Positions 1 to 64,000 of a DNA stretch of 64,000 nt are shown one piece after another. The stretch covers positions 2,208,412-2,272,411 of the forward strand of contig NZ_CP132335.1 in assembly GCF_030758295.1 (NCBI RefSeq), in the 5' to 3' direction. Positions within the stretch are counted from its first letter, which is position 1; the number at the start of each line of letters is the position of its first letter. Position numbers and translations under genes: made by a program. This DNA comes from Pararhizobium sp. IMCC21322. GTDB taxonomy: Bacteria; Pseudomonadota; Alphaproteobacteria; Rhizobiales; GCA-2746425. Below the pieces are notes generated by a model. The model had not been told where the DNA came from and made no database searches. It was given only the letters and a program-made list of their open reading frames with translations.

Positions 1-722
1 TATCGCCAAACCGCCATCCTGAAATCAAAGATGCGGCGTCTATGCTCGATATGATCAACCATATCCGCGATGTCACGGGGAAACCTGTCGGCTTTAAGGC
101 CGTCGTAGGAAGTTATGGCTGGTTGTCCGATCTGGCGATTGAAATTCACAGTCGTGGTATTCAGTCCGCGCCTGATTTCATAACGGTCGACAGTGGCGAT
201 GGTGGCACGGGTGCAGCACCGATGCCGCTGATGGACAATGTGGGGCTGGTCGTCAGGGAGTCCTTGCCGCTTGTGGTTGATATCCTGACGGAATACGGAC
301 TGCGGGAGCGGATCAAAGTTATTGCATCAGGTAAGCTGGTTACACCTTCGGAAGTCGCATGGGCCCTGGCGACGGGTGCGGACTTCATCAATTCCGCGCG
401 CGGCTTCATGTTCTCGCTGGGCTGTATTCAATCGCTGAAATGCAACAAAAACACCTGTCCGACAGGGATCACGACCCACAATAAACGGTTGCAGAGGGGG
501 CTGGACCCGGCATCAAAGTCGGTCAAGGTTGCTAATTTCTGCAAGAATCTTGTGCACGAGGTCGAAATGATATCCCACTCGTGCGGGGTCGGCAGACCAC
601 GGCTACTAAAGCGTAAGCATGTACGTATTGTGCTGCCAGATGGAATATCTGTCCCTATGGACGAGCGTTATCCATATAAGGACATCTTGCCTGAGTACGC
701 GCCCAAAACCGCCGCTGAATAG
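1..722 (+). CDS. FMN-binding glutamate synthase-like protein, C-terminal part (5' truncated by window edge)
   Basis: The reading frame is open from base 3 with no start in the window, and its first residues (SPNRHPEI) already match the family interior, so the gene begins upstream. The visible part is the FMN/Fe-S half of a GltB-like (COG0069) TIM barrel. It has GDGGTGAAP (phosphate/FMN loop), ASGKL, and CIQSLKCNKNTCPTG, whose three cysteines are spaced like the 3Fe-4S ligands of glutamate synthase. The C-terminal tail ends in a PMDERYPY motif. The protein stops soon after the barrel with no GltB C-terminal beta-helix, so it is a standalone type rather than the large GOGAT subunit. The true substrate is unknown; N-methylglutamate synthase or GlxD-like roles are possible. 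A 50-bp gap separates it from the TPP enzyme downstream, which suggests co-transcription. Confidence 0.85.
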   Translation, partial: SPNRHPEIKDAASMLDMINHIRDVTGKPVGFKAVVGSYGWLSDLAIEIHSRGIQSAPDFITVDSGDGGTGAAPMPLMDNVGLVVRESLPLVVDILTEYGLRERIKVIASGKLVTPSEVAWALATGADFINSARGFMFSLGCIQSLKCNKNTCPTGITTHNKRLQRGLDPASKSVKVANFCKNLVHEVEMISHSCGVGRPRLLKRKHVRIVLPDGISVPMDERYPYKDILPEYAPKTAAE

Positions 723-772
723 GCTAAGCGAAGCAGCGAGCCGACAGGCTGTAACCAAAGGACCACCCGAAT

Positions 773-2437
773 ATGACTGATCAAAAACCCCAGACCATCA
801 AGGCTTCCGATCTGTTCGTCAAAGCCTTGGAAGCCGAAGGCGTCGAGCAGATTTTTGCAGTTCCGGGTGAAGAAAACCTTGATCTCGTGGAATCGTTGAG
901 AACCTCCAGCATCGATTTGATCTTGACGCGCCATGAACAAGGCGCCGGTTTTATGGCGGCGACCTATGGGCGCCTGACGGGCAAGCCAGGCGTCTGTATG
1001 GCGACCCTTGGGCCCGGTGCGACCAATCTCGCAACGCCCGCAGCCTACGCACATCTCGGTGGTTTTCCGTTGATAATGATAACGGGCCAAAAACCAATCA
1101 AAACGTCGAAGCAGGGCCAGTTCCAGATCATTGATATCGTCAGTCTTTTCGAGCCCATTTGCAAAATGTCCAAACAAATTGTTCATGGCAATGCGATCCC
1201 CGCTCTTGTGCGCGAGGCATTTCGGTTGGCAGGCGAAGAACGCCCCGGTGCAGTCTTGCTTGAACTTCCAGAGGATATTGCCGAAGAGTGCTGCGATGTT
1301 CCCGTCATTGCGCCTCACACACGTTATTATGCTGAAGCAGGCGATGCAGTTATCGCAGATGCGGTGGACTTGATTAAGAAGGCAAAGATGCCGTTGGTTC
1401 TGTTGGGTGCGGGTGCAAACCGTAAAGATGCACGCAGCGCAATCTCAGACTTTATTGACACTACGGGTATCCCTTTCTTTGTTACCCAAATGGGTAAGGG
1501 CGTCGTGGACGAGCGGTCTGAATTGTTCCTTGGTACAGCGGCTTTGTCTGACAATGATTATTTACATTGCGCCATCGATCGATCTGATTTGATCATTAAT
1601 TTTGGACATGATGTCGTAGAAAAACCACCCTTTTTCATGGAGGCGGGCGGTAAAAAAGTCATTCACGTCAATTATAAGTCTGCGCAAGTCGACCAAGTCT
1701 ATTTTCCGCAAGTCGAGGTGGTTGGCGATCTTGCATCATCAGTGAAAAAGCTTCGCGATACGCTGGATGATACGTTGGATTTTGACATTTCATATTTCAA
1801 GATCATCAAGGCCGAGGTCGAAAAACACCTAGCGGAGGGGGTTGATGATTCCCGTTTTCCTGTCACGCCACAGCGCTTCGTCGCGGATACACGTAAGGCG
1901 ATGGGCGACGGGGACATCATCGCACTCGATAACGGAATTTACAAACTTTGGTATGCCCGAAACTATAAAGCGTATGAGCCCAACACCGTGCTTTTGGATA
2001 ACGCCCTTGCCACGATGGGGGCGGGCCTACCGTCAGCCATGGCAGCCGCATTCTTGTATTCTGAACGACGTGTTATGGCGATTTGCGGTGACGGTGGCTT
2101 CATGATGAACAGTCAGGAACTTGAGACTGCAATCCGTTTGAAATTAAATCTCGTTGTTACTGTGCTGAACGACAGTTCCTATGGAATGATCCGCTGGAAA
2201 CAAACGGCATCAGGGTTTGAGGATTGGGGGCTGGAATTCGGCAACCCTGATTTTGTGAAATATGCGGAAAGCTACGGCGCGACGGGTCACCGGATTGAGG
2301 CTGCTGATGATCTGATCCCGACATTTGAGGCGGCGTTCAAGGCTGGTGGCGTCCATGTGATCGATTTGCCTGTTGATTATTCCGAAAACCAAAAGGTTTT
2401 GATCGATGAACTTGCGGCAAAAGCGTGCCTGCTATGA
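773..2437 (+). CDS. acetolactate synthase large-subunit-like TPP-dependent enzyme
   Basis: This 554-aa protein has the three-domain layout of the acetohydroxyacid synthase/pyruvate oxidase family. The N-terminal pyrimidine-binding domain carries RHEQGAGFMA; its Glu55 corresponds to the cofactor-activating Glu. A middle Rossmann-like domain follows. The C-terminal domain has the TPP motif GDGGFMMNSQE through VTVLNDSSYG, starting at about residue 439. A purine-rich AAAGGA lies before the ATG. No small regulatory ilvN subunit is adjacent, and the partners are an FMN glutamate-synthase-like protein and an aldehyde dehydrogenase. A catabolic or 2-oxoacid-cleaving role is therefore as likely as branched-chain amino acid synthesis. 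The family is sure; the substrate is not. Confidence 0.85.
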   Translation: MTDQKPQTIKASDLFVKALEAEGVEQIFAVPGEENLDLVESLRTSSIDLILTRHEQGAGFMAATYGRLTGKPGVCMATLGPGATNLATPAAYAHLGGFPLIMITGQKPIKTSKQGQFQIIDIVSLFEPICKMSKQIVHGNAIPALVREAFRLAGEERPGAVLLELPEDIAEECCDVPVIAPHTRYYAEAGDAVIADAVDLIKKAKMPLVLLGAGANRKDARSAISDFIDTTGIPFFVTQMGKGVVDERSELFLGTAALSDNDYLHCAIDRSDLIINFGHDVVEKPPFFMEAGGKKVIHVNYKSAQVDQVYFPQVEVVGDLASSVKKLRDTLDDTLDFDISYFKIIKAEVEKHLAEGVDDSRFPVTPQRFVADTRKAMGDGDIIALDNGIYKLWYARNYKAYEPNTVLLDNALATMGAGLPSAMAAAFLYSERRVMAICGDGGFMMNSQELETAIRLKLNLVVTVLNDSSYGMIRWKQTASGFEDWGLEFGNPDFVKYAESYGATGHRIEAADDLIPTFEAAFKAGGVHVIDLPVDYSENQKVLIDELAAKACLL

Positions 2438-3825
2438 GCACTCCAAAAACCTTGGAAGTTGTGAATCCGTTTGACCTTAAGGCTATCGGCGCGGTGCCAC
2501 TGAAACAATGGGAAGAGATTGATGGATATCTGACAAATGCGGTTCAACTTCATGCGAACCAAAGAAACTGGCTGCCTGCGCATCAGAGGATCGACATCCT
2601 CAGGAAAACGGGCGACCTCATGCAAGCTCGTACTGAAGAACTGGCTTTTCAAATCGCAAATGAGGGCGGCAAGCCTTTGGTGGATGCTCGCATCGAAGTC
2701 ATCCGTGCAATCGACGGGGTCGGTTTGTGTATCGGTGAAATGGCAAGCTTGGCTGGCAAACAAATCCCGATGGATTGGACGCAGGCCGGCGCAGGCCGCC
2801 TTGCCTTCACCCAGCGGGAACCAATCGGACCCGTAGTTGCAATTTCGGCCTTCAACCATCCGCTGAACCTGATCGTGCATCAGGTTGCACCCGCCGTTGC
2901 AACGGGCTGTCCGGTCCTTATTAAACCAGCGGATGACACGCCACTGTCATGCAAGACCTTCGTCGATATCCTGTACGAGGCGGGCCTGCCAGAAGAATGG
3001 TGCCGCTTTGTGCCCTGCGATATTCCGACTGCCGAACAGATGGTTATTGATCCACGGGTTGCATTCTTTAGTTTCATTGGTTCTGGCAAGGTAGGTTGGA
3101 TGCTGCGCTCAAAGGTTGCGCCAGGCACGCGCTGCGCGTTGGAACATGGAGGTGCCGCGCCAGTAATTGTCGACAGCAGTGCCGATATCGATGCGATGAT
3201 CCCTGACCTTGTGAAGGGAGGGTTCTATCATTCCGGTCAGGTCTGTGTGTCAGTTCAGCGTGTCTTTGCACCGAAGGATATCGCCGATGACATTGCTGGC
3301 TTGTTGGCTGATGCCGCGTCGAAACTTGTCGTAGGTAACGCTATCGAGGAGGACACCAACGCTGGTCCATTGATCCGACCACCTGAGGTGGATCGCGTGG
3401 CCCAATGGGTGACTGAGGCCAAAGAAGCGGGTGCGAGCGTCGTAACTGGTGGCGAGAAGTTGAGTCGGACAACCTACGCTCCAACGATCCTGCTACGTCC
3501 GCCGCACAAAGCCAAAGTCTCATGCCAGGAGATTTTTGGCCCCGTCGTGTGCGTCTACGAATATGACACGGTCAGCGCTGCGGTGCGGCAGGCAAACGCC
3601 TTACCATTTGCGTTTCAAGCGGCGGTGTATTCTCAAAACCTTGATATGGCGATGCAGGCAGTCCAGCAACTGAATGCGACCGCCGTGATGGTTAACGATC
3701 ATACGGCATTTCGCGTTGACTGGATGCCATTCGCTGGGCGCAAGCAATCGGGATACGGCACGGGCGGTATCGGCTACACAATGCAAGACATGACGCAAGA
3801 AAAGATGGCCGTGATCAACCTCTGA
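2434..3825 (+). CDS. NAD(P)-dependent aldehyde dehydrogenase
   Basis: ALDH superfamily protein of 463 aa that oxidises an aldehyde to an acid. It shows the cofactor motif SAFNHPLN, the general-base Glu in ALEHGGAAP (the usual ELGG reads LEHGG) and the catalytic Cys in HSGQVCVSVQR, then the C-terminal EIFGPVV and PFAGRKQSGYG motifs. A GTG at 2425 is also in frame, but the ATG at 2434 forms a 4-bp ATGA overlap with the TPP-enzyme stop and is the more natural start. Translational coupling to an acetolactate-synthase-like enzyme suggests that it consumes an aldehyde made by that enzyme or feeds the same pathway. This is inference; the sequence does not name the substrate. Confidence 0.85.
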   Translation: MSTPKTLEVVNPFDLKAIGAVPLKQWEEIDGYLTNAVQLHANQRNWLPAHQRIDILRKTGDLMQARTEELAFQIANEGGKPLVDARIEVIRAIDGVGLCIGEMASLAGKQIPMDWTQAGAGRLAFTQREPIGPVVAISAFNHPLNLIVHQVAPAVATGCPVLIKPADDTPLSCKTFVDILYEAGLPEEWCRFVPCDIPTAEQMVIDPRVAFFSFIGSGKVGWMLRSKVAPGTRCALEHGGAAPVIVDSSADIDAMIPDLVKGGFYHSGQVCVSVQRVFAPKDIADDIAGLLADAASKLVVGNAIEEDTNAGPLIRPPEVDRVAQWVTEAKEAGASVVTGGEKLSRTTYAPTILLRPPHKAKVSCQEIFGPVVCVYEYDTVSAAVRQANALPFAFQAAVYSQNLDMAMQAVQQLNATAVMVNDHTAFRVDWMPFAGRKQSGYGTGGIGYTMQDMTQEKMAVINL

Positions 3826-4031
3826 GCGATGTTATCCGCGATGGGCTTGGAAGCTGCAATTGGTATAGATACAAGGCATTGGCTGCATGACATCCAGGAT
3901 GCCAAATTCAGGAAAACTGGCAGGAGATATGATAAGACAATTGGGCCGATTAGATTAGATGTTGTAAGAAGCAATCATCAATGGGCTTGCGTCCAAGCTC
4001 AACTTTGCCCGTACTGCCAGCCTTGGCCAGC

Positions 4032-4931
4032 TCAGTTCACACCGCGCATCGCAACATCAATCGTGTAGACAGATGTTGTCGCCGTAATCATCATCTGGCT
4101 GCCGCTGCGTCCGCCAAAGGTCAGATTTGCTGCAACTTCAGGCACAAGAATTGAGCCAAGGGCCACCCCCTGCGGATTAAAACACTCAACGCCAATGGCG
4201 CTGCTGGTCCAGATATTGCCATCCACATCAATGCGCATACCATCCGGCACACCTTTTTCAATATCGATCAGCACGTCTCCGCCGGTTAACGCAGAGCCAT
4301 CACAGTGAAACGCACGAATATGGTGTGGGCCGTCCGGATCATGCGAGCGGCCGGAATCCGCGATATAAAGAACACTCTCGTCTGGTGAGAATGCCAGACC
4401 GTTTGGCTTTACAAAATCATCAACAACAATTGTGGTCTCAAACGTCTTCGGATCAACACGGAACACGTAGCACCCGCCCTGTTCCTGGGGGGCGATTTTG
4501 CCCTCATGATCACTGATGATCCCGTAAGGCGGATCAGTGAACCAGATTGAGCCGTCAGATTTGATGACAACGTCGTTGGGTGAATTCAGTCGCTTTCCGT
4601 CATGGCTGTCGGCAAGCACCGTCAGACTGCCATCATGTTCGGTGCGGGTAACGCGCCGCGTCAAATGCTCACAGGAAACAAGCCGTCCTTCAAGATCGCG
4701 TGTATGACCATTGCAGTAATTGGACTCGTTATCATAAACGCGGGCACCACAACCTTCGGTCCATTGCATGACCAGATGGTTGGGAATATCACTCCACAGA
4801 TAATAATCGCCGTGAGGGAAATAAACGGGACCTTCAGCCCACACAAATCCGCTGTGAATCTTTTCCAGTGGTGCATCCGCTTTGATCAGGTCTTTGAACC
4901 GTGGATCATGAATAACTAAGTGATCTGACAT
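4032..4931 (-). CDS. SMP-30/gluconolactonase family lactone hydrolase
   Basis: A 299-aa six-bladed beta-propeller of the SMP-30/gluconolactonase/LRE family, which opens sugar lactones to aldonic acids using a divalent metal. Expected metal ligands are visible: Glu33 in WAEGPVYF, Asn177 in KPNGLAFSPD and Asp230 in VPDGMRIDVDG, with substrate-site Asn119 in SPNDVV. There is no signal peptide, so it is cytoplasmic. It is transcribed away from the two-component system and lies 206 bp from it. The gene converges with the 5' operon across a 206-bp spacer (3826-4031) in which I see no gene or clear terminator. A role in the sugar pathway served by the CUT2 transporter is plausible but unproven. Confidence 0.85.
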   Translation of the reverse strand: MSDHLVIHDPRFKDLIKADAPLEKIHSGFVWAEGPVYFPHGDYYLWSDIPNHLVMQWTEGCGARVYDNESNYCNGHTRDLEGRLVSCEHLTRRVTRTEHDGSLTVLADSHDGKRLNSPNDVVIKSDGSIWFTDPPYGIISDHEGKIAPQEQGGCYVFRVDPKTFETTIVVDDFVKPNGLAFSPDESVLYIADSGRSHDPDGPHHIRAFHCDGSALTGGDVLIDIEKGVPDGMRIDVDGNIWTSSAIGVECFNPQGVALGSILVPEVAANLTFGGRSGSQMMITATTSVYTIDVAMRGVN

Positions 4932-5137
4932 AGACTCCCCCTATATTATATCCCAACCGGATAAATCTGAATGCGCTACAAAACAAGGTGCGCGTGGCAA
5001 CATATCCTGCGCATATGCACACAATGGATGCGGAAATCCGTGGTTGGCAGCGCGGAAAACTGAAGCTGATAGCAGAACCCGGCGACTTTCCTCTTGGGTG
5101 AGCCATGCCCTACACTGCAGCAAATCGGAGTTGATAG

Positions 5138-6388
5138 ATGCAAACACGGGTCGACCACACTCTGGACCATTACCTGGCCATTTCCCGTGCTGTGGCCGGG
5201 CAGATGGACTTTAAAGCTGTGCTGCATCAGATCGCCGGAGAAGTGCAGAACATAGTGCCTTACGACCACATGGACGTGGTCATCATCTCTCCAGACAATA
5301 CCGATTGCCATGTGTCGGTCGAGGTTGGCGTTGCAACCAAATGGGGCGATGATGATGAGTCCCGGCCAATCATGGAAAGTCCGATCCGGGACTTGCTCAC
5401 CGGTGATCTGGATTACATCCTGTCAGGCGATGCGTGGGAAGATCCGAGCTTCCACATCACGGGTCATTTTTCAGCACCGATTTTTGAAGCGGACCTGCAT
5501 TCCAGAATCCATGTGCCACTGCTGGTTCATGGCAAAATTCATGGGTCCCTGAACATTTCAAGGCACAAGAAAAATGCCTATGATGAAGACGATCTGGCCG
5601 CCGCAAAGAACATTGCAGATTTGATTTCACCCTATTTCTATGCGCTTTCCATGGGAGAACGCGCACGAAAACTGGCCTTGTCAGAAGGGTCTGCACGCGG
5701 GCGGGAAGAAACGCTACGGTCAGGCGCTCTGCGGCTCACGGAAGGAATGGAATATCAGCGCAAGCGCCTGGGAATGGAGTTGCATGATCAAACATTGGGT
5801 GATCTGTCCCGCATCTATCGGCAGATGACCACGCTTTCACGGCGCAGCAAAGTAACCGCCGCGGAAATTGCGGGCATCGGCGATGCAATTGGGCAATGCA
5901 TGGGGGAGTTGCGCCGGATTATCGAGAACGCAAAGCCAGGTGTACTGGACCTGTTTGGATTGCAACAGGCCATCGAGGCGCAGCTGGCGCAGACGGTAGA
6001 GGGCATTGTCCCAAAGATCGCTTATTCGGTGAGTGATGAAACAGAAGGTGCGCTGGACCACGCGCCGGAAATGCTGCGCACATCCGTTTTTCGTGTCTGT
6101 CAGGAGGCGGTGAATAATGCCGTTTACCATGGCCATTGCCGCAATTTGAACGTTGCCATTGTCAAAAATGGCGACAGTATCGATGTCTCGATTTCCAATG
6201 ATGGTGTCAAGCCACCGGTCAACTGGGCGCAATCGACACGGGGCATTGACAACATGCGCGTGCGCGCTGCCCTGATCTCTGGAAAAATTTCCTTTGAACG
6301 CATGGACGGTCTGACGGTCATCCGTTTGACAGTGCCCGGATCATATAGCGTAAATCCTGTACCGCAGCTTCTAACGGAGGCCTCCTGA
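5138..6388 (+). CDS. GAF-domain sensor histidine kinase (HisKA_3/NarL type)
   Basis: A 416-aa soluble kinase. An N-terminal GAF-like sensor domain spans about residues 15-175. The dimerisation/phosphoacceptor helix contains MELHDQTLGDLSR, with His216 as the expected phosphorylated residue. A HATPase domain follows, with an N-box (CQEAVNNAVYHG) and a G-box (RGIDNMRVRA). No membrane segment is seen, so the signal is probably an intracellular ligand or redox state. The ATG is preceded by GGAG. The stop overlaps the response-regulator start by one base (TGATG), so the two form a translationally coupled cognate pair. The neighbouring CUT2 sugar transporter is the natural regulatory target. Confidence 0.88.
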   Translation: MQTRVDHTLDHYLAISRAVAGQMDFKAVLHQIAGEVQNIVPYDHMDVVIISPDNTDCHVSVEVGVATKWGDDDESRPIMESPIRDLLTGDLDYILSGDAWEDPSFHITGHFSAPIFEADLHSRIHVPLLVHGKIHGSLNISRHKKNAYDEDDLAAAKNIADLISPYFYALSMGERARKLALSEGSARGREETLRSGALRLTEGMEYQRKRLGMELHDQTLGDLSRIYRQMTTLSRRSKVTAAEIAGIGDAIGQCMGELRRIIENAKPGVLDLFGLQQAIEAQLAQTVEGIVPKIAYSVSDETEGALDHAPEMLRTSVFRVCQEAVNNAVYHGHCRNLNVAIVKNGDSIDVSISNDGVKPPVNWAQSTRGIDNMRVRAALISGKISFERMDGLTVIRLTVPGSYSVNPVPQLLTEAS

Positions 6389-7116
6389 TGAATTTACTTA
6401 TTGCTGAAGACGACCCGTTCCACCGGTCATTTCTGCGGACAATTGTCTCCAGGGCGCTGCCGGATTGTGAAGAAATCTTTGAGGCGGTTGATGGGGAAGA
6501 GGCACTGGATTGTGTAAAGCGTGAGACCATTGGCGGCGTGGTGATGGATTTGCAGATGCCGAAAGCCAGCGGCGTGGCTGCGGCCAGCGGCATTTGGCAT
6601 CACAACCCCACAATGCGCATTCTGTTCTGGTCCAACTATGCTGATGAAGCCTATGTTCGTGGCATCTCCCGCATTGTGCCAGCCGATGCCGTGTATGGAT
6701 ATTTGCTGAAAACGGCCTCCGAACACCGGCTCGAATTGGCGGTTCAGGGTGTGTTTCAGGAAGATCAATGCGTTGTTGATCGGGAAGTGCGCGGCGTTCA
6801 GCAACGCAGCCAGAACATACATGAAGGTCTGAGTGATGCAGAATTTGAAGTTCTGCGTGATATTGCGTTGGGCATGACCGATAAGGCGATCGCTGCCCGC
6901 AGGTCCATTTCCACCCGTGGCGTCCAGAGTCGTCTCAAAAGCCTATATGATAAAATGGGCATTGATCCCACCCCAATTACAAAGGAAATCGGCCCTGCCT
7001 TTAACTCCCGAACAAGGGCTGTCGCAGTGGCGGTGGCGCGCGGATTGCTGAACGCTGAAGGGCTCGCGATTGACGAGGAGCGCTACAAGGCGTGGCTTGA
7101 TAAGGTCGGACTCTAG
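6388..7116 (+). CDS. LuxR/NarL-like response regulator
   Basis: A 242-aa regulator. The receiver domain (about 1-120) has acidic pocket residues Asp8-Asp9, phospho-acceptor Asp54 in VVMDLQMPK, Ser82 at the switch position and Lys108 in GYLLKTASE. A C-terminal helix-turn-helix follows, LSDAEFEVLRDIALG then DKAIAARR and RGVQSRLKSLYDK. The HTH resembles GerE/LuxR, but the usual TNKEIA core reads TDKAIA, and about 60 residues extend past the recognition helix. It is therefore a somewhat divergent NarL-class protein. It pairs with the upstream GAF kinase and is followed by a hairpin terminator (7132-7155) and then the CUT2 transporter. Confidence 0.85.
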   Translation: MNLLIAEDDPFHRSFLRTIVSRALPDCEEIFEAVDGEEALDCVKRETIGGVVMDLQMPKASGVAAASGIWHHNPTMRILFWSNYADEAYVRGISRIVPADAVYGYLLKTASEHRLELAVQGVFQEDQCVVDREVRGVQQRSQNIHEGLSDAEFEVLRDIALGMTDKAIAARRSISTRGVQSRLKSLYDKMGIDPTPITKEIGPAFNSRTRAVAVAVARGLLNAEGLAIDEERYKAWLDKVGL

Positions 7117-7131
7117 ATTTGCCTGCGCCTG

Positions 7132-7155
7132 AGACTTGCGGAGACCCGCAAGTTT
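7132..7155 (+). terminator. hairpin after the response-regulator gene
   Basis: ACTTGCGG (7134-7141) pairs perfectly with CCGCAAGT (7146-7153) around a 4-nt AGAC loop, and an A-T and a G-T pair extend the stem to 10. It lies 16 nt past the response-regulator stop. The downstream T-run is short (TTT then GGCGG), so it may be a partial terminator or a processing/stability hairpin. It separates the regulatory genes from the transporter genes. Confidence 0.5.
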
Positions 7156-7324
7156 GGCGGTGCATATACGAAGTTGAAATCGCCTGAACCACGCAGACTG
7201 TTGGGCTTGTCCGAGGATATTTCATTAGGGTAAGCTTAGCTTCCCGACCGGGTAACACATGTCTAGAGCCGGGGTTGAGGCCACGCAAAGCCGTGGTGCG
7301 TTAGAATATCGCTAAAAATCAAGA

Positions 7325-7350
7325 AGCCGAAAACGGCTCAAGTTTTTGTC
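7325..7350 (+). promoter_or_regulatory. short hairpin plus T-run in the 5' leader of the CUT2 binding-protein gene
   Basis: AGCCG-AAAA-CGGCT (7325-7338) is followed by CAAG and TTTTT, ending just before the GGAGG ribosome site at 7354-7358. The stem is only 5 bp, so an attenuator is possible but weak. A second small stem, CCACG...CGTGG, lies upstream near 7280. The 247-bp space between the regulator and the transporter (7117-7363) is long for this window, so it probably holds the transporter promoter. Confidence 0.25.
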
Positions 7351-7363
7351 AACGGAGGAAAAT

Positions 7364-8386
7364 ATGAAATTTACCAAAGTAACTGTCGCTGGTGCAGCGC
7401 TTGCCTGCCTTCTTAGTTCTGTCGCAGTGCCTGCTTTTGCAGATACTACCGACAAAAAGATAGCTCTATCCAATAATTATGCTGGTAATTCATGGCGTCA
7501 GGCCATGCTGACCAGCTGGGAAACTGTCGCCGGACAGGCTGCAACTGACGGCGTTGTCGCCGCAGCTGATGCCTTCACAACGGCTGAAAATCAGGTCACC
7601 GAACAGGCGGCTCAAATTCAGAACCTCATTCTGCAGGGCTATGATGCAATTGTCATCAACGCAGCCTCACCGGAAGGGCTGAATGGCGCTGTGAAAGAGG
7701 CCTGTGATGCGGGTCTTGTTGTGGTTTCATTTGACGGTATCGTCACTGAGCCATGTGCATGGCGCATCGCCGTTGATTTCCATCAGATGGGCAAAATCCA
7801 GGTTGAGTATCTCGCTGGACGCCTGCCGGATGGTGGCAATCTTCTGGAGATCAGAGGGCTTGCTGGCGTCTTTGTGGATGATGAGATTTCAGGTGGCATC
7901 CACGAAGGTGTAGCTGAAAACGCGAAGTTCTCCATCGAAGGTTCGGTCCATGGTGACTGGGCGCAGGATGTGGCTCAAAAAGCTGTTGCTGGCATTCTGC
8001 CAAGCCTGTCCGACATCAAAGGTGTCGTGACGCAGGGCGGTGATGGCTATGGTGCTTCGCAGGCTTTCAAAGCCGCTGGTCGTGACATGCCGATCATCGT
8101 AATGGGCAACCGTCATGATGAATTGTCCTGGTGGAAAGAGCAGAAAGACGCGAATGGTTATGAAACCATGTCAGTGTCCATTGCTCCGGGTGTTTCGACA
8201 CTCGCATTCTGGGTTGCCCAGCAAATTCTGGATGGTAAGGACGTGCCTAAAGACCTGACTGTTCCATTCCTGTCGATCTCTCAGGACACTTTGGAAACAA
8301 GCCTGGAGACGACACAGGCTGGCGGTGTTGCCAATGTGGAATACTCTCAGGAAGAAGCGCAGGGTGTCATTGCCGGCGCAATGTAA
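7364..8386 (+). CDS. periplasmic sugar-binding protein, CUT2 ABC transporter
   Basis: Periplasmic binding protein (type I, ribose/xylose-like) of 340 aa. The start is the ATG at 7364, which has GGAGG five bases upstream; an in-frame TTG 18 nt earlier lacks such support. A Sec signal peptide is clear: MKFTK, a hydrophobic core (VAGAALACLLSSVAV) and an AFA cleavage site before DTTDKK. The mature part has QIQNLILQGYDAIVINAAS, the hallmark of this family, and the hinge region VVTQGGDGYGASQAF. It is followed by the two-domain ATPase and two permeases. The ligand cannot be read; a monosaccharide or polyol is expected. Confidence 0.9.
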   Translation: MKFTKVTVAGAALACLLSSVAVPAFADTTDKKIALSNNYAGNSWRQAMLTSWETVAGQAATDGVVAAADAFTTAENQVTEQAAQIQNLILQGYDAIVINAASPEGLNGAVKEACDAGLVVVSFDGIVTEPCAWRIAVDFHQMGKIQVEYLAGRLPDGGNLLEIRGLAGVFVDDEISGGIHEGVAENAKFSIEGSVHGDWAQDVAQKAVAGILPSLSDIKGVVTQGGDGYGASQAFKAAGRDMPIIVMGNRHDELSWWKEQKDANGYETMSVSIAPGVSTLAFWVAQQILDGKDVPKDLTVPFLSISQDTLETSLETTQAGGVANVEYSQEEAQGVIAGAM

Positions 8387-8389
8387 CTG

Positions 8390-8405
8390 CTGTCTCGTTT
8401 GACAG
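8390..8405 (+). promoter_or_regulatory. intercistronic hairpin between binding protein and ATPase
   Basis: CTGTC (8390-8394) pairs with GACAG (8401-8405) over a 6-nt loop, only 3 nt past the binding-protein stop. It is short, but it occupies the same place as stronger hairpins after the other two binding-protein genes in this window (30672-30698 and 17110-17129). It may slow 3' decay of the binding-protein message. Confidence 0.35.
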
Positions 8406-8415
8406 GGTTTACTAA

Positions 8416-9879
8416 ATGATCAACGACCTCCCAGTCGTAGACGTTCACGGCGTCGGAAAATCTTTCGGTGCCGTGAACGCCCTCCAGGACGCTCATCTTG
8501 TGGTCCAGCCCGGCGAATGCGTCGGATTGGTGGGCCACAATGGAGCAGGAAAATCCACCTTAATGAACATACTATCCGGCGTGTTGTCGCCGGATACAGG
8601 CACGATAAGCTTTGCAGGTCACGCCATCACGGCGCGCTATGGCGTAAGCGAGGCCAAGCAGTTTGGTCTGCGCTGTGTCTTTCAGGAATTGTCTCTTTGT
8701 CCCAATCTGACGGTTGCGGAAAATGCCCGTATCACCCATCCCCAAATTCGCAGCTTCGGCTGGCGCAAACGCGCCTCCGAGCTCATAACCAAATGGCTGG
8801 ATGAGATTTTCCCCGACAACGGCATCAAGGGCGATGATGTGGTCGGCGATCTGACGATTGCCCGCCGCCAGATGGTCGAGATATCCCGTGCCTTTTCATC
8901 ATTGGATGAACAAGTGCGTCTGGTCATACTCGACGAGCCCACATCATCTCTCGACAAGATTTCAGCAGATCAATTGCTGGCCTTCGTGAAAAAATTCACA
9001 GCACAGGGCGGAAGTGTCATTCTGATCTCGCATATGTTGAGGGAAGTCCTGGGCACATCCGACCGTATCGTGGTCATGCGCGACGGCACCATGGTGGCAG
9101 ATGATGCTACATCAAATTTTGATCGCGACCGTCTGGTGCGCGAAATGGGGTCTGTTCTGGCCGAAGATGCGGAAGAGACGCGCGCCGAGACTGCGCGCGC
9201 CAACACGGCCAGGGTCATTCAAATTCCCGCAAAAAACGGAATTGAGCTGAACGTTTTTCAGGGTGAAATCGTAGGCTTTGCAGGCATTGCCGGGCAGGGA
9301 CAAACTGAAAAATTGATCCAGATATTTGACGCATCAAATGGCAAGGTCAATGCAGTTAACATTGATAATGTTGCCGCTTTTGTGGCCGGCGACCGCCAGG
9401 CCGCAGGTGTTTTTCCCGGCTGGTCAATTGAGAAAAACATTTCAATAGCCTCGGTGCGCATGATGGTGCAGCGCTATCTCATCGACCCATTGCAGGAAAT
9501 CAGTATTTCCAATGAATGGAAAGAGCGCCTTGGTATTCGTACGGACGATCTGTCGAACAACATTCTGTCGCTTTCGGGCGGCAACCAGCAGAAGGTTCTG
9601 TTTGCACGTGCGCTTGGCTCTCCTGCACAGATTGTGCTGATGGACGACCCAATGCGCGGCGTCGATATCGGCACAAAGCAGGATGTCTATGCAATCCTGA
9701 AACAGGAAGCGGAAAACGGGCGCACATTCGTCTGGTACACCACGGAAATGGATGAGTTGAAACACTGCGATTATGTTTATGTCTTCCGCGACGGCGAGGC
9801 TGTGGCTGAATTGCCAAGTCACAAAGTGACTGAGGCCAGCATTCTGAATGCATCATTTGATCCAGCGACGGCTGCCTGA
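8416..9879 (+). CDS. sugar ABC transporter ATP-binding protein, CUT2 (two nucleotide-binding domains)
   Basis: A 487-aa RbsA/XylG-type protein with two fused ABC domains that powers sugar uptake at the inner face of the membrane. The first domain has Walker [10 protein letters not shown], a diverged signature region ([14 protein letters not shown]) and Walker [12 protein letters not shown]. The second has a degenerate Walker A ([10 protein letters not shown]), as is usual for the C-terminal half of CUT2 ATPases, but an intact signature LSGGNQQKV and [14 protein letters not shown]. The gene ends in a 1-bp overlap with the first permease. Substrate is unknown. Confidence 0.9.
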
Positions 9880-10817
9880 TGTCCAGATACATCACAGCCA
9901 ATATGATGCGTACATTGCTGCCCGCTTTATCACTGGCGGCAATTCTGGTCGCAATCTTTTATCTGCAGCCGCGTACCATGAGTTATTTCGGGTTGAATCT
10001 TCTGCTCAATCTTGCGGTGCCAATTGCTCTGGCAACCATCGCCCAGATGTTCATCCTGTGTGTCAATGATCTTGATCTATCACTTGGCGCTTTCGTCAGC
10101 CTGACAGCCTGCATCACAGCAACATGGTTGTACGACACACCTGTGCTGGGCGTATTGGCTCTGGCAGGCTGCATATTGGCCTATGCGGCGCTGGGCGCGC
10201 TGATCCATCTGCGGAACTTGCCATCCATTGTCGTGACCCTTGGCATGTCCTTTGTCTGGGTGGGCATTGCTGTGCTCATTCTGCCGACACCGGGCGGTAA
10301 GGCACCGGAGTGGATCCGGGCGCTGATGACCTTGAAACCTGCCTTGATTCCGTTTCCCATCATTGCGGTGGTAGTCCTTGGAATTGTTGTTCATTTCGGC
10401 TTGATGAAGTCCGCTGCCGGAGTTGTCTTGCGCGGGGCTGGTGGCAATCCATTGTCAGTGGAACGGGCAGGGTGGTCACTGCTGAAAGTCAAGGTCACAA
10501 TGTATGCGATATCTGGCTTTTTCGGAGTGCTGTCCGGCATGGCGCTGGTGGGCCTGACGACCTCTGCCGATGCCAATATCGCCGAGCGTTACACCTTGCT
10601 CAGTATTGCCGGGGCTATTCTGGGTGGTAGTGAATTTGTTGGTGGGCGTGTGTCGCCAATCGGAGCGGTGATCGGCGCTGTTACATTGTTGTTGACAGGG
10701 TCCTTCCTGTCCTTTCTGCGGCTCAATCCAGACTGGCAGATTGGCGCACAAGGTGCGATCCTTATCCTTGTTCTGGCCATGCGAATGCTGATCAACAGAT
10801 CGGACAAGCGCTCATGA
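9879..10817 (+). CDS. sugar ABC transporter permease (CUT2, RbsC-like) 1
   Basis: A 312-aa polytopic membrane protein of the BPD_transp_2 (RbsC/XylH) family. About eight to ten hydrophobic helices are visible. The conserved cytoplasmic features CVNDLDLSLGAFVSLTA near the N-terminus and AGAILGGSEFVGGRVSPIGA near the C-terminus define the family. It overlaps the ATPase by 1 bp and the next permease by 4 bp. The two different permeases suggest a heterodimeric channel, rather than the RbsC homodimer. Confidence 0.9.
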   Translation: MSRYITANMMRTLLPALSLAAILVAIFYLQPRTMSYFGLNLLLNLAVPIALATIAQMFILCVNDLDLSLGAFVSLTACITATWLYDTPVLGVLALAGCILAYAALGALIHLRNLPSIVVTLGMSFVWVGIAVLILPTPGGKAPEWIRALMTLKPALIPFPIIAVVVLGIVVHFGLMKSAAGVVLRGAGGNPLSVERAGWSLLKVKVTMYAISGFFGVLSGMALVGLTTSADANIAERYTLLSIAGAILGGSEFVGGRVSPIGAVIGAVTLLLTGSFLSFLRLNPDWQIGAQGAILILVLAMRMLINRSDKRS

Positions 10818-11740
10818 ACCTGACCGAGAAACCATGGATATGGGCCTGGCTTGGCACCGTCTCAATCTGGTTGGTGATTGCCTCCATTTCCGGTCTGTCC
10901 GCCGGGACAGAAGTCCTCACCGCTGCTGCATCCTTCGGAACGTTTTTCGTGTTGGTCGCCATCGGCCAGATGTTTGTCGTGACCCTTGGTCCGGGCAACG
11001 TGGATCTGTCGATACCCGCCTGTATGACACTGGCCAGTACCGTCGCGATGAAAGTGATGAATGGCTCTGAAGCCATGCTGATTCCGGGTTTTCTGATTGT
11101 CATTGCAATCGGGCTGACCATTGGTGCCTTCAATTTTGCGCTGATTATCCTGCTGCGCATCCCGCCGATCATCGCAACCCTGTCGTCCAGCTTTCTCTAT
11201 CTGTCGACGGCGATCTGGTACAATCGCGGTTTGCGCGTGAAACCACCTGAGGCACTGGCCGAGTTTGCGACCGGAAAAATTGGTGTGGTTCCGATGCTGG
11301 CCATCGCCGTACTGGTGCTGACGGTCTTCATGCATTTCGTCCTGCACCGAACCTATTTCGGCAGATCGATTCTGGCTGTTGGCCAGAATTCCAAAGCTGC
11401 ACATCTTGCCGGTATTCCGGTCGAGCGCACACGTTTTATGACCTATGTCATGTGCGCTGTCCTGGCTGCAATTTGTGGCTACTTTCTGGCTGGTTTTTCC
11501 GGAGGTGCGGCATTGAACATGGGCGAGGAATATCTGCTCATGTCCATCGCGGTCGTGGTTATTGGCGGAACCTCGGTTGCAGGTGGCTTCGCTAATCTGC
11601 CAGGCCTGTGGGGCGCTGCGCTTTTCATGTTCCTGCTGGTGACGATGCTGAACACGCTGGGCCTCAGCGCAGGATATCGTCTCATTCTGACCGGGACCAT
11701 CATTGTGGCAGTCATCGCGATTTCGGGCAAAAAGCGTTAA
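10814..11740 (+). CDS. sugar ABC transporter permease (CUT2, RbsC-like) 2
   Basis: The second 308-aa BPD_transp_2 permease. It carries VTLGPGNVDLSIPACMTLAS, AVGQNSKAAHLAGIPVERTR (the coupling loop facing the ATPase) and VVVIGGTSVAGGFANLPG. It overlaps its partner by 4 bp and is the last gene of the transporter operon. No catabolic enzyme follows, so the imported compound must be processed by genes elsewhere, possibly the gluconolactonase-like protein at the other end of this block. Confidence 0.9.
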   Translation: MNLTEKPWIWAWLGTVSIWLVIASISGLSAGTEVLTAAASFGTFFVLVAIGQMFVVTLGPGNVDLSIPACMTLASTVAMKVMNGSEAMLIPGFLIVIAIGLTIGAFNFALIILLRIPPIIATLSSSFLYLSTAIWYNRGLRVKPPEALAEFATGKIGVVPMLAIAVLVLTVFMHFVLHRTYFGRSILAVGQNSKAAHLAGIPVERTRFMTYVMCAVLAAICGYFLAGFSGGAALNMGEEYLLMSIAVVVIGGTSVAGGFANLPGLWGAALFMFLLVTMLNTLGLSAGYRLILTGTIIVAVIAISGKKR

Positions 11741-11768
11741 GGCGATGAAGCCAAAGTCTGGATGGTGC

Positions 11769-11791
11769 TACCGCAGCGTTTCACTGCGGTA
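11769..11791. terminator. bidirectional hairpin between convergent genes
   Basis: TACCGCAG (11769-11776) pairs perfectly with CTGCGGTA (11784-11791) over a 7-nt loop. It sits in the 55-bp gap between the convergent CUT2 permease and the adenine deaminase. There is no long T-tract on either strand, so termination strength is uncertain, but the position fits a shared terminator. Confidence 0.55.
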
Positions 11792-11795
11792 AATT

Positions 11796-13574
11796 CTATC
11801 CCAACCCGTCCTCCAGAACACAGCTCTCCAGAATGCGTTTTTGAAAAACGTCAACAAGCCCGACATCACTCAACCGCGGCCCTGCATTGCAAACCAGTGA
11901 TGCGCCAAACAAGGCTTTGAAAACGAGGTAGGGCGGCTGCCAGTCAACAAGCCCGTCGAGCGCTTCGCGCAGATTGGCAAAATCCCTGGCGACATCCTGC
12001 AGTGGTCTTTCGCTGATAAGCCCGGCAATCGGCAGTTCAAGATTTGCAATGACTTTGCCCTCACAGGCAACGGCAAGGCCGCCTTGTGTTTGTCGCACCG
12101 CATTGGCTGCGGCGGCCATATCGTCGGGCGTGCGTCCAAAGACAGTGAGATTGTGGCTGTCATGAGAAACGGTGGTCGCAAAGGCACCGCGCCATTTGCC
12201 CCAATTTTCCAGAAATGCAACGCGTGTCGGCGTGTTTTGGCCGTAACGATTGCAGATCGCCATGCGGATCATGTCATCAGGCAGCACAAGCTTGTCATCT
12301 TGCACATCAACCTGGCGCTCGCCCCATTCAGGAAAGCGCGGTTTGGAGAGGGTTGCGATCCGGGCCAAGGGGCCCTTGGCGGGTATTTCAAAATCTGCTG
12401 GCGCGAATTCTTGTGTGTTTACGGTTTGCGTTATGCTGGAAGGACTTGGAACAGTGCGCGCTGGATGAAGCAGCTTTCCGGACTGGGCGACCAGTTGACC
12501 ATTGGCCAGTACATGTGTGGCAGACACGTCAGCAAGACTTGAGACAAGCACAAGATCAGCCCTCTTTCCAGGGGCCACGAGACCAAGATCGGAGCGGCCC
12601 GTCCGGCTCGCGGCATTCAAGGTTGCAGCACGATAGACCCAGGCAGGCGGCATCTCATTGGCAGTCAGAATCCGGATCACATGATCAAGACCGCCTTTGA
12701 CAAGAAGATCATCAGGAAACACGTCATCGGTGCAAAGAGTGACCGTTTGCGGCAGGTGCCCAAGGGAGAGCAAGGCTTCTGCGAATTCTGGCAATAAATG
12801 TTCGTGAGAACCGCGTAGTTCGACGGTGAATCCGGCTTCCAGCCGAGCCATAAGATCGACGGCAGACGTTAATTCATGATCGGTCTCGACACCGGCAGCG
12901 GCATAGGCCGCCAGATCGCCTCCGGTTAAACCACGGCCATGGCCACAGACGCGTTTGCCGCTGGCAAGACCTGCGGCCACGATGCCCTGCACGCGAGGAT
13001 CACCATCCAGCAAAGGATGCATGGTCATGAGTTCCGCCGCACCGTGAATATCATCACGCGCCAGCATCTTTGCAATTTCATCCGGCCCAAAATCACCGCC
13101 GCTCATCTCAAAGCCGGGGGCAGAGGGTACGCAGGTGGGCGCAAGCGGGAGGAGCCGCATTGGCAGGTTTTGAGCGGCACGACAGGCATATTCCACGCCC
13201 TCAAGCCCCGCGACATTTGCCAGCTCATGTGGGTCCCAAAACGCCGTTGTAACGCCACGCGGGAGCACAGCTTTGGCATATTCCGCAGGGGTGACCATGG
13301 AGCTTTCGACATGCATATGTGTGTCAATGAAGCCCGGAAGGATATAGGTGCCACCCGCATCAATCTGCGCTTTTGCATCCCGGGCAGGGTCAGGGGCATG
13401 AACACTGGCAATCAATGGTCCCACAAGACCAATATCTGCAGGCCGTTCTTGACCGGTGACCATGTCGAGCACGACAGCATTGCGCACCAGCATATCGAAC
13501 GGGCGCAGGCCACGTGCAGCCTTGACCGCATTGGACCGAAGGGGTGGGTCGTTGAGATCTTCATCAGTCGACAT
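11796..13574 (-). CDS. ade: adenine deaminase
   Basis: A 592-aa amidohydrolase that converts adenine to hypoxanthine plus ammonia. The metal site PGFIDTHMHVESSM is characteristic of adenine deaminase, as are GVTTAFWDPHELANVAG and GHGRGLTGGDLAAYAAAGVETDHE. The C-terminal region contains VSHDSHNLTVFG and a glycine-rich IAGLISERPL segment. The frame extends further upstream, but the ATG at 13574 gives the family N-terminus and an 11-bp overlap with the nucleoside hydrolase stop. It is the last gene of the operon, so hydrolase-released adenine can be deaminated at once. Confidence 0.92.
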   Translation of the reverse strand: MSTDEDLNDPPLRSNAVKAARGLRPFDMLVRNAVVLDMVTGQERPADIGLVGPLIASVHAPDPARDAKAQIDAGGTYILPGFIDTHMHVESSMVTPAEYAKAVLPRGVTTAFWDPHELANVAGLEGVEYACRAAQNLPMRLLPLAPTCVPSAPGFEMSGGDFGPDEIAKMLARDDIHGAAELMTMHPLLDGDPRVQGIVAAGLASGKRVCGHGRGLTGGDLAAYAAAGVETDHELTSAVDLMARLEAGFTVELRGSHEHLLPEFAEALLSLGHLPQTVTLCTDDVFPDDLLVKGGLDHVIRILTANEMPPAWVYRAATLNAASRTGRSDLGLVAPGKRADLVLVSSLADVSATHVLANGQLVAQSGKLLHPARTVPSPSSITQTVNTQEFAPADFEIPAKGPLARIATLSKPRFPEWGERQVDVQDDKLVLPDDMIRMAICNRYGQNTPTRVAFLENWGKWRGAFATTVSHDSHNLTVFGRTPDDMAAAANAVRQTQGGLAVACEGKVIANLELPIAGLISERPLQDVARDFANLREALDGLVDWQPPYLVFKALFGASLVCNAGPRLSDVGLVDVFQKRILESCVLEDGLG

Positions 13575-14472
13575 GGGTTTCCTTACCTGCGAGTGCTGTG
13601 AGGCATATCCGAGCAATTTCGACGTTTGTGCCAACTGCAAGGCGCGTTGATCCGCTGCTATCTTTTTCAAAAAGTGTTTTTCCGTAACTTTCATCTGAAA
13701 CAACCGAGACGCTCATAGCGCATGGCATGAATGCGAATGCCTCTGTTTGATGGCTGGCGAGTGCGGCAACCGGATCATATATCGCCATGCTGGTGTTCCC
13801 ACGAGAGAGCCCGATATCAAGATAGCCGCCCAGCAAATCAGAGGTCAGATCATCACATTTCGGCAGATCATCAGTTCCAAAGCGCACTTGGCGGCAAAGC
13901 GTCAGATCAATCACATCCAGATTTAGGCCAGCCTGCGCGACAATCGCTGCAGCTTCCGGGTCAGCAAGCGCGTTGAACTCAGCCTCTGCGGAATGGTTTC
14001 CAGGCCCATTGCTCCCGCCCATCCAGATAAGGCGCGTTATTTTCCGGGCCAGATCGGGCGCCGCGCTGATAAGGCGCGCAATATTTGTCAAAGGCCCAAT
14101 TGCCAGAATATCACGCTTGTCTTTGGGCCTTGCCGCGTGAAGCCATTGCTGAAATCCTTTGTCGGCATCGGGGAAGTCCTGTTTGCCAGCCACGTCAGGC
14201 AGATGTTGGCCACGGCTCAACATTCCGCGTGGCCCGAGAATGCGCTCGGCGGTTTCCAGAGGGCGAACGAGCGGGCGATCCGCCCCTTTAAAGATAGGAG
14301 CTTCCAGACCGTAGGCCTGCTGTGCCCCCAGAGCGTTGGACACCACCTGGGTGAGCGGCACATTTCCAGCAACCAATGAAAGGCCTGCGATGCGCACACC
14401 TAAATGGCGCAACAGCAGCATGGCCCAAAGATCGTCGAACCCGAAATCCGTATCGACCCAAATCTCGCTCAT
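13564..14472 (-). CDS. inosine-uridine-type nucleoside hydrolase
   Basis: A 302-aa IUNH-family enzyme that cleaves ribonucleosides to base and ribose. The calcium-binding N-terminus reads DTDFGFDD (Asp7, Asp9, Asp13, Asp14), where Phe replaces the usual Pro. EAEFNALADPEAA is the conserved ribose-binding segment. The second metal Asp is Asp233 in IYDPVAAL. At that point the base-leaving-group His found just before the Asp in many members is Tyr232, so base preference may differ. The start overlaps the ATPase stop by 4 bp, and the end overlaps adenine deaminase by 11 bp. Purine nucleosides are the likely substrates, judging from the neighbour. Confidence 0.88.
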   Translation of the reverse strand: MSEIWVDTDFGFDDLWAMLLLRHLGVRIAGLSLVAGNVPLTQVVSNALGAQQAYGLEAPIFKGADRPLVRPLETAERILGPRGMLSRGQHLPDVAGKQDFPDADKGFQQWLHAARPKDKRDILAIGPLTNIARLISAAPDLARKITRLIWMGGSNGPGNHSAEAEFNALADPEAAAIVAQAGLNLDVIDLTLCRQVRFGTDDLPKCDDLTSDLLGGYLDIGLSRGNTSMAIYDPVAALASHQTEAFAFMPCAMSVSVVSDESYGKTLFEKDSSGSTRLAVGTNVEIARICLTALAGKETHVD

Positions 14473-15482
14473 GCGAGAAGGGGGCGTGCTGTGGATTGCG
14501 GAAGGTCAAAGGCAATGCTCTGGCCCAGTGGCACCTCGGCTGTTTCAATCGGGGCGTCTGCTTTGATCTCGCCCAATTGGCAATCAAATACATATTCGCG
14601 GTGCCCTCCTGCAAAGCTGCTGGCAACAACGCGGCCGCTGAACGGGCCCTTTCCGACATGCACGCCGCCTGGCCGCCATGCGAGCATGGGCGAACGTGCC
14701 TCAAACCCCAATGGCAGTTGCCCGGAGTTGGAGACGAGGTTTTCACCCTCTACACGAAAGATGTTTTCAAAGCCCATAAACTCTGCGGCAAATGCTGTGG
14801 CTGGTTCTGCGTATAGCTGGCTTGGTGTGCCCAATTGTTCGATCTTGCCATCCTTCATCAGCACAATACGGTCTGCCAAAGCCAGTGCCTCGGATTGATC
14901 ATGGGTCACAAACACCATGGTCACCCCGGTATCTTTCTGGACGCGTTGCAATTCAGTTCGCATTTCCAACCGCAAACGTGCGTCTAGATTGGAAAGCGGC
15001 TCATCGAGCAGCAGAACCTTGGGTTCCATAACCAGCGACCGGGCCAGTGCCACACGTTGCTGTTGGCCGCCCGACATTTCAGCAGGTTTACGCGCTTCAA
15101 AACCAGCCAGGCCAACCGTTGCCATGCCAGCCTCCGTACGGGATCGGACTTCAGCATCAGCCATGTTCTTCAGGCGCAGGCCAAAGGCGACATTTTCAAA
15201 AGCGCTCAGATGGGGAAACAATGCGTAAGACTGAAACACCAGACCAATGCCGCGTTTGTTGGCCGCGAGCCGAGTGACGTCACGACCGTCGATCTCGATT
15301 GCACCCGATGTGGGCGTCAACAGACCGGCTATGGCGCGCATGGTGGTTGTTTTTCCGCATCCTGATGGCCCCAGCAGGGCGATCAACTCACCCTCCACGA
15401 CGTCAAGGTTGAGGTTCGGGACAGCAATTGTCTTTCCGTAAGACAGGGTCAGATTGGAGAGGCGGACATATTTATCAGACAT
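14469..15482 (-). CDS. ABC transporter ATPase, polyamine/iron (PotA/FbpC-like) family
   Basis: A 337-aa ABC ATPase with Walker A GPSGCGKTT, Q-loop FQSYALFPH, signature MSGGQQQRV, Walker B LLLDEPLSNLD, the H-loop in FVTHDQSEA and a C-terminal TOBE-like regulatory domain. The ATG at 15482 overlaps the permease stop by 8 bp and starts with the family sequence MSDKYVRLSNL; the longer frame upstream runs through the permease gene. By sequence it belongs with spermidine/putrescine and ferric transporters, yet it is fused by overlap to a nucleoside hydrolase gene. The operon therefore suggests a nucleoside or purine substrate. Confidence 0.88.
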   Translation of the reverse strand: MSDKYVRLSNLTLSYGKTIAVPNLNLDVVEGELIALLGPSGCGKTTTMRAIAGLLTPTSGAIEIDGRDVTRLAANKRGIGLVFQSYALFPHLSAFENVAFGLRLKNMADAEVRSRTEAGMATVGLAGFEARKPAEMSGGQQQRVALARSLVMEPKVLLLDEPLSNLDARLRLEMRTELQRVQKDTGVTMVFVTHDQSEALALADRIVLMKDGKIEQLGTPSQLYAEPATAFAAEFMGFENIFRVEGENLVSNSGQLPLGFEARSPMLAWRPGGVHVGKGPFSGRVVASSFAGGHREYVFDCQLGEIKADAPIETAEVPLGQSIAFDLPQSTARPLLA

Positions 15483-16251
15483 AACGAGAAAACCCCAAAA
15501 GACGTTCTGCGATGAAGACAATGGCAAGAGACATGAAAGCCAGCAGTGCAGACAAGGCCGCCACAGAGGGATCATATGTGATTTCCATATAAGCCAGCAT
15601 GTCGATGGGCAGTGTTTTCACGCCCGGACCGGACAGGAACAGCGAAACAGGAACCTGATTGAAACTGGTGACAAATCCCAGAATGAACGCTGCCAGAACC
15701 CCGCCACGAATGTTCGGCAACACCACTTTCATGAAAGCCTGCAACCTTGTGCATCCCAGTAATACGGCGGCTTCTTCCATATCAGCCCGCAGATTGTTCA
15801 GGCTTGATGAAACCACCCGCACGGCATAGGGCAGTACAAGGGCCGTGTGGGCCATGAACAGTGCCATTGTAACCGTAAAATCAAGCGGTATGACCAAATA
15901 GCGCAACAGCGCCAGACCTACGATGATGCCCGGCACAATGATTGGCGCGGCGACGATGGTTCTGATGGTCTCATTGCCCGGCAGATCATAGCGGTTCAGC
16001 GCGTAAGCCGCCGGTATGCCCAGCAGCAACGCTGTCAAAGTGCCGAAAATCGCCAGGAACATTGATAGTAAAAAACTATCGCGGAAGCTCTCGATGGTGA
16101 AAACTTTGAAATACCATTTCAGTGACAATCCATTGGGGGGAAAGGCCAGCGCTTCGCCAGCGGACGCACCGGCAAAAATGATGATGATGAATGGCCCGAT
16201 CAGAAAGGTCAGGGTAAGGCCGAGGATGCCCCAGATTGTGAGGTTTCTCAT
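15475..16251 (-). CDS. ABC transporter permease, PotC-like
   Basis: A 258-aa inner-membrane permease of the BPD_transp_1 family with about six helices. The EAA coupling loop reads MEEAAVLLGCTRLQAFMKVV followed by LPNIRGG. It forms the second half of a PotB/PotC-type heterodimer with the gene just upstream (4-bp gap). The downstream ATPase overlaps it by 8 bp. Confidence 0.88.
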   Translation of the reverse strand: MRNLTIWGILGLTLTFLIGPFIIIIFAGASAGEALAFPPNGLSLKWYFKVFTIESFRDSFLLSMFLAIFGTLTALLLGIPAAYALNRYDLPGNETIRTIVAAPIIVPGIIVGLALLRYLVIPLDFTVTMALFMAHTALVLPYAVRVVSSSLNNLRADMEEAAVLLGCTRLQAFMKVVLPNIRGGVLAAFILGFVTSFNQVPVSLFLSGPGVKTLPIDMLAYMEITYDPSVAALSALLAFMSLAIVFIAERLLGFSRYV

Positions 16252-16255
16252 GGAA

Positions 16256-17077
16256 CTATTTCCTTGCCGTTGCGATGCGCTTTAACAGCAGATTGGCTGT
16301 AAACGACATGACAATCAGGATCATTGCGATCACGCTGGCCGAGACGAAATCATTGGCCACATTGACCCTTTGATACAGCAGCGTCTCCAGCATCAGCACT
16401 TTTGATCCACCCAGGATGGCGGGCGTAATATAGGCTGTCAGTGCGCCGGTAAAGACAAGCGTACCACCAATAACGAGGCCCTCTTTGGTCAGCGGCAGGA
16501 TGACTTTGAAAAACACCTGAAACCAATTCGCGCCGAGCACGCGGGCAGCGGGTATGACGTCGCGGGGAATGTTTTCCATGGCTGAAATCAGCGAGATAAT
16601 CATCAGCGGCATGAAGAGTTGCAGCAAGCCCAGGAAAACCGCCGTTTCGGTAAACAGCAGGCGGATCGGCGTGTCAGAGAGGCCCAGTCCAACAATGGTG
16701 TCGTTCACGATCCCGGTTCGCCCCAAAATCACGATCCAGGCATAGGTGCGGGCAACCGGAGAAATCATCAATGGCAAAACCACCAGGCCGAAGATACGTC
16801 CCCGAGCCGAAGGAGGAAGATTGACGATACAAAACGCCGCCGCATAGCCGATAATTGCTGACGTGGCCGCAACCAGCACGCCCAGTTTCAGCGTGCGCAG
16901 GAACACCGTCCGGTTCAGCGGCTTTGAGAAAAACTCGATGTAGCCATTCAGTGTCCATCCGGCATCAGACCGAAACGCTTCTGACAACAGAATGCCGACA
17001 GGCACGATGAACAGCAGCAGCGCAAAGAACGCGGCAGGCAAGGCCAATGCAAGCCCTTCACGGGTGTTGAAAAACAT
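16256..17077 (-). CDS. ABC transporter permease, PotB-like
   Basis: A 273-aa inner-membrane permease (BPD_transp_1). An N-terminal hydrophobic helix is followed by a periplasmic loop (GYIEFFSKPLNRTVFLRTL), and the EAA loop reads IPAARVLGANWFQVFFKVIL. It lies 60 bp downstream of the binding-protein gene, with a GC-rich hairpin in between. It partners the PotC-like permease. Ligand identity is inferred from the operon only. Confidence 0.88.
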   Translation of the reverse strand: MFFNTREGLALALPAAFFALLLFIVPVGILLSEAFRSDAGWTLNGYIEFFSKPLNRTVFLRTLKLGVLVAATSAIIGYAAAFCIVNLPPSARGRIFGLVVLPLMISPVARTYAWIVILGRTGIVNDTIVGLGLSDTPIRLLFTETAVFLGLLQLFMPLMIISLISAMENIPRDVIPAARVLGANWFQVFFKVILPLTKEGLVIGGTLVFTGALTAYITPAILGGSKVLMLETLLYQRVNVANDFVSASVIAMILIVMSFTANLLLKRIATARK

Positions 17078-17109
17078 CTGCTTGGTCCGATCTCGAAACT
17101 GGAGATACA

Positions 17110-17129
17110 GGGCGGCCCAAAGACCGCCC
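17110..17129 (-). promoter_or_regulatory. GC-rich intercistronic hairpin between binding protein and permease
   Basis: GGGCGG (17110-17115) pairs with CCGCCC (17124-17129) across an 8-nt loop. On the transcribed minus strand it falls 9 nt after the binding-protein stop, with no T-run. This is the usual place for a stabilising or attenuating hairpin that raises binding-protein output over the membrane components. Confidence 0.5.
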
Positions 17130-17137
17130 CGTTGGTG

Positions 17138-18157
17138 TTATCTGATAACTTCAGTGTTCCACTGCTCGACCCACGCTTCGCGGCTGTCGATGATCTTTGC
17201 AGGATCAAGGATATTCAGGGAATTGATCAGCTCGGCCCCATAGGTGAGGTTGTCAGCAACGTCTTCGCTAACCACGACCTCTGTGTTCGCAGGACTGTCG
17301 ATGAGCGCCTCTGCAACGCGGGTCTGCACTTCGGTGGACAGCCAGTAATCCATGAACTGATAGGCCAGTTCTTCGTTGCCATTGCCTTTGGTCATGATCA
17401 TGACATTCATGCCGCCGGCTTGGCCTTCGGCTGGTTCTGCCCAGGCAAATGGCAATGGCGAACTTTTGAAACGGCTCCATGCAAAGCGCCCGACGGGAGC
17501 TGCAATCACTTCTTCCTGATTCATCAACTGCGCAAGTTCAGATGAGCGGGAATAGAAGGTGACGATATCGTCAGCATGTTCGCCAATGCTGGAGATTACA
17601 CTGGAATAATCGTCCGTTTCATTGCCCGCAGCTTTGGCCAACATCATCAAAGTAAGCGGTCCCTGCGTACCTGTGATGTTCGGGAGCGATACATTCCCGG
17701 CCAGCTTTTCGTCCAGCAAATCACCCCAGCTGGAAATCTCGACAAGGTCGGTCCTATAAACGATGGAACTGGCATAAAATGTATAGCCAACAGCCATGTT
17801 TCCACCAATCGGATCCTGCGCGGCAGCATAGAGTTTCCCATGGTTGGTGAGTTTTGAGATATCAAGCGGGGCCAGCAGATCCTTGCGCGCCAGGCTCAGG
17901 GCGTCGTGTGATGAAATCACCGCCATATCAATAACCGGGTCATTGGCATTGGCTTCGATCTTGGCCATACGCTCCACGCTGTTACCGGTTTCGATGACCA
18001 GATCACAGCCGCAAATGGCTTCAAATGGATCGTAAAGCGCTTCCTTGTAAGCGTCCTGTGCAAAGGAGTAGACCGAAATGGTCAGGGTTTTGTCTTGCGC
18101 GAATGCCGTTGAGGCAAGTGCGCAGGACAGCGCTGCTACAGTTAGTGTGGCTTTCAT
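17138..18157 (-). CDS. periplasmic solute-binding protein, PotD-like ABC transporter
   Basis: A 339-aa type II binding protein. A signal peptide is evident: MKATLTVAALSCALASTAFA before QDKTLTISVYSF. The mature protein shows the PotD/iron-type fold features YDPFEAICGCDLVIETGN near the N-terminus and VGYTFYASSIVYRTDLV in the hinge region. Its ATG overlaps the LacI regulator stop by 4 bp, an unusual arrangement in which the regulator is the first gene of the operon it controls. Together with nucleoside hydrolase and adenine deaminase, a nucleoside or modified nucleoside is the best guess for the ligand. Confidence 0.87.
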   Translation of the reverse strand: MKATLTVAALSCALASTAFAQDKTLTISVYSFAQDAYKEALYDPFEAICGCDLVIETGNSVERMAKIEANANDPVIDMAVISSHDALSLARKDLLAPLDISKLTNHGKLYAAAQDPIGGNMAVGYTFYASSIVYRTDLVEISSWGDLLDEKLAGNVSLPNITGTQGPLTLMMLAKAAGNETDDYSSVISSIGEHADDIVTFYSRSSELAQLMNQEEVIAAPVGRFAWSRFKSSPLPFAWAEPAEGQAGGMNVMIMTKGNGNEELAYQFMDYWLSTEVQTRVAEALIDSPANTEVVVSEDVADNLTYGAELINSLNILDPAKIIDSREAWVEQWNTEVIR

Positions 18158-19149
18158 TGAGAAATCTCCTGTTTGAAAGTGAGGTTTGGGTTGGGAGAGT
18201 GTCTTGGATTCGCTGTGGAATTTCGGACCACCAGATGCATGGGGATTGTGGATCCCATATCTGGCAGGCTTTCTCCACTGATGGCCAGTGTAAGAAGGTC
18301 GATGGCACGTTCCGCGATTTGCGCAACATCCTGCGCAACGGTGGTGAGCATCGGATGCATGGCTGTCGCCAAAGGCAAATCATCAAAGCCCGTGAGGCTG
18401 ACATCGCTTGGAACAGAAAATCCGGCGCGGGTTAAATGCGAATGCGCGCTGAGCGCCAGCAGGTCTGATGTGGTCATGATGGCGGTCACGCCTGATTCAA
18501 CGGCCCGGATCAGATTACCAAGACCGTCCTGGCTCCAAAATACCTGGAACTCGGATTCTCCGGCCAGACCGGATATCATGCCGTCAATTCTGTCGCCTTG
18601 CACTTCGGACACGGGGTCTGCGCCCAGCATCGCCACCTTTCGGTGTCCGAGACCTGCGACATGTGTGGCGATCAGTTTACCGCCGCCTGCATGATCCGCC
18701 GAAACAGTGTTTCTCGGATCAGAAGCCGTATTGATAATCACCGTTGGCACTGGTTGGGATTCGGGCGAGGTGCCCTTCTGCGGCACAATCAGCAGACCAT
18801 CGACCCCGCGATCAACAAGTCGGTTCATGGCCTGACTTTGTTCCATCGCATTGCCGCGAGAATCTGCGATTAAAATACTCAAATGACGGTTGTCCGCTTC
18901 CAGAGAGAGGTGCTGGGCAATGCGCGGAAAAAGCGGATTTGTAAGATCAGGCATCACCAATCCAAGGATGCCCGTTTGGCCACTGCGCAGCGCGCGGCCT
19001 GCAAGGCTGGGACGGTAGCCCAAGTCCTGCGCACATTTGCGAATACGCTCGACCATTTCCCGCGATACACGGCCTTTGCCGGTCAGGGCATTTGAAACGG
19101 TCGCGACCGAAACACCCATGTCCGCAGCAATTTGCTTGATATTGGCCAT
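18154..19149 (-). CDS. LacI-family transcriptional regulator of the nucleoside operon
   Basis: A 331-aa LacI/PurR-type repressor. The N-terminal HTH reads IKQIAADMGVSVATVSNALT, with a hinge helix near GYRPSLAGRALRSG, then a periplasmic-binding-like sensor domain. GGAGAAG precedes the ATG. It is the promoter-proximal gene of the transport/nucleoside hydrolase/adenine deaminase operon, joined by a 4-bp overlap. Two CG-centred operators (19163-19178 and 19208-19223) flank a strong promoter just upstream, so autoregulation of the whole operon is very likely. The inducer is probably a purine, nucleoside or ribose compound. Confidence 0.9.
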   Translation of the reverse strand: MANIKQIAADMGVSVATVSNALTGKGRVSREMVERIRKCAQDLGYRPSLAGRALRSGQTGILGLVMPDLTNPLFPRIAQHLSLEADNRHLSILIADSRGNAMEQSQAMNRLVDRGVDGLLIVPQKGTSPESQPVPTVIINTASDPRNTVSADHAGGGKLIATHVAGLGHRKVAMLGADPVSEVQGDRIDGMISGLAGESEFQVFWSQDGLGNLIRAVESGVTAIMTTSDLLALSAHSHLTRAGFSVPSDVSLTGFDDLPLATAMHPMLTTVAQDVAQIAERAIDLLTLAISGESLPDMGSTIPMHLVVRNSTANPRHSPNPNLTFKQEISQ

Positions 19150-19162
19150 CTCTTCTCCGGTT

Positions 19163-19178
19163 GATGAAACGATTAATC
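19163..19178. promoter_or_regulatory. LacI-type operator O1
   Basis: GATGAAACGATTAATC is a CG-centred imperfect palindrome of LacI-family type (5 of 7 half-site positions match). It overlaps the proposed -10 element of the minus-strand operon. A near copy lies 45 bp upstream. Confidence 0.7.
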
Positions 19179-19200
19179 ACTCCGGGGGCGATTCTGTCAA
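19172..19200 (-). promoter_or_regulatory. sigma-70-type promoter of the nucleoside operon
   Basis: On the minus strand a perfect -35 TTGACA (19195-19200) is followed by a 17-nt spacer and ATTAAT (19172-19177) as -10, matching four of six consensus bases. The -10 lies inside operator O1, which gives a direct repression mechanism. Confidence 0.6.
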
Positions 19201-19207
19201 CAGTGCT

Positions 19208-19223
19208 GATTAAACGATTAATC
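19208..19223. promoter_or_regulatory. LacI-type operator O2
   Basis: GATTAAACGATTAATC is a CG-centred palindrome with 6 of 7 half-site positions matching. It lies upstream of the -35 of the minus-strand operon and shares GAT-AAACGATTAATC with O1. The pair could support looping, or could also act on the divergent kinase gene. Confidence 0.72.
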
Positions 19224-19525
19224 CATGAAAATCTGACATGACTGTGAAGCTTGCCTGGAGAAGAAGCCAAACAATAACTTGAAAAAACCTGCATCCAAAT
19301 TGCGTCCAGACCTTATTCTGGTACCAAACCGAAGCGAGTGGCTGACAAATCGAATGGATTTTGATCCTTTCAGTCTCATTGCCTCTGATTAAATAAAACA
19401 CGCAAGCTTGTCAGCCAGAGAATTGAATCCTGGTGTGCTACCTCCATCGATTTTTCTGCAGCAATGGGTTATTACGGGCTGACACGAGTGCTTCAGGCGC
19501 ACTCTCCCACGCAGACGAGATCTTT

Positions 19526-20443
19526 ATGACCCCTGATATCCTATGCCTTGGCGAACCCATGCTTGAGTTTAATCAGCAGCCCGATGGCATGTATTTGCCG
19601 GGTCATGGCGGCGATACTTCCAATTGTGCCATTGCAGCAGCGCGTCAGGGCGCGAGCGCTGGCTGTTTGACTCACCTTGGCAAGGATGCGTTCGGAGACA
19701 GCTTCATGGCGCTTTGGATGTCCGAGGGTGTCAGCGTAGCCAATGTAGAGCAGATCACCGACGCGCACACAGGCATATATTTCGTCACCCATGGTGAAGA
19801 GGGCCATGAATTCAGTTATTTCCGCGCCGGATCAGCCTGTAGTCTCATGACCGCTGACGATTTGCCGAAGGGCGCTTTGCAATCCACCAAAATACTCCAC
19901 GCATCCGGCATCAGTCAGGGTATTTCAGAAAGTGCGGCAGATACAGTGTTTGCAGCAATGGATATTACCAAAGAGGCCGGTGGTCTGGTGTCGTATGACA
20001 CCAATTTGCGTGAGAAATTGTGGCCTTTATCACGGGCAAGAGCCATCATTCATGCAGCCGTCGCGCAATGTGATATCGCCTTGCCCGGATTGGATGATGC
20101 AGAACTCCTGACCGGAATGTCCGACCCGGAAGCCATAGTTCAGTTCTATCTTGGTCTGGGCGCAAAAATTGTTGCTTTGACTTTGGGGCCCAAAGGCACG
20201 CTGGTTGGAACAGAGTCAGAAGTCAGGATGATTCCGGGCCGCAAAGTCACCGCCGTGGACGCAACCGGGGCAGGAGATACATTTGACGGGGCATTCCTGT
20301 CGCAAATCGTTGCCGGATCAGATCCATTTACCGCAGCCAATTATGCCAATGCTGCGGCCGCCCTTTCGACGCAGGGCTATGGTGCCGTAGCACCGATGCC
20401 ATACGCTTCCGAGGTTCAGGCATTTTTGGCAGACACTGCATAA
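19526..20443 (+). CDS. PfkB-family sugar kinase (2-keto-3-deoxygluconate kinase/ribokinase-like)
   Basis: A 305-aa carbohydrate kinase. The N-terminal sugar-binding stretch ILCLGEPMLEFN and the glycine motif GHGGDTSNCAIAAARQG are followed by the C-terminal PfkB signature DATGAGDTFDGAFL with its catalytic Asp. The frame runs 93 nt further upstream, but family alignment favours the ATG at 19526. It is divergent from the nucleoside operon. The N-terminus is closest to KDG kinases; phosphorylation of ribose released by the nucleoside hydrolase is an attractive alternative. Confidence 0.8.
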   Translation: MTPDILCLGEPMLEFNQQPDGMYLPGHGGDTSNCAIAAARQGASAGCLTHLGKDAFGDSFMALWMSEGVSVANVEQITDAHTGIYFVTHGEEGHEFSYFRAGSACSLMTADDLPKGALQSTKILHASGISQGISESAADTVFAAMDITKEAGGLVSYDTNLREKLWPLSRARAIIHAAVAQCDIALPGLDDAELLTGMSDPEAIVQFYLGLGAKIVALTLGPKGTLVGTESEVRMIPGRKVTAVDATGAGDTFDGAFLSQIVAGSDPFTAANYANAAAALSTQGYGAVAPMPYASEVQAFLADTA

Positions 20444-20477
20444 GTGCAGGTTGGAAACGCTGCCTTGCCGTCACAAT

Positions 20478-21347
20478 TCAAACCATGGCTGCAGCTTTTG
20501 CAAATGGCATGAAGGTGCGGATCAACTTGCTGTCCAGCCGCTCACGCAGGCAGATCAGCGCTTCATCCATGGTGATATTCGCGTCCGCAATTTCAATCTT
20601 GCAGAGCCGCTGATCAACCCCGAATTCGGCTTCTGAAACCAGTCCCACGCCAGCACCGGCGGCAACAATCTCACGAACAGCCTCGCGGCCTTCCGCCTCT
20701 ATTCGGACTGGCAGATCAATATTGTTCTTGCGCGCAAACTCCTCCAGCTTGGAGCGGGTTTTTGAACCTTTTTCCCGCATCACCAGGGGCATTTCTGCCA
20801 GTTCCCGAAAGCTGATCGATTTTTTGGCTGCATAGATACTGTCTTTGGGCGCAAAGGCGATTATAGGGGTGGAGTTCAGATGCACGACTTGAAAGTCACG
20901 CCCTTCCGGAACTTCTCCCAATACGCCAATATCCGCTTCATAGGTATTCAGTGCATCGATAACCGCTTCGCTGTTACCGACACGTATTGAGACGTGGATA
21001 TCTGGATAGCTGACGCGAAACGACCCAAGAATATGCAATATATGATGGGCTGAATCAGCCATGATCTGAAGATTTCCGGATTTCAGCGCGCGGGTTTGTG
21101 ACAACAAATCATGAGCCTGTGTCTCAATCTCAAACATGCGCCGCGTCAGTTCCAGCAATTCCTGGCCTGCTGCTGTTACCGTTACCTGTTTGCGATGCCG
21201 ATTAAAAAGACGCACGTCATATTCCGTTTCAAGTTTACGAACCTGATCGGAAATTGCCGGCTGTGTCAGATGCAGGGCTTCCGCTGCCCGAGAAAAACCA
21301 CCATGGCAGGCCACATAGTGAAAGGCGCGCAATTGGACGTAGCGCAA
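20478..21347 (-). CDS. LysR-family regulator, likely of the phosphonate operon
   Basis: A 289-aa LysR-type regulator. The start is taken as the TTG at 21347: it begins MRYVQLRAFHYVACHGGFSR at the normal LysR N-terminus and has GTGGAGA just upstream. An ATG-initiated frame from 21530 would add 61 non-homologous residues and overlap the divergent gene. The HTH contains RAAEALHLTQPAISDQVRKL, and the co-inducer domain follows. It is divergent from the Na/Pi cotransporter-phnW-phnA-phnY genes, the classic arrangement for a LysR activator; 2-aminoethylphosphonate or a pathway intermediate is the likely co-inducer. Confidence 0.85.
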   Translation of the reverse strand: MRYVQLRAFHYVACHGGFSRAAEALHLTQPAISDQVRKLETEYDVRLFNRHRKQVTVTAAGQELLELTRRMFEIETQAHDLLSQTRALKSGNLQIMADSAHHILHILGSFRVSYPDIHVSIRVGNSEAVIDALNTYEADIGVLGEVPEGRDFQVVHLNSTPIIAFAPKDSIYAAKKSISFRELAEMPLVMREKGSKTRSKLEEFARKNNIDLPVRIEAEGREAVREIVAAGAGVGLVSEAEFGVDQRLCKIEIADANITMDEALICLRERLDSKLIRTFMPFAKAAAMV

Positions 21348-21424
21348 GGGTATCTCCACTTCTATCAGCAAATCAGATACTGTAATAAGAACTATCGTTT
21401 TGATTAATGCAACACTCTTCCCGT

Positions 21425-21478
21425 AATCGCGAAGATCGTTTATATTAGCCGTCAAACAAAATGATCGTGAATCGCGAA
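21425..21478. promoter_or_regulatory. candidate LysR binding region with repeated motif
   Basis: The 142-bp divergent region contains AATCGCGAA twice (21425-21433 and 21470-21478) and GATCGT twice (21434-21439 and 21463-21468), so the two arms share sequence with different spacing. The second copy runs into the Shine-Dalgarno region of the Na/Pi cotransporter gene. This is the expected place for the LysR operator. Confidence 0.45.
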
Positions 21479-21489
21479 TAGGATTTTCA

Positions 21490-23139
21490 ATGCATCTCTC
21501 AGGTTTTCTGGTGCAATTGGCGGGCGCCATAATGCTTCTGCTTTACTCAACTCGAATGGTGCGGACGGGTATCGAGCGGGCAGCAGGGCCAATGCTGCGC
21601 ACTCTGTTTGTGAAATTGGGAAAAGGACGCTTCAGAAGCGTTTTTGCCGGCGTGGTCGGCGCTATCTTTTTGCAAAGCTCCACTGCCATTGCCTTGCTCG
21701 TTTCAGGGTTTGCCGCAACCGGTGTGGTCAGTGTTACGGCTGCGCTTGCTATTGTGCTGGGAGCCGATCTTGGCACGGCCATTGTGGTTCAGTTCCTGAG
21801 CCTTGATCTCACCTGGCTTATGCCTGCATTGCTGGCCATTGGCGGCTTCATGTTCCTGAAAATGCATACGCGACTGGCCAAGCAACTGGGCAGGGTGGTG
21901 ATTGGCATTGCGCTGATATTGTTGTCGCTGGGCATGATTGGCACCGCCAGCGCGCCCTTGCGTGAAGCAAGCTGGATGCCGGGCATTGTCAATTTTATGA
22001 GCGAAGACCTGCTGATTTCCTTCTTCGGCGGTGCTTTGTTGGCCTTTTTGTTCCATTCCAGTGTTGCAGCCATTTTGCTGTTCGCAACCTTGTGCGCTCA
22101 AAGTGTTCTGCCAATTGAGGCAGGCTTGCCTCTGGTTCTGGGCGCTAATGCCGGTGGGGGGCTTATTGCAGTGTGGCTGTCCCGGGGTGGAAAAATGCCG
22201 GCACGCCATGTGACGGCCAGTAACTTCCTGTTCCGTCTCGTTGGCGGGTTGGCGGTGCTCGCGGTTTTATACGGCATGGATATTCCTACCGACCGGCTTG
22301 GCCCATCGGCAGATCGCCAATTGGTGAATTTCCACCTGCTTTTCAATGCCGGCCTTGTGATTGTCTGTCTGCCATTCATTCAGCCGGTGCTGGCACTGAT
22401 GCGCGGACTCATCAAAGAAGACCCGGAGAGTGAGCAGGAACGCTTGCGACCAGCAAGTGCGCTGGATGCCGCAGTGCTCAAAACGCCGAGCCTTGCCCTA
22501 GCCAGCGTCACCCGTGAATTGCTGCGTATGAGCGAAATCGTTGAAATCATGGTAACCCCGGTCATGGATTTCTTTGATGCGTCCAATCCGCAGCAGGTCC
22601 AGCGTATCCGGCAGCTCGATAACGATGTGAACCGCGCACACACTGAGATCAAGCTCTACATTGCTCAACTCAGCCAGAACGAATTATCATCAGACGAAGC
22701 AAATCGTGCGGTGGAATTGACCAGCGTCGCCATAAGTCTGGAACGCGTTGGCGACATCATTTCAAAAGAGCTGTTGCCCCTGACGGTGGAAAAGCATCGT
22801 CGTAATCTGGAGTTTTCAGAAGCAGGTTGGAAAGAACTCACCACGCTCCACGCCCGTGTCATCACCAATATGCAATTGGCACTTAACGTGCTGGTTTCCG
22901 AAGATATTGAGACGGCCAGAAAGCTGGTTGAGGAGAAGGCGGTGATGCGCAAACTGGAACGGGAAAGCCATGACAAGCACATGGCACGGCTTGGCAGCGG
23001 CACGCCTGAAAGCCGTGCCAGCAGTGACATTCATCTGGAAACCATTCGGGCACTGAAAGAAATCAACTCGCGATTTGCCACCTTTGCCTACCCGACACTG
23101 GAGCGGCGCGGAATTTTGCTGGACAGCCGTCTGAGCTAA
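21490..23139 (+). CDS. Na/Pi cotransporter family protein with PhoU-like domain
   Basis: A 549-aa membrane protein of the NptA/PNaS family. The transmembrane half (about 1-300) has two repeats, with the signature LQSSTAIALLVSGFA in the first and FHSSVAAILLFATL in the second. A C-terminal soluble region of paired helices (about 340-540) resembles PhoU. It is the first gene divergent from the LysR regulator, immediately before phnW. Bacterial members have been linked to phosphate efflux as well as uptake, so a role in disposing of phosphate released by phosphonoacetate hydrolase is plausible. AGGAT precedes the ATG. Confidence 0.87.
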   Translation: MHLSGFLVQLAGAIMLLLYSTRMVRTGIERAAGPMLRTLFVKLGKGRFRSVFAGVVGAIFLQSSTAIALLVSGFAATGVVSVTAALAIVLGADLGTAIVVQFLSLDLTWLMPALLAIGGFMFLKMHTRLAKQLGRVVIGIALILLSLGMIGTASAPLREASWMPGIVNFMSEDLLISFFGGALLAFLFHSSVAAILLFATLCAQSVLPIEAGLPLVLGANAGGGLIAVWLSRGGKMPARHVTASNFLFRLVGGLAVLAVLYGMDIPTDRLGPSADRQLVNFHLLFNAGLVIVCLPFIQPVLALMRGLIKEDPESEQERLRPASALDAAVLKTPSLALASVTRELLRMSEIVEIMVTPVMDFFDASNPQQVQRIRQLDNDVNRAHTEIKLYIAQLSQNELSSDEANRAVELTSVAISLERVGDIISKELLPLTVEKHRRNLEFSEAGWKELTTLHARVITNMQLALNVLVSEDIETARKLVEEKAVMRKLERESHDKHMARLGSGTPESRASSDIHLETIRALKEINSRFATFAYPTLERRGILLDSRLS

Positions 23140-23164
23140 GGCCTGAACTCAATTGGGATTTGAA

Positions 23165-23195
23165 AAATCGATAATTCAATACGTATTATCGATTT
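23165..23195. promoter_or_regulatory. perfect 11-bp inverted repeat upstream of phnW
   Basis: AAATCGATAAT (23165-23175) and ATTATCGATTT (23185-23195) are perfect complements separated by a 9-nt spacer, in the 126-bp gap between the Na/Pi cotransporter and phnW. It is AT-rich with no following T-run, so an operator is more likely than a terminator. The ATAAT-N9-ATTAT core fits a LysR-type site. Confidence 0.6.
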
Positions 23196-23265
23196 AACAT
23201 ATGGGGTGGCAGACACTATTTTTGCCATTCGCACTCCCTATTGTTCTTCCGGATAGGCTCAGCCC

Positions 23266-24456
23266 ATGACATCAGTTCCCAAAAATCCAATAAGCCCGCC
23301 GCCGCTGGGCGAACCTTATTTGCTGACGCCTGGTCCTTTGACAACAGCCTATTCAGTCAAGGAAGCCATGCTGCGCGACTGGGGGTCCTGGGACGGGGAT
23401 TTCCGGGCGATGACAGCACAATTGCGGGCTGACTTGCTGGATTTGATTGGCGATACAGATAATGCATTTGATTGCGTTCCCATTCAGGGCAGTGGCACCT
23501 TTGTCGTTGAGGCCATGCTGGCATCCTTTCTGCCAAGAGAGTCGAAAACGCTGGTGCTGGTCAATGGAGCCTATGGCAACCGGATTGCCGAAACGCTGAA
23601 ATATCTGGGACGAGATCATACCATCATCGACAAGGGCGATTATCTGCCGCCGCGCGCCACAGAGGTCGCAGCAGCGCTGGAAGCAGACCCTGCAATCAGT
23701 CATGTCGTGGTGGTGCATTGCGAAACCAGCTCTGGCATCCTCAACCCGATCAAGGAAATATCGGACACGGTTTATCAGGCAGGCTGCAAGCTGCTGATTG
23801 ATTCCATGAGCGCATTTGGCGCATTGCCGGTGGATGTGGATGCCATAAATTATGAAGCAATTGTTGCCTCAGCCAATAAGTGCATTGAGGGTGTGCCCGG
23901 ATTTGGCTTCGTAATTGGCCGCAAGAGTGAGTTGGAATTGGCAAAAGGACGCAGCCATTCGCTCAGCCTTGATGTCCATGCCCAATGGGCCAACATGAAT
24001 AAAACCGGGCAATGGCGCTTCACTCCGCCCACGCATGTTGTGGCAGCCTTTATGGAGGCGCTGCGCCTGCATAAGGAAGAGGGTGGTGTCGCTGGCCGGG
24101 GTCAGCGCTATACGGAAAACCGCGATGTTCTGGTCAAGGGCATGCGCGATATCGGTTTTGAAACCCTTTTGACAGAGCCATGGCTGTCTCCGATCATCGT
24201 GACCTTTTTCAACCCGGCCCACGCTGCCTTTGAATTTCAGAAGTTCTATGACGCCATGAAAAAACGGGGCTTCATCATCTACCCTGGCAAACTGACTGTC
24301 GTGGACAGTTTCCGCATCGGCTGTATTGGCCATATGGACGGGGCGATCATGCAGCAGGTTGTGGACGCCGCGCGCGACGTGTTGGTGGAACTGGGCGTTG
24401 ACAGTGCAAGACCGCCGGAAATCGCTCTTCTGGAACGTTCCAAACTGGCTGCCTGA
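23266..24456 (+). CDS. phnW: 2-aminoethylphosphonate--pyruvate transaminase
   Basis: A 396-aa class V PLP aminotransferase. It moves the amino group of 2-aminoethylphosphonate to pyruvate, giving phosphonoacetaldehyde and alanine. Diagnostic segments are LLTPGPLTT and AMLRDWGSWDGDF near the N-terminus, HCETSSGILNP, the cofactor Asp in LLIDSMSAFGALPVD, and the PLP Lys205 in VASANKCIEGVPGFGF. The next two genes carry out the following two oxidation/hydrolysis steps, so the assignment is supported by context as well as sequence. The ribosome site is weak (GGATAGG). Confidence 0.95.
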   Translation: MTSVPKNPISPPPLGEPYLLTPGPLTTAYSVKEAMLRDWGSWDGDFRAMTAQLRADLLDLIGDTDNAFDCVPIQGSGTFVVEAMLASFLPRESKTLVLVNGAYGNRIAETLKYLGRDHTIIDKGDYLPPRATEVAAALEADPAISHVVVVHCETSSGILNPIKEISDTVYQAGCKLLIDSMSAFGALPVDVDAINYEAIVASANKCIEGVPGFGFVIGRKSELELAKGRSHSLSLDVHAQWANMNKTGQWRFTPPTHVVAAFMEALRLHKEEGGVAGRGQRYTENRDVLVKGMRDIGFETLLTEPWLSPIIVTFFNPAHAAFEFQKFYDAMKKRGFIIYPGKLTVVDSFRIGCIGHMDGAIMQQVVDAARDVLVELGVDSARPPEIALLERSKLAA

Positions 24457-24526
24457 GGCGGCCCGCTAATTGCCTTTCAAACCGGTTGTGACCACGCAGC
24501 CGACACAGATTTTGGAAAGAACAAGA

Positions 24527-25780
24527 ATGAATGATCTGTCACCCATGAACATCACCGTCAATGGCCGCACCTATGCCAGACCTAAAGTGCCAGCCATTGC
24601 CATTTGTCTTGATGGTTGCGAACCGGCTTATCTGGATGAAGCCATCGCAGCCGGTCTGATGCCAACGTTGAAGCGCATCAAGCAAAGCGGCACGGTGCGC
24701 ATGGCGCACAGCGTCATCCCCAGCTTTACCAACCCGAACAATCTGTCGATCGCGACCGGACGACCACCGTCTGTCCACGGCATTTGTGGCAACTTCCTCT
24801 ATGATCCGGACACCGGTGAGGAAGTGATGATGAACGATGTTCGCTTCCTGCGCGCACCAACTATTTTCCAGACCTGTTTTGATGCCGGCTTGCGTGTTGC
24901 CATTGTCACGGCAAAAGACAAATTACGGGCTTTGCTGGGGAGCGGGCTGAGCTTTGAAGACGGCCGCGCCATGTGTTTCTCGGCGGAACGATCCGATACG
25001 ACGACAGTGGCTGAACACGGCATCGACAATGCATCAGCGCATTTTGGATTGCCCGTTCCAGACGTTTATTCAGCAGAATTATCCGAATTCGTTTTTGCTG
25101 CCGGTGTGCAATTGTTGAAAGAGTTCAAGCCGGATGTGATGTATCTGACCACCACCGATTATGTGCAGCACAAATATGCGCCGGGCGTGCCTCAGGCCAA
25201 TGCGTTCTATGAAATGTTCGACAAATATCTGACGGAACTGGATGCAGCAGGCGCTGCCATTGTGGTCACCGCTGATCACGGCATGAAACCAAAACATCTT
25301 GAAAATGGCGATCCTGCCGTCGTCTATCTGCAGGATTTGCTGGATGAATGGCTGGGCGAAGCCGCTGCCCGCGTCATTCTGCCGATTACCGACCCTTACG
25401 TGGTGCATCACGGCGCGCTTGGCTCGTTTGCCACCGCCTATCTGCCTGATGGTGTGAATGCAGTAGAGATCGTCACCCGTCTTGGCGGTGTTGATGGGAT
25501 ATTGCTGGTCGTCGATAAGAAAACGGCTTGTGAGCGGTTTGAACTGCCTGATGATCGCATTGGCGACATCGTGGTCATCTCAACAGAAAACATGACCCTT
25601 GGCACAAGCGCACATCGGCATGATCTGGCAGCGCTTGATGAACCGCTGCGCTCGCATGGCGGGCTGACAGAGCAGGAAGTGCCGTTCATCGTTAACCGGG
25701 TTTTGCCCGATTTGCAGGACGCGCCAACGCTTCGCAATTTTGACGCCTTTCACATTGCCTGCATGGCAGCCGCGCTTTAA
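24527..25780 (+). CDS. phnA: phosphonoacetate hydrolase
   Basis: A 417-aa alkaline-phosphatase-superfamily hydrolase that cleaves the C-P bond of phosphonoacetate to acetate and phosphate. Two-metal-site residues can be read in order: Asp29 (CLDGCEP), nucleophile Thr68 (PSFTNPNN), Asp212 and His216 (TTDYVQHKYAPG), Asp251-His252 (VTADHGM) and His378 (LRSHGG). These match the pattern known for Sinorhizobium PhnA nearly one to one. The ATG at 24527 is chosen; the frame extends upstream without a good start. It lies between phnW and phnY. Confidence 0.95.
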   Translation: MNDLSPMNITVNGRTYARPKVPAIAICLDGCEPAYLDEAIAAGLMPTLKRIKQSGTVRMAHSVIPSFTNPNNLSIATGRPPSVHGICGNFLYDPDTGEEVMMNDVRFLRAPTIFQTCFDAGLRVAIVTAKDKLRALLGSGLSFEDGRAMCFSAERSDTTTVAEHGIDNASAHFGLPVPDVYSAELSEFVFAAGVQLLKEFKPDVMYLTTTDYVQHKYAPGVPQANAFYEMFDKYLTELDAAGAAIVVTADHGMKPKHLENGDPAVVYLQDLLDEWLGEAAARVILPITDPYVVHHGALGSFATAYLPDGVNAVEIVTRLGGVDGILLVVDKKTACERFELPDDRIGDIVVISTENMTLGTSAHRHDLAALDEPLRSHGGLTEQEVPFIVNRVLPDLQDAPTLRNFDAFHIACMAAAL

Positions 25781-25804
25781 GTCGCGCGTATTCGGGAACC
25801 CTTT

Positions 25805-27259
25805 ATGTTGAACTCAGATTTCAAAATTCGAAATGACGCTATGCGGATTGGCGGTGAAAAGATCTTCACCAAGGATCTGGTGGAAGTGCGCTATCCCTAC
25901 GCCGATGAGGTCATTGGAACTGTGCCTGCAGGTACGGCTGAGCATGCAGCTGAAGCGTTTGAAATAGCTGCTAATTACCGACCAACCCTCACGCGCTATG
26001 AGCGTCAACAGATACTTTTTCGCACTGCGCAACTGATTGTTGAACGCCGGGAAGAAATCGCTCATTGGCTGACCCTGGAGCTTGGCATCTGCAAACAGCA
26101 TTCATTGTATGAAACCGGCCGGGCCTATGATGTGTTCATGCTGGCTGGTCAGTTGGCGATACTGGATGACGGACAGATTTATTCCTGCGATCTGACGCCA
26201 CATGGCAAAGATCGAAAGATTTACACCATGCGGGAACCGGTTGGTGCCATCTCGGCCATCACTCCGTTCAACCATCCGCTGAATATGGTTTCGCATAAAA
26301 TTGCGCCTTCCATCGCGACCAACAATTGCATGGTCTGCAAGCCGACAGAATTAACACCACTGACGGCCATTACACTGGCCGACATTCTCTATGAAGCGGG
26401 TCTGCCGAAAGAGATGTTCCAGATTGTCACTGGAATGCCCGCTGATATCGGTGATGAGATGATCACCAATGAGCATATCGACATCATCACATTCACCGGC
26501 GGCGTGAAGGTCGGTAAAATGATTGCTGGTAAGGCGGCCTACAAACGCACCGCGCTGGAATTGGGCGGCAATGATCCGTTGATCATTCTGAACGATCTGT
26601 CAGAGGCTGATCTGGAAAAAGCGGCAACGATCGCCGTTGCCGGAGCCACGGGCAATTCCGGCCAGCGCTGTACCGCCGTCAAACGCATTCTGGCGCAGGA
26701 TTCCATCGCTGATAAGTTGGTGGAACTGATCACGGAAAAGGCCAAAGCCATTCGCTTCGGTGATCCCCAGGATTCAGATACCCAATTGGGTTGCGTTATC
26801 CATGCACATGCCGCTGAAACCTTTGAATCCCGTGTCTATGAGGCGGAGAAACAGGGCGCAAAAGTGCTGTATAATCCGGGTCGTAATGGCGCTTTATTGC
26901 CACCGATCGTTGTGGATCATGTGCCGCATGACAGCGAATTGGTCTATGAGGAAACCTTCGGACCTATCATCCCGATTGTGCGTGTTCCGGAGAATGATGA
27001 CGAAGTCATGCGGATCTCGAATTCTACGGAATTTGGTTTGTCCTCGGGCGTTTGCACCAATGATCTGAACCGCGCGATTTCTTACATCAATGGTCTGAAT
27101 GTCGGCACGGTCAACATTTGGGAACAGCCCGGATATCGCATCGAGATGTCTCCTTTTGGCGGCATCAAGGATTCTGGTAATGGTGTGAAAGAGGGCGTTC
27201 TGGAAGCCATGAAATTCTTCACCAACGTCAAGACTTATTCGCTGCCCTGGCCGCGCTGA
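25805..27259 (+). CDS. phnY: phosphonoacetaldehyde dehydrogenase
   Basis: A 484-aa ALDH-superfamily enzyme that oxidises phosphonoacetaldehyde to phosphonoacetate using NAD. Visible features are PFNHPLN (159-ish), FTGGVKVGK, the general base Glu252 in LELGGND and the catalytic Cys289 in [10 protein letters not shown], then EETFGPIIP. It is 24 bp downstream of phnA and completes the PhnW-PhnY-PhnA route, in which the aldehyde is oxidised before hydrolysis instead of being cleaved by phosphonatase (PhnX). No phnX is seen. Confidence 0.93.
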
Positions 27260-27302
27260 ATGTGTGGATAGGTGAGGGCGGCACTGCGCCTGCCCGATCA
27301 TC

Positions 27303-28154
27303 ATGACAGGACCTCCGTCACTTCTTGCCCTCAGCATGATTCTCTCGGCGGCAGTCCTGCATGCAACATGGAATGCCATCATAAAGGGCTCCGCCGACCG
27401 GGCCCTTGCGATGGGATTGCTCAATTTGGGCCATACTGCGCTGGGTCTGGTGCTGGTTCTTCTCTATGCTCCCCCGGCGGCTGAAGCCTGGCCGTTCATC
27501 ATTGCCTCAACCTTTATTCACTTCTTCTATTACGGATTTTTGCTGTGGGCCTACCGGCACGGTGATCTCAGTCAGGTCTATCCCATCGCCAGGGGCATTG
27601 CCCCTGTTCTGGTTGCCTTGGGCGCGCAGGTTTTTGCAGATGAATTTCTGCCGCCAATTGCCTGGGCAGGTATTCTGCTGGTGTCTTTCGGCATCAGTGT
27701 TTTGTTTTTCGGGCGCAGGCACAATGCGGCAAGTGCTCAGGCTATTTCTGCCGCTGTTTTGACCGGCATTGCCATTGCATCCTACTCGATCGTGGATGGT
27801 CTGGGCGTGCGCGCCTCCCAGAGTCCGCTCGGCTATATTGGCTGGTTGTTTTTACTGGAATGCATTCCGGGCGTCTTTTTCATTGTCTATCGTCGGAAGC
27901 ACTTGAGCGGTATTCAAACCAAAATTCTGACCATTGGTATTGGCGGAGGGCTGTTATCTGCGGTCGCCTATGGCCTCGCGATTTATGCCAAGAGCCTTAC
28001 GAGCCTAGGCACCGTTTCCGCGATTCGCGAATCCAGTGTCATCATCGCAGCACTCATCGGCGTGATCTGGTTCAAGGAACGACCGTGGAAATTGCGTATG
28101 CTGGCGGCCATGATAGTGGCAGGCGGCGTTGTTTTATTGGCCGTTGGCGGGTAA
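27303..28154 (+). CDS. EamA/DMT-superfamily transporter
   Basis: A 283-aa integral membrane protein with two EamA repeats and about ten hydrophobic helices. Recognisable family features are LHATWNAIIKGSADR in the first repeat and RESSVIIAALIGVIWFKERP in the second. It lies 43 bp after phnY with the same orientation and is the last gene before a convergent hairpin. No phosphonate ABC transporter (phnSTUV or phnCDE) is present, so this protein is a candidate phosphonate-pathway transporter, either importing aminoethylphosphonate or exporting a by-product. That role is inference. Confidence 0.8.
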   Translation: MTGPPSLLALSMILSAAVLHATWNAIIKGSADRALAMGLLNLGHTALGLVLVLLYAPPAAEAWPFIIASTFIHFFYYGFLLWAYRHGDLSQVYPIARGIAPVLVALGAQVFADEFLPPIAWAGILLVSFGISVLFFGRRHNAASAQAISAAVLTGIAIASYSIVDGLGVRASQSPLGYIGWLFLLECIPGVFFIVYRRKHLSGIQTKILTIGIGGGLLSAVAYGLAIYAKSLTSLGTVSAIRESSVIIAALIGVIWFKERPWKLRMLAAMIVAGGVVLLAVGG

Positions 28155-28156
28155 CG

Positions 28157-28172
28157 CTTCAGACTCCTGAAG
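28157..28172. terminator. small hairpin between convergent genes
   Basis: CTTCAG (28157-28162) pairs with CTGAAG (28167-28172) over a 4-nt loop, filling the 20-bp gap between the DMT transporter and the LacI regulator. The stem is short and lacks a U-tract, so this is a tentative bidirectional terminator. Confidence 0.35.
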
Positions 28173-28174
28173 GA

Positions 28175-29233
28175 TCAAAGCTCCAGTAAAGGTATTTCAA
28201 GATCCTGTTGTGGTGGTCCGTCTTTTTCAATTGACGCAGTGAGCGCTTTCACCAGAAATGTACCTGCCTGGCTGACATTCTCCCGCACCACAATGATTTC
28301 CTTTCGGAAATGCACCAGAAAATGAAGCGCTTCCTTGGCCACCAGGTCTACATCTGTGCCGAGCAGCAGTCCCTCATTCTCTACGGCGTTCACAATCGCC
28401 ATGGCTCCGCTGGTGCTTCCGCTGATAAAGCCATCCGGCGGGTTGGGGCCTTTCATGGTCTTGGAAAGGGCCGCTTCAATCTCGGTCATATCGCTGTCGC
28501 TGGTCACCAATTCCAGGGTCCTGTGATTTACTCCGAGCCGTTCTGCCGCCGCGCCGAAGCCACTAATCATGTGCTTGCCGTAAGTCTGCTCAGCAGGCGG
28601 GGACAACAAGGCAAGGTTTCTGCGGCCAAGGGACACCAGTTTTTCCACGCCCAATTCGGTAAAGCGCTCATTGTCGAAATCAAAATAAGGGTGAGCGATC
28701 CCCATCTCGGTGCGGCCATGTGTGGCGAATGGAAGGCCGTGTTTACTCAGATAGGCGATGCGCGGATCTTTTGGTTCTATCTGGTTCAGAATCACGCCAT
28801 CCGCAGAGCCGGTCTCAACAATGTATCGAATGGGCTCCATGGGATCATCATCAGCAGAATAGGGCGTGACGTTGAGATGATAGGACGTGTTTCTGAGCGC
28901 TGTTGAAATTGAGTAAATCAGCTGTGCCGTATGATTCATAACGTGGCTTTCAGCCGACATCACAAGGCAAATTACATTGGTTTTGCCCGTGCGCAGACGC
29001 ACGCCGGCACGGTTTGGGCGATAGCCAATTTCATTTGCAACTTCGCGAACCCGGCTTTTAGTTGCCTCGCCGATATCGGATGCATCTTTCAAGGCCCGGG
29101 ACACCGTAGCAATCGACAATCCGGTAATCATCGCAATTGTTTTCAGGGTCGGTCGTTTCGGCAGACGATGATCTGAACCGGCGCTTTCCGCCTCCGGCTT
29201 GTCGGCTTTGTTATGCGGCTGATTGGTATCCAT
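28175..29233 (-). CDS. LacI-family transcriptional regulator of the mannoside operon
   Basis: A 352-aa LacI-type regulator. The HTH (LKTIAMITGLSIATVSRALK) starts unusually late, at about residue 30, after a charged, low-complexity N-terminal extension (DTNQPHNKADKPEAESAG). The ATG at 29233 is preferred; the frame runs 60 nt further. The sensor domain shows the usual DGFISGSTSGAMAIVNAVE segment. It is divergent from the CUT1 ABC/beta-mannosidase operon, whose promoter carries two matching CG-centred operators, so it is the obvious repressor. A manno-oligosaccharide or mannose derivative is the likely inducer. Confidence 0.88.
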   Translation of the reverse strand: MDTNQPHNKADKPEAESAGSDHRLPKRPTLKTIAMITGLSIATVSRALKDASDIGEATKSRVREVANEIGYRPNRAGVRLRTGKTNVICLVMSAESHVMNHTAQLIYSISTALRNTSYHLNVTPYSADDDPMEPIRYIVETGSADGVILNQIEPKDPRIAYLSKHGLPFATHGRTEMGIAHPYFDFDNERFTELGVEKLVSLGRRNLALLSPPAEQTYGKHMISGFGAAAERLGVNHRTLELVTSDSDMTEIEAALSKTMKGPNPPDGFISGSTSGAMAIVNAVENEGLLLGTDVDLVAKEALHFLVHFRKEIIVVRENVSQAGTFLVKALTASIEKDGPPQQDLEIPLLEL

Positions 29234-29341
29234 ATTTCTGCTTTCGGTAACGCGCGCAGTCCATATCGGTTTTGCCGCTGACACACCAGTCACAGGGTCC
29301 AGCTACCGTTCATACACACATTTCAGCATGATCAAATAAAA

Positions 29342-29369
29342 TTGAAAATACTAGATTGATTCGTAATCT
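29342..29369 (+). promoter_or_regulatory. candidate promoter of the mannoside operon
   Basis: TTGAAA (29342-29347), a 16-nt spacer and TAATCT (29364-29369) form a reasonable sigma-70-like pair. The proposed -10 touches operator 1 and operator 2 covers the early transcribed region, as expected for LacI-type repression. Confidence 0.4.
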
Positions 29370-29381
29370 AAATCGTTATAG
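29368..29381. promoter_or_regulatory. LacI-type operator 1 (degenerate)
   Basis: CTAAATCGTTATAG is a CG-centred site; its right half (CGTTATAG) is identical to that of operator 2, and the left half matches at four of six positions. The CG centres of the two sites are 21 bp apart, about two helical turns, so both face the same side of the DNA. Confidence 0.6.
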
Positions 29382-29387
29382 CGTCCT

Positions 29388-29403
29388 ACTATAACGTTAT
29401 AGT
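29388..29403. promoter_or_regulatory. LacI-type operator 2 (perfect palindrome)
   Basis: ACTATAACGTTATAGT is a perfect 16-bp CG-centred palindrome located 19 bp before the ATG of the binding-protein gene. It is the strongest operator sequence in the window and is expected to bind the divergent LacI regulator. Confidence 0.8.
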
Positions 29404-29421
29404 TTCATCTGGGAGGAAAAT

Positions 29422-30654
29422 ATGAAACTGAAAACACTAGCTGCCGCATTGATGCTCACTGCGGGAATTCCAATGGCCGCGCAAGCGACTGATCTGGAAG
29501 TAACACATTGGTGGACCTCTGGTGGCGAAGCCGCTGCCGTGGCAGAATTTGCCAAAGCTTTTAATGATGGCGGAGACAAATGGGTTGATGGCGCGATAGC
29601 CGGATCCGGCGGCGTTGCCCGCCCGATTATCATTTCCCGTATCATTGGCGGTGACCCGATGGGCGCGACCCAACTGAACCACGGACGCCAGGCTGAAGAA
29701 TTGGTGGAAGCCGGTTTGATGCTGGATCTGACAGAAATTGCGGAAGCAGAAGGCTGGCGCGATCTGGTCAATCCGGTGCGTTTGCTCGATGGTTGCACAG
29801 TGGACGGCAAGATTTATTGCGTCCCAGTCAATATTCACTCACCACAATGGTTGTGGCTCAGCCATGAAGCCTACAAGAAAGCCGGCGTTGCAGTGCCAGC
29901 GAATTGGGACGAATTCGTTGCTTCAGCACCAAAATTGCGTGAGGCAGGCATCGTGCCATTGGCCATGGGCCAGCAATCCTGGCAGACCCAACTTGCCTTT
30001 GACACCATGATGGTCGCTGTCGGTGGGATCGATCTGTATAAGAGCATCCTGTCCGACAAGGATGCTAAGGCTGCGGCCAGTGCAGAGGCTACTGCAGTCT
30101 TTGAAGCCTATGCGGCTGCGCGATCCTTGTCCGAAGGCTCAAATGTTCAGGATTGGAATCAGGCCACCAATATGGTGATCACCGCCAAGGCCGGTGGTCA
30201 GATCATGGGCGATTGGGCACAGGGTGAATTCCAGGTTGCCAACCAGGTGGCTGGTGAAGATTACACCTGCCTGCCAGGTCTCGGCGTGAATGAAGTGATC
30301 GCCACCGGTGGTGATGCATTCTATTTCCCCAAAAACGATGATCCTGAGATTACAGCCGCTCAAAAGCGGATGGCGTCACAGATGATTTCAAAAGAAGTGC
30401 AGGTCGCTTTCAACCTGAAGAAGGGATCTTTGCCAATTCGTGGGGATGTTGATCTGTCTGCTGCCAATGACTGCATGAAGAAGGGCCTCAAGATCCTTGC
30501 TGATGGCAACATCCTGCCAGATGGCGTGAATGTTCAGTCTGCTGATACCCAGGGCCAGATCCAGGATCTGATGGTGGAGTTCTGGAACAGCAAAGATATC
30601 ACGGCCGCTGACGCGCAGAAACGTTACGTCGCAATTATCGAAGACGCTGACTGA
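29422..30654 (+). CDS. sugar-binding protein, CUT1 ABC transporter (mannoside operon)
   Basis: A 410-aa type II periplasmic binding protein close to the glucose/mannose-type CUT1 group. A signal peptide is clear (MKLKTLAAALMLTAG, cleavage after AQA). The mature start LEVTHWWTSGGEAAAVAEFA is the hallmark of this group, and QIMGDWAQGEF also fits. GGGAGGAAA precedes the ATG. It is the first gene after two LacI operators and is followed by two permeases, an ATPase and a cytoplasmic beta-mannosidase, so the ligand is probably a mannose-containing oligosaccharide. Confidence 0.9.
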   Translation: MKLKTLAAALMLTAGIPMAAQATDLEVTHWWTSGGEAAAVAEFAKAFNDGGDKWVDGAIAGSGGVARPIIISRIIGGDPMGATQLNHGRQAEELVEAGLMLDLTEIAEAEGWRDLVNPVRLLDGCTVDGKIYCVPVNIHSPQWLWLSHEAYKKAGVAVPANWDEFVASAPKLREAGIVPLAMGQQSWQTQLAFDTMMVAVGGIDLYKSILSDKDAKAAASAEATAVFEAYAAARSLSEGSNVQDWNQATNMVITAKAGGQIMGDWAQGEFQVANQVAGEDYTCLPGLGVNEVIATGGDAFYFPKNDDPEITAAQKRMASQMISKEVQVAFNLKKGSLPIRGDVDLSAANDCMKKGLKILADGNILPDGVNVQSADTQGQIQDLMVEFWNSKDITAADAQKRYVAIIEDAD

Positions 30655-30671
30655 CATCTTCGCCAAAATCT

Positions 30672-30698
30672 GACCGATCCGAAAATCTCGGATCGGTC
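30672..30698 (+). promoter_or_regulatory. strong intercistronic hairpin after the CUT1 binding-protein gene
   Basis: GACCGATCCGA (30672-30682) and TCGGATCGGTC (30688-30698) form a perfect 11-bp stem with a 5-nt loop, 17 nt past the stop. The following bases (TACCGGG) are not a U-tract, so full termination is unlikely. A 3'-stabilising or partial-attenuation hairpin that favours binding-protein expression fits best. Confidence 0.65.
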
Positions 30699-30775
30699 TA
30701 CCGGGCACAAGATCTGGCTCAAAAGTTTTCCGATAAATTAATTTATAAATTTGTCTTCAGGTGGGGAGAAGGGTC

Positions 30776-31672
30776 ATGGCGCAGACCGGGCGGCCAACAC
30801 AATTATTCCGCAATATGAGTGCCAAGATCGCGGCCATTCCCATGGTTCTGACTGCGTTGGTGGTCTTTGTCGGTGCAACCTTGTGGACGGTGTTTCACTC
30901 ATTCACAAATTCAAAACTTCTGCCCAATAGCAAGCTTGTCGGTCTGGATCAGTATGAGCGCCTGTGGAGCCAGAACCGTTGGCTGATTTCTATTGAAAAC
31001 CTGGCCATCTACGGCATTTGTTCCATGATATTTTCATTGGTTATCGGTTTTCTCTTGGCCGCTATGCTGGATCAGAAGATCCGATTTGAAAACACCTTCC
31101 GATCTATCTTCCTGTATCCCTTCGCCCTGAGCTTCATCGTCACGGGACTTGTGTGGCAGTGGATATTGAACCCCGAATTCGGCATTCAGAAAATCATCCG
31201 TAATTTGGGGTTTGAGGACTTCGTTTTCGACCCGCTATATAATCCGGACATAGTCATTTACGGCGTTCTGATTGCCGGACTGTGGCAGGGCACGGGACTG
31301 ATCATGTGCCTGATGCTGGCGGGTCTGCGTGGCATCGATGAGGATATCTGGAAGGCCGCTCGAGTCGACGGTATCCCGATGTGGAAGACATATGTGTTCA
31401 TTGTCATTCCAATGATGCGGGCGGTGTTCATCACGACCCTGGTCATTATCGCGTCGGGCATCGTCAAGGTCTATGATCTTGTTGTCGCTCAAACATCCGG
31501 CGGGCCAGGCATCGCCTCGGAAGTGCCGGCCAAATACGTCTATGATTACATGTTCAAAAACCAGAATTTGGGGCAGGGATTTGCGGCCTCAACGATGATG
31601 CTTTTATCGGTTCTGGTGATTGTCATCCCATGGGCTTACCTGGAATTCAAAGGGGAGCGATCACGTGGCTGA
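30776..31672 (+). CDS. sugar ABC transporter permease (CUT1, MalF-like)
   Basis: A 298-aa inner-membrane permease with six predicted helices. The coupling loop reads EDIWKAARVDGIPMWKTYVF. The ATG at 30776 is chosen because the purine-rich GGGGAGAAGG lies just upstream; the GTG at 30761 is part of that ribosome site. It forms the transporter pore with the next permease, whose GTG start overlaps its end by 8 bp. Confidence 0.9.
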   Translation: MAQTGRPTQLFRNMSAKIAAIPMVLTALVVFVGATLWTVFHSFTNSKLLPNSKLVGLDQYERLWSQNRWLISIENLAIYGICSMIFSLVIGFLLAAMLDQKIRFENTFRSIFLYPFALSFIVTGLVWQWILNPEFGIQKIIRNLGFEDFVFDPLYNPDIVIYGVLIAGLWQGTGLIMCLMLAGLRGIDEDIWKAARVDGIPMWKTYVFIVIPMMRAVFITTLVIIASGIVKVYDLVVAQTSGGPGIASEVPAKYVYDYMFKNQNLGQGFAASTMMLLSVLVIVIPWAYLEFKGERSRG

Positions 31673-32585
31673 CACATCCGCAACCAATTCAAAAGTAACG
31701 ACAACGGTAGGGCCAAGGGGGCGCAAGCCCAAGCGGGCGCTGTCGCCGCGTAACATCATGTTGTATGGCACCCTCATCGTCATCGCGATGTATTATCTGC
31801 TGCCGCTCTATGTGATGGTGGTGACGTCCCTTAAAGGCATGCCGGAAATTCGTCTGGGCAATGTATTTTCACCTCCCGTGGAAATCACATTTGAGCCTTG
31901 GGTCAAGGCGTGGTCGGAAGCCTGTACCGGCTTGAATTGCGATGGCCTGTCGCGCGGGTTCTGGAACTCTGTCCGCATCATGGTTCCCTCTGTCGCGATT
32001 TCCATATTGATCGCGTCTGTGAACGGCTATGCGCTGGCGAATTGGCGTTTCAAGGGCGCCAACATCTTCTTCACGATTTTGATATTTGGGGCGTTCATTC
32101 CCTATCAGGTCATGATCTATCCAATTGTGATCATTCTGCGCGAGATGGGCCTTTACACCAAACTGGGTGGACTGGTCATTGTGCACACTGTGTTCGGCAT
32201 GCCCATTCTGACGCTTCTGTTCCGTAATTACTTCAGTTCTGTCCCGGAAGAATTGTTCAAGGCGGCGCGCGTTGATGGCGCTGGATTCTGGGGTATTTAT
32301 TTCCGGATCATGCTGCCAATGTCGTTGCCGATTTTCGTGGTTGCCATCATTCTGCAGGTGACAGGTATCTGGAATGATTTCCTGTTCGGCGTGATCTACA
32401 CCAAACCGGAAAATTATCCGATGACTGTCCAACTCAATAACATCGTGAATTCGGTGCAGGGTGTGAAGGAATACAACGTCAACATGGCAGCCACCCTGCT
32501 GACAGGCCTCGTGCCGCTATTCGTCTATTTTGTATCCGGTAAATTGTTCGTACGCGGCATTGCTGCGGGCGCCGTGAAGGGCTGA
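31665..32585 (+). CDS. sugar ABC transporter permease (CUT1, MalG-like)
   Basis: A 306-aa inner-membrane permease. The start is GTG at 31665, supported by AGGGGAGCG upstream and an 8-bp overlap with the first permease; the longer frame begins inside that gene. The first 40 residues are polar and basic (KVTTTVGPRGRKPKRALSP), then helices begin. The EAA loop reads EELFKAARVDGAGFWGIYFR. Only 5 bp separate it from the ATPase. Confidence 0.9.
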   Translation: MADTSATNSKVTTTVGPRGRKPKRALSPRNIMLYGTLIVIAMYYLLPLYVMVVTSLKGMPEIRLGNVFSPPVEITFEPWVKAWSEACTGLNCDGLSRGFWNSVRIMVPSVAISILIASVNGYALANWRFKGANIFFTILIFGAFIPYQVMIYPIVIILREMGLYTKLGGLVIVHTVFGMPILTLLFRNYFSSVPEELFKAARVDGAGFWGIYFRIMLPMSLPIFVVAIILQVTGIWNDFLFGVIYTKPENYPMTVQLNNIVNSVQGVKEYNVNMAATLLTGLVPLFVYFVSGKLFVRGIAAGAVKG

Positions 32586-32590
32586 GAATC

Positions 32591-33661
32591 ATGGAAAATC
32601 CGAGCGTATCAATCAAGCATCTCGACCTGGAATTTGGTTCGGTCAAAGTATTGAAGGACCTTAATCTGGATATCGGTCAGGGCGAGTTTCTGGTCCTTCT
32701 GGGCGCGTCTGGCTGTGGCAAATCCACCTTGCTTAACTGCATTGCGGGGCTTTTGGATGTGTCCGACGGGCAGATATTCATCAATGACAAAAATGTCACC
32801 TGGGAACAGCCTTCCGAACGCGGAATTGGCATGGTGTTTCAATCCTATGCACTTTATCCGCAGATGACCGTTCGTGGAAATCTGACATTTGGGCTGAAAA
32901 ACGCAAAAATGCCGAAGGACGAGATAGAAGCGCGCGTTAAACGGGCAGCAGAAATTCTACAGATTGAACCCTTGCTGAACCGTAAACCTGCGGCCTTGTC
33001 TGGTGGGCAGCGCCAGCGTGTTGCCATCGGCCGGGCATTGGTGCGCGATGTGGATGTATTCCTTTTCGATGAGCCACTGTCCAATCTGGATGCAAAACTG
33101 CGTGCTGATTTGCGCGTCGAGTTGAAAGTGCTGCATGAACGCCTCAAAAACACGATGATCTATGTCACCCATGATCAGATCGAGGCGATGACACTGGCCG
33201 ACCGAATTGCGATCATGAAAGACGGTCTGATCCAGCAACTCGACAGCCCCCAGGAAATCTATAACCGGCCAGTCAACAAATATGTTGCTGACTTTATCGG
33301 CTCACCTTCTATGAATTTCTTTGAAGGTGAAGTCGTCAACGGCCAATTCATCAGCGGGGACATGAGTATTGATTTGTCACGTTATGATTTTTCAGATGAG
33401 AGCGCTAAATCCTCCGCGTGGTTCGGGATTCGACCGGAGCACGTTTTAGTCAATGAGGACGCGCCTTTCAGTGCCAATGCACATGTTGATATTGTTGAAC
33501 CAATGGGCTCTGACACACTGGTCTGGACCAAGATTAACGGCGCGCCGTTCCGGTTCAGAATGGATGGTCAGGCATCGGTTTCAACGGGTGATGATTTGAA
33601 AATCGGGTTCGACCCGACACGTGCTTCATTATTCGACAAAACGACTGAGCTGCGCCTGTAA
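32591..33661 (+). CDS. sugar ABC transporter ATPase (CUT1, MalK/UgpC-like)
   Basis: A 356-aa ATPase energising the mannoside transporter. Walker A GASGCGKST (about 38-46), Q-loop VFQSYALYPQ, signature LSGGQRQRV, Walker B VFLFDEPLSNLD and the H-loop in YVTHDQIEA are all intact. A TOBE/OB regulatory domain follows (about 240-356) with GIRPEHVLV. It is 5 bp after the second permease and 35 bp before the beta-mannosidase gene. Confidence 0.92.
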   Translation: MENPSVSIKHLDLEFGSVKVLKDLNLDIGQGEFLVLLGASGCGKSTLLNCIAGLLDVSDGQIFINDKNVTWEQPSERGIGMVFQSYALYPQMTVRGNLTFGLKNAKMPKDEIEARVKRAAEILQIEPLLNRKPAALSGGQRQRVAIGRALVRDVDVFLFDEPLSNLDAKLRADLRVELKVLHERLKNTMIYVTHDQIEAMTLADRIAIMKDGLIQQLDSPQEIYNRPVNKYVADFIGSPSMNFFEGEVVNGQFISGDMSIDLSRYDFSDESAKSSAWFGIRPEHVLVNEDAPFSANAHVDIVEPMGSDTLVWTKINGAPFRFRMDGQASVSTGDDLKIGFDPTRASLFDKTTELRL

Positions 33662-33696
33662 GCGCAAAGACGCAGCGTCACAATTAAGAGTTCAAC

Positions 33697-36093
33697 ATGA
33701 TTGACCTATCTGGCGAATGGTTGCTTTGCGACCAGCAGCAATCCTATTCCCTTACGATGATGCTCCCGGGCGATGTCGTGAGCGCACTTCAACATGCCCA
33801 AATTGTACCGGATCCATATAGGGGACGAAACGAGTATGATGTGCGCTGGATTGCGGAACGTGACTGGATTGTCAGCCGCATTTTCCACACCGACAAGACC
33901 GATCTGTCCCTCATCCTGCAGGATGTGGACACAATTGCTGAGGTCAGCATCAATGGGGCGGTTGTGGCGACGACACAGAACAGCTTCCGCACCTACAAAA
34001 TCGATGTTTCAGACACTCTTTTGGGGGGTGAAAACGAAATCACAATTCGGTTTGCATCATCGCCCCGCATCGCTGCGAAATTGCAGGAAGATCAGCCATT
34101 TTACGTGCCGTGGCACAAGGAAAATTGCCCGATCGCCAATGGCAATATGCTGCGAAAGGTTCAGTGCGATTTCGGCTGGGACTGGAATATCGCTCTTGCC
34201 CCTCTTGGCGTCTATGGCCGTATGGAATTGGAGCAAAATCGGCCCGCTACAATAGGGCAGATCCGCGTTGATCAGATAAGCACCAACGAGCGCGCCGACG
34301 TCACAGTGACAGTGGCAATAATCGGGCAGGGCGGCGGCGGAAGTATCAATGTAGAATTTGCCGGTGAAAACCGCACAATTGAAATTGTCGATAACTCGGC
34401 AACCGCAGACTTCTCGTTCAACAAGCCGGACCTGTGGTGGCCTTTTGGGCTTGGTGACCAGGTTTTGCACGATTTGACAGTCACACTGGATGACCAGGCC
34501 GAAACGCGGCGTGTCGGATTGCGCTCTATCGATCTGGTGACGGAAACAGATGCCGCTGGTCTGGGGTTCAAATTCCGCATCAACGATCACGACACTTTTA
34601 TGCGGGGCGCAGACTGGATACCTGCTGACGCGCTGCCGGGGCGCATTACAAAAGAGAAGACGCGCGCGCTTCTTCAGTCCGCAGTTGATGCCAATATGAA
34701 TATGATCCGGGTCTGGGGCGGCGGACGGTATGAGCCGGATTATTTCTATGATTTTTGCGATGAAATGGGCCTGTTGATCTGGCACGACTTCATGTTCGCC
34801 TGCAATCTCTACCCGTCAACACCGGCGTTTCTGGCAGAAGTTGATGCTGAGGTGCGTGAGCAGACAGCGCGTCTGGGGCACCATGCCTCAATTGCTCTGT
34901 GGTGCGGCGATAATGAACTGATTGGTGCACTGACCTGGTTTGAGGAAAGCCGGAAAGACAGAGACCGCTATCTGGTCAGCTATGATCGGCTAAATCGTAC
35001 CGTTGAGACCGCTTTGAAAGATACGCTGCCAAATGCCAATTGGTGGCCGTCCAGCCCATCACCTGGACCCATGAACTTTGGTGATGCCTGGCACGATGAC
35101 GGCTCCGGCGATATGCATTTCTGGTCGGTCTGGCATGAAGGCAGAGACTTTTCTCATTATCGCGATGTGAAACCTCGGTTTTGTTCCGAATTCGGGTTTC
35201 AGTCTTTCCCGTCGATGAATGTCATTCGTGATTTTGCCGACGAGAAAGATTGGAATATTGCCTCGCCGGTCATGGAGAGCCATCAGAAAAACGCCGGGGG
35301 CAATGCACGGATCGCAGAAACCATGTTTCGCTATTTCCGGTTTCCCGTTGGTTTTGAAAATTTCGTCTATCTCAGCCAGGTTCAACAGGGGTTGGCCATC
35401 AAGACTGCCGTTGATTACTGGCGCAGCATCAAGCCGCATTGCATGGGAGCACTTTATTGGCAGTTGAATGACACATGGCCAGTGGCAAGCTGGTCCAGTC
35501 TGGACTATGGCGGCAACTGGAAGCTGTTGCACCATATGGCAAAAGACTTTTTCGAGCCAGCAGTTGTGGTTGCGGTCCCGACCGACGATAATATTGCGTT
35601 GATTGCGATCAACGATCTGCGCGATCAGCGAGAACTGCGCGTCACGGCCTATGCTGTGTCCATGTCTGGAACGCAACGCGAGCTCGGAGCAGGTCGCCGG
35701 AGCATCAATTCTACTGAAAACGCTGTTCTGCTCAACCTACCGAAACAGGACCTTCAGGTTGGTGAGATCCTTTATTTTGAATGGGCTGGGCCAGATGGCA
35801 TTATTCACAGTGACCATTTCACCAATGAACCCTATAAGACGCTGGATCTCCAGAACCCGGAAATTGAATTTGACATTACGCCGTCTGGTGAAGGTTGGGA
35901 GGTGACGTTGACCTGCCAAACGCTCGCGCTGTTCGTGGCGCTGGAAGCGGATAGTGCAGGGCGGTTTTCTGATAATGCCTTCACCATGCTGCCAGGCCGC
36001 AAAAAAGCCCTGCATTTCGTACCAGATGTATCAGACAAAAAACCTGAAATTACAGTGAGAGATCTTTTCACTGCGACTTACGGCACTGCATGA
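33697..36093 (+). CDS. beta-mannosidase, glycoside hydrolase family 2
   Basis: A 798-aa GH2 enzyme that removes mannose from the non-reducing end of beta-mannosides. An N-terminal sugar-binding domain (LPGDVVSALQ, QDVDTIAEVSINGA) and immunoglobulin-like domain lead to a TIM barrel. The barrel has the acid/base Glu407 in WCGDNELIGA and nucleophile Glu498 in FCSEFGFQSFPS, 91 residues apart as in characterised GH2 mannosidases. WGGGRYEPDYFYD is also typical. No signal peptide is present, so imported oligosaccharides are cut in the cytoplasm. The operon ABC transporter should supply them. Confidence 0.93.
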   Translation: MIDLSGEWLLCDQQQSYSLTMMLPGDVVSALQHAQIVPDPYRGRNEYDVRWIAERDWIVSRIFHTDKTDLSLILQDVDTIAEVSINGAVVATTQNSFRTYKIDVSDTLLGGENEITIRFASSPRIAAKLQEDQPFYVPWHKENCPIANGNMLRKVQCDFGWDWNIALAPLGVYGRMELEQNRPATIGQIRVDQISTNERADVTVTVAIIGQGGGGSINVEFAGENRTIEIVDNSATADFSFNKPDLWWPFGLGDQVLHDLTVTLDDQAETRRVGLRSIDLVTETDAAGLGFKFRINDHDTFMRGADWIPADALPGRITKEKTRALLQSAVDANMNMIRVWGGGRYEPDYFYDFCDEMGLLIWHDFMFACNLYPSTPAFLAEVDAEVREQTARLGHHASIALWCGDNELIGALTWFEESRKDRDRYLVSYDRLNRTVETALKDTLPNANWWPSSPSPGPMNFGDAWHDDGSGDMHFWSVWHEGRDFSHYRDVKPRFCSEFGFQSFPSMNVIRDFADEKDWNIASPVMESHQKNAGGNARIAETMFRYFRFPVGFENFVYLSQVQQGLAIKTAVDYWRSIKPHCMGALYWQLNDTWPVASWSSLDYGGNWKLLHHMAKDFFEPAVVVAVPTDDNIALIAINDLRDQRELRVTAYAVSMSGTQRELGAGRRSINSTENAVLLNLPKQDLQVGEILYFEWAGPDGIIHSDHFTNEPYKTLDLQNPEIEFDITPSGEGWEVTLTCQTLALFVALEADSAGRFSDNAFTMLPGRKKALHFVPDVSDKKPEITVRDLFTATYGTA

Positions 36094-36126
36094 CGCGCGC
36101 TGCCCGCACCTCAAGGAGAATATGAC

Positions 36127-36882
36127 ATGACCGATTTTTCCTATCAGCTCTACAGCTCCCGCAATTTCACACCGATGAGCGATACTTTCGCCATGCTGAC
36201 CGATCTTGGCTACAAATCGGTCGAAGGATATGGCGGGATTTACGCCAGCAAGGCAGCTATCGATAGTCTCAAGGTTGATCTGGCAGATAGCGGTCTCACC
36301 ATGCCAACCACTCATATGGACTTGAATCTGGTTGAGAACGAACCGGGACAAGCAATTGAAATAGCGAAATTACTTGGCATCAAATCCATCTTCGTACCCC
36401 ATCTGGCAGTTGATCAACGCCCCACTGATGCGGATGGCTGGCGCGCATTTGGCAAAAGATTGCAGGCGGCTGGAAAACCTCTGTGTGATGCTGGCATTGC
36501 TTTTGGCTGGCACAATCATGATTTTGAGTTCAGCACACTGCCGACTGGCGAACTGCCGATCGATCTCATCTTTGAAGGCGGCCCTTTGCTTCATTGGGAA
36601 GCTGATATTGCCTGGATTGCCCGCGGCGGTAAAAACCCGCTGGATTACATTAAAAAATTCGGTGACAGGCTGACCGCCGCTCACATCAAAGACATCGCGC
36701 CGGAAGGTGAAAAGGCTGATGAAGACGGCTGGGCTGATGTCGGAGACGGCACCATGGACTGGCCGGCCATTATGGCTGCCCTGCGCAAGACAAAGGCTGA
36801 GGCTTTTGTGATGGAACATGACAATCCGAGCGATGACAGGCGGTTTGCCGAACGCTCGCTTAAAGCTGCAAAGCAATTCTGA
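36127..36882 (+). CDS. sugar phosphate isomerase/epimerase (xylose-isomerase-like TIM barrel)
   Basis: A 251-aa AP-endonuclease-2/xylose-isomerase-like barrel. Metal and substrate-site residues fall in FGWHNHDFEF, LHWEADIAWIARGG, AAHIKDIAPEG and FVMEHDNPSDD. GGAGA precedes the ATG. Such proteins usually work with a Gfo/Idh/MocA dehydrogenase, which is exactly the next gene (11 bp away). The pair may interconvert or oxidise a keto-sugar or inositol-like intermediate derived from the mannoside. The precise reaction cannot be read. Confidence 0.82.
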   Translation: MTDFSYQLYSSRNFTPMSDTFAMLTDLGYKSVEGYGGIYASKAAIDSLKVDLADSGLTMPTTHMDLNLVENEPGQAIEIAKLLGIKSIFVPHLAVDQRPTDADGWRAFGKRLQAAGKPLCDAGIAFGWHNHDFEFSTLPTGELPIDLIFEGGPLLHWEADIAWIARGGKNPLDYIKKFGDRLTAAHIKDIAPEGEKADEDGWADVGDGTMDWPAIMAALRKTKAEAFVMEHDNPSDDRRFAERSLKAAKQF

Positions 36883-36893
36883 AAGGGTTTGAG

Positions 36894-38027
36894 ATGAGTG
36901 TACTTGGCGTTGGCATCATTGGATGCGGAAATATCTCGACAACCTATTTCTCGCTTGCCCCCCTGTTTAAAGGCATCGAGATAAGGGCCTGTGCTGACTT
37001 GAACAGCGCTGCCGCAAAAGCAAAGGCAGATGAGTATGGCGTGCGGGCTGATACAATTGACGGCCTGTTGTCAGCAGATGACATCGACATCATCGTCAAT
37101 CTGACCATTCCCGATGCGCATTACGGTGTGACAAAGCAGATATTGGAAGCTGGAAAACACGCTTATTCTGAAAAGCCGGTCGTGCTGACCCTTGAAGAAG
37201 GGAAAGCCTTACGGGATTTGGCAGCACAAAAGGGACTGATGGTCGGTTCAGCGCCCGATACGTTTCTTGGCGGTGCACATCAGCAGGCCAGAGCGCATAT
37301 CGATAGCGGTGCCGTTGGCACGATTACCTCGGGAACCGCTATTGTTCTGAGCCACGGCATGGAGCACTGGCACCCGAACCCGGATTTCTTTTTCCAGCCA
37401 GGCGGCGGCCCGGTGCTGGATCTGGGACCTTATTACATCGCGAATTTGATCAACCTCATCGGGCCGGTCAAGCGTGTCGCAGCACTGACATCCATGGCTT
37501 CCAGGACCAGAACGATTTCGAGTGAACCACGTGCGGGAGAAACCGTCCCGGTCGATACGCCAACCAACGTCCATGCATTGTTGGAATTTGAACAGGGTGC
37601 CACCATCACCATGCTGTCCAGTTGGGATGTCTGGGCCCACCAGCATTCCGAAATGGAGTTGTATGGCACTGGTGGATCGGTCTATCTGCCTGATCCGAAT
37701 TTCTTTGGTGGTGCTGTTTCCGCTGGCGGCGCTGATTTCTCCGAGGTGGCTCCTTTGCCGGATTGGGATCATCCTTTTCGTGTTAACAATCAGGAGCAGA
37801 ATGGCGTCGGTCGGGCAAATTACCGTGCTGCCGGGTTGGCAGACATGGCAATGGCCATTATGGATGGACGGGACCATCGTTGTTCCCTTGAGCGCGCATT
37901 GCACGCGGTCGATATCATGACCTCGATCCTGAAATCCGGTGAGACCGGCGAATTTGTAGCCATGAGCACCACATGCAGTCGCCCGGCAGCACTTGGCATT
38001 GCTGAGGCCGAAGCACTTTTGAAGTAG
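36894..38027 (+). CDS. Gfo/Idh/MocA-family oxidoreductase
   Basis: A 377-aa NAD(P)-dependent sugar dehydrogenase. The Rossmann motif GVGIIGCGNIS begins near residue 5, and the diagnostic catalytic Lys is in YSEKPVVLTLEEG. A C-terminal alpha/beta domain carries GGPVLDLGPYYIANLINLIG, which includes the conserved D...Y substrate-site region. Adjacent to the TIM-barrel isomerase and inside the beta-mannosidase operon, it probably oxidises a released hexose or a hexose derivative. Substrate is unassigned. Confidence 0.87.
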   Translation: MSVLGVGIIGCGNISTTYFSLAPLFKGIEIRACADLNSAAAKAKADEYGVRADTIDGLLSADDIDIIVNLTIPDAHYGVTKQILEAGKHAYSEKPVVLTLEEGKALRDLAAQKGLMVGSAPDTFLGGAHQQARAHIDSGAVGTITSGTAIVLSHGMEHWHPNPDFFFQPGGGPVLDLGPYYIANLINLIGPVKRVAALTSMASRTRTISSEPRAGETVPVDTPTNVHALLEFEQGATITMLSSWDVWAHQHSEMELYGTGGSVYLPDPNFFGGAVSAGGADFSEVAPLPDWDHPFRVNNQEQNGVGRANYRAAGLADMAMAIMDGRDHRCSLERALHAVDIMTSILKSGETGEFVAMSTTCSRPAALGIAEAEALLK

Positions 38028-38037
38028 GACCCCACAT

Positions 38038-39069
38038 ATGAACTGGCTTCCCAACGAAAATCGTTATGACAAAATGCGCTACAATCGCGTTGGCAAAAGC
38101 GGGCTGAGACTGCCCGCATTGTCATTTGGGCTGTGGCATAATTTTGGTGATGAAACACCGCACGCAACGAAGCAGGCTTTGTGTCGGCAGGCATTGGACT
38201 GCGGCATTACCCATTTTGATCTGGCCAATAATTACGGCCCACCTCCCGGGTCAGCCGAAATCGCATTTGGCAAAATTCTAAAAAATGATTTTCGTGGTCT
38301 GCGCGACGAGCTGATCATTTCATCAAAGGCTGGCTACCGCATGTGGCCGGGTCCTTATGGCGAATGGGGCAGTCGTAAATATGTGATTGCCAGCTGCGAT
38401 CAGAGCCTGAAGCGCATGGGCCTCGATTATGTGGATATCTTCTATTCCCACCGCTTTGACCCTAACACGCCGCTGGAAGAAACCATGGGCGCTCTGGATC
38501 ACATTGTACGATCGGGCCGGGCGCAATATGTTGGCATTTCGTCCTACAATTCTCAGCGCACACGGGAAGCGGTTAAAATTCTGAACGATCTCGGCACTCC
38601 CTGCCTTATTCATCAGCCCAGCTATTCCATGATCAATCGCTGGGTGGAAGAGGATGGACTTCTGGACACGCTTGATGATCTGGGTGTCGGATCAATTGTG
38701 TTCTCGCCCTTGGCGCAAGGCATGCTGACCAACAAATATCTGGGTGGCATACCCACTGACAGCCGCGCGGCGCAAGACTCGTCCCTTGATCCTGATTTCC
38801 TCAATGAGAAAACCCTGTCGAACATACGGGCACTTAATGATATTGCGCAAAGCCGTGGGCAGACACTGGCCCAGATGGCCATTGCCTGGGTTCTGCGCGG
38901 TGGGCGGGTGACGACCGCGCTCATTGGTGCCAGCCGTCCGGAACAGATTGTGGATTGTGTTGCGGCGCTCGACAAATCAGACTTTACCGAAGAAGAACTG
39001 GCACTGATAGACGGTCATGCCAAAGAGGCTGACATCAATTTGTGGGCAGCATCTGCTGAACGCGATTAG
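38038..39069 (+). CDS. aldo/keto reductase (YghZ/L-glyceraldehyde-3-phosphate reductase-like)
   Basis: A 343-aa AKR TIM barrel. The catalytic tetrad is readable as Asp61 and Tyr66 (FDLANNYGPPPGSAE), Lys97 (IISSKAGYRM) and His138 (IFYSHRFDPN). The GPPPGSAE loop and FSPLAQGMLTNKYL place it in the YghZ-like group. The C-terminal NADPH-binding segment is GASRPEQI. It is the last gene of the mannoside operon, 10 bp after the dehydrogenase and just before a strong terminator. It may reduce a sugar aldehyde or detoxify a by-product. Confidence 0.87.
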   Translation: MNWLPNENRYDKMRYNRVGKSGLRLPALSFGLWHNFGDETPHATKQALCRQALDCGITHFDLANNYGPPPGSAEIAFGKILKNDFRGLRDELIISSKAGYRMWPGPYGEWGSRKYVIASCDQSLKRMGLDYVDIFYSHRFDPNTPLEETMGALDHIVRSGRAQYVGISSYNSQRTREAVKILNDLGTPCLIHQPSYSMINRWVEEDGLLDTLDDLGVGSIVFSPLAQGMLTNKYLGGIPTDSRAAQDSSLDPDFLNEKTLSNIRALNDIAQSRGQTLAQMAIAWVLRGGRVTTALIGASRPEQIVDCVAALDKSDFTEEELALIDGHAKEADINLWAASAERD

Positions 39070-39092
39070 GGCTGAATATTAATGAAACTGAC

Positions 39093-39134
39093 AAAAAACC
39101 TGGTGAATAGAGACACTCTTTCGCCAGGTTTTTT
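39093..39134 (+). terminator. rho-independent terminator of the mannoside operon
   Basis: AAAAAACCTGG (39093-39103) pairs with CCAGGTTTTTT (39124-39134); the 20-nt loop contains a further AGAG/CTCT stem. It lies 23 nt after the aldo/keto reductase stop and ends in six T residues, a classical intrinsic terminator (and A-tract on the other side). Confidence 0.85.
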
Positions 39135-39181
39135 CCAAGCATGGTGTGTTGAGACGGTCGGTTTTCAATACAGAATGGTGC

Positions 39182-39225
39182 AGCCTGCCCGTAGCCTGCC
39201 CGTAGCCTGCCCGCAGCCCGCTTGT
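39182..39225. repeat. four tandem copies of an 11-bp unit
   Basis: AGCCTGCCCGT occurs at 39182-39192 and 39193-39203 exactly, then with one change at 39204-39214 and with three changes at 39215-39225. The array lies in the 278-bp non-coding gap (39070-39347) between the mannoside terminator and the FAH-family gene. An 81-codon frame passes through it but begins inside the terminator and is not credible. Confidence 0.75.
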
Positions 39226-39347
39226 AGCCGCATTGTCATGCAAAAAGAGCTCCAGTCATTGGCAGGCATCCTCGCCTGTGCCATAGAGGCGGCCAAAACC
39301 GACGAAGCAAAACCAATAACATTGTAAAAAGCAAAAGGGAGCGGGAC

Positions 39348-40196
39348 ATGAAACTCGTACGTTTCGGGGCGCTGGGCGCTGAAAAACCAGGCATACTCGA
39401 TAGTGACGGCGCGTTGCGCGACTTGTCCGGGCATCTGCATGATATCGAGCCGGCAACGTTGACACGTGAGAGCCTTGCCCATTTGCGCGAACTCGATCCA
39501 GATAGCCTTCCCATGGTGGATGGTCAGCCTCGCATTGGTGCTTGTGTCGGCTCTGTTCCCAACTACTTTTGTGTTGGTCTGAACTATGCAAACCATGCCA
39601 AGGAAAGCGGCATGGACGCGCCTTCCGAACCAATCCTGTTTTCCAAAGCGACCTCGGCCATTCAGGGACCAACTGATGAAGTCATTATCCCGAAGGGCAG
39701 TGTCAAGTCGGATTGGGAAGTAGAGCTCGGCGTGGTCATTGGTGCCAAGACTGAACATGTCAGTGAAGCTGATGCACTCTCCCATGTTGCCGGATATTGT
39801 CTTATCAATGACGTGTCTGAGCGCAGCTTCCAGATTGAACGCGGTGGACAGTGGATCAAAGGAAAGTCAGCACCGACTTTTGGTCCGATTGGCCCCTGGC
39901 TGGTTACAGCAGACGAAATTCCAGACCCCCAGGCATTGCCACTCTGGTTGAAACTGAATGGTGAAACCGTCCAGAATTCCAATACGTCTGACATGATTTT
40001 CTCTGTCGCGACAATTGTCAGCTATATGAGCCAGTTCATGCGGCTCATGCCGGGCGATGTGATTGCAACCGGCACGCCGGAAGGTGTTGGTATGGGCATG
40101 AAACCACAGCGCTTTCTGGTCGATGGTGACGAGATGGAACTGGGCATTGATGGTCTGGGCACGCAGCATCAGAACGTTCATGCGTTTGGTCACTAG
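39348..40196 (+). CDS. fumarylacetoacetate hydrolase-family protein
   Basis: A 282-aa FAH-family enzyme (C-C bond hydrolase or related lyase). Metal ligands are expected at Glu124 and Glu126 in SDWEVELGVVIG and Asp155 in CLINDVSERS. YFCVGLNYANHAKE and TFGPIGPWLVTADEI place it in the group annotated as 2,4-diketo-3-deoxy-L-fuconate hydrolase or ureidoglycolate lyase-like. GGGAG precedes the ATG. It stands alone between a terminator and hemA, so it may be a sugar-acid or aromatic catabolic enzyme; the substrate is open. Confidence 0.85.
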   Translation: MKLVRFGALGAEKPGILDSDGALRDLSGHLHDIEPATLTRESLAHLRELDPDSLPMVDGQPRIGACVGSVPNYFCVGLNYANHAKESGMDAPSEPILFSKATSAIQGPTDEVIIPKGSVKSDWEVELGVVIGAKTEHVSEADALSHVAGYCLINDVSERSFQIERGGQWIKGKSAPTFGPIGPWLVTADEIPDPQALPLWLKLNGETVQNSNTSDMIFSVATIVSYMSQFMRLMPGDVIATGTPEGVGMGMKPQRFLVDGDEMELGIDGLGTQHQNVHAFGH

Positions 40197-40340
40197 CCAT
40201 ATAGAAACGCTGGATTGATCTACCTCAATGATTTTTGCGCACAAATGCTCAAGATCGTTTTATAGTTAGAGAGTCCGGTTTGCCGGTTGGCCGCTGTCAA
40301 TCCGCAGCTGAATGGCCGTAGGTTCAATGTGGAGTTCCTG

Positions 40341-41555
40341 ATGGATTACAACGCGCTGTTTAAAGAACAACTCGATAAATTGCGGGAAGACGGCAATTAC
40401 CGCGTGTTTGCAGAGTTGGAGCGCCACAGTGGTGGCTTTCCCAAAGCGACCCGCTATCGTGCGGACGGCACCGATGAAGTCACGGTCTGGTGTTCCAACG
40501 ACTATCTTGGAATGGGCCAGAATCCACAGGTCATCAGCGCCATGACGGATGTTATCGCCAAATGCGGCGCTGGCGCTGGCGGAACGCGCAATATATCCGG
40601 CACAAACCATCACCATGTTTTGCTGGAACGCGAATTGGCGGATTTACACCGCAAGGAATCGGCGCTGATTTTCACCTCAGGCTATGTGTCCAATTGGGCC
40701 GCTCTGGGGACACTGGCGTCAAAGCTGCCTGGCTGCATTGTTTATTCAGATGCGCTGAACCACGCCTCAATGATTGAGGGCATTCGCCACAGTCGTGCTG
40801 AAAAACGTGTTTTCAAACATAACTGCCCGGATGATTTGCGCCGCAAGCTGGCAGCAGATGATCCTGCCGCTCCCAAACTGTTGGCATTTGAATCAGTCTA
40901 TTCCATGGATGGGGACATCGCACCGATCAAGGAGCTATGTGACGTTGCAGATGAGTTCGGTGCCATGACCTATCTGGATGAGGTCCACGCTGTTGGCCTG
41001 TACGGGCCACGCGGTGGTGGGATTGCGGAACGCGAGGGTCTGATGGAGCGCCTGACTGTCATCGAAGGCACGCTTGGCAAGGCCTATGGCGTGATGGGTG
41101 GTTACATCACCGGCTCGAACGAGCTGTGCGATTTTGTCCGCAGTTTTGCCTCGGGGTTTATTTTCACAACGGCTATTCCGCCGGCATTGGCAGCCGGTGC
41201 TGTTGCCAGCATCCAATATCTGAAAAACAGCAACGAAGAGCGCGTCCAACATCAGGAGCGTGTTGCAGCATTGCGTGCCAGGCTCGATGCCAAAGGCATT
41301 CCTCATATTTCCAATCCCAGCCACATTGTTCCGGTGATGGTCGGCAATGCCAGTAAATGCAAATGGATCAGTGATCTGCTGCTCGACAATTACGGGATTT
41401 ATGTCCAGCCTATCAATTATCCGACAGTTCCTGAAGGCACCGAGCGGCTGCGCTTCACGCCCACACCACTCCACAGCGATGACGACATGGACAGATTGGT
41501 CGGAGCGTTGTCTGATCTTTGGTCGCAATGCGCCTTGTCACGAGCTGTAGCTTAA
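40341..41555 (+). CDS. hemA: 5-aminolevulinate synthase
   Basis: A 404-aa PLP enzyme that condenses glycine and succinyl-CoA to 5-aminolevulinate, the first step of the alphaproteobacterial C4 heme pathway. Family features are [30 protein letters not shown], the cofactor Asp-Glu in [13 protein letters not shown] and PLP Lys247 in [13 protein letters not shown]. The ATG at 40341 has GGAG upstream; the frame extends 54 nt further without good initiation signals. No other heme gene is adjacent. Confidence 0.95.
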
Positions 41556-41817
41556 GCGGCCAGGGCTTTTGGAAGCCATCTGAGCAGCACCAAGAACCAG
41601 TTACGTTCTACCACCGATAGCGGCAGTATTTTGATCAGCTTTTGCAGAGGCTTGAGAGAATCGGCTCAGCGTTTTTGATGTGTCTTCCAAACCGATCTGC
41701 CTTACATTCAGACGAAGCGAGACGAGAATTCACTGTTTTTGCATCGAATTCCACCAAATAGGCCTCAGTTAGCACGATTTGTAAGGCTTTACGGGCGGCA
41801 CTGAATTGCCTTATTAA
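41552..41817 (-). pseudogene. possible degraded coding remnant in the 343-bp gap after hemA
   Basis: Between hemA and the AsmA gene (41556-41898) no intact gene is present. On the minus strand two overlapping open stretches look protein-like. One runs 41817-41635 (61 codons, no ATG; includes FDAKTVNSRL and DRFGRHIKNAEPIL). The other is in the next frame at 41665-41552 (includes LIKILPLSVVERNWFLVLL). A frameshifted remnant is one reading. I do not recognise the family, and chance is quite possible. The rest of the gap should hold the AsmA promoter, but none is obvious. Confidence 0.2.
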
Positions 41818-41898
41818 TTATCCAGTGTAGTCTGCAAAAATGGTAAATGGTGTTGATCAAACTATGATTTGCAATCATTTGAAAAAGCGGAACATTTA

Positions 41899-44800
41899 GT
41901 GTCGAACGACGACCCGACAGACGGAAATAAACCTTCGCCGGAGAACCGGACTGGCAGTCAGCATTCCGCCGACCGGCCAGCGGACCGGACTGGTCGAGCT
42001 GTGCCGCCATCGCAACCTGCGGCACCTCAGAGGCCAGCTTCTCCGTCCGCTACTCCGCGTGACCAGGCAAGACAGGACCAGGCAAGACAGGACCAGGCAA
42101 GACAGGACCAGGCAAGACAGGACCAGGCAAGACAGGACCAGGCAAGACAGGACCAGGCAAGACAGGGGTTACCATCTGTGGCTGATGGTCCTTTCGGGTC
42201 GACACCACAGGACTTTGCGGCATCTTTGCGCGCTCGTTCATCGCCCTCATCGGTTCCTGGGCCGCCAATTCATGATGATCCACGGCAGGCCTCAGACGAC
42301 CCGCAGGTGGATGCGCAATTCGAGATTGAACGCGGAATAGGTGTGCGACCGGTCCCTGCAGCGCGACCAGAGCCTGTGCGAGCGCAAGAGCCTGCGCGCG
42401 CACCAGAACCACCGTTGCGCGCCCGGGAACCTCTGCGCACCCGAGAACCTCTGCGCACCCAAGAAACTGCGCGAGTTACAGAGCCTGTAAGGCCCCCTCA
42501 GCCCTTGAGAGCGCCAGAGCCACCACGAGGTGCACCACAGGATTTACGGACCCCCGCACCGGCATACACACCAGGGCCACCACCGACTGACCGGCAATAT
42601 GTGGCACCGCCCCGTAATGTGGCCCCCAGGAATGTGGCTACCCAGACCGCTGCGCCCCGAGATTTTGCGCCGCCGCCCGTTGTGCCAGAGGCGATGCCGA
42701 CGTATCCAGAACCTCCACAGTCATATGCTCCTGAACCGAATTTTTCCGAGCCTGCGGGTTCAGAGCCTTTTGTGCCGCAACCTATTGCACCGCAGCCGAA
42801 TGCACCTGCCGAACCAAATTACGTCCATGTTCCAGACACAGCGTCGCCTGCAGACCACTATTTAGAGCCAACTGTTGAAGCAGTTCAGGCACAATCCGTT
42901 CCCGCAGAGCCATTTGTACCATCGTTTGAGATTGGGCAGGGCGCAGAGAACCGCACCCACGTGCCGATTGCGCCTGCCCTGGAAACGCAGGGAGCCGCTG
43001 TCTCGGGGGCAAATACGCCTGATCCGAATGCGACATCTGCCATGCTCGCATCAAACGTGCCCCCTGCAAAAAAAAGCAAGGGCAAAAGGCCACGTAAGCC
43101 TCGCGAGCCCGGTAAGCCACTCTTCAAGTCTCCATGGATGCGACAAGTCGCCTATGTTGGCGGCGGCACTGTCGGCTTGTTCCTGCTGGTTGTGTTTGTG
43201 TTACCATTCTTTCTACCCAGCCAGACAATTGCGCGCGAAGTGTCCAGACAGGTTGAACAGGCCACTGGCTGGCAGCTGGCCATAGAGGGACCAATTTCGG
43301 TTGGTGTTTTCCCGTCACCGCGTTTCAGCGCCAGCGACGTGAGGATTTCCGCTGATGGTGAAACCAGCGCCGTGCGCGCGCAAACAGTCCGGTTTGGCAT
43401 CAATCTGGCTGCCATTTTCACAGGCAATGTACGCCTTGATGAAGCAACTCTGATCGGGCCGGAAATTGATCTCATTGTCGATCAGAACGGCCGCGCAAGC
43501 TGGCAGCAAAACAATGCCACGGACAACACCCCCTCCGCGGATTTAAGGAGCACTATCAACGCTGATGATGCGGTTGTTGACGATGCGGGAAGTGTTCTGC
43601 TGGCTCTTGAACGCCTGCAAATCGATGCCGTAACCATCCGCGATGGCTCCGTGCGATATCAGGATATGCGCGATGGGACTGACCATCTTATCAGCGGGAT
43701 CACAGTGGATACAGCCCTCACATCGCTTGACGTCCCTTTGCTTATTGAATCAGCCTTTGCCTATCAGGGAGAGGACTTCGCTCTGACTACCCGACTTGAT
43801 GAGCCGCGGTCAGCGATATTGGGCGAGCGGTCTGCGCTGGAGGTCAGCTTGGATGGCGGCGTAGCCGACGCTTCTTTGGGCGGCACCGTGGATTTTGGTC
43901 TTGGACCAGCCTTTGGTGGTCAGTTTATTTCCGATATTCCCTCTGTTCCCGCTTTGGCAGCCTGGTTGGGAACTCAATTGCCGGAGGAGACAAAAGGTCT
44001 CGGCAGCATTCGTCTTTCCGCAGATATCGCTGCCTCTCCGGAGGCTGCAGAAATTTCGGAATTTGCGGTTATGGTCGGAGAGGAGACCCTTCAAGGTTCA
44101 TTGCGGGTTGACCTGTCTCAATTGGTGCCGGCACTGTCTGGTGAGTTGGTCTCCCAGGGCGTGGATGTTGGCACTTTGATGTCCGCAGCCGGGCTGGTTG
44201 GCGAAGGCCAGCCAAGGGTGAACGGCTCCTTGATTGTAGATCTGCAATTTGCCTCGCAGGGCGCAGATCCCGAGCAAATCATGTCCAGCCTGAATGCCAG
44301 GGGTACACTTGGATTACGCAGCGGGTCTGTGACACAAACCGGCATTGGTCTTGCACTTGGCGAAGAGCGTGCAGATACAATTGACAACATCACGGCCAAC
44401 ATAACCATCAACACGCTGGATACGCCTATTGGTTTGCTGGGACAGGCTGAATGGCGCGATGAACGCTTCGAAATGAGCGGTCAATTTGCTGCCGGTCAAA
44501 TGTTGTCCAACGGCATGGGTCCTGCACAGTTTGGGATCAATTCCAGCAGAGTGTCGGCAGGTGTTGATGGCACATTCACCCAGACTGGGGACTTTGATGG
44601 CGACATCACGGTTGAAACGCGATCCTTGCGCGGTTTGCTTTCTTGGCTGAATCAACCCGTTGGTGATGGCGGTGGTCTTGGGCCTTTCAGCTACACTGGC
44701 GAATTGTCTTTCAGCCCGGGTGCGGTCAATTTTGACAATGCCCGGATTTTGTTGGATGGCACACAGGGAACTGGCAATGGTGTTATTTCCTTGTCGGGCA

Positions 44801-46305
44801 AGCCGAGGCTTGAAGCACGGCTCGCCTTGCAACAACTGGACCTGACACCTTATGCGTCTGGCGGGTCATCCGGCAGATCTGCATCTGCACCCAATCGCAG
44901 CAATCTGCCGGGTATCGAAGGCGCGGCGGATGCCGGTTGGAGCAATGCCACTATTGATCTGTCTGGCCTCAACAGCATGAATGCCAATCTGACAATCAGT
45001 GCCAACGAGATTATTCTGGACGATATTCGAACTGGTAACACCAATATGGTGGTGTCGGTTACAGACGGTGTATTAACCGCTGATCTGACCGAAATGCAGC
45101 TGTATGGCGGCAGGGGTGCAGGTCGGCTGGAGATTAATGCATCCGGTGACACGCCCTCAATGGCGATCAATTTTGATCTCTCCTCACTCGATGCCTATCC
45201 GTTCCTGCGTGACGCTGCACAATTCACCCGTTTGGAGGGCACAGCAGATTACAGTCTTGCGCTGACCACCCAGGGCCGCAGCGAATTGGGTCTTGTATCG
45301 GGCCTGGATGGCGAAGCCCGGATGATTTTCTCAAACGGGGCCATCCGTGGGGTCAACATTCCTCAAATGGTGCGCACCCTGTCCGCGCGAACATTGCTGG
45401 GCTGGCAGACAAACGAACAGGAAAAGACAGATTTCAGTGAGTTTTCCGGCTCTTTCCAATTTGCAAATGGCCTCGGTCGCACCAGAGATATCAAAATGAT
45501 TGGTCCACTCGTTCGCGCAACGGGGGCTGGAACAATTGACCTGCCGGCAAAGCGGTTGGAAATGCGGTTTGATCCAAAAGTTGTCGCTTCACTGCAGGGC
45601 CAGGGTGGGTCGCAGGACTTTGCAGGACTTGGCGTTCCCATTGTTGTGGAAGGCTCGTTTGCCGAACCCCGTATTTATCCCGATATTGCCGGTATTCTTG
45701 AAAATCCCGATGCAGCTCTTCAGCAACTGCGTCAGTTTGGCGGTGGTCTGGCCGCGCTGAGCGATGATGGTGATGCGTTGCGTGATCAGGTGCGTGACAG
45801 GACCGGCATTGATGTCGGTCAGATTGTCAGGGACGGTGGGATAGACAGGGATGCAGCCATTGGGCAGGGCGCCGAGTTGATTGGACGTCTTATTGGTGGC
45901 GGTAGTCAGCAGCAGGGCGGCATTCAGCCTCAAACCCAATCTCAAACAGGGCAACCAGCCAACACAAGTGGTGTACCGATACCGCGTCCTGATCCAAGAG
46001 GGTCTTTGGTCCGCACATCCGCTCCGGCAAACGCAGCACCGCGCTTCATGACGCCTGCGGAAGCACGCCGCCTTACCGGCGGACGCGCTATCGTCTCAGG
46101 CAACCAGAATACTGCGCCCACAAACAACACAGCCCCGGCCGCCACCACGCGGCAAGCTGCGCCAGCAAATAACAATGGCGGCCCGATTGATTTGCTCAAT
46201 CAGGGACGGGCACCAACCCAGGAAGTGTTGCCGGGAAGTGGAAACCCACAAGGGCCATCAAACAATCCCATTGGCGGTCTGTTGCGCGGTATTTTCGGCC
46301 AATAG
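41899..46305 (+). CDS. AsmA-family protein with long disordered Pro/Gln/Arg-rich N-terminus
   Basis: A protein of about 1468 aa. GTG at 41899 (GCGGAA upstream) is taken as start; a TTG 30 nt earlier is possible. Residues about 55-89 are seven perfect DQARQ repeats. To about residue 405 the chain is proline-rich, with repeated REPLRT and PEP-like units, and without predicted fold. A basic stretch (KKSKGKRPRKPREPGKP) precedes one transmembrane helix (about 413-440, GGGTVGLFLLVVFVLPFFL). The periplasmic part then begins AsmA-like (VEQATGWQLAIEGPISVGVF) and ends with AsmA features (RMIFSNGAIRGVNIPQMVRT). The last ~120 residues are again Gln/Asn/Pro-rich. AsmA proteins are linked to outer-membrane lipid transport. 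The N-terminal extension is the oddity. Confidence 0.82.
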   Translation: MSNDDPTDGNKPSPENRTGSQHSADRPADRTGRAVPPSQPAAPQRPASPSATPRDQARQDQARQDQARQDQARQDQARQDQARQDQARQGLPSVADGPFGSTPQDFAASLRARSSPSSVPGPPIHDDPRQASDDPQVDAQFEIERGIGVRPVPAARPEPVRAQEPARAPEPPLRAREPLRTREPLRTQETARVTEPVRPPQPLRAPEPPRGAPQDLRTPAPAYTPGPPPTDRQYVAPPRNVAPRNVATQTAAPRDFAPPPVVPEAMPTYPEPPQSYAPEPNFSEPAGSEPFVPQPIAPQPNAPAEPNYVHVPDTASPADHYLEPTVEAVQAQSVPAEPFVPSFEIGQGAENRTHVPIAPALETQGAAVSGANTPDPNATSAMLASNVPPAKKSKGKRPRKPREPGKPLFKSPWMRQVAYVGGGTVGLFLLVVFVLPFFLPSQTIAREVSRQVEQATGWQLAIEGPISVGVFPSPRFSASDVRISADGETSAVRAQTVRFGINLAAIFTGNVRLDEATLIGPEIDLIVDQNGRASWQQNNATDNTPSADLRSTINADDAVVDDAGSVLLALERLQIDAVTIRDGSVRYQDMRDGTDHLISGITVDTALTSLDVPLLIESAFAYQGEDFALTTRLDEPRSAILGERSALEVSLDGGVADASLGGTVDFGLGPAFGGQFISDIPSVPALAAWLGTQLPEETKGLGSIRLSADIAASPEAAEISEFAVMVGEETLQGSLRVDLSQLVPALSGELVSQGVDVGTLMSAAGLVGEGQPRVNGSLIVDLQFASQGADPEQIMSSLNARGTLGLRSGSVTQTGIGLALGEERADTIDNITANITINTLDTPIGLLGQAEWRDERFEMSGQFAAGQMLSNGMGPAQFGINSSRVSAGVDGTFTQTGDFDGDITVETRSLRGLLSWLNQPVGDGGGLGPFSYTGELSFSPGAVNFDNARILLDGTQGTGNGVISLSGKPRLEARLALQQLDLTPYASGGSSGRSASAPNRSNLPGIEGAADAGWSNATIDLSGLNSMNANLTISANEIILDDIRTGNTNMVVSVTDGVLTADLTEMQLYGGRGAGRLEINASGDTPSMAINFDLSSLDAYPFLRDAAQFTRLEGTADYSLALTTQGRSELGLVSGLDGEARMIFSNGAIRGVNIPQMVRTLSARTLLGWQTNEQEKTDFSEFSGSFQFANGLGRTRDIKMIGPLVRATGAGTIDLPAKRLEMRFDPKVVASLQGQGGSQDFAGLGVPIVVEGSFAEPRIYPDIAGILENPDAALQQLRQFGGGLAALSDDGDALRDQVRDRTGIDVGQIVRDGGIDRDAAIGQGAELIGRLIGGGSQQQGGIQPQTQSQTGQPANTSGVPIPRPDPRGSLVRTSAPANAAPRFMTPAEARRLTGGRAIVSGNQNTAPTNNTAPAATTRQAAPANNNGGPIDLLNQGRAPTQEVLPGSGNPQGPSNNPIGGLLRGIFGQ
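42061..42165 (+). repeat. seven perfect tandem copies of a 15-bp unit inside the AsmA gene
   Basis: GACCAGGCAAGACAG is repeated seven times without a single base change and codes for DQARQ each time. Perfect nucleotide identity (no synonymous drift) points to recent slippage or gene conversion, and the in-frame unit means that copy-number change alters length without breaking the gene. Confidence 0.97.
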
Positions 46306-46334
46306 GGTCTGAACTCAATCAGGGTATCAAGGCC

Positions 46335-47498
46335 ATGCCGCCAAAGAACACCATCTACTCCGGCATTCCAACAACAATATTTGAGGTAATGAGCCGCCTT
46401 GCTCAGCAGCACAATGCTGTCAATCTGGGGCAGGGTTTCCCCGATGTTGATGGTCCGCTCAGCTTGCGAAAATATGCGGCAGAGGCTCTTTTGAAGCGGC
46501 CAAATCAATACCCGCCCATGCCAGGTATTCCGGCCCTTCGGCAGGCCGTTGCAAATGCCTATGCGCGGTTCCACAACGTGCAAATTGATTGGCAAAGTCA
46601 GGTTGTCATCACATCAGGCGCAACGGAAGCTCTGTCGGATTGCATCAACGGTCTCATTAATCCGGGCGATGAGGTCATTCTTCTGGAGCCGCTCTATGAT
46701 TGTTATGCGCCGTTGGTGGAGCGGGCAGGCGGCATCATCAAACTGGTCCGCCTTGACCCTCCCGATTGGGTGTTGCCCATTGAAGCCTTGCAGAACGCCT
46801 TTTCTGACAACACCAAACTGTTGCTGCTGAACAATCCAATGAACCCTGCCGGCAAGATGTTTTCCCGGTCAGAACTGGAATTGATTGTCGAACTTTGTGA
46901 AGCGCATGATGTTTTTATTGTTGCTGATGAAGTCTATGAGCACCTGACTTTCGACGGGCAGCCTCATATCTCCGTTCTGTCCCTGCCGAAAGCACAGGCG
47001 CGATCTGTTGCAATTGGCTCGGCTGGGAAAACGTTCTCCATGACCGGCTGGAAGGTGGGGACCGTTACAGGCGCTGCTCATATGATCGAACCGATTACCA
47101 AAGCGCACCAGTTTACAACATTCACAACACCGCCGCATCTGCAAGTGGCGGTCGCCAAGGGGCTGGAATTACCGGATAGCTATTTTGACGGCATCAAATC
47201 CGAGCTTGCTGCAAAACGGGATCGGCTGGCCGCCGGTTTAAGTGCGCTGAATTTCAAGGTCGGCACCTGCCAGGCCGCCTATTTCCTGAATGCCGATTTT
47301 TCTGCGCTGCCAATCGGAAACACGGATGTGGAGGCCTGTCAGGCAATGGTCCGTGATGCAGGTGTCGCCACAGTGCCGGTCTCCGCCTTTTACAAAGGCG
47401 TTGAACCGCCGCAAAAGTTTTTAAGATTTTGCTTCTGCAAGCAGGATAGCGTGCTCGATGATGCGATCGAGCGCCTCGCCAAATGGCTCGGGGCTTAG
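46335..47498 (+). CDS. class I/II PLP-dependent aminotransferase
   Basis: A 387-aa fold-type I aminotransferase. AVNLGQGFPDVDGP, the cofactor Asp in VFIVADEVYEHLTFDG, PLP Lys in GSAGKTFSMTGWKVG and the C-terminal Arg in KFLRFCFCKQD are clear. It resembles the kynurenine/methionine aminotransferase (YbdL-like) group. It is 29 bp downstream of the AsmA gene and ends in a 4-bp tail-to-tail overlap with the DUF3750 gene. Amino donor not determined. Confidence 0.87.
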   Translation: MPPKNTIYSGIPTTIFEVMSRLAQQHNAVNLGQGFPDVDGPLSLRKYAAEALLKRPNQYPPMPGIPALRQAVANAYARFHNVQIDWQSQVVITSGATEALSDCINGLINPGDEVILLEPLYDCYAPLVERAGGIIKLVRLDPPDWVLPIEALQNAFSDNTKLLLLNNPMNPAGKMFSRSELELIVELCEAHDVFIVADEVYEHLTFDGQPHISVLSLPKAQARSVAIGSAGKTFSMTGWKVGTVTGAAHMIEPITKAHQFTTFTTPPHLQVAVAKGLELPDSYFDGIKSELAAKRDRLAAGLSALNFKVGTCQAAYFLNADFSALPIGNTDVEACQAMVRDAGVATVPVSAFYKGVEPPQKFLRFCFCKQDSVLDDAIERLAKWLGA

Positions 47499-48241
47499 GC
47501 CCCAATACGGCCAAAGCCGGGTAATTTGAGCGCCGGGTGTTGCCAGTCAAATCCTGCAACAAGGCCTAAAATGTTGATCTCGAAGCCTTCGGGACCACCA
47601 AGTGAAAACCCGAAAATACCATTGGCAGAAAATTTGACACCATCTCCGTCGGTGCTGAACCACCCGCCATCAGCAAGGTAATCCTTACCCACGGCAGTGG
47701 GCGGAAGGCTCAGGCCCAGTTCCGGAACTTCACGAAGGACCGTTGCTACGAATGTATTGGAATTTGGTCCTGGCCAGATGTGGTAATCACCGCGCGCACG
47801 ATAAGGATAGCGGTCCACCGACGCTCTTACTTTCGGGATCAGGGTTTCGGCCAGCTCACCACTGACGCTGCCAACCAGCATCGGCTCGTTTCCATACCAG
47901 CGCGCGTCTGGCGCGTAAGCGTTCTTGCGGATTGGCGTTCCCCAGCCAACAACTTCATACCGATCCCAGGATCGCGAATTGCGATCCTTCACCAGGATCC
48001 AGCTATGGACGGCGAATATGCCTTTCCATCTGCCAGTACGGGCGGCATAGACCGAAATTGTTGGCTCAGATGTGGTGGCAGTTCCACTTAGAATGCCGGA
48101 GCTGGACCAATCAGCACTGCGCCAGCTTTTCTCCCAGCCCTTGGACCAAAACACGGCCGCGTGGACACCCAACGGCAGCAAAAACAGGAACACAAACACC
48201 AGCGACAGGTATTTTGTCGATTTCAACAAAGCTCTCAGCAT
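47495..48241 (-). CDS. DUF3750-family protein
   Basis: A 248-aa protein I place in DUF3750. An N-terminal hydrophobic stretch (YLSLVFVFLFLLPLGVHAAVF) is a signal anchor or uncleaved signal peptide, so the rest is probably periplasmic. Conserved-looking motifs are FAVHSWILVKDRNS, YEVVGWGTPIRKN, YPYRARGDYHIWPGPNSNTF and EINILGLVAGFD. The GPNSNTFV segment together with an HSW motif hints at a catalytic core, but no function is established. It is convergent with the aminotransferase. Confidence 0.7.
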   Translation of the reverse strand: MLRALLKSTKYLSLVFVFLFLLPLGVHAAVFWSKGWEKSWRSADWSSSGILSGTATTSEPTISVYAARTGRWKGIFAVHSWILVKDRNSRSWDRYEVVGWGTPIRKNAYAPDARWYGNEPMLVGSVSGELAETLIPKVRASVDRYPYRARGDYHIWPGPNSNTFVATVLREVPELGLSLPPTAVGKDYLADGGWFSTDGDGVKFSANGIFGFSLGGPEGFEINILGLVAGFDWQHPALKLPGFGRIGA

Positions 48242-48360
48242 AGGACTATTTTTCAGATGTTGGCCTCAATGGATGGAAACAGTGAGAGCTAATTGTGCCG
48301 ATTTGAAGGTAAGGCAAGAACACCCGTCGGGTATGGGGCCACAGTCGTGCAATTTGGTTG

Positions 48361-48591
48361 TTACGGCATTTTCGCGGACGGCGCTCCGTATTCATCGATG
48401 AATTCCCGATAGGCCGCATCCAGTTTATCCTTGCTGACAAGATCATCCAGCTTTTCGAGCAAAACAACGAGGCAATAATTGTTGCCAAGATGATACGTAT
48501 CATTCAACGCTCGGAGCCTTTTACAGGCTGCATCCATCAGGTTCATTTGCCGACGTACCGGCAACGGAAGGCGTTTTGGTTTTTGGGTCAT
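48361..48591 (-). CDS. small hypothetical protein (76 aa)
   Basis: A 76-aa charged, mainly helical protein (KPKRLPLPVRRQMNLMDAAC, then LVSKDKLDAAYREFIDEYG). The ATG at 48591 is preferred over one 15 nt upstream because GGAGAAG lies seven bases before it. It is 33 bp downstream of meaB in the same direction, so it is probably the last gene of the methylmalonyl-CoA mutase operon. No signal or membrane segment is seen, and the family is not recognised. Confidence 0.6.
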   Translation of the reverse strand: MTQKPKRLPLPVRRQMNLMDAACKRLRALNDTYHLGNNYCLVVLLEKLDDLVSKDKLDAAYREFIDEYGAPSAKMP

Positions 48592-48624
48592 TGGGCGCTT
48601 CTCCATAGTCCAATCTCGATTTTA

Positions 48625-49599
48625 TCAATCGAACAAGGCGTCAAACAGCCGCTCAGCAGCGCTTCCTGGTTGAAGTCTCCCTGACCTCACTTCGGCTTCC
48701 AGATCTTGCGCCAGACTTTGCAACTCCGGACGATCCTCAAGGGTGTTTTTCAATCTGGTGTCGAACATCGACCACATCCAGCCAATCCGTTGTTCTTCGC
48801 GGCGTTGCTGCCATTCCCCGGACGCAGTCATGCGGGTCTGGAACAACAGAACCTGCTCCCACAAAGCATCAACCCCGTCATCCTTGAGACCGGAATGGGT
48901 CAGCACGGGTGGTGACCATGTGGGACTTTGGGGCGAGAGAATATGCAGGGCGTTTCGGTACTCTGACGCTGCCCGTTCTGCGGCCAGCTTGTTGTCGCCA
49001 TCCGCCTTGTTGACCGTAATCATGTCGGCGATTTCCAGAACGCCTTTTTTCAGGCCCTGCAAATCATCGCCGGCACCGGGCAGCATCAGGACCATAAAGA
49101 AGTCCACCATGCCGGCGACCGTGATTTCTGACTGACCAATTCCGACGGTTTCCACAAGGATCACATCAAAGCCGGCAGCCTCGCACAGCAGCATTGTTTC
49201 CCGTGTTTTTGCAGCCACTCCGCCCAAGGTGCCTGCTGCGGGAGAGGGGCGTATAAACGCATCTGGATTGGCCGCAAGTGTGTGCATGCGGGTCTTGTCA
49301 CCAAGAATGGAGCCGCCGGTTCTGCTGGAGGAGGGGTCCACCGTCAGAACAGCAACCTTGTGTCCTGCATCGGTCAGGCGATTGCCAAGGGCTTCAATGG
49401 TTGTGGATTTTCCAACACCGGGCACTCCGGTAATGCCCACCCTTATGGCGTGGCCTGTATTGTCTGAAAGCCGATCCAGCAATTCGCGCGCAGTCTTGCG
49501 ATGATCGCGTCGCTTTGATTCCACCAGTGTAATGGCGCGCGCCAGCAAAGGCCGGTGACCGTCCAGAATACCGCGCTCAAGAGTTGAAATATCGGTCAT
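48625..49599 (-). CDS. meaB: methylmalonyl-CoA mutase-associated GTPase MeaB
   Basis: A 324-aa G3E-type GTPase that protects and reloads adenosylcobalamin in methylmalonyl-CoA mutase. It shows Walker A GITGVPGVGKST (about 55-66), the switch segment DPSSSRTGGSILGDKTRM, VETVGIGQSE and the base-recognition NKADGD. The ATG at 49599, 16 nt after the mutB stop, matches the family N-terminus; the frame extends 141 nt further into mutB. It is co-transcribed with both mutase subunits. Confidence 0.93.
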   Translation of the reverse strand: MTDISTLERGILDGHRPLLARAITLVESKRRDHRKTARELLDRLSDNTGHAIRVGITGVPGVGKSTTIEALGNRLTDAGHKVAVLTVDPSSSRTGGSILGDKTRMHTLAANPDAFIRPSPAAGTLGGVAAKTRETMLLCEAAGFDVILVETVGIGQSEITVAGMVDFFMVLMLPGAGDDLQGLKKGVLEIADMITVNKADGDNKLAAERAASEYRNALHILSPQSPTWSPPVLTHSGLKDDGVDALWEQVLLFQTRMTASGEWQQRREEQRIGWMWSMFDTRLKNTLEDRPELQSLAQDLEAEVRSGRLQPGSAAERLFDALFD

Positions 49600-49615
49600 C
49601 GGGCTAATATGCCAC

Positions 49616-51766
49616 TTATGGTCGGGTGCTGCCATAGCCCAGTTTTGCACTGAGATCGACCAGAAGCTTCTCTGCGGCTTCCGCAATGATTGTACCCGGC
49701 GGGAATATCGCACTGGCACCTGCGGCATAGAGTGCATCAAAATCCTGCGGTGGAATCACACCGCCGACAATCACCATAATGTCTTCTCGCCCCGCTTGCT
49801 GCAGCGCCTCGCGCACGGCCGGTACAAGTGACAAATGTCCGGCGGCCAGAGATGAAACACCGATCATGTGAACATCATTTTCAACCGCCTGGCGGGCGGC
49901 TTCATCAGGTGTGGCAAACAGGGGACCAACATCCACATCAAAACCAAGATCAGCAAAAGCAGATGCGATGACTTTCTGCCCCCGGTCGTGCCCGTCCTGT
50001 CCCACCTTGGCGATGAGAATACGAGGGCGGCGACCATCATTGCGTTCAAACTGTCTGGTCATCTCCAGCACGGTGCGGACCTGCTCATTCATATTGCCGA
50101 CCTCCTGCCGGTAGACACCGGATATGGTTTTGACATCTGCCCGGTGACGTCCAAAGGTTTTTTCCATGGCATCAGACATTTCTCCAACTGTGGCGCGTGC
50201 GCGGGCCGCCTCAATGCAGGCTGCCAACAAATTGCCGGTTCCCGCAGCATCAGCGGCAAGCTTGCCCAGAGCGGCCTGTGTTGCTGTCTCATTCCGGTTG
50301 CCACGCAAGCGTTTCAGCTTTTCAAGCTGCTGATCACGTACAGATTTATTGTCCACTTTCAGAACATCAATCGGCGGGTCGCTTTCCGGGCGGTATTTAT
50401 TGACACCTACAAGAATTTGTCGACCGCCATCAATGCGCGCCTGTGTTCTGGCAGCAGCTTCCTCAATACGCATTTTCGGCAGGCCCTGCTCAATGGCTTT
50501 TGCCATGCCGCCCATCCCGTCAATCTCTCGGATATGCGCCAGCGCCTTTTCGGCCAGATCATGGGTGAGTTTTTCAACAAAGTATGACCCGCCCCACGGA
50601 TCAATGGTCCGTGTCGTGCCACTTTCCATCTGTAGAAATAGCTGCGTGTTGCGTGCAATGCGCGCCGAAAAATCAGTCGGGAGTGCCAGAGCTTCATCCA
50701 GTGAATTGGTGTGCAAAGATTGGGTGTGGCCTTGGGTCGCGGCCATGGCTTCGATGCAGGTCCGTGTCACATTATTGAACACATCCTGTGCGGTCAGGGA
50801 CCAGCCGGATGTCTGACAATGGGTTCGCAGAGCCAATGATTTGGGATTTTGTGGTTGAAACCGCTCCTCCAGCAATTGCGCCCACAGCAATCGGGCAGCG
50901 CGCAATTTTGCCACCTCCATGAAGAAATTCATGCCAACAGCCCAGAAAAAGGAAAGCCGTGGTGCGAACACATCCACATCCATGCCTGACTTGATGCCCG
51001 CTTTGATATATTCCAGCCCGTCGGCCAACGTGTAGGCCAATTCCAGATCTGCGGTCGCGCCAGCTTCTTGCATGTGATAGCCGGAAATCGAAATGGAGTT
51101 GAATTTCGGCATGTGCTGGCTGGTATAGGAGAAGATGTCTGAAATGATGCGCATGGAAGGCAGGGGCGGATAAATGTAGGTATTGCGCACCATGAACTCT
51201 TTCAGAATATCGTTCTGAATGGTTCCGGTCAGGTCTTTCTGGGCGACGCCCTGTTCTTCCGCAGCAACAACATAAAGCGCCAGAATGGGCAGAACAGCGC
51301 CATTCATGGTCATGGAAACCGACATCTGATCCAGCGGAATACCATCGAATAATTGCTCCATATCAAGAATGGAATCGATGGCAACGCCAGCCATGCCGAC
51401 ATCACCTGTCACACGCGGGTGGTCGCTGTCATAGCCGCGATGGGTTGCAAGATCGAAGGCAATAGAGAGGCCCTTTTGTCCTGCAGCCAGATTGCGTCGG
51501 TAGAAAGCATTGCTCTCCTGGGCGGTCGAGAACCCGGCATATTGGCGAATGGTCCAGGGGCGCTGCACATACATGGTGGGGTAGGGGCCACGCAAATATG
51601 GCGGCGACCCCGGCCAGCCATCCAGATGAGTGAGACCCGTCAGCTTTGCTGGCCCGTTAATGGCTGAAATCGCGATGCCTTCGGGCGTGGTCCATGTGCC
51701 ATCTTGCGACGCTTCAGGTGCATCGGGAATGCTGAAAGGGATTTGGGTGAAATCAGGAAAGGTCAT
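49616..51766 (-). CDS. mutB: methylmalonyl-CoA mutase large (alpha) subunit
   Basis: A 716-aa adenosylcobalamin-dependent mutase that interconverts methylmalonyl-CoA and succinyl-CoA. The CoA-binding barrel includes [20 protein letters not shown] and [16 protein letters not shown]. The C-terminal cobalamin domain has the base-off His motif DGHDRG, then [12 protein letters not shown] and IVGGVIP. The start overlaps the mutA stop by 4 bp. It works as a heterodimer with MutA and with MeaB as chaperone, in propionate or ethylmalonyl-CoA metabolism. An epimerase gene is not in the window. Confidence 0.95.
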
Positions 51767-53517
51767 GATTTTGATCCTTCCAGTGCCAGCAAAACTCTGT
51801 CCAGCACCGCATGAGCATCACAGCCAATGAAGATCATATCATCCAACCCGGAAAGGTCGCTACGGCCCGCCAGCAGGATATGTCGTGCGCCTGCTTCTCT
51901 CAGGCTTGCAACCAAGGCCTCGGCGTTTGCATCATAATCTGCATCGGCACCGCACAGACAAATAACCGGCGTGCGTTCGGTATCCAGTTTGTCAACTTTT
52001 GCGTCAGCACCGATTTCCTGATTTTCAACTGCCAGACCAGAAGCGGCAAACAAATCAGTCGCGAAATCCGATCGCGCTTTCCAGGCCTTTCTATTGCCAA
52101 GGCATAACAGCAACACCGCTGGCTGGCTTAGAACTGATAGGTTTTGTGCCCGGTCGGCCAACCGCTCAAACAGAATGCCATCGCGCAAATCGCCAAAACT
52201 CTCATCCTGATCTTCAGGTTCAAGCGGACGGGTGATCAACGTACTGACCTCAGGCGCATCAAGTTGGGCGAAGTGGCTGTTCCCAAGCGAAACGGTTTTG
52301 CGTGTTGCTATATCTTTCATGTAAGCCTGTCGGCTGGCGCTGATCATCTGTTGAACCGAACCATTTTCAATGGCTGCCGTGAAGCCACCCTGCGCCTCAA
52401 TGGTTTGAAAATTGACCCAGGCTGCTTCGGCAAGCGACACAGTCAACGCATCATAGACACCGGCTCCGGATGCCGGGTCCACAATTTTGCCGAGATGACT
52501 TTCTTCCTGCAAAATCAGACTGATATTGCGTGCAACTCTCCTTGAAAACACATCCGGCAAACCCAAAGCCTGCGTATGTGGCAATACGCTGATACTATCC
52601 GCGCCCCCCAGACCGGCTGCAAAAGTTGCCATGGTTGTGCGTAACACATTCGTCCATGGGTCGCGTCGACCCATCATGCGCCAGCTGGTTGTGGCGTGAA
52701 GCGACAGCGGGGTTTCGTCAGCATTCATCGTTTGCAACAATTTGCGCCAGAGCAGGCGCATGGCGCGAAATTTGGCCATGCTTTCAAACTGATCAGCATC
52801 ACTGCTTAATGTCACACTCAATCGCTTTGAAGCGGGGTTTATGTCGGTCCCACCGGCGCATAATTCGCGGATGACAGAAACGGTTTCGGCCAGTGCCAGT
52901 CCCAGTTCCTGTGCCGCTGTGGCACCTTTATTATGCCATTTGGATGCATCCGCGATGAGGTTTGCAGATACGCCCTTCAGGTCTTTGGTGCCCTGCCCAT
53001 TGATGCTGATATTCAGAGCATTGTGATCGTAGCCGCGCGCGCTACAAAATTCCGTCCAGAGATCACATTGGGCCGCGCTCATACCGTCAAACCGGATGCT
53101 GGTCGCATCCACAAAAATATTGCCAAAGAGCGCTTTGAAAGAAGACAGGTCCGGCAGATCAATCCCAAACCCATGAGCCGAGTTGGACCCCGCCAGCACA
53201 AGCAATGCGCCATCAGCACCCTGTTCCAGATCATGCAGTAATTGCGCATTCGCCTCAATTGCCGAAGGATGGTCTATCCGTGTCAGCGTTTTCCAGGCTT
53301 TGTCAGCTCTGGCTGCCAGTGTGACGGTTTGTTTATGAGGGTGGGTGAGAGGATAGATCGGAGCTATCACCAGCCCGTCATCCGTCACTGCGCTTAGTTT
53401 TTCCAGCACATCCTTATGGCCTGTCTGGCCAAGCGATTTGCTGAGACCATCCAACCATTCGCGGCCCTGCGGTGCCGCCTCAATCATCTCTTGCAGAGAG
53501 AATTCTGCCTTCGCCAT
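51763..53517 (-). CDS. mutA: methylmalonyl-CoA mutase small (beta) subunit
   Basis: A 584-aa non-catalytic partner subunit. It has a mutase-like barrel ([45 protein letters not shown]) and a C-terminal cobalamin-domain-like region ([19 protein letters not shown]), but lacks the DxHxxG cobalamin-ligand motif. This is normal for the beta subunit, which does not bind cofactor. It is the first gene of the mutA-mutB-meaB operon, with a 4-bp overlap to mutB. Confidence 0.9.
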
Positions 53518-53670
53518 TATGTGCTCTGAAACTATCGGATGTTGGAGTTAGCAACGGCACAATAGGTGTGCCCAACCGACGGAGCAAGCCCTGCTATCGT
53601 AGGATATGAGATGCGGTACCCAGGCAAATCGATTGTATCCAAACAGCAAGCAAGAAGCCCGCAAACAAAA

Positions 53671-53694
53671 AAGGCGCCGCAACAGCGACGCCTT
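53671..53694 (-). terminator. rho-independent terminator of the DUF4332 gene
   Basis: AAGGCGCCG (53671-53679) and CGACGCCTT (53686-53694) pair with one mismatch over a 6-nt loop. On the minus strand the stem is followed by TTTTTTGTTTG, a good U-tract, 20 nt past the DUF4332 stop. The rest of the 197-bp spacer to mutA holds nothing else recognisable beyond the mutA promoter region. Confidence 0.8.
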
Positions 53695-53714
53695 ATCTTG
53701 ATCTGATCCGATAA

Positions 53715-54125
53715 TCAGTAAGTCATGGTCGTTGGCAGGGTCTTGGCCTGCGCAACCCATTTTTCAACAGACTTTTCGCTGGGCACCAGCCTTACAAGCT
53801 TCTTCGCGGCATTCACTTCAGCCATTTTTGCAGCCAGATTGGCCACATTACGGTTACGCAATTCCTTCACGGTGTCGACGCCTGCAGCTTCCAGCAATTC
53901 GGAATATTCCTCGGCAACACCCTTGATCCGCATCAGATCACACATGTTGGCCCATTTCAGAATTTGAGATGTATCAAGGCCAGCTTCTTCCGCCACAGCT
54001 TTGCGGCCTTTTGGGTCCTTCGCGCGGTCCAGAAGGGCTTTCGTGGTGCGTATACCAATACCCTGTAACTTGGCGGCGTAGGTTGGCCCAATGCCTTCAA
54101 TGTCGATGATGGAATAAGATGACAT
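53715..54125 (-). CDS. DUF4332-type helix-hairpin-helix protein
   Basis: A 136-aa protein with repeated helix-hairpin-helix-like units. The first is DIEGIGPTYAAKLQGIGIRT, and the second is centred on LMRIKGVAEEYSELLEAAGV. This fits the DUF4332 family and resembles DNA-binding HhH domains. The ATG at 54125 has GGGAGA upstream; the frame runs 42 nt further without a ribosome site. It is followed by a strong terminator and preceded by a small glycine-rich protein gene in the same direction. Function is not established. Confidence 0.72.
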   Translation of the reverse strand: MSSYSIIDIEGIGPTYAAKLQGIGIRTTKALLDRAKDPKGRKAVAEEAGLDTSQILKWANMCDLMRIKGVAEEYSELLEAAGVDTVKELRNRNVANLAAKMAEVNAAKKLVRLVPSEKSVEKWVAQAKTLPTTMTY

Positions 54126-54187
54126 GCTATTCTCCCTTGGTAGTGTGCCGAATTGGAATCGCCCCATCGGCCTGAGTAAGTCTGAAT

Positions 54188-54580
54188 TCAGATGAGTTGG
54201 CTCAGCCCGGGGACTGACTTGATGATTTCGTCAACTGTTTCTTCGCCGGCCTGTTCTTTGGAATAGTCCAGAGTTTCCTTGGCCACGGTCTGGACTTCGC
54301 CCATTTCAAGGCCCAGCCCTTTCAGTTCACCAAAAGCGCCCATCATGCCGCCAGCGCCGCCGAGCAGTCCGCCCAGCAATCCACCTCCACTATCACCACT
54401 GTCGCCATCATTTCTGGCTTCGACCATTGCTCTGGCACCAGGAATGGAGTCCAGCAATTTGCCGACCTGAGAATCGGGTCCTTCTTTTGCAAGGAAACTG
54501 AGGATAATCGCAACGGCCTGTTGCGCTATACTTTCGCTGATGCCCGCCTTGGCGGCAATTCTGGCAATGAGATCGTGCAT
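54188..54580 (-). CDS. small glycine-rich helical protein (DUF2780/DUF2267-like)
   Basis: A 130-aa protein. An N-terminal helical bundle (ISESIAQQAVAIILSFLAKE) is followed by a glycine-rich linker (GGGLLGGLLGGAGGMMG) and a C-terminal helical segment. The layout is like DUF2780/DUF2267 small proteins, but the match is loose. AAAGG precedes the ATG. It is 62 bp upstream of the DUF4332 gene in the same orientation and divergent from the DUF853 ATPase. No signal peptide is seen; function unknown. Confidence 0.62.
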   Translation of the reverse strand: MHDLIARIAAKAGISESIAQQAVAIILSFLAKEGPDSQVGKLLDSIPGARAMVEARNDGDSGDSGGGLLGGLLGGAGGMMGAFGELKGLGLEMGEVQTVAKETLDYSKEQAGEETVDEIIKSVPGLSQLI

Positions 54581-54811
54581 ATCAACCTTTGGTCAAAACT
54601 CTGATTTTCTCTGTTCGGGAGTGAACCTGAAAAATGTGGCACTATTTGGCAACAGAATCAGCGCGATGACAAGGGCTTTCGCTGAGTAGTTCAGGTGAAA
54701 ACAGCTTTTGTTCATAGGGCGACAAGATTGGACATTGAGGCGCTTGGGTGTCTATGTCAGAAACAACATCTTTGGGCGTAGCCCATGCTAGGACAATTCG
54801 GAGAGCCGCAT

Positions 54812-56461
54812 ATGTATCAAGAGGGCCAAGTCTATCTCGGGACAAGTCGTCACCCGGATGACAGCATCAACAAGCCGGAATATCTGCAGTTAAAGCTGGC
54901 CAATCGGCATGGATTGATCACGGGTGCGACCGGTACAGGTAAAACTGTCAGTCTGCAAATTCTGACAGAAGGCTTCTCACGGGCGGGTGTTCCGGTGTTT
55001 TGCGCCGATGTAAAGGGAGACCTTTCCGGCCTGGCCATGGCGGGCGAAAGCAAGGACTTTCTGGAAGCCCGTGCAGACACAATCGGATTTGCAGATGATT
55101 ACAATTATGAGGCTTTCCCCACCATATTCTGGGATCTGTTCGGTGAGCAGGGACATCCGATTCGCACTACCATTTCAGACATGGGCCCGCTGCTGCTGTC
55201 ACGGTTGATGGAATTGAACGCAACACAGGAAGGCGTCCTTAACATCGCTTTCAAGATTGCCGATGAAGAAGGCCTGCTGTTGCTGGACATGAAAGACCTG
55301 CGCTCGCTGCTGTCCAATCTGGCAGAACGGGCACAGGAAATCTCCGGCTCATATGGCAATGTCAGCAGAGCATCGGTTGGTGCCATTCAACGCCAGTTGC
55401 TGGTGCTGGAGCAGCAGGGGGCGGAAAACTTCTTCGGCGAGCCAGCCCTCGCGATCACCGACATTATGCGCACCGCTCCTGATGGGCGCGGCATGGTCAA
55501 CATTCTGGCTGCTGACAAATTGATGATGTCACCGCGCCTCTACGCCACTTTCCTTTTATGGCTCTTGTCCGAATTGTTCGAGCAATTGCCGGAGGTCGGC
55601 AATCCTGACAAACCACGCTTGGTATTTTTCTTCGACGAAGCACATCTGTTGTTCGACGAAGCGCCAAAAATCCTGTTGGAAAAAGTGGAGCAGGTGGTCA
55701 AGCTCATTCGCTCCAAAGGCGTCGGCGTGTTCTTTGTTACGCAAAACCCGCTCGATGTTCCTGACAGTGTGCTGGCTCAATTGGGCAATCGGGTGCAGCA
55801 CGCCTTGCGCGCTTACACGCCACGTGAGCGCAAGGCGGTGAAAACAGCGGCTGATACATTCCGTCCTAATCCTGAGTTTGATGCCTTTGAGGTCATCACC
55901 AATCTGGGAGTGGGTGAAGCACTGGTCTCGACGCTCATGAAAAAGGGTGTTCCCTCCATTGTGGAACGTACTTTGGTCCGTCCTCCGTCTTCCCGCATGG
56001 CACCTATTTCGCCGCAGGAGCGCAAGAAGATCATGCAAGGAAGCCCCGTCCTTGGTCAGTACGATGAAAGGGTGGACCGGGAATCCGCTTATGAAGTGCT
56101 GAAAAAACGCGCAGCTGATCTTTTGAAAAAGGAAGAGAAGCAGCGCGAACACGAAGATGAAGAACGTGAGGAAACCGGCAGAATGCGCCGCTCGCGTACT
56201 GGCTTTACCTTGCCGGACTTTGATGATGATGACGATGACGATGATGATGGTCGTCGCAAAACGTCAAGTCGCCGCCGCCGCACCTCACGCGATGATCGAC
56301 CGACCAAGCGCTCACGCAGCAAAAGCACCACGCGCCGCCGCTCAAGCAACCGCCAGACGGTCACAGAGGCTGCCATGAAGTCAGTGGTGCGCTCGGTCAG
56401 TACCCAGCTTGGCCGCGCGCTCGTGCGCGGCATTCTGGGTTCCATCAAACGCGGTTTCTAG
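54812..56461 (+). CDS. HerA-like ATPase, DUF853 family
   Basis: A 549-aa P-loop ATPase of the DUF853/HerA-FtsK group. Walker [10 protein letters not shown] is at about 37-45, and Walker [15 protein letters not shown] at about 270. The sensor-like [13 protein letters not shown] and arginine-containing [13 protein letters not shown] follow. The C-terminus is unusual: a charged coiled region, then [12 protein letters not shown] at about 468-480, then an Arg/Lys/Ser-rich tail. The ATG at 54812 has GGAGAG six bases upstream; an ATG at 54785 is less well placed. No nurA-like nuclease is adjacent. The role is unknown beyond ATP-driven translocation. Confidence 0.85.
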
Positions 56462-56480
56462 AGTTCAGGAAATTAATAAC

Positions 56481-57866
56481 ATGGCCAAAATTAACGCGGT
56501 TCTGGACCGCATTGATGCTGATTTGGACAAAAGCATAGAACGTTGGTTCGATCTGTTGCGCGTCCCTTCCATTTCAACCGACCCGGCTTATGCGCAGGAC
56601 TGCATTAAGGCCGCTGACTGGCTGGTGACACAATTGACGGAGATCGGGTTTGACGCATCGCGCCGCGATACGCCGGGTCATCCCATGGTCATCGCGCACA
56701 ATCATGAGGCCGGTGATCAGACACCGCATGTGCTGTTTTACGGTCATTACGATGTGCAGCCGGTCGATCCGGTTGATCTGTGGGACACGCCCCCATTTGA
56801 GCCGGAGTTTCGCGAGGTCAATGGCACAAAGCAGGTCTTTGCCCGTGGCGCTGCTGACGATAAGGGGCAATTGCTGACCTTCTTGGAAGCCTGCCGCGCC
56901 TATCTGGCCGAACACGGTACATTGCCGCTGCGCGTCACCATGTTGTTTGAAGGGGAAGAGGAATCCGGCAGTCCGAGCCTTGATGCTTTTTTGAAGGCAA
57001 ATGCTGATGAACTAAGAGCAGATATGGCGTTGGTTTGCGACACCAATATGTATGATGCGGAAACCCCGGCTATCGACACGATGCTGCGCGGCATGGTTTA
57101 TGAAGAGGTGATAGTCACCGCTGCCAGCCGTGATTTGCATTCCGGCCTTTATGGCGGTGCTGCTCAAAATCCAATTCGGGTTCTGTCAAAAATCCTGGCC
57201 GACCTTCATGACGATGATGGCCGCATCACATTGCCGGGCTTTTATGACGGGGTTTCGGAACTGGCACCTGACATTGCAGAGAGTTGGGATGCGCTCAATT
57301 TTGATGCTGATGCCTTTCTGGGCGCGGTTGGTCTTTCAAAACCAGCGGGCGAGACCGCATATTCGGCACTGCAGCAGCTCTGGTCGCGGCCCACATGCGA
57401 TGTCAACGGCATCATCGGCGGCTACACCGGTGCCGGTGCCAAAACCGTAATTGCTTCAAAGGCATCAGCCAAAGTTTCCTTCCGTCTTGTCGGTGATCAG
57501 GACCCAAAGACCATCCAGGCAGCTTTCCGCACCTATGTGCAGGAGAAACTGCCGGAGGATTGCACGGTCGAGTTTATCGGCTACGGCAATGATCGCGCAT
57601 TCAGTCTGCCACTTGATATGCCTGAAATCGTAAAGGCCCAGCAGGCCCTGACGGATGAGTGGCAGAAACAGGCTGTCCTGATGGGCATGGGTGGTTCAAT
57701 ACCCATTGTTGGCGAGTTTCAACGCGTTTTGGGCATGGATACTCTGCTGATCGGGTTTGGTCTGGACAATGACAGCATTCACAGTCCGAATGAAAAATAC
57801 AATTTGACCAGTTTCCACAAGGGCATTCGCTCATGGGCGAGAGTCATGGAGGCATTGGCTAAATGA
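56481..57866 (+). CDS. M20-family metallopeptidase (dipeptidase)
   Basis: A 461-aa zinc peptidase. Metal and catalytic residues are readable: His89 and Asp91 (GHYDVQP), bridging Asp126 (GAADDKGQ), catalytic Glu159 and Glu160 (FEGEEESGSP), CDTNMY with its Asp, and the C-terminal His in IHSPNEKY. The RDLHSGLYGG dimerisation domain segment is also present. The ATG at 56481 has AGGA upstream. It probably cleaves dipeptides or acylated amino acids in the cytoplasm, and it overlaps the next gene by 4 bp. Confidence 0.9.
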   Translation: MAKINAVLDRIDADLDKSIERWFDLLRVPSISTDPAYAQDCIKAADWLVTQLTEIGFDASRRDTPGHPMVIAHNHEAGDQTPHVLFYGHYDVQPVDPVDLWDTPPFEPEFREVNGTKQVFARGAADDKGQLLTFLEACRAYLAEHGTLPLRVTMLFEGEEESGSPSLDAFLKANADELRADMALVCDTNMYDAETPAIDTMLRGMVYEEVIVTAASRDLHSGLYGGAAQNPIRVLSKILADLHDDDGRITLPGFYDGVSELAPDIAESWDALNFDADAFLGAVGLSKPAGETAYSALQQLWSRPTCDVNGIIGGYTGAGAKTVIASKASAKVSFRLVGDQDPKTIQAAFRTYVQEKLPEDCTVEFIGYGNDRAFSLPLDMPEIVKAQQALTDEWQKQAVLMGMGGSIPIVGEFQRVLGMDTLLIGFGLDNDSIHSPNEKYNLTSFHKGIRSWARVMEALAK

Positions 57867-58459
57867 GTTCTAAAAAATTGAAAACCATTTGCGTGTTTTG
57901 CGGCTCAAACCCCGGCAATGACCCGGCCTATCTGGAAGCGGCAATTGGCCTTGGCAAGAGCATCGTGGCGCATGGGTACAAGCTGGTTTATGGCGGCGCT
58001 GAAGTTGGCCTGATGGGCGCGGTAGCAGATGCTGCGCTGAAGGCCGGCGGCCATGTCATCGGCGTCATGCCGCGTGCTTTGGTGGAGAAGGAAATCGCGC
58101 ACAAAGGTCTGACGGAACTGCTCGAAGTCTCCTCAATGCATGAGCGCAAGGCTCTGATGGCGGATTTGTCAGATGGGTTCATCGCCTTGCCCGGTGGCGT
58201 CGGCACGCTGGAAGAAATTTTTGAAATCTGGACATGGGCGCAATTGGGCCATCATGATAAACCTTTGGCATTCATGAATGTTTCTAGCTTTTACGATCCG
58301 CTCGGTGCGTTTCTGGATCATCAATCGGAACAAGGTTTTGTCCGCAAGGGACACCGAGATATGGCAATTTTCAGTGATAATGCCGATGAAATCCTGACGG
58401 CTTTTGTGAACTACGATGCGCCAGAACTACAGAAATGGGTCGAGCGCGCTGAAATTTAA
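57863..58459 (+). CDS. LOG-family protein (TIGR00730, cytokinin riboside 5'-monophosphate phosphoribohydrolase-like)
   Basis: A 198-aa Rossmann-like protein. The N-terminal CVFCGSNPGNDPAY and the nucleotide-binding motif PGGVGTLEEIFEIWTW define the LOG family, which removes ribose-5-phosphate from nucleoside monophosphates. GGAEVGLMGAVAD is also conserved. It is 4-bp coupled to the M20 peptidase gene. In bacteria most members act in purine salvage or stress and are not hormone producers. Confidence 0.9.
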   Translation: MSSKKLKTICVFCGSNPGNDPAYLEAAIGLGKSIVAHGYKLVYGGAEVGLMGAVADAALKAGGHVIGVMPRALVEKEIAHKGLTELLEVSSMHERKALMADLSDGFIALPGGVGTLEEIFEIWTWAQLGHHDKPLAFMNVSSFYDPLGAFLDHQSEQGFVRKGHRDMAIFSDNADEILTAFVNYDAPELQKWVERAEI

Positions 58460-58467
58460 GAGATGAA

Positions 58468-58995
58468 TTAGAAGTCTCTAAATCTGTCCGGGAGCAAAGA
58501 GCGGTTGAGGGCTTCGCGCTGTTTATCCGGATCTTGCGCAGATGGCGTTGCCAGCAATTGTTCAATATGATCCTGGGGAAGATCGCAGTCATGCGCGCCC
58601 GCAACGACAAACGCCTTGTACCAGCTATAGGGAATGGCAGAAGGATCAGTTATCAGTGCGGTATATAGACTAGCCCGCACAATATCTGCCTGACCGTTTG
58701 AGGCCACGCATTGGATATCCATGTGCTTTTCATCATAGCCGGTGCCCAGACCTTCTGCTTTATCCAGTAGATGCTTGTCCCGTGCAGCGATTTCGAAAAT
58801 GCCACCCCACAAATAATCCGCAGGATTACCTGTGTGGAATGCGTCGCATTTACCTGATTTGTCTTCGCTCAGTTTGTGCCAACGCAGTTCATGGCAGGGC
58901 AGAGCCCCTTTGGTCACAAATCTGGCAGAAGGCACCCGCGCTTTCAATCGCGCAAGCAACAGGTTTGAGCCATAGGAAAAGATATAATGCGTCAT
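58468..58995 (-). CDS. gamma-glutamylcyclotransferase family protein
   Basis: A 175-aa AIG2/GGCT-like protein. The substrate loop YGSN is at residues 8-11 (FSYGSNLLLARL), and the catalytic acid is Glu81 in LDKAEGLGTGYDE. Family members turn gamma-glutamyl-amines or -amino acids into 5-oxoproline plus the free amine. The start overlaps the aminotransferase stop by 4 bp. Its exact substrate is unknown. Confidence 0.83.
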   Translation of the reverse strand: MTHYIFSYGSNLLLARLKARVPSARFVTKGALPCHELRWHKLSEDKSGKCDAFHTGNPADYLWGGIFEIAARDKHLLDKAEGLGTGYDEKHMDIQCVASNGQADIVRASLYTALITDPSAIPYSWYKAFVVAGAHDCDLPQDHIEQLLATPSAQDPDKQREALNRSLLPDRFRDF

Positions 58996-60209
58996 ACAGT
59001 TGCTTCTAGCACAAGGCCAAGTCGCTTGATTCCCTCATTGATAATCGTCTCATCGGTCCGGGTGAAATTCAGGCGCAGCGTGTTCGTGCCGGACCCATCT
59101 GCAAAGAACGCCTTTCCAGGTACGAAGGCCAGCTTCTGTGTTTCTATGGCTTTTGCAAGCAATTGAGTGCTGTCCAGATGTCGGGGAAGGGTTAGCCAGA
59201 TAAACATGCCGCCTTCCGGCCGTGTCCACGTCACCCCCTCTGGCATAAGCCTCTCCAATGCCTGCAGCATACAGTCTCGCCGTGCAACATATACAGCTTT
59301 TACCTTGTCCACCTGCGCGTCAAAGCAGGCGGTGGCCACATCTGCAATGGCCATTTGATTTAGGGTCGGCGTATGCAGATCAGAAGATTGTTTGATGAGC
59401 ACCAGCTTGGAAATAATGGGTTTTGCGGCACAGACCCAGCCAACCCGCAGTCCGGGCGCAAGTGTTTTGGAAAAACTTCCGCAATAGACCGTGCGGCAGT
59501 CTTCAATGGTGCCGCGCTGTTCGATTTCCAGCGCGAGGATGGGCGCCAGTGCTTCCCCGTCATAACGCAGTGATTGATAAGCTGCATCTTCGATGACAGC
59601 GATGTCCAGATCCTCTGCCAGCCGCAAGATATCCTGCCGCGCAGATTGATCCAGTGTTTCCCCGGTGGGGTTGGCAAAATCAACCGAGCAATACGCAAAT
59701 TTGACGGCACCGCCCTTGGCGTACGCAGTATCCCGATAGTCCGCTGGCAGACGATTACTCGCAGACAAGAGGCGGTCATAGGCTGGCTCATAGGCATTGA
59801 AAGCGCCCAGCGCACCAAGATAGGTCGGCCATGTCACCAGTGCCGTATCATTCGGCGACAGAAACAGTTTCCCCAGATAATCCAGTGCCTGCTGGGAGCC
59901 GGATGTGATCAGAATATTATCAATGGAACACGGAATGCCAAACCCAGCCATATGCTCCACAATCCATTGCCGCAAAGGCACATGACCCTCGGAGATGGAA
60001 TATTGCAGAGCCTGTTCCTGGCGTTTTCCAGACAGAATATTGGTAAATGCGGTTTGGAAAGCCTCCGCCGGAAACAGCGCCGGATCAGGGATGCCACCTG
60101 CAAAAGAAATGATATCTGGCTGGTCCAGCAATTTCAGCAATTCGCGGATTTCCGAGGCATTCATCCGCTTCGATCTTGCCGCCAGTAGGTTCTCCCAGTC
60201 CATTTCCAC
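58992..60209 (-). CDS. PLP-dependent aminotransferase (LysN/MocR-aminotransferase-like)
   Basis: A 405-aa fold-type I aminotransferase without a fused HTH. ISFAGGIPDPALFP is typical of the 2-aminoadipate aminotransferase (LysN) group. ITSGSQQALDYLGKLF, the cofactor Asp in DLDIAVIEDAAYQSLRYDG, PLP Lys in YCGSFSKTLAPGLRVGWV and LRLNFTR also fit. It is coupled to the gamma-glutamylcyclotransferase gene, which suggests action on amino acids released from gamma-glutamyl compounds. A perfect 11-bp inverted repeat lies 45 bp upstream of the start. Confidence 0.87.
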   Translation of the reverse strand: MEMDWENLLAARSKRMNASEIRELLKLLDQPDIISFAGGIPDPALFPAEAFQTAFTNILSGKRQEQALQYSISEGHVPLRQWIVEHMAGFGIPCSIDNILITSGSQQALDYLGKLFLSPNDTALVTWPTYLGALGAFNAYEPAYDRLLSASNRLPADYRDTAYAKGGAVKFAYCSVDFANPTGETLDQSARQDILRLAEDLDIAVIEDAAYQSLRYDGEALAPILALEIEQRGTIEDCRTVYCGSFSKTLAPGLRVGWVCAAKPIISKLVLIKQSSDLHTPTLNQMAIADVATACFDAQVDKVKAVYVARRDCMLQALERLMPEGVTWTRPEGGMFIWLTLPRHLDSTQLLAKAIETQKLAFVPGKAFFADGSGTNTLRLNFTRTDETIINEGIKRLGLVLEATV

Positions 60210-60253
60210 ATTCCCTTTGGATAATTTTGGAAAAAGAAAAGCGCATATTTGGT

Positions 60254-60282
60254 AATTTATGTCAATATTACTGACATAAATT
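60254..60282. promoter_or_regulatory. perfect 11-bp inverted repeat upstream of the aminotransferase
   Basis: AATTTATGTCA (60254-60264) and TGACATAAATT (60272-60282) are perfect complements with a 7-nt spacer, 45 bp before the aminotransferase start. It is AT-rich without a U-tract, which suits a dimer-binding operator. The regulator is not identified; the LysR gene upstream is one candidate. Confidence 0.6.
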
Positions 60283-60345
60283 TGACTCTTTATTCAAATG
60301 CGCTCTTTTGGGTATTGTGGGTCTGAAGTTTGCGCGTGCCAGCAA

Positions 60346-61272
60346 CTATTGCGGAAAGGCGGCGCTTTCCGTCCGCAATTCTTCAACCAAATCCTCCAGC
60401 AATTGATATCCAAGGCCGGCTTTGCGATGCATGATTCCGGTTTTGATGATCCAGGGGCTGTCTTGCATGCAGATCGCCTTAACATCAAAGGCATTTGCGA
60501 TGTCACCCAGCGGGGTGGGCAGGCATGTGATCATGGGCGAGACTTTCAGGATTTCCATCACGCCCGAAATGGAGTCGGACACCAATGCAGTGTGTGGCTG
60601 CGTTAACCCCCGGCTTGCAAAGTAGCGCCCAACCCGGTTTCGCAATTCTCGGTCAAGCCGGAAGGCGGCATAGGGATAGGTGCTGGCTTCTTCTGGCAAG
60701 GCCTCTGCCTTTTGGTGCAGGGGGTGGTCTTTGTGGGCAAAGAACGAAGTGCTGATTTCGCAAAGCGGTTCGCACACAAAATCGGCTGAGTTGGGTTCAG
60801 CGTAGTCGATAAAGGCATCAAAGGCACCGACCCCGATGTCGATCTCGTCATTCTCAAATTGCTCAGCAAACCGCCCCCCGGAGCTCCTCAATACCGTAAA
60901 CTCTGCGCCAGGGCGTTCTGTATAAAGGCGCGCAAGCACGCGCGGGAGCATCATGGAAGACCAGACAGAACCTGCACCAATTCTCAATTGACCACCATGG
61001 CCGCTAGCCATTTCGGCGAGCTCTTTTTCAATCAGATCGCATTCCACCTCCACACGTCTGGCGCGATCGTAAAGTGCTTTGCCAAAAATTGTTGGCGTCA
61101 CGCCCTTTGATGTGCGCAGCAGAAGCTGCACCCCCAGATTGCTCTCCAACTGCCGAATGCTTTTGGTCAATGCTGATTGTGACAGGAATTGTGTTTTGGC
61201 GGCCTTGTGAATGGTTTCGTTCTGGCACGCTGCCACGAAGTGCCGAAGCATTCGGATTGAGCCGATTTTCAT
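60346..61272 (-). CDS. LysR-family transcriptional regulator
   Basis: A 308-aa LysR regulator. The HTH reads IRMLRHFVAACQNETIHKA then KTQFLSQSALTKSIRQLE. The C-terminal co-inducer domain follows (LRIGAGSVWSSMMLPRVL, IGVGAFDAFI). It is divergent from the TctB-TctA-sulfatase genes, so it is the probable activator of that uptake system, with the imported acid as co-inducer. A 113-bp divergent region lies between them. It could also act on the downstream aminotransferase operon. Confidence 0.88.
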   Translation of the reverse strand: MKIGSIRMLRHFVAACQNETIHKAAKTQFLSQSALTKSIRQLESNLGVQLLLRTSKGVTPTIFGKALYDRARRVEVECDLIEKELAEMASGHGGQLRIGAGSVWSSMMLPRVLARLYTERPGAEFTVLRSSGGRFAEQFENDEIDIGVGAFDAFIDYAEPNSADFVCEPLCEISTSFFAHKDHPLHQKAEALPEEASTYPYAAFRLDRELRNRVGRYFASRGLTQPHTALVSDSISGVMEILKVSPMITCLPTPLGDIANAFDVKAICMQDSPWIIKTGIMHRKAGLGYQLLEDLVEELRTESAAFPQ

Positions 61273-61385
61273 TATTACTTTTCCTCATCGCTTTTGTCCA
61301 TTTATTCATTTTTCTTTCATCAGGGGAAGTCCTATCCTTTTCAGGCTGTGACAAAGCGGCGCTGCGATAAAGGGGAGGATAATCG

Positions 61386-61862
61386 TTGCAACGAACTTAT
61401 TTGCCTGACTGGTTGAGCATTGGCCGTCTGACGGCGATCTGTCTGTTCGTCCTTGGCTGCGTTATCGCGGTCAGCGCGCTATCCTACGAAATCGGAACTT
61501 TGCGCCGTATGGGATCTGGCTATTTTCCAATGCTTCTGGGCCTTGCGCTTTGCGTGATTGCCGCTGCGATGTTTTTCGAAAAAGCTCAACCGGATGTGGA
61601 CAAAAAAGAAGCCCGGCAGCCAGGCCTAGCATCACATGGCCGGGCTTTGCTGTTTCCTCTTGGCGGCATTCTGGCATTTGCGTTCCTGATTAAAGTGGCC
61701 GGATTTGCGCCAGCTCTGTTTGCCGGAGCTGTGCTGGCCGGGTTGGCAGATCCCAAAAACAGCCTGATTGAATTGTGCATTATTGCCGCGCTCGTCACCG
61801 GCTTTGCGGCACTTGTGTTTGTGTATGGACTGGGCATTCCAGTGCAATTGGTGGCATTCTGA
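61386..61862 (+). CDS. tctB: tripartite tricarboxylate transporter small membrane subunit TctB
   Basis: A 158-aa membrane protein with four hydrophobic segments and the TctB-typical motif MGSGYFPMLLGLALCVIAA. The start is TTG at 61386, forced by a strong GGGGAGG seven bases upstream; no ATG occurs before the conserved core. It overlaps tctA by one base (TGATG). TctB and TctA form the membrane part of a Na-coupled secondary transporter that normally needs a periplasmic TctC. Confidence 0.82.
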   Translation: MQRTYLPDWLSIGRLTAICLFVLGCVIAVSALSYEIGTLRRMGSGYFPMLLGLALCVIAAAMFFEKAQPDVDKKEARQPGLASHGRALLFPLGGILAFAFLIKVAGFAPALFAGAVLAGLADPKNSLIELCIIAALVTGFAALVFVYGLGIPVQLVAF

Positions 61863-63367
61863 TGGACGTTTTCGACAATGTCATTTCCGGGTTTTCATCT
61901 GCCCTGACGCTTACAAAGCTGATGTATTGTTTCTTCGGCGTGTTTTTGGGAATGATGATGGGGGTGCTGCCCGGCATCGGCGCCATGGCCACCATTTCCA
62001 TGCTGTTGCCGGTAACATTCTACGTCACGCCGGATGTTGGATTGATCATGTTGGCGGGCATTTATTACGGCGCGCAATATGGCGGTTCAATCTCGTCCAT
62101 ATTGCTGAATTTGCCGGGAACGCCATCCTCTGCGGTCATTTGTCTGGATGGGTATCCAATGACACAGGCCAACCGGGCAGGGCCTGCAATTTTCCTCACC
62201 ACTATGGCCTCTTTCTTCGGCAGCATGTTTGCCATTCTGCTGCTGTTCACCATAGCGCCTTTGGCCGCGCGACTGGCCCTCAGTTTTGGCGCATCAGAAT
62301 ACTTTGCATTGATGATCTTGGGGTTGGTGGCTGCGGCTTCTCTGGCGCAGCACGGCATTATGCGTGGCCTTGCCATGGTCGTGGTTGGTCTCATGCTGGG
62401 GTTGGTCGGATCGGACGTCACCAGCGGCACTTTCCGCCTGACCGCAGGCATATTGGAACTGGCTGACGGGTTCAGCATCATCGCCATGGCCATGGGTCTG
62501 TTTGGTGTGGCTGAAATCATGAGCAATCTGTCAGGCGCCAGCCGCAACACGACCACGACCCGCAAAATACCGCTGCGGGATTTGATTCCGACACGCGAGG
62601 ATTTGCGTCAATCACCGGGGCCGATAGTTCGCGGCGGCGTCATCGGAGCCATCTTGGGAATCTTACCCGGTACGGGCGCGTCAATTGCCTCCTTTGTGTC
62701 TTACGGATTTGAAAAACGCATATCGCGTACACCGGAGAAGTTCGGTACCGGGCATGTGCCGGGAATCGTAGCGCCAGAAGCGGCTAATAATGCTGCTGCA
62801 CAATCGGCCTTCATTCCGACGCTGACCCTGGGTGTACCGGGCGATGCGGTGATGGCACTCATGATGAGTGCGCTGATCATTCACGGTATCCAGCCGGGAC
62901 CGACGGTCATTACCGATCATCCGGATTTGTTCTGGGGGTTGGTGGCAAGCTTCGTCATCGGCAATCTGATGCTGTTGATCCTCAATCTGCCACTGATTGG
63001 CCTGTGGGTGCGGTTGCTGATCATCCCGTATCGTTTTCTTTATCCGGTCATCATCATGTTGATCTGTGTTGGCGTTTTCACTGTGGGCAACAGCCAGTTT
63101 GACGTTCTGCAGGTGATTTTCTTCGGCTTGCTGGGCTACGGCATGAAGCTGGTTCGGCTGGAGCCGGCTCCCATGGTGCTTGGATTTGTTCTTGGTCCCT
63201 TGTTGGAGGAAAACTTCCGGCGTGCGCTTATTCTGTCTCGCGGCGATCTGGCCACCTTCATCGAGCATCCGATCAGTGCTGGTCTGTTAGTGGTCAGCAT
63301 TAGCATCATTCTGTTTTCCTTAAGAGGGGAACGCAAAAGCAATAAACTCAAAACGGGTGACGCATGA
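61862..63367 (+). CDS. tctA: tripartite tricarboxylate transporter large membrane subunit TctA
   Basis: A 501-aa polytopic membrane protein of the TctA family. Conserved segments include FFGVFLGMMMGVLPGIGAMA, YYGAQYGGSISSILLNLPGT, FGVAEIM and PGTGASIASFVSYG. The ATG at 61862 lies at the TctB stop; the frame runs 87 nt further upstream inside tctB. No TctC binding-protein gene is found in the window; the next gene is a sulfatase with a 4-bp overlap. Substrate is therefore unlikely to be read as citrate by default. Confidence 0.9.
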   Translation: MDVFDNVISGFSSALTLTKLMYCFFGVFLGMMMGVLPGIGAMATISMLLPVTFYVTPDVGLIMLAGIYYGAQYGGSISSILLNLPGTPSSAVICLDGYPMTQANRAGPAIFLTTMASFFGSMFAILLLFTIAPLAARLALSFGASEYFALMILGLVAAASLAQHGIMRGLAMVVVGLMLGLVGSDVTSGTFRLTAGILELADGFSIIAMAMGLFGVAEIMSNLSGASRNTTTTRKIPLRDLIPTREDLRQSPGPIVRGGVIGAILGILPGTGASIASFVSYGFEKRISRTPEKFGTGHVPGIVAPEAANNAAAQSAFIPTLTLGVPGDAVMALMMSALIIHGIQPGPTVITDHPDLFWGLVASFVIGNLMLLILNLPLIGLWVRLLIIPYRFLYPVIIMLICVGVFTVGNSQFDVLQVIFFGLLGYGMKLVRLEPAPMVLGFVLGPLLEENFRRALILSRGDLATFIEHPISAGLLVVSISIILFSLRGERKSNKLKTGDA

Positions 63368-64000
63368 GCACGCGGCGGCCCAATTTCCTGATGATAAGCA
63401 CCGATCAGCAACGGGCTGATCATCTGGGCTGCTATGGCGCTAATCTTCTGCAAACGCCGAATATTGATGGTCTGGCATTGCTTGGCACCCGCTATGAAAA
63501 TGCTTATGTGGCATCGCCCGTTTGCATGCCAAACCGCGCAAGTCTGGTAACCGGCCGCATGCCTTCCGTTCATGGCGTGCGGCACAACGGGCTCAATCTG
63601 GATCTGGGTTCCATGACTTTCGCCGAGGCTCTGCGACAGGCTGGCTGGCGCACATCGCTGAGCGGCAAGCCACATTTCCAGTGCGTGACGCAAAACCCTG
63701 CGTCTATGACAAATTGCCAGGACGCCGCAACAAAGCCGGAAGCGCGTAGCTGCACAAATGGCCAGTATGATCAGGAGTTGGGCCAGTTCTGGCACGATCA
63801 TTCGGACCGAGCGCTGCAACTGCCCTATTATGGTTTTGATGAGGTTGATCTGGCTGTTGGCCACGGTGATATCGTTGATGGCCATTACACAGCCTGGTTG
63901 CGCGATCAGGGCTGTGACCCCGATGCTTTGAGGGGGCCGGAAAACGCTCTGGATGATGCAGGGCAGGAAACCATACAGGCCTGGCGCACCGCCGTGCCGG
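63364..64000 (+). CDS. sulfatase, N-terminal part (3' truncated by window edge)
   Basis: The first 212 codons of an open frame that continues past the window. The start ATG overlaps the TctA stop by 4 bp. The metal-binding N-terminus reads FLMISTDQQRADHLGCYG, and the sulfatase signature CMPNRASLVTGR has Cys54 as the residue converted to formylglycine (C-x-P-x-R). SLSGKPHF fits the sulfatase core, HxxG-like VHGVRHNG follows the signature. No signal peptide is seen, so the enzyme is probably cytoplasmic. Being co-transcribed with TctBA, it may desulfate the imported compound. Phosphonate monoester hydrolase-like activity is an alternative for this superfamily. Confidence 0.9.
   Translation, partial: MSTRRPNFLMISTDQQRADHLGCYGANLLQTPNIDGLALLGTRYENAYVASPVCMPNRASLVTGRMPSVHGVRHNGLNLDLGSMTFAEALRQAGWRTSLSGKPHFQCVTQNPASMTNCQDAATKPEARSCTNGQYDQELGQFWHDHSDRALQLPYYGFDEVDLAVGHGDIVDGHYTAWLRDQGCDPDALRGPENALDDAGQETIQAWRTAVP

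Follow-up and report, generated by a model that had tools for sequence, protein, structure and literature searches.

Whether 2-aminoethylphosphonate (AEP), a phosphonate common in nature, is available depends on its uptake, and its turnover in the sea has been judged from markers that include aepX (PMC8316502, in excerpt). The phnWAY locus described here, part of the 64,000-nucleotide stretch of DNA that was analysed (the window), raises the question of how AEP reaches its catabolic enzymes: no gene for an AEP ABC importer lies within the operon, and a sequence-only reading had proposed that an Na/Pi cotransporter and a DMT protein encoded there stand in its place. The explanation that we prefer, with a probability of roughly 0.6, is that this is an ordinary phnWAY operon in a cell that would import AEP mainly through an AepXVW system encoded elsewhere, with the Na/Pi protein venting phosphate and the EamA (DMT) protein acting as an accessory mover of AEP.

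Organization of the phnWAY operon

The locus comprises five same-strand genes at 21490-28154, separated by gaps of 126, 13, 24 and 43 bases, in the order YjbB-type Na-Pi protein, phnW, phnA, phnY and EamA, with a divergent LysR gene alongside. The enzymes and the PhnW-PhnY-PhnA route expected by the sequence-only reading are well supported: all three proteins score above their family cut-offs, align over near full length to solved relatives and carry the expected motifs (which of these residues are catalytic is our assumption). PhnW (23266..24456, + strand), the 2-aminoethylphosphonate-pyruvate transaminase, matches TIGR02326 at 470.4 bits (cut-off 400.8) and PDB 7e7g at 402 bits, with the NKC/GKC lysine region aligned, and is the only over-cut-off match to TIGR03301 in the whole genome. 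PhnA (24470..25780, + strand), the phosphonoacetate hydrolase, scores 527 bits against TIGR02335 (cut-off 407.55) and 742 bits against PDB 3szy, with the alignment running from residue 19; its open reading frame opens at TTG, and the start is probably the ATG at 24527. PhnY (25805..27259, + strand), the phosphonoacetaldehyde dehydrogenase, matches TIGR03250 at 753.1 bits (cut-off 635.65) and PDB 4i3t at 772 bits, with NSGQRC and LELGG conserved. Judging by family membership, PhnW would convert AEP and pyruvate to phosphonoacetaldehyde and alanine, PhnY would oxidize phosphonoacetaldehyde to phosphonoacetate, and PhnA would yield acetate and phosphate from the latter. The genome contains no match to PhnJ of the C-P lyase (PF06007) at E ≤ 0.001.

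Domain matches likewise confirm the two membrane proteins that had been placed at either end of the operon. The first gene (21490..23139, + strand) encodes a YjbB-type Na/Pi cotransporter with two Na_Pi_cotrans stretches (PF02690, 119.1 bits) and a C-terminal PhoU domain (PF01895, 64.9 bits), and the last (27303..28154, + strand) encodes an EamA/DMT membrane protein (PF00892), a candidate AEP permease.

The regulator gene, of the AEP-catabolism kind, is given by its longest open reading frame as 20478..21530 on the − strand. Its product matches TIGR03339 (phn_lysR) from residue 66 onward at 335.9 bits, slightly below the cut-off of 341.1, and the real start probably lies at about 21360. The divergent intergenic and promoter region was therefore read as 21360..21489, with a putative left edge. 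A check for Pho boxes in front of the operon had been suggested; a scan of this region with what we take to be the Pho-box pattern returned no match with up to three mismatches allowed. Its predicted products mark the locus as a conventional phnWAY operon for AEP, controlled by a LysR regulator of the phn type.

Predicted phosphonate importers elsewhere in the genome

The claim that no phosphonate ABC importer is present holds for the operon but not for the genome. Outside the window, 2.45 Mb from phnWAY in the same single-contig genome, adjacent genes at C1:4,683 kb (locus L019) encode the binding protein AepX (TIGR03261, 508.2 bits), the ATPase AepV (TIGR03265, 515.4 bits) and the double permease AepW (TIGR03262, 785.3 bits), each above its cut-off. 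AepX is 75% identical (236/314) to an AepX-type protein of Aminobacter. A second AepX-like system is encoded at 5,069 kb, and at 2,590 kb a gene for a PhnD-like binding protein adjoins ATPase and permease genes that were named by eye. The sequence-only reading had itself named, as refuting its proposal, a dedicated AEP ABC importer elsewhere that is essential; with aepXVW such an importer is predicted, which is half of this refutation. All three subunits of the AepXVW importer described in excerpts of PMC8316502 are found here over cut-off, although this copy does not adjoin phnWAY and is known from its sequence.

AepXVW at 4.68 Mb is predicted to be the most likely route of high-affinity AEP uptake in this genome. 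The gene set sits behind a gene for an FAD-oxidoreductase/GcvT fusion. Given this different enzyme neighbour and the distance from phnWAY, the main substrate of the importer may instead be an N-methylated relative of AEP. Since an ATP-driven importer sits elsewhere in the same genome, the two membrane proteins of the operon probably add to it, in this strain, instead of replacing it. The lesson is that an importer absent from an operon must be looked for across the remaining genome.

An ABC system within the window (14469-18157, − strand) was considered as an AEP importer and rejected: its binding protein reaches no more than 42.5 bits against PhnS (cut-off 395.3), and its neighbours encode a nucleoside hydrolase, an adenine-deaminase-type protein, a LacI-type regulator and a PfkB kinase, so that a purine or nucleoside locus is likelier.

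Comparison with related genomes

In relatives, aepXVW can be attached to the same operon. Plasmid paAMD1 of Aminobacter niigataensis carries the same five-gene order, DMT gene included, at 52-78% identity, but there aepXVW follows the DMT gene directly (LysR / Na/Pi - phnW - phnA - phnY - DMT - aepXVW). In Sinorhizobium meliloti 1021 (pSymB), a single cluster reads FAD/GcvT - LysR - Na/Pi - phnWAY - aepXVW, and its proteins are 47-77% identical to genes of both loci described here. The LysR / Na-Pi / phnW-phnA-phnY order is shared, and the FAD-GcvT and AepXVW proteins are 68-75% identical to those of our 4.68-Mb cluster, whereas one cluster there corresponds to two distant loci here and the S. 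meliloti stretch contains no EamA match. With AepXVW in the same genome, and joined to the same operon in relatives, the proposed replacement of the ABC importer by the Na/Pi and DMT proteins is not supported for this genome.

One argument for a self-contained operon, in which AEP enters via the EamA protein (or the Na-Pi protein) and an ABC importer is unneeded, comes from sister species. Three of the five same-genus genomes with the operon have no over-cut-off AepX; these three are 98-100% complete and two are single-contig, so AepXVW is not always needed and a non-ABC route is possible there. An AepP-like permease, searched with TIGR00881 (a model of the OPA family, to which AepP is related) in place of P. 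putida AepP as query, gave best scores of 52.1 bits in this genome and 87.4 bits in four sisters, where the cut-off is 407.75. This too would favour a self-contained operon, as do the existence of a DMT importer (LicB) and the varied gene neighbourhoods of the EamA clade, both treated below. We nevertheless regard it as unlikely, on four counts. This genome itself has AepXVW; each of the five sampled same-genus genomes with PhnA also encodes an AepX-like protein, scoring 228-239 bits, by which phosphonates could be imported; and, of the 10 phn-linked representatives of the EamA clade, six have aepXVW next to the operon (in G583, the aepX gene contains a stop codon) and one has it elsewhere in the genome. 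Finally, neither membrane gene is anticorrelated with AepX. Among 53 genomes whose phnWAY locus is complete (our own genome and 41 without a full locus were left out; bit-score thresholds were set by us, and some loci are broken by contig ends), over-cut-off AepX occurs in 17/27 with an Na-Pi gene near the locus and in 15/26 without one. The corresponding counts for EamA are 7/11 and 25/42, at a threshold that admitted proteins outside the EamA clade (L097, L099, L100, L113, L118, L135 and L140 among the tree rows). Since neither gene occurs more often in genomes that lack AepX, we rejected replacement of the ABC importer as a general rule. On the preferred explanation, the EamA protein would assist the ABC importer and might be the main AEP route in the AepX-less sister species.

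The YjbB-type Na/Pi protein

The Na-Pi protein shares 35% identity (188/536) with E. coli YjbB and resembles it over the full length, with the Na_Pi stretches and the PhoU-containing C-terminus aligned. YjbB exports phosphate in E. coli and Salmonella; unlike YjbB, the protein here is encoded inside a catabolic operon. YjbB is called a Pi exporter in excerpts of PMC11389368, and Pi export during growth on AEP is reported in the consulted part of PMC8316502. From its sequence relationship, the protein here probably expels excess phosphate while AEP is consumed as a carbon or nitrogen source. If so, a phosphate-export gene inside catabolic operons would explain the release of phosphate by cells burning AEP for nitrogen.

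The linkage of this gene to phnWAY is not due to chance, since 23 of the order's 30 genomes with a full locus show it (own genome excluded). The same conserved linkage could be taken to favour AEP import by sodium symport, which a review proposes for S. meliloti (PMC10574752, in part), and yjbB carries the label 'sodium/phosphonate symporter' in a genome paper (excerpt of PMC4748535). Such a role for the Na-Pi protein seems improbable, given that AepX coexists in 14 of the 23 genomes and that the protein resembles YjbB along its whole length. Moreover, relatives outside phnWAY lie near a phosphatase or phosphodiesterase gene in 6 of 14 plasmid stretches inspected, a raw count without a background rate. 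The second Na-Pi motif was also tried as a mark of phosphonate specificity and discarded: phn-linked proteins carry HSS or HST (one has YSS), but E. coli YjbB also has YSS.

The EamA protein

Among NCBIfam models, the EamA protein matches only TIGR03340 (phn_DUF6, phosphonate utilization associated putative membrane protein), from end to end, but its 155.8 bits fall under the cut-off of 288.15, a score reached in none of 52 PhnA-bearing genomes of the order. Its clade has a tree support of 96/95 and the signature residues H44, Y77 and S162. An aminophosphonate enzyme is encoded in the stretch at 23 of 38 signature-positive EamA loci versus 1 of 42 signature-negative loci, counts that ignore kinship, closer relatives carrying the signature. 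Clade genes adjoin aminophosphonate genes that belong to several different routes (phnWAY, phnWX, pbfA and tmpAB), with PhnX, PbfA, TmpA and TmpB over cut-off beside a clade gene in some loci.

In fold comparisons with the structure model (pLDDT 93.1), the highest pair of TM-scores among the listed matches, 0.81/0.82, was to LicB, a choline importer of the DMT superfamily that nevertheless shares only 13% sequence identity, has another ligand and ranks 22 by E-value. Nucleotide-sugar transporters outrank it on that measure, and the best E-value belongs to 5i20, which we take to be the amino-acid exporter YddG. Uptake of AEP or a close relative by the EamA protein is somewhat strengthened by the linkage to several routes together with the high TM-score to an importer, and somewhat weakened by the presumed exporter as top E-value match; on sequence and model, we hold it as a tentative assignment, short of an even chance. 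Were a DMT permease indeed to carry AEP, surveys based on ABC markers would miss AEP users. More doubtful still is a wider proposal, in which the H44/Y77/S162 clade would be a dedicated LicB-like AEP importer across several enzyme routes (for AEP and its N-methyl or hydroxy relatives), would provide the main entry in AepXVW-less sisters, and would be paired with the YjbB-type exporter as a non-ABC intake and exhaust.

The match to 5i20 would also suit export of a by-product, either acetate or the alanine that PhnW makes according to its family, and many EamA proteins are amino-acid exporters. An EamA protein of 68-69% identity, however, sits with Na-Pi, aepXVW and tmpA-tmpB, a route that yields neither alanine nor acetate, and other clade genes sit with phnX or pbfA, which makes by-product export a rather poor prospect. 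We give as little credence to the idea that the EamA protein is a phosphate/AEP exchanger, or an exporter of phosphate or of toxic phosphonate intermediates. An Na-Pi gene is a frequent partner, at 13 of the 38 signature-positive loci, and the model has the fold of the triose-phosphate/phosphate translocator, but with TM-scores (0.64/0.60) below those to LicB.

The phnWAY operon and its enzymes

The genome is a single contig (C1) of 5,252,332 bases, with the window at C1:2208412-2272411. Five plus-strand genes, encoding a PhoU-domain Na/Pi cotransporter (21490-23139), PhnW (23266-24456), PhnA (24470-25780), PhnY (25805-27259) and an EamA protein (27303-28154), are spaced by 126, 13, 24 and 43 bases, and are accompanied by a divergent LysR gene (20478-21530). 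The three enzymes were proposed from sequence to be intact, and this is supported: PhnW (470.4 bits), PhnA (527 bits) and PhnY (753.1 bits) all exceed their NCBIfam cut-offs and align over nearly their full lengths to PDB 7e7g, 3szy and 4i3t, respectively, with the motifs expected around the catalytic residues present. The PhnW-type model TIGR03301 has one match over cut-off in the whole genome.

The LysR protein matches TIGR03339 (phn_lysR; 335.9 bits, cut-off 341.1) and the EamA protein matches TIGR03340, titled 'phosphonate utilization associated putative membrane protein' (155.8 bits, cut-off 288.15), both falling below the cut-off. Databases therefore already link LysR and EamA-type genes to phosphonate use. 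The operon arrangement is mostly known already. As to Pho boxes before the operon, a Pho-box pattern gave no match in the LysR-Na/Pi intergenic region, and 11 matches across the whole window against 6.3 expected. The neighboring region (11796-20443), with an adenine-deaminase-type gene, a nucleoside hydrolase, a PotD/PotB-type ABC importer, a LacI-type regulator and a PfkB kinase, is probably a purine/nucleoside locus.

A predicted ABC importer for 2-aminoethylphosphonate elsewhere in the genome

The sequence-only reading proposed that the Na/Pi and EamA proteins stand in place of an ABC importer for 2-aminoethylphosphonate (AEP), no phnSTUV or phnCDE being seen. A genome search nevertheless pointed to an importer elsewhere: TIGR03261 (AepX kind; cut-off 392.75) matched with 508.3 bits at C1:4683004-4683978. 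In this stretch (L019, C1:4674000-4692000), AepX (508.2 bits), AepV (515.4 bits) and AepW (785.3 bits) each exceed their cut-offs, establishing by family cut-offs the presence of a predicted dedicated importer at C1:4683 kb. The sequence-only reading had named such an importer, if essential, as evidence against itself, and it is the presence half of this that the cut-offs show. The gene order is a DeoR-like gene (named by eye), an FAD-oxidoreductase/GcvT fusion (L019:6116-8731), aepX, aepV, aepW and a HAD hydrolase. The fusion, immediately upstream of aepXVW, may, as a guess, demethylate N-methyl-AEP. Downstream, at L019:14547-15556, a pair of ORFs with DDE_3 and HTH domains resembles a transposase, so the aepXVW block may have been acquired separately.

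Two further systems were seen. An AepX-like ABC system (229 bits) adjoins TIGR03223 (DUF1045) and PhnM genes (L021:4047-11459; stretch C1:5062000-5076000); PhnM thus occurs here apart from C-P lyase, as PhnJ has no match in the genome. At 2,590 kb a PhnD-like protein exceeds the cut-off of the broad model TIGR01098 and fails TIGR03431 (PhnD); its neighbors were named by eye as ATPase and permease genes.

The operon and the L019 locus are two halves of one known cluster. Sinorhizobium meliloti 1021 arranges them as FAD/GcvT, LysR, Na/Pi, phnW, phnA, phnY, aepX, aepV, aepW, with identities to the window of 65% (LysR), 47% (Na/Pi), 75% (PhnW), 77% (PhnA) and 71% (PhnY), and to L019 of 75% (FAD/GcvT), 73% (AepX), 68% (AepV) and 68% (AepW). 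Aminobacter niigataensis carries the window operon with the importer attached (divergent LysR, then Na/Pi-phnW-phnA-phnY-DMT-aepX-aepV-aepW), and Leisingera has phnWAY-DMT-aepXVW with GcvT pieces in between. Published accounts describe phnWAY in Shinella DD12 together with fbpABC, lysR and yjbB, the last labelled a sodium/phosphonate symporter (PMC4748535); both an ABC transporter and a Na+ symporter as part of the S. meliloti operon, the symporter being suggested in a 2023 review to import AEP (PMC10574752); and the characterization of AepXVW, with S. meliloti also named (PMC8316502). The observation behind the sequence-only reading is partly confirmed and its interpretation partly supported; what remains useful is the EamA clade, together with three sister species lacking AepX over cut-off.

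Co-occurrence of transporter genes with AepX

At E <= 1e-60, and counting the window's own genome, PhnA has matches in 44 of the 385 class genomes and in 52 of the 249 order genomes, with AepX over cut-off in 29/44 and 17/52, respectively. The surroundings of every PhnA place outside the own genome, 45 from the class and 54 from the order, were inspected. A full phnWAY locus was present in 30 of 51 order genomes (own excluded), with a Na/Pi gene nearby in 23 and an EamA-type gene in 10; the class gave 23 of 43, four of them with a Na/Pi gene and one with an EamA gene. With both samples pooled, AepX exceeded its cut-off in 17/27 genomes with the Na/Pi gene versus 15/26 without, and in 7/11 with the EamA gene versus 25/42 without. 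On these frequencies, neither gene generally replaces AepX.

Three sister species count against the reading that AEP enters mainly through AepXVW. The four other same-genus PhnA genomes in the sample share the operon gene order, with about 2 kb separating the Na/Pi gene from phnW in G525, the only one with AepX over cut-off (beside the operon, with aepV as two overlapping ORFs). G423, G462 and G496, 98-100% complete, have no AepX over cut-off, and the LysR and operon proteins of G462 are 92-97% identical to those of the window. All five same-genus PhnA genomes of the sample, the window's included, carry an AepX-like system of 228-239 bits; this system, the EamA protein or the Na/Pi protein may admit AEP in the three.

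The Na/Pi protein

The Na/Pi protein is 35% identical (188/536) to Escherichia coli YjbB, annotated as a 'putative inorganic phosphate export protein'. YjbB is treated as a Pi exporter in one source (PMC11389368), and cells using AEP as N source export Pi according to another (PMC8316502). Relatives outside phnWAY were viewed in 14 plasmid stretches hand-picked from 60 rows listed out of 384 records. A small-molecule phosphatase, nucleotidase or phosphodiesterase is annotated in six (L201, L203, L205, L207, L208, L209), L211 and L212 are laid out like pTiC58 (DeoR, ABC importer, Na/Pi, sucrose phosphorylase), and in the other six no clear link is apparent. At most, these 14 hand-picked stretches suggest that YjbB-type proteins may act as phosphate vents in phosphate-releasing loci. 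In L201 (pTiC58), L211 and L212, all Agrobacterium-group plasmids, the Na/Pi gene adjoins sucrose phosphorylase and the DeoR-ABC set, which may perhaps relate to agrocinopine use.

The EamA protein

The predicted EamA structure (pLDDT 93.1, pTM 0.91) gave 39 structure matches at E <= 0.001, all taken, by title or known identity, to be DMT-superfamily proteins. The best by E-value is 5i20 (titled only 'protein', presumably the exporter YddG), followed by CMP-sialic-acid and nucleotide-sugar transporters; the best TM-score pair (0.81/0.82) is with the choline importer LicB, ranked 22 by E-value, and the triose-phosphate/phosphate translocator scores 0.64/0.60. On this model, AEP uptake is possible. 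No title among the openly licensed papers listed deals with AEP uptake by an EamA or DMT protein, which argues only weakly for absence from the literature.

A 39-row tree places the EamA protein in a clade of 11 (support 96/95), of which ten adjoin phn genes and one (L105, from Ruegeria pomeroyi) adjoins a Na/Pi gene; the clade excludes three paralogues from the same genome, and also seven further EamA genes located near phnA. Among the ten phn-linked members, aepXVW lies beside the operon in six (aepX of G583 has an in-frame stop) and elsewhere in the window's genome, and three lack AepX over cut-off. L097, L099 and L100 (genomes of 1.2-1.6 Mb) have phnA near an EamA gene outside the clade, their placement being uncertain owing to long branches. 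L089, L092 and L094, with phnA-phnY pairs, AepV-like ATPase genes and phnW absent from the stretch, are possibly phosphonoacetate users.

Every clade member has H44, Y77 and S162, residues present in 0, 2 and 1 of 21 unlinked paralogues, respectively. Among the best 80 of 565 relatives, from a collection of genomes from 84,980 species, an aminophosphonate enzyme occurs in the stretch in 23/38 loci with this signature versus 1/42 without, and a Na/Pi gene in 13/38 versus 6/42, a contrast that overlaps with kinship, signature loci also being the closer relatives. The counts use phmmer thresholds chosen in this analysis, several loci end at contig ends, and the L243 contig matches in length and content L148, one of the loci from which the signature was drawn. 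The enzyme set varies. Many loci have phnWAY; in others the enzymes that exceed their cut-offs are PhnX (L248, L253), PbfA (L239, L245), or TmpA together with TmpB (L235, beside aepXVW, LysR and Na/Pi). Aminophosphonate and phosphate are common to these routes and alanine and acetate are not, so the cargo is likelier AEP-like, or phosphate.

Other relatives lie near sulfatase-superfamily genes (L236, PehA model 497.9 bits, cut-off 900; L238, by eye; L277, Sulfatase domain), with PhnD-like genes as well in L236 and L238; these loci perhaps serve phosphonate esters. N-formylglutamate-amidohydrolase-like and glutamine-synthetase-like genes accompany EamA relatives, many in roseobacters, in L254, L255, L257, L258, L260, L261, L270, L275 and L284, and together with a Na/Pi gene in L262 (which additionally has an aldehyde dehydrogenase), L267, L269 and L285, possibly marking a gamma-glutamyl pathway, so far undescribed, that acts on a phosphorus-containing amine.
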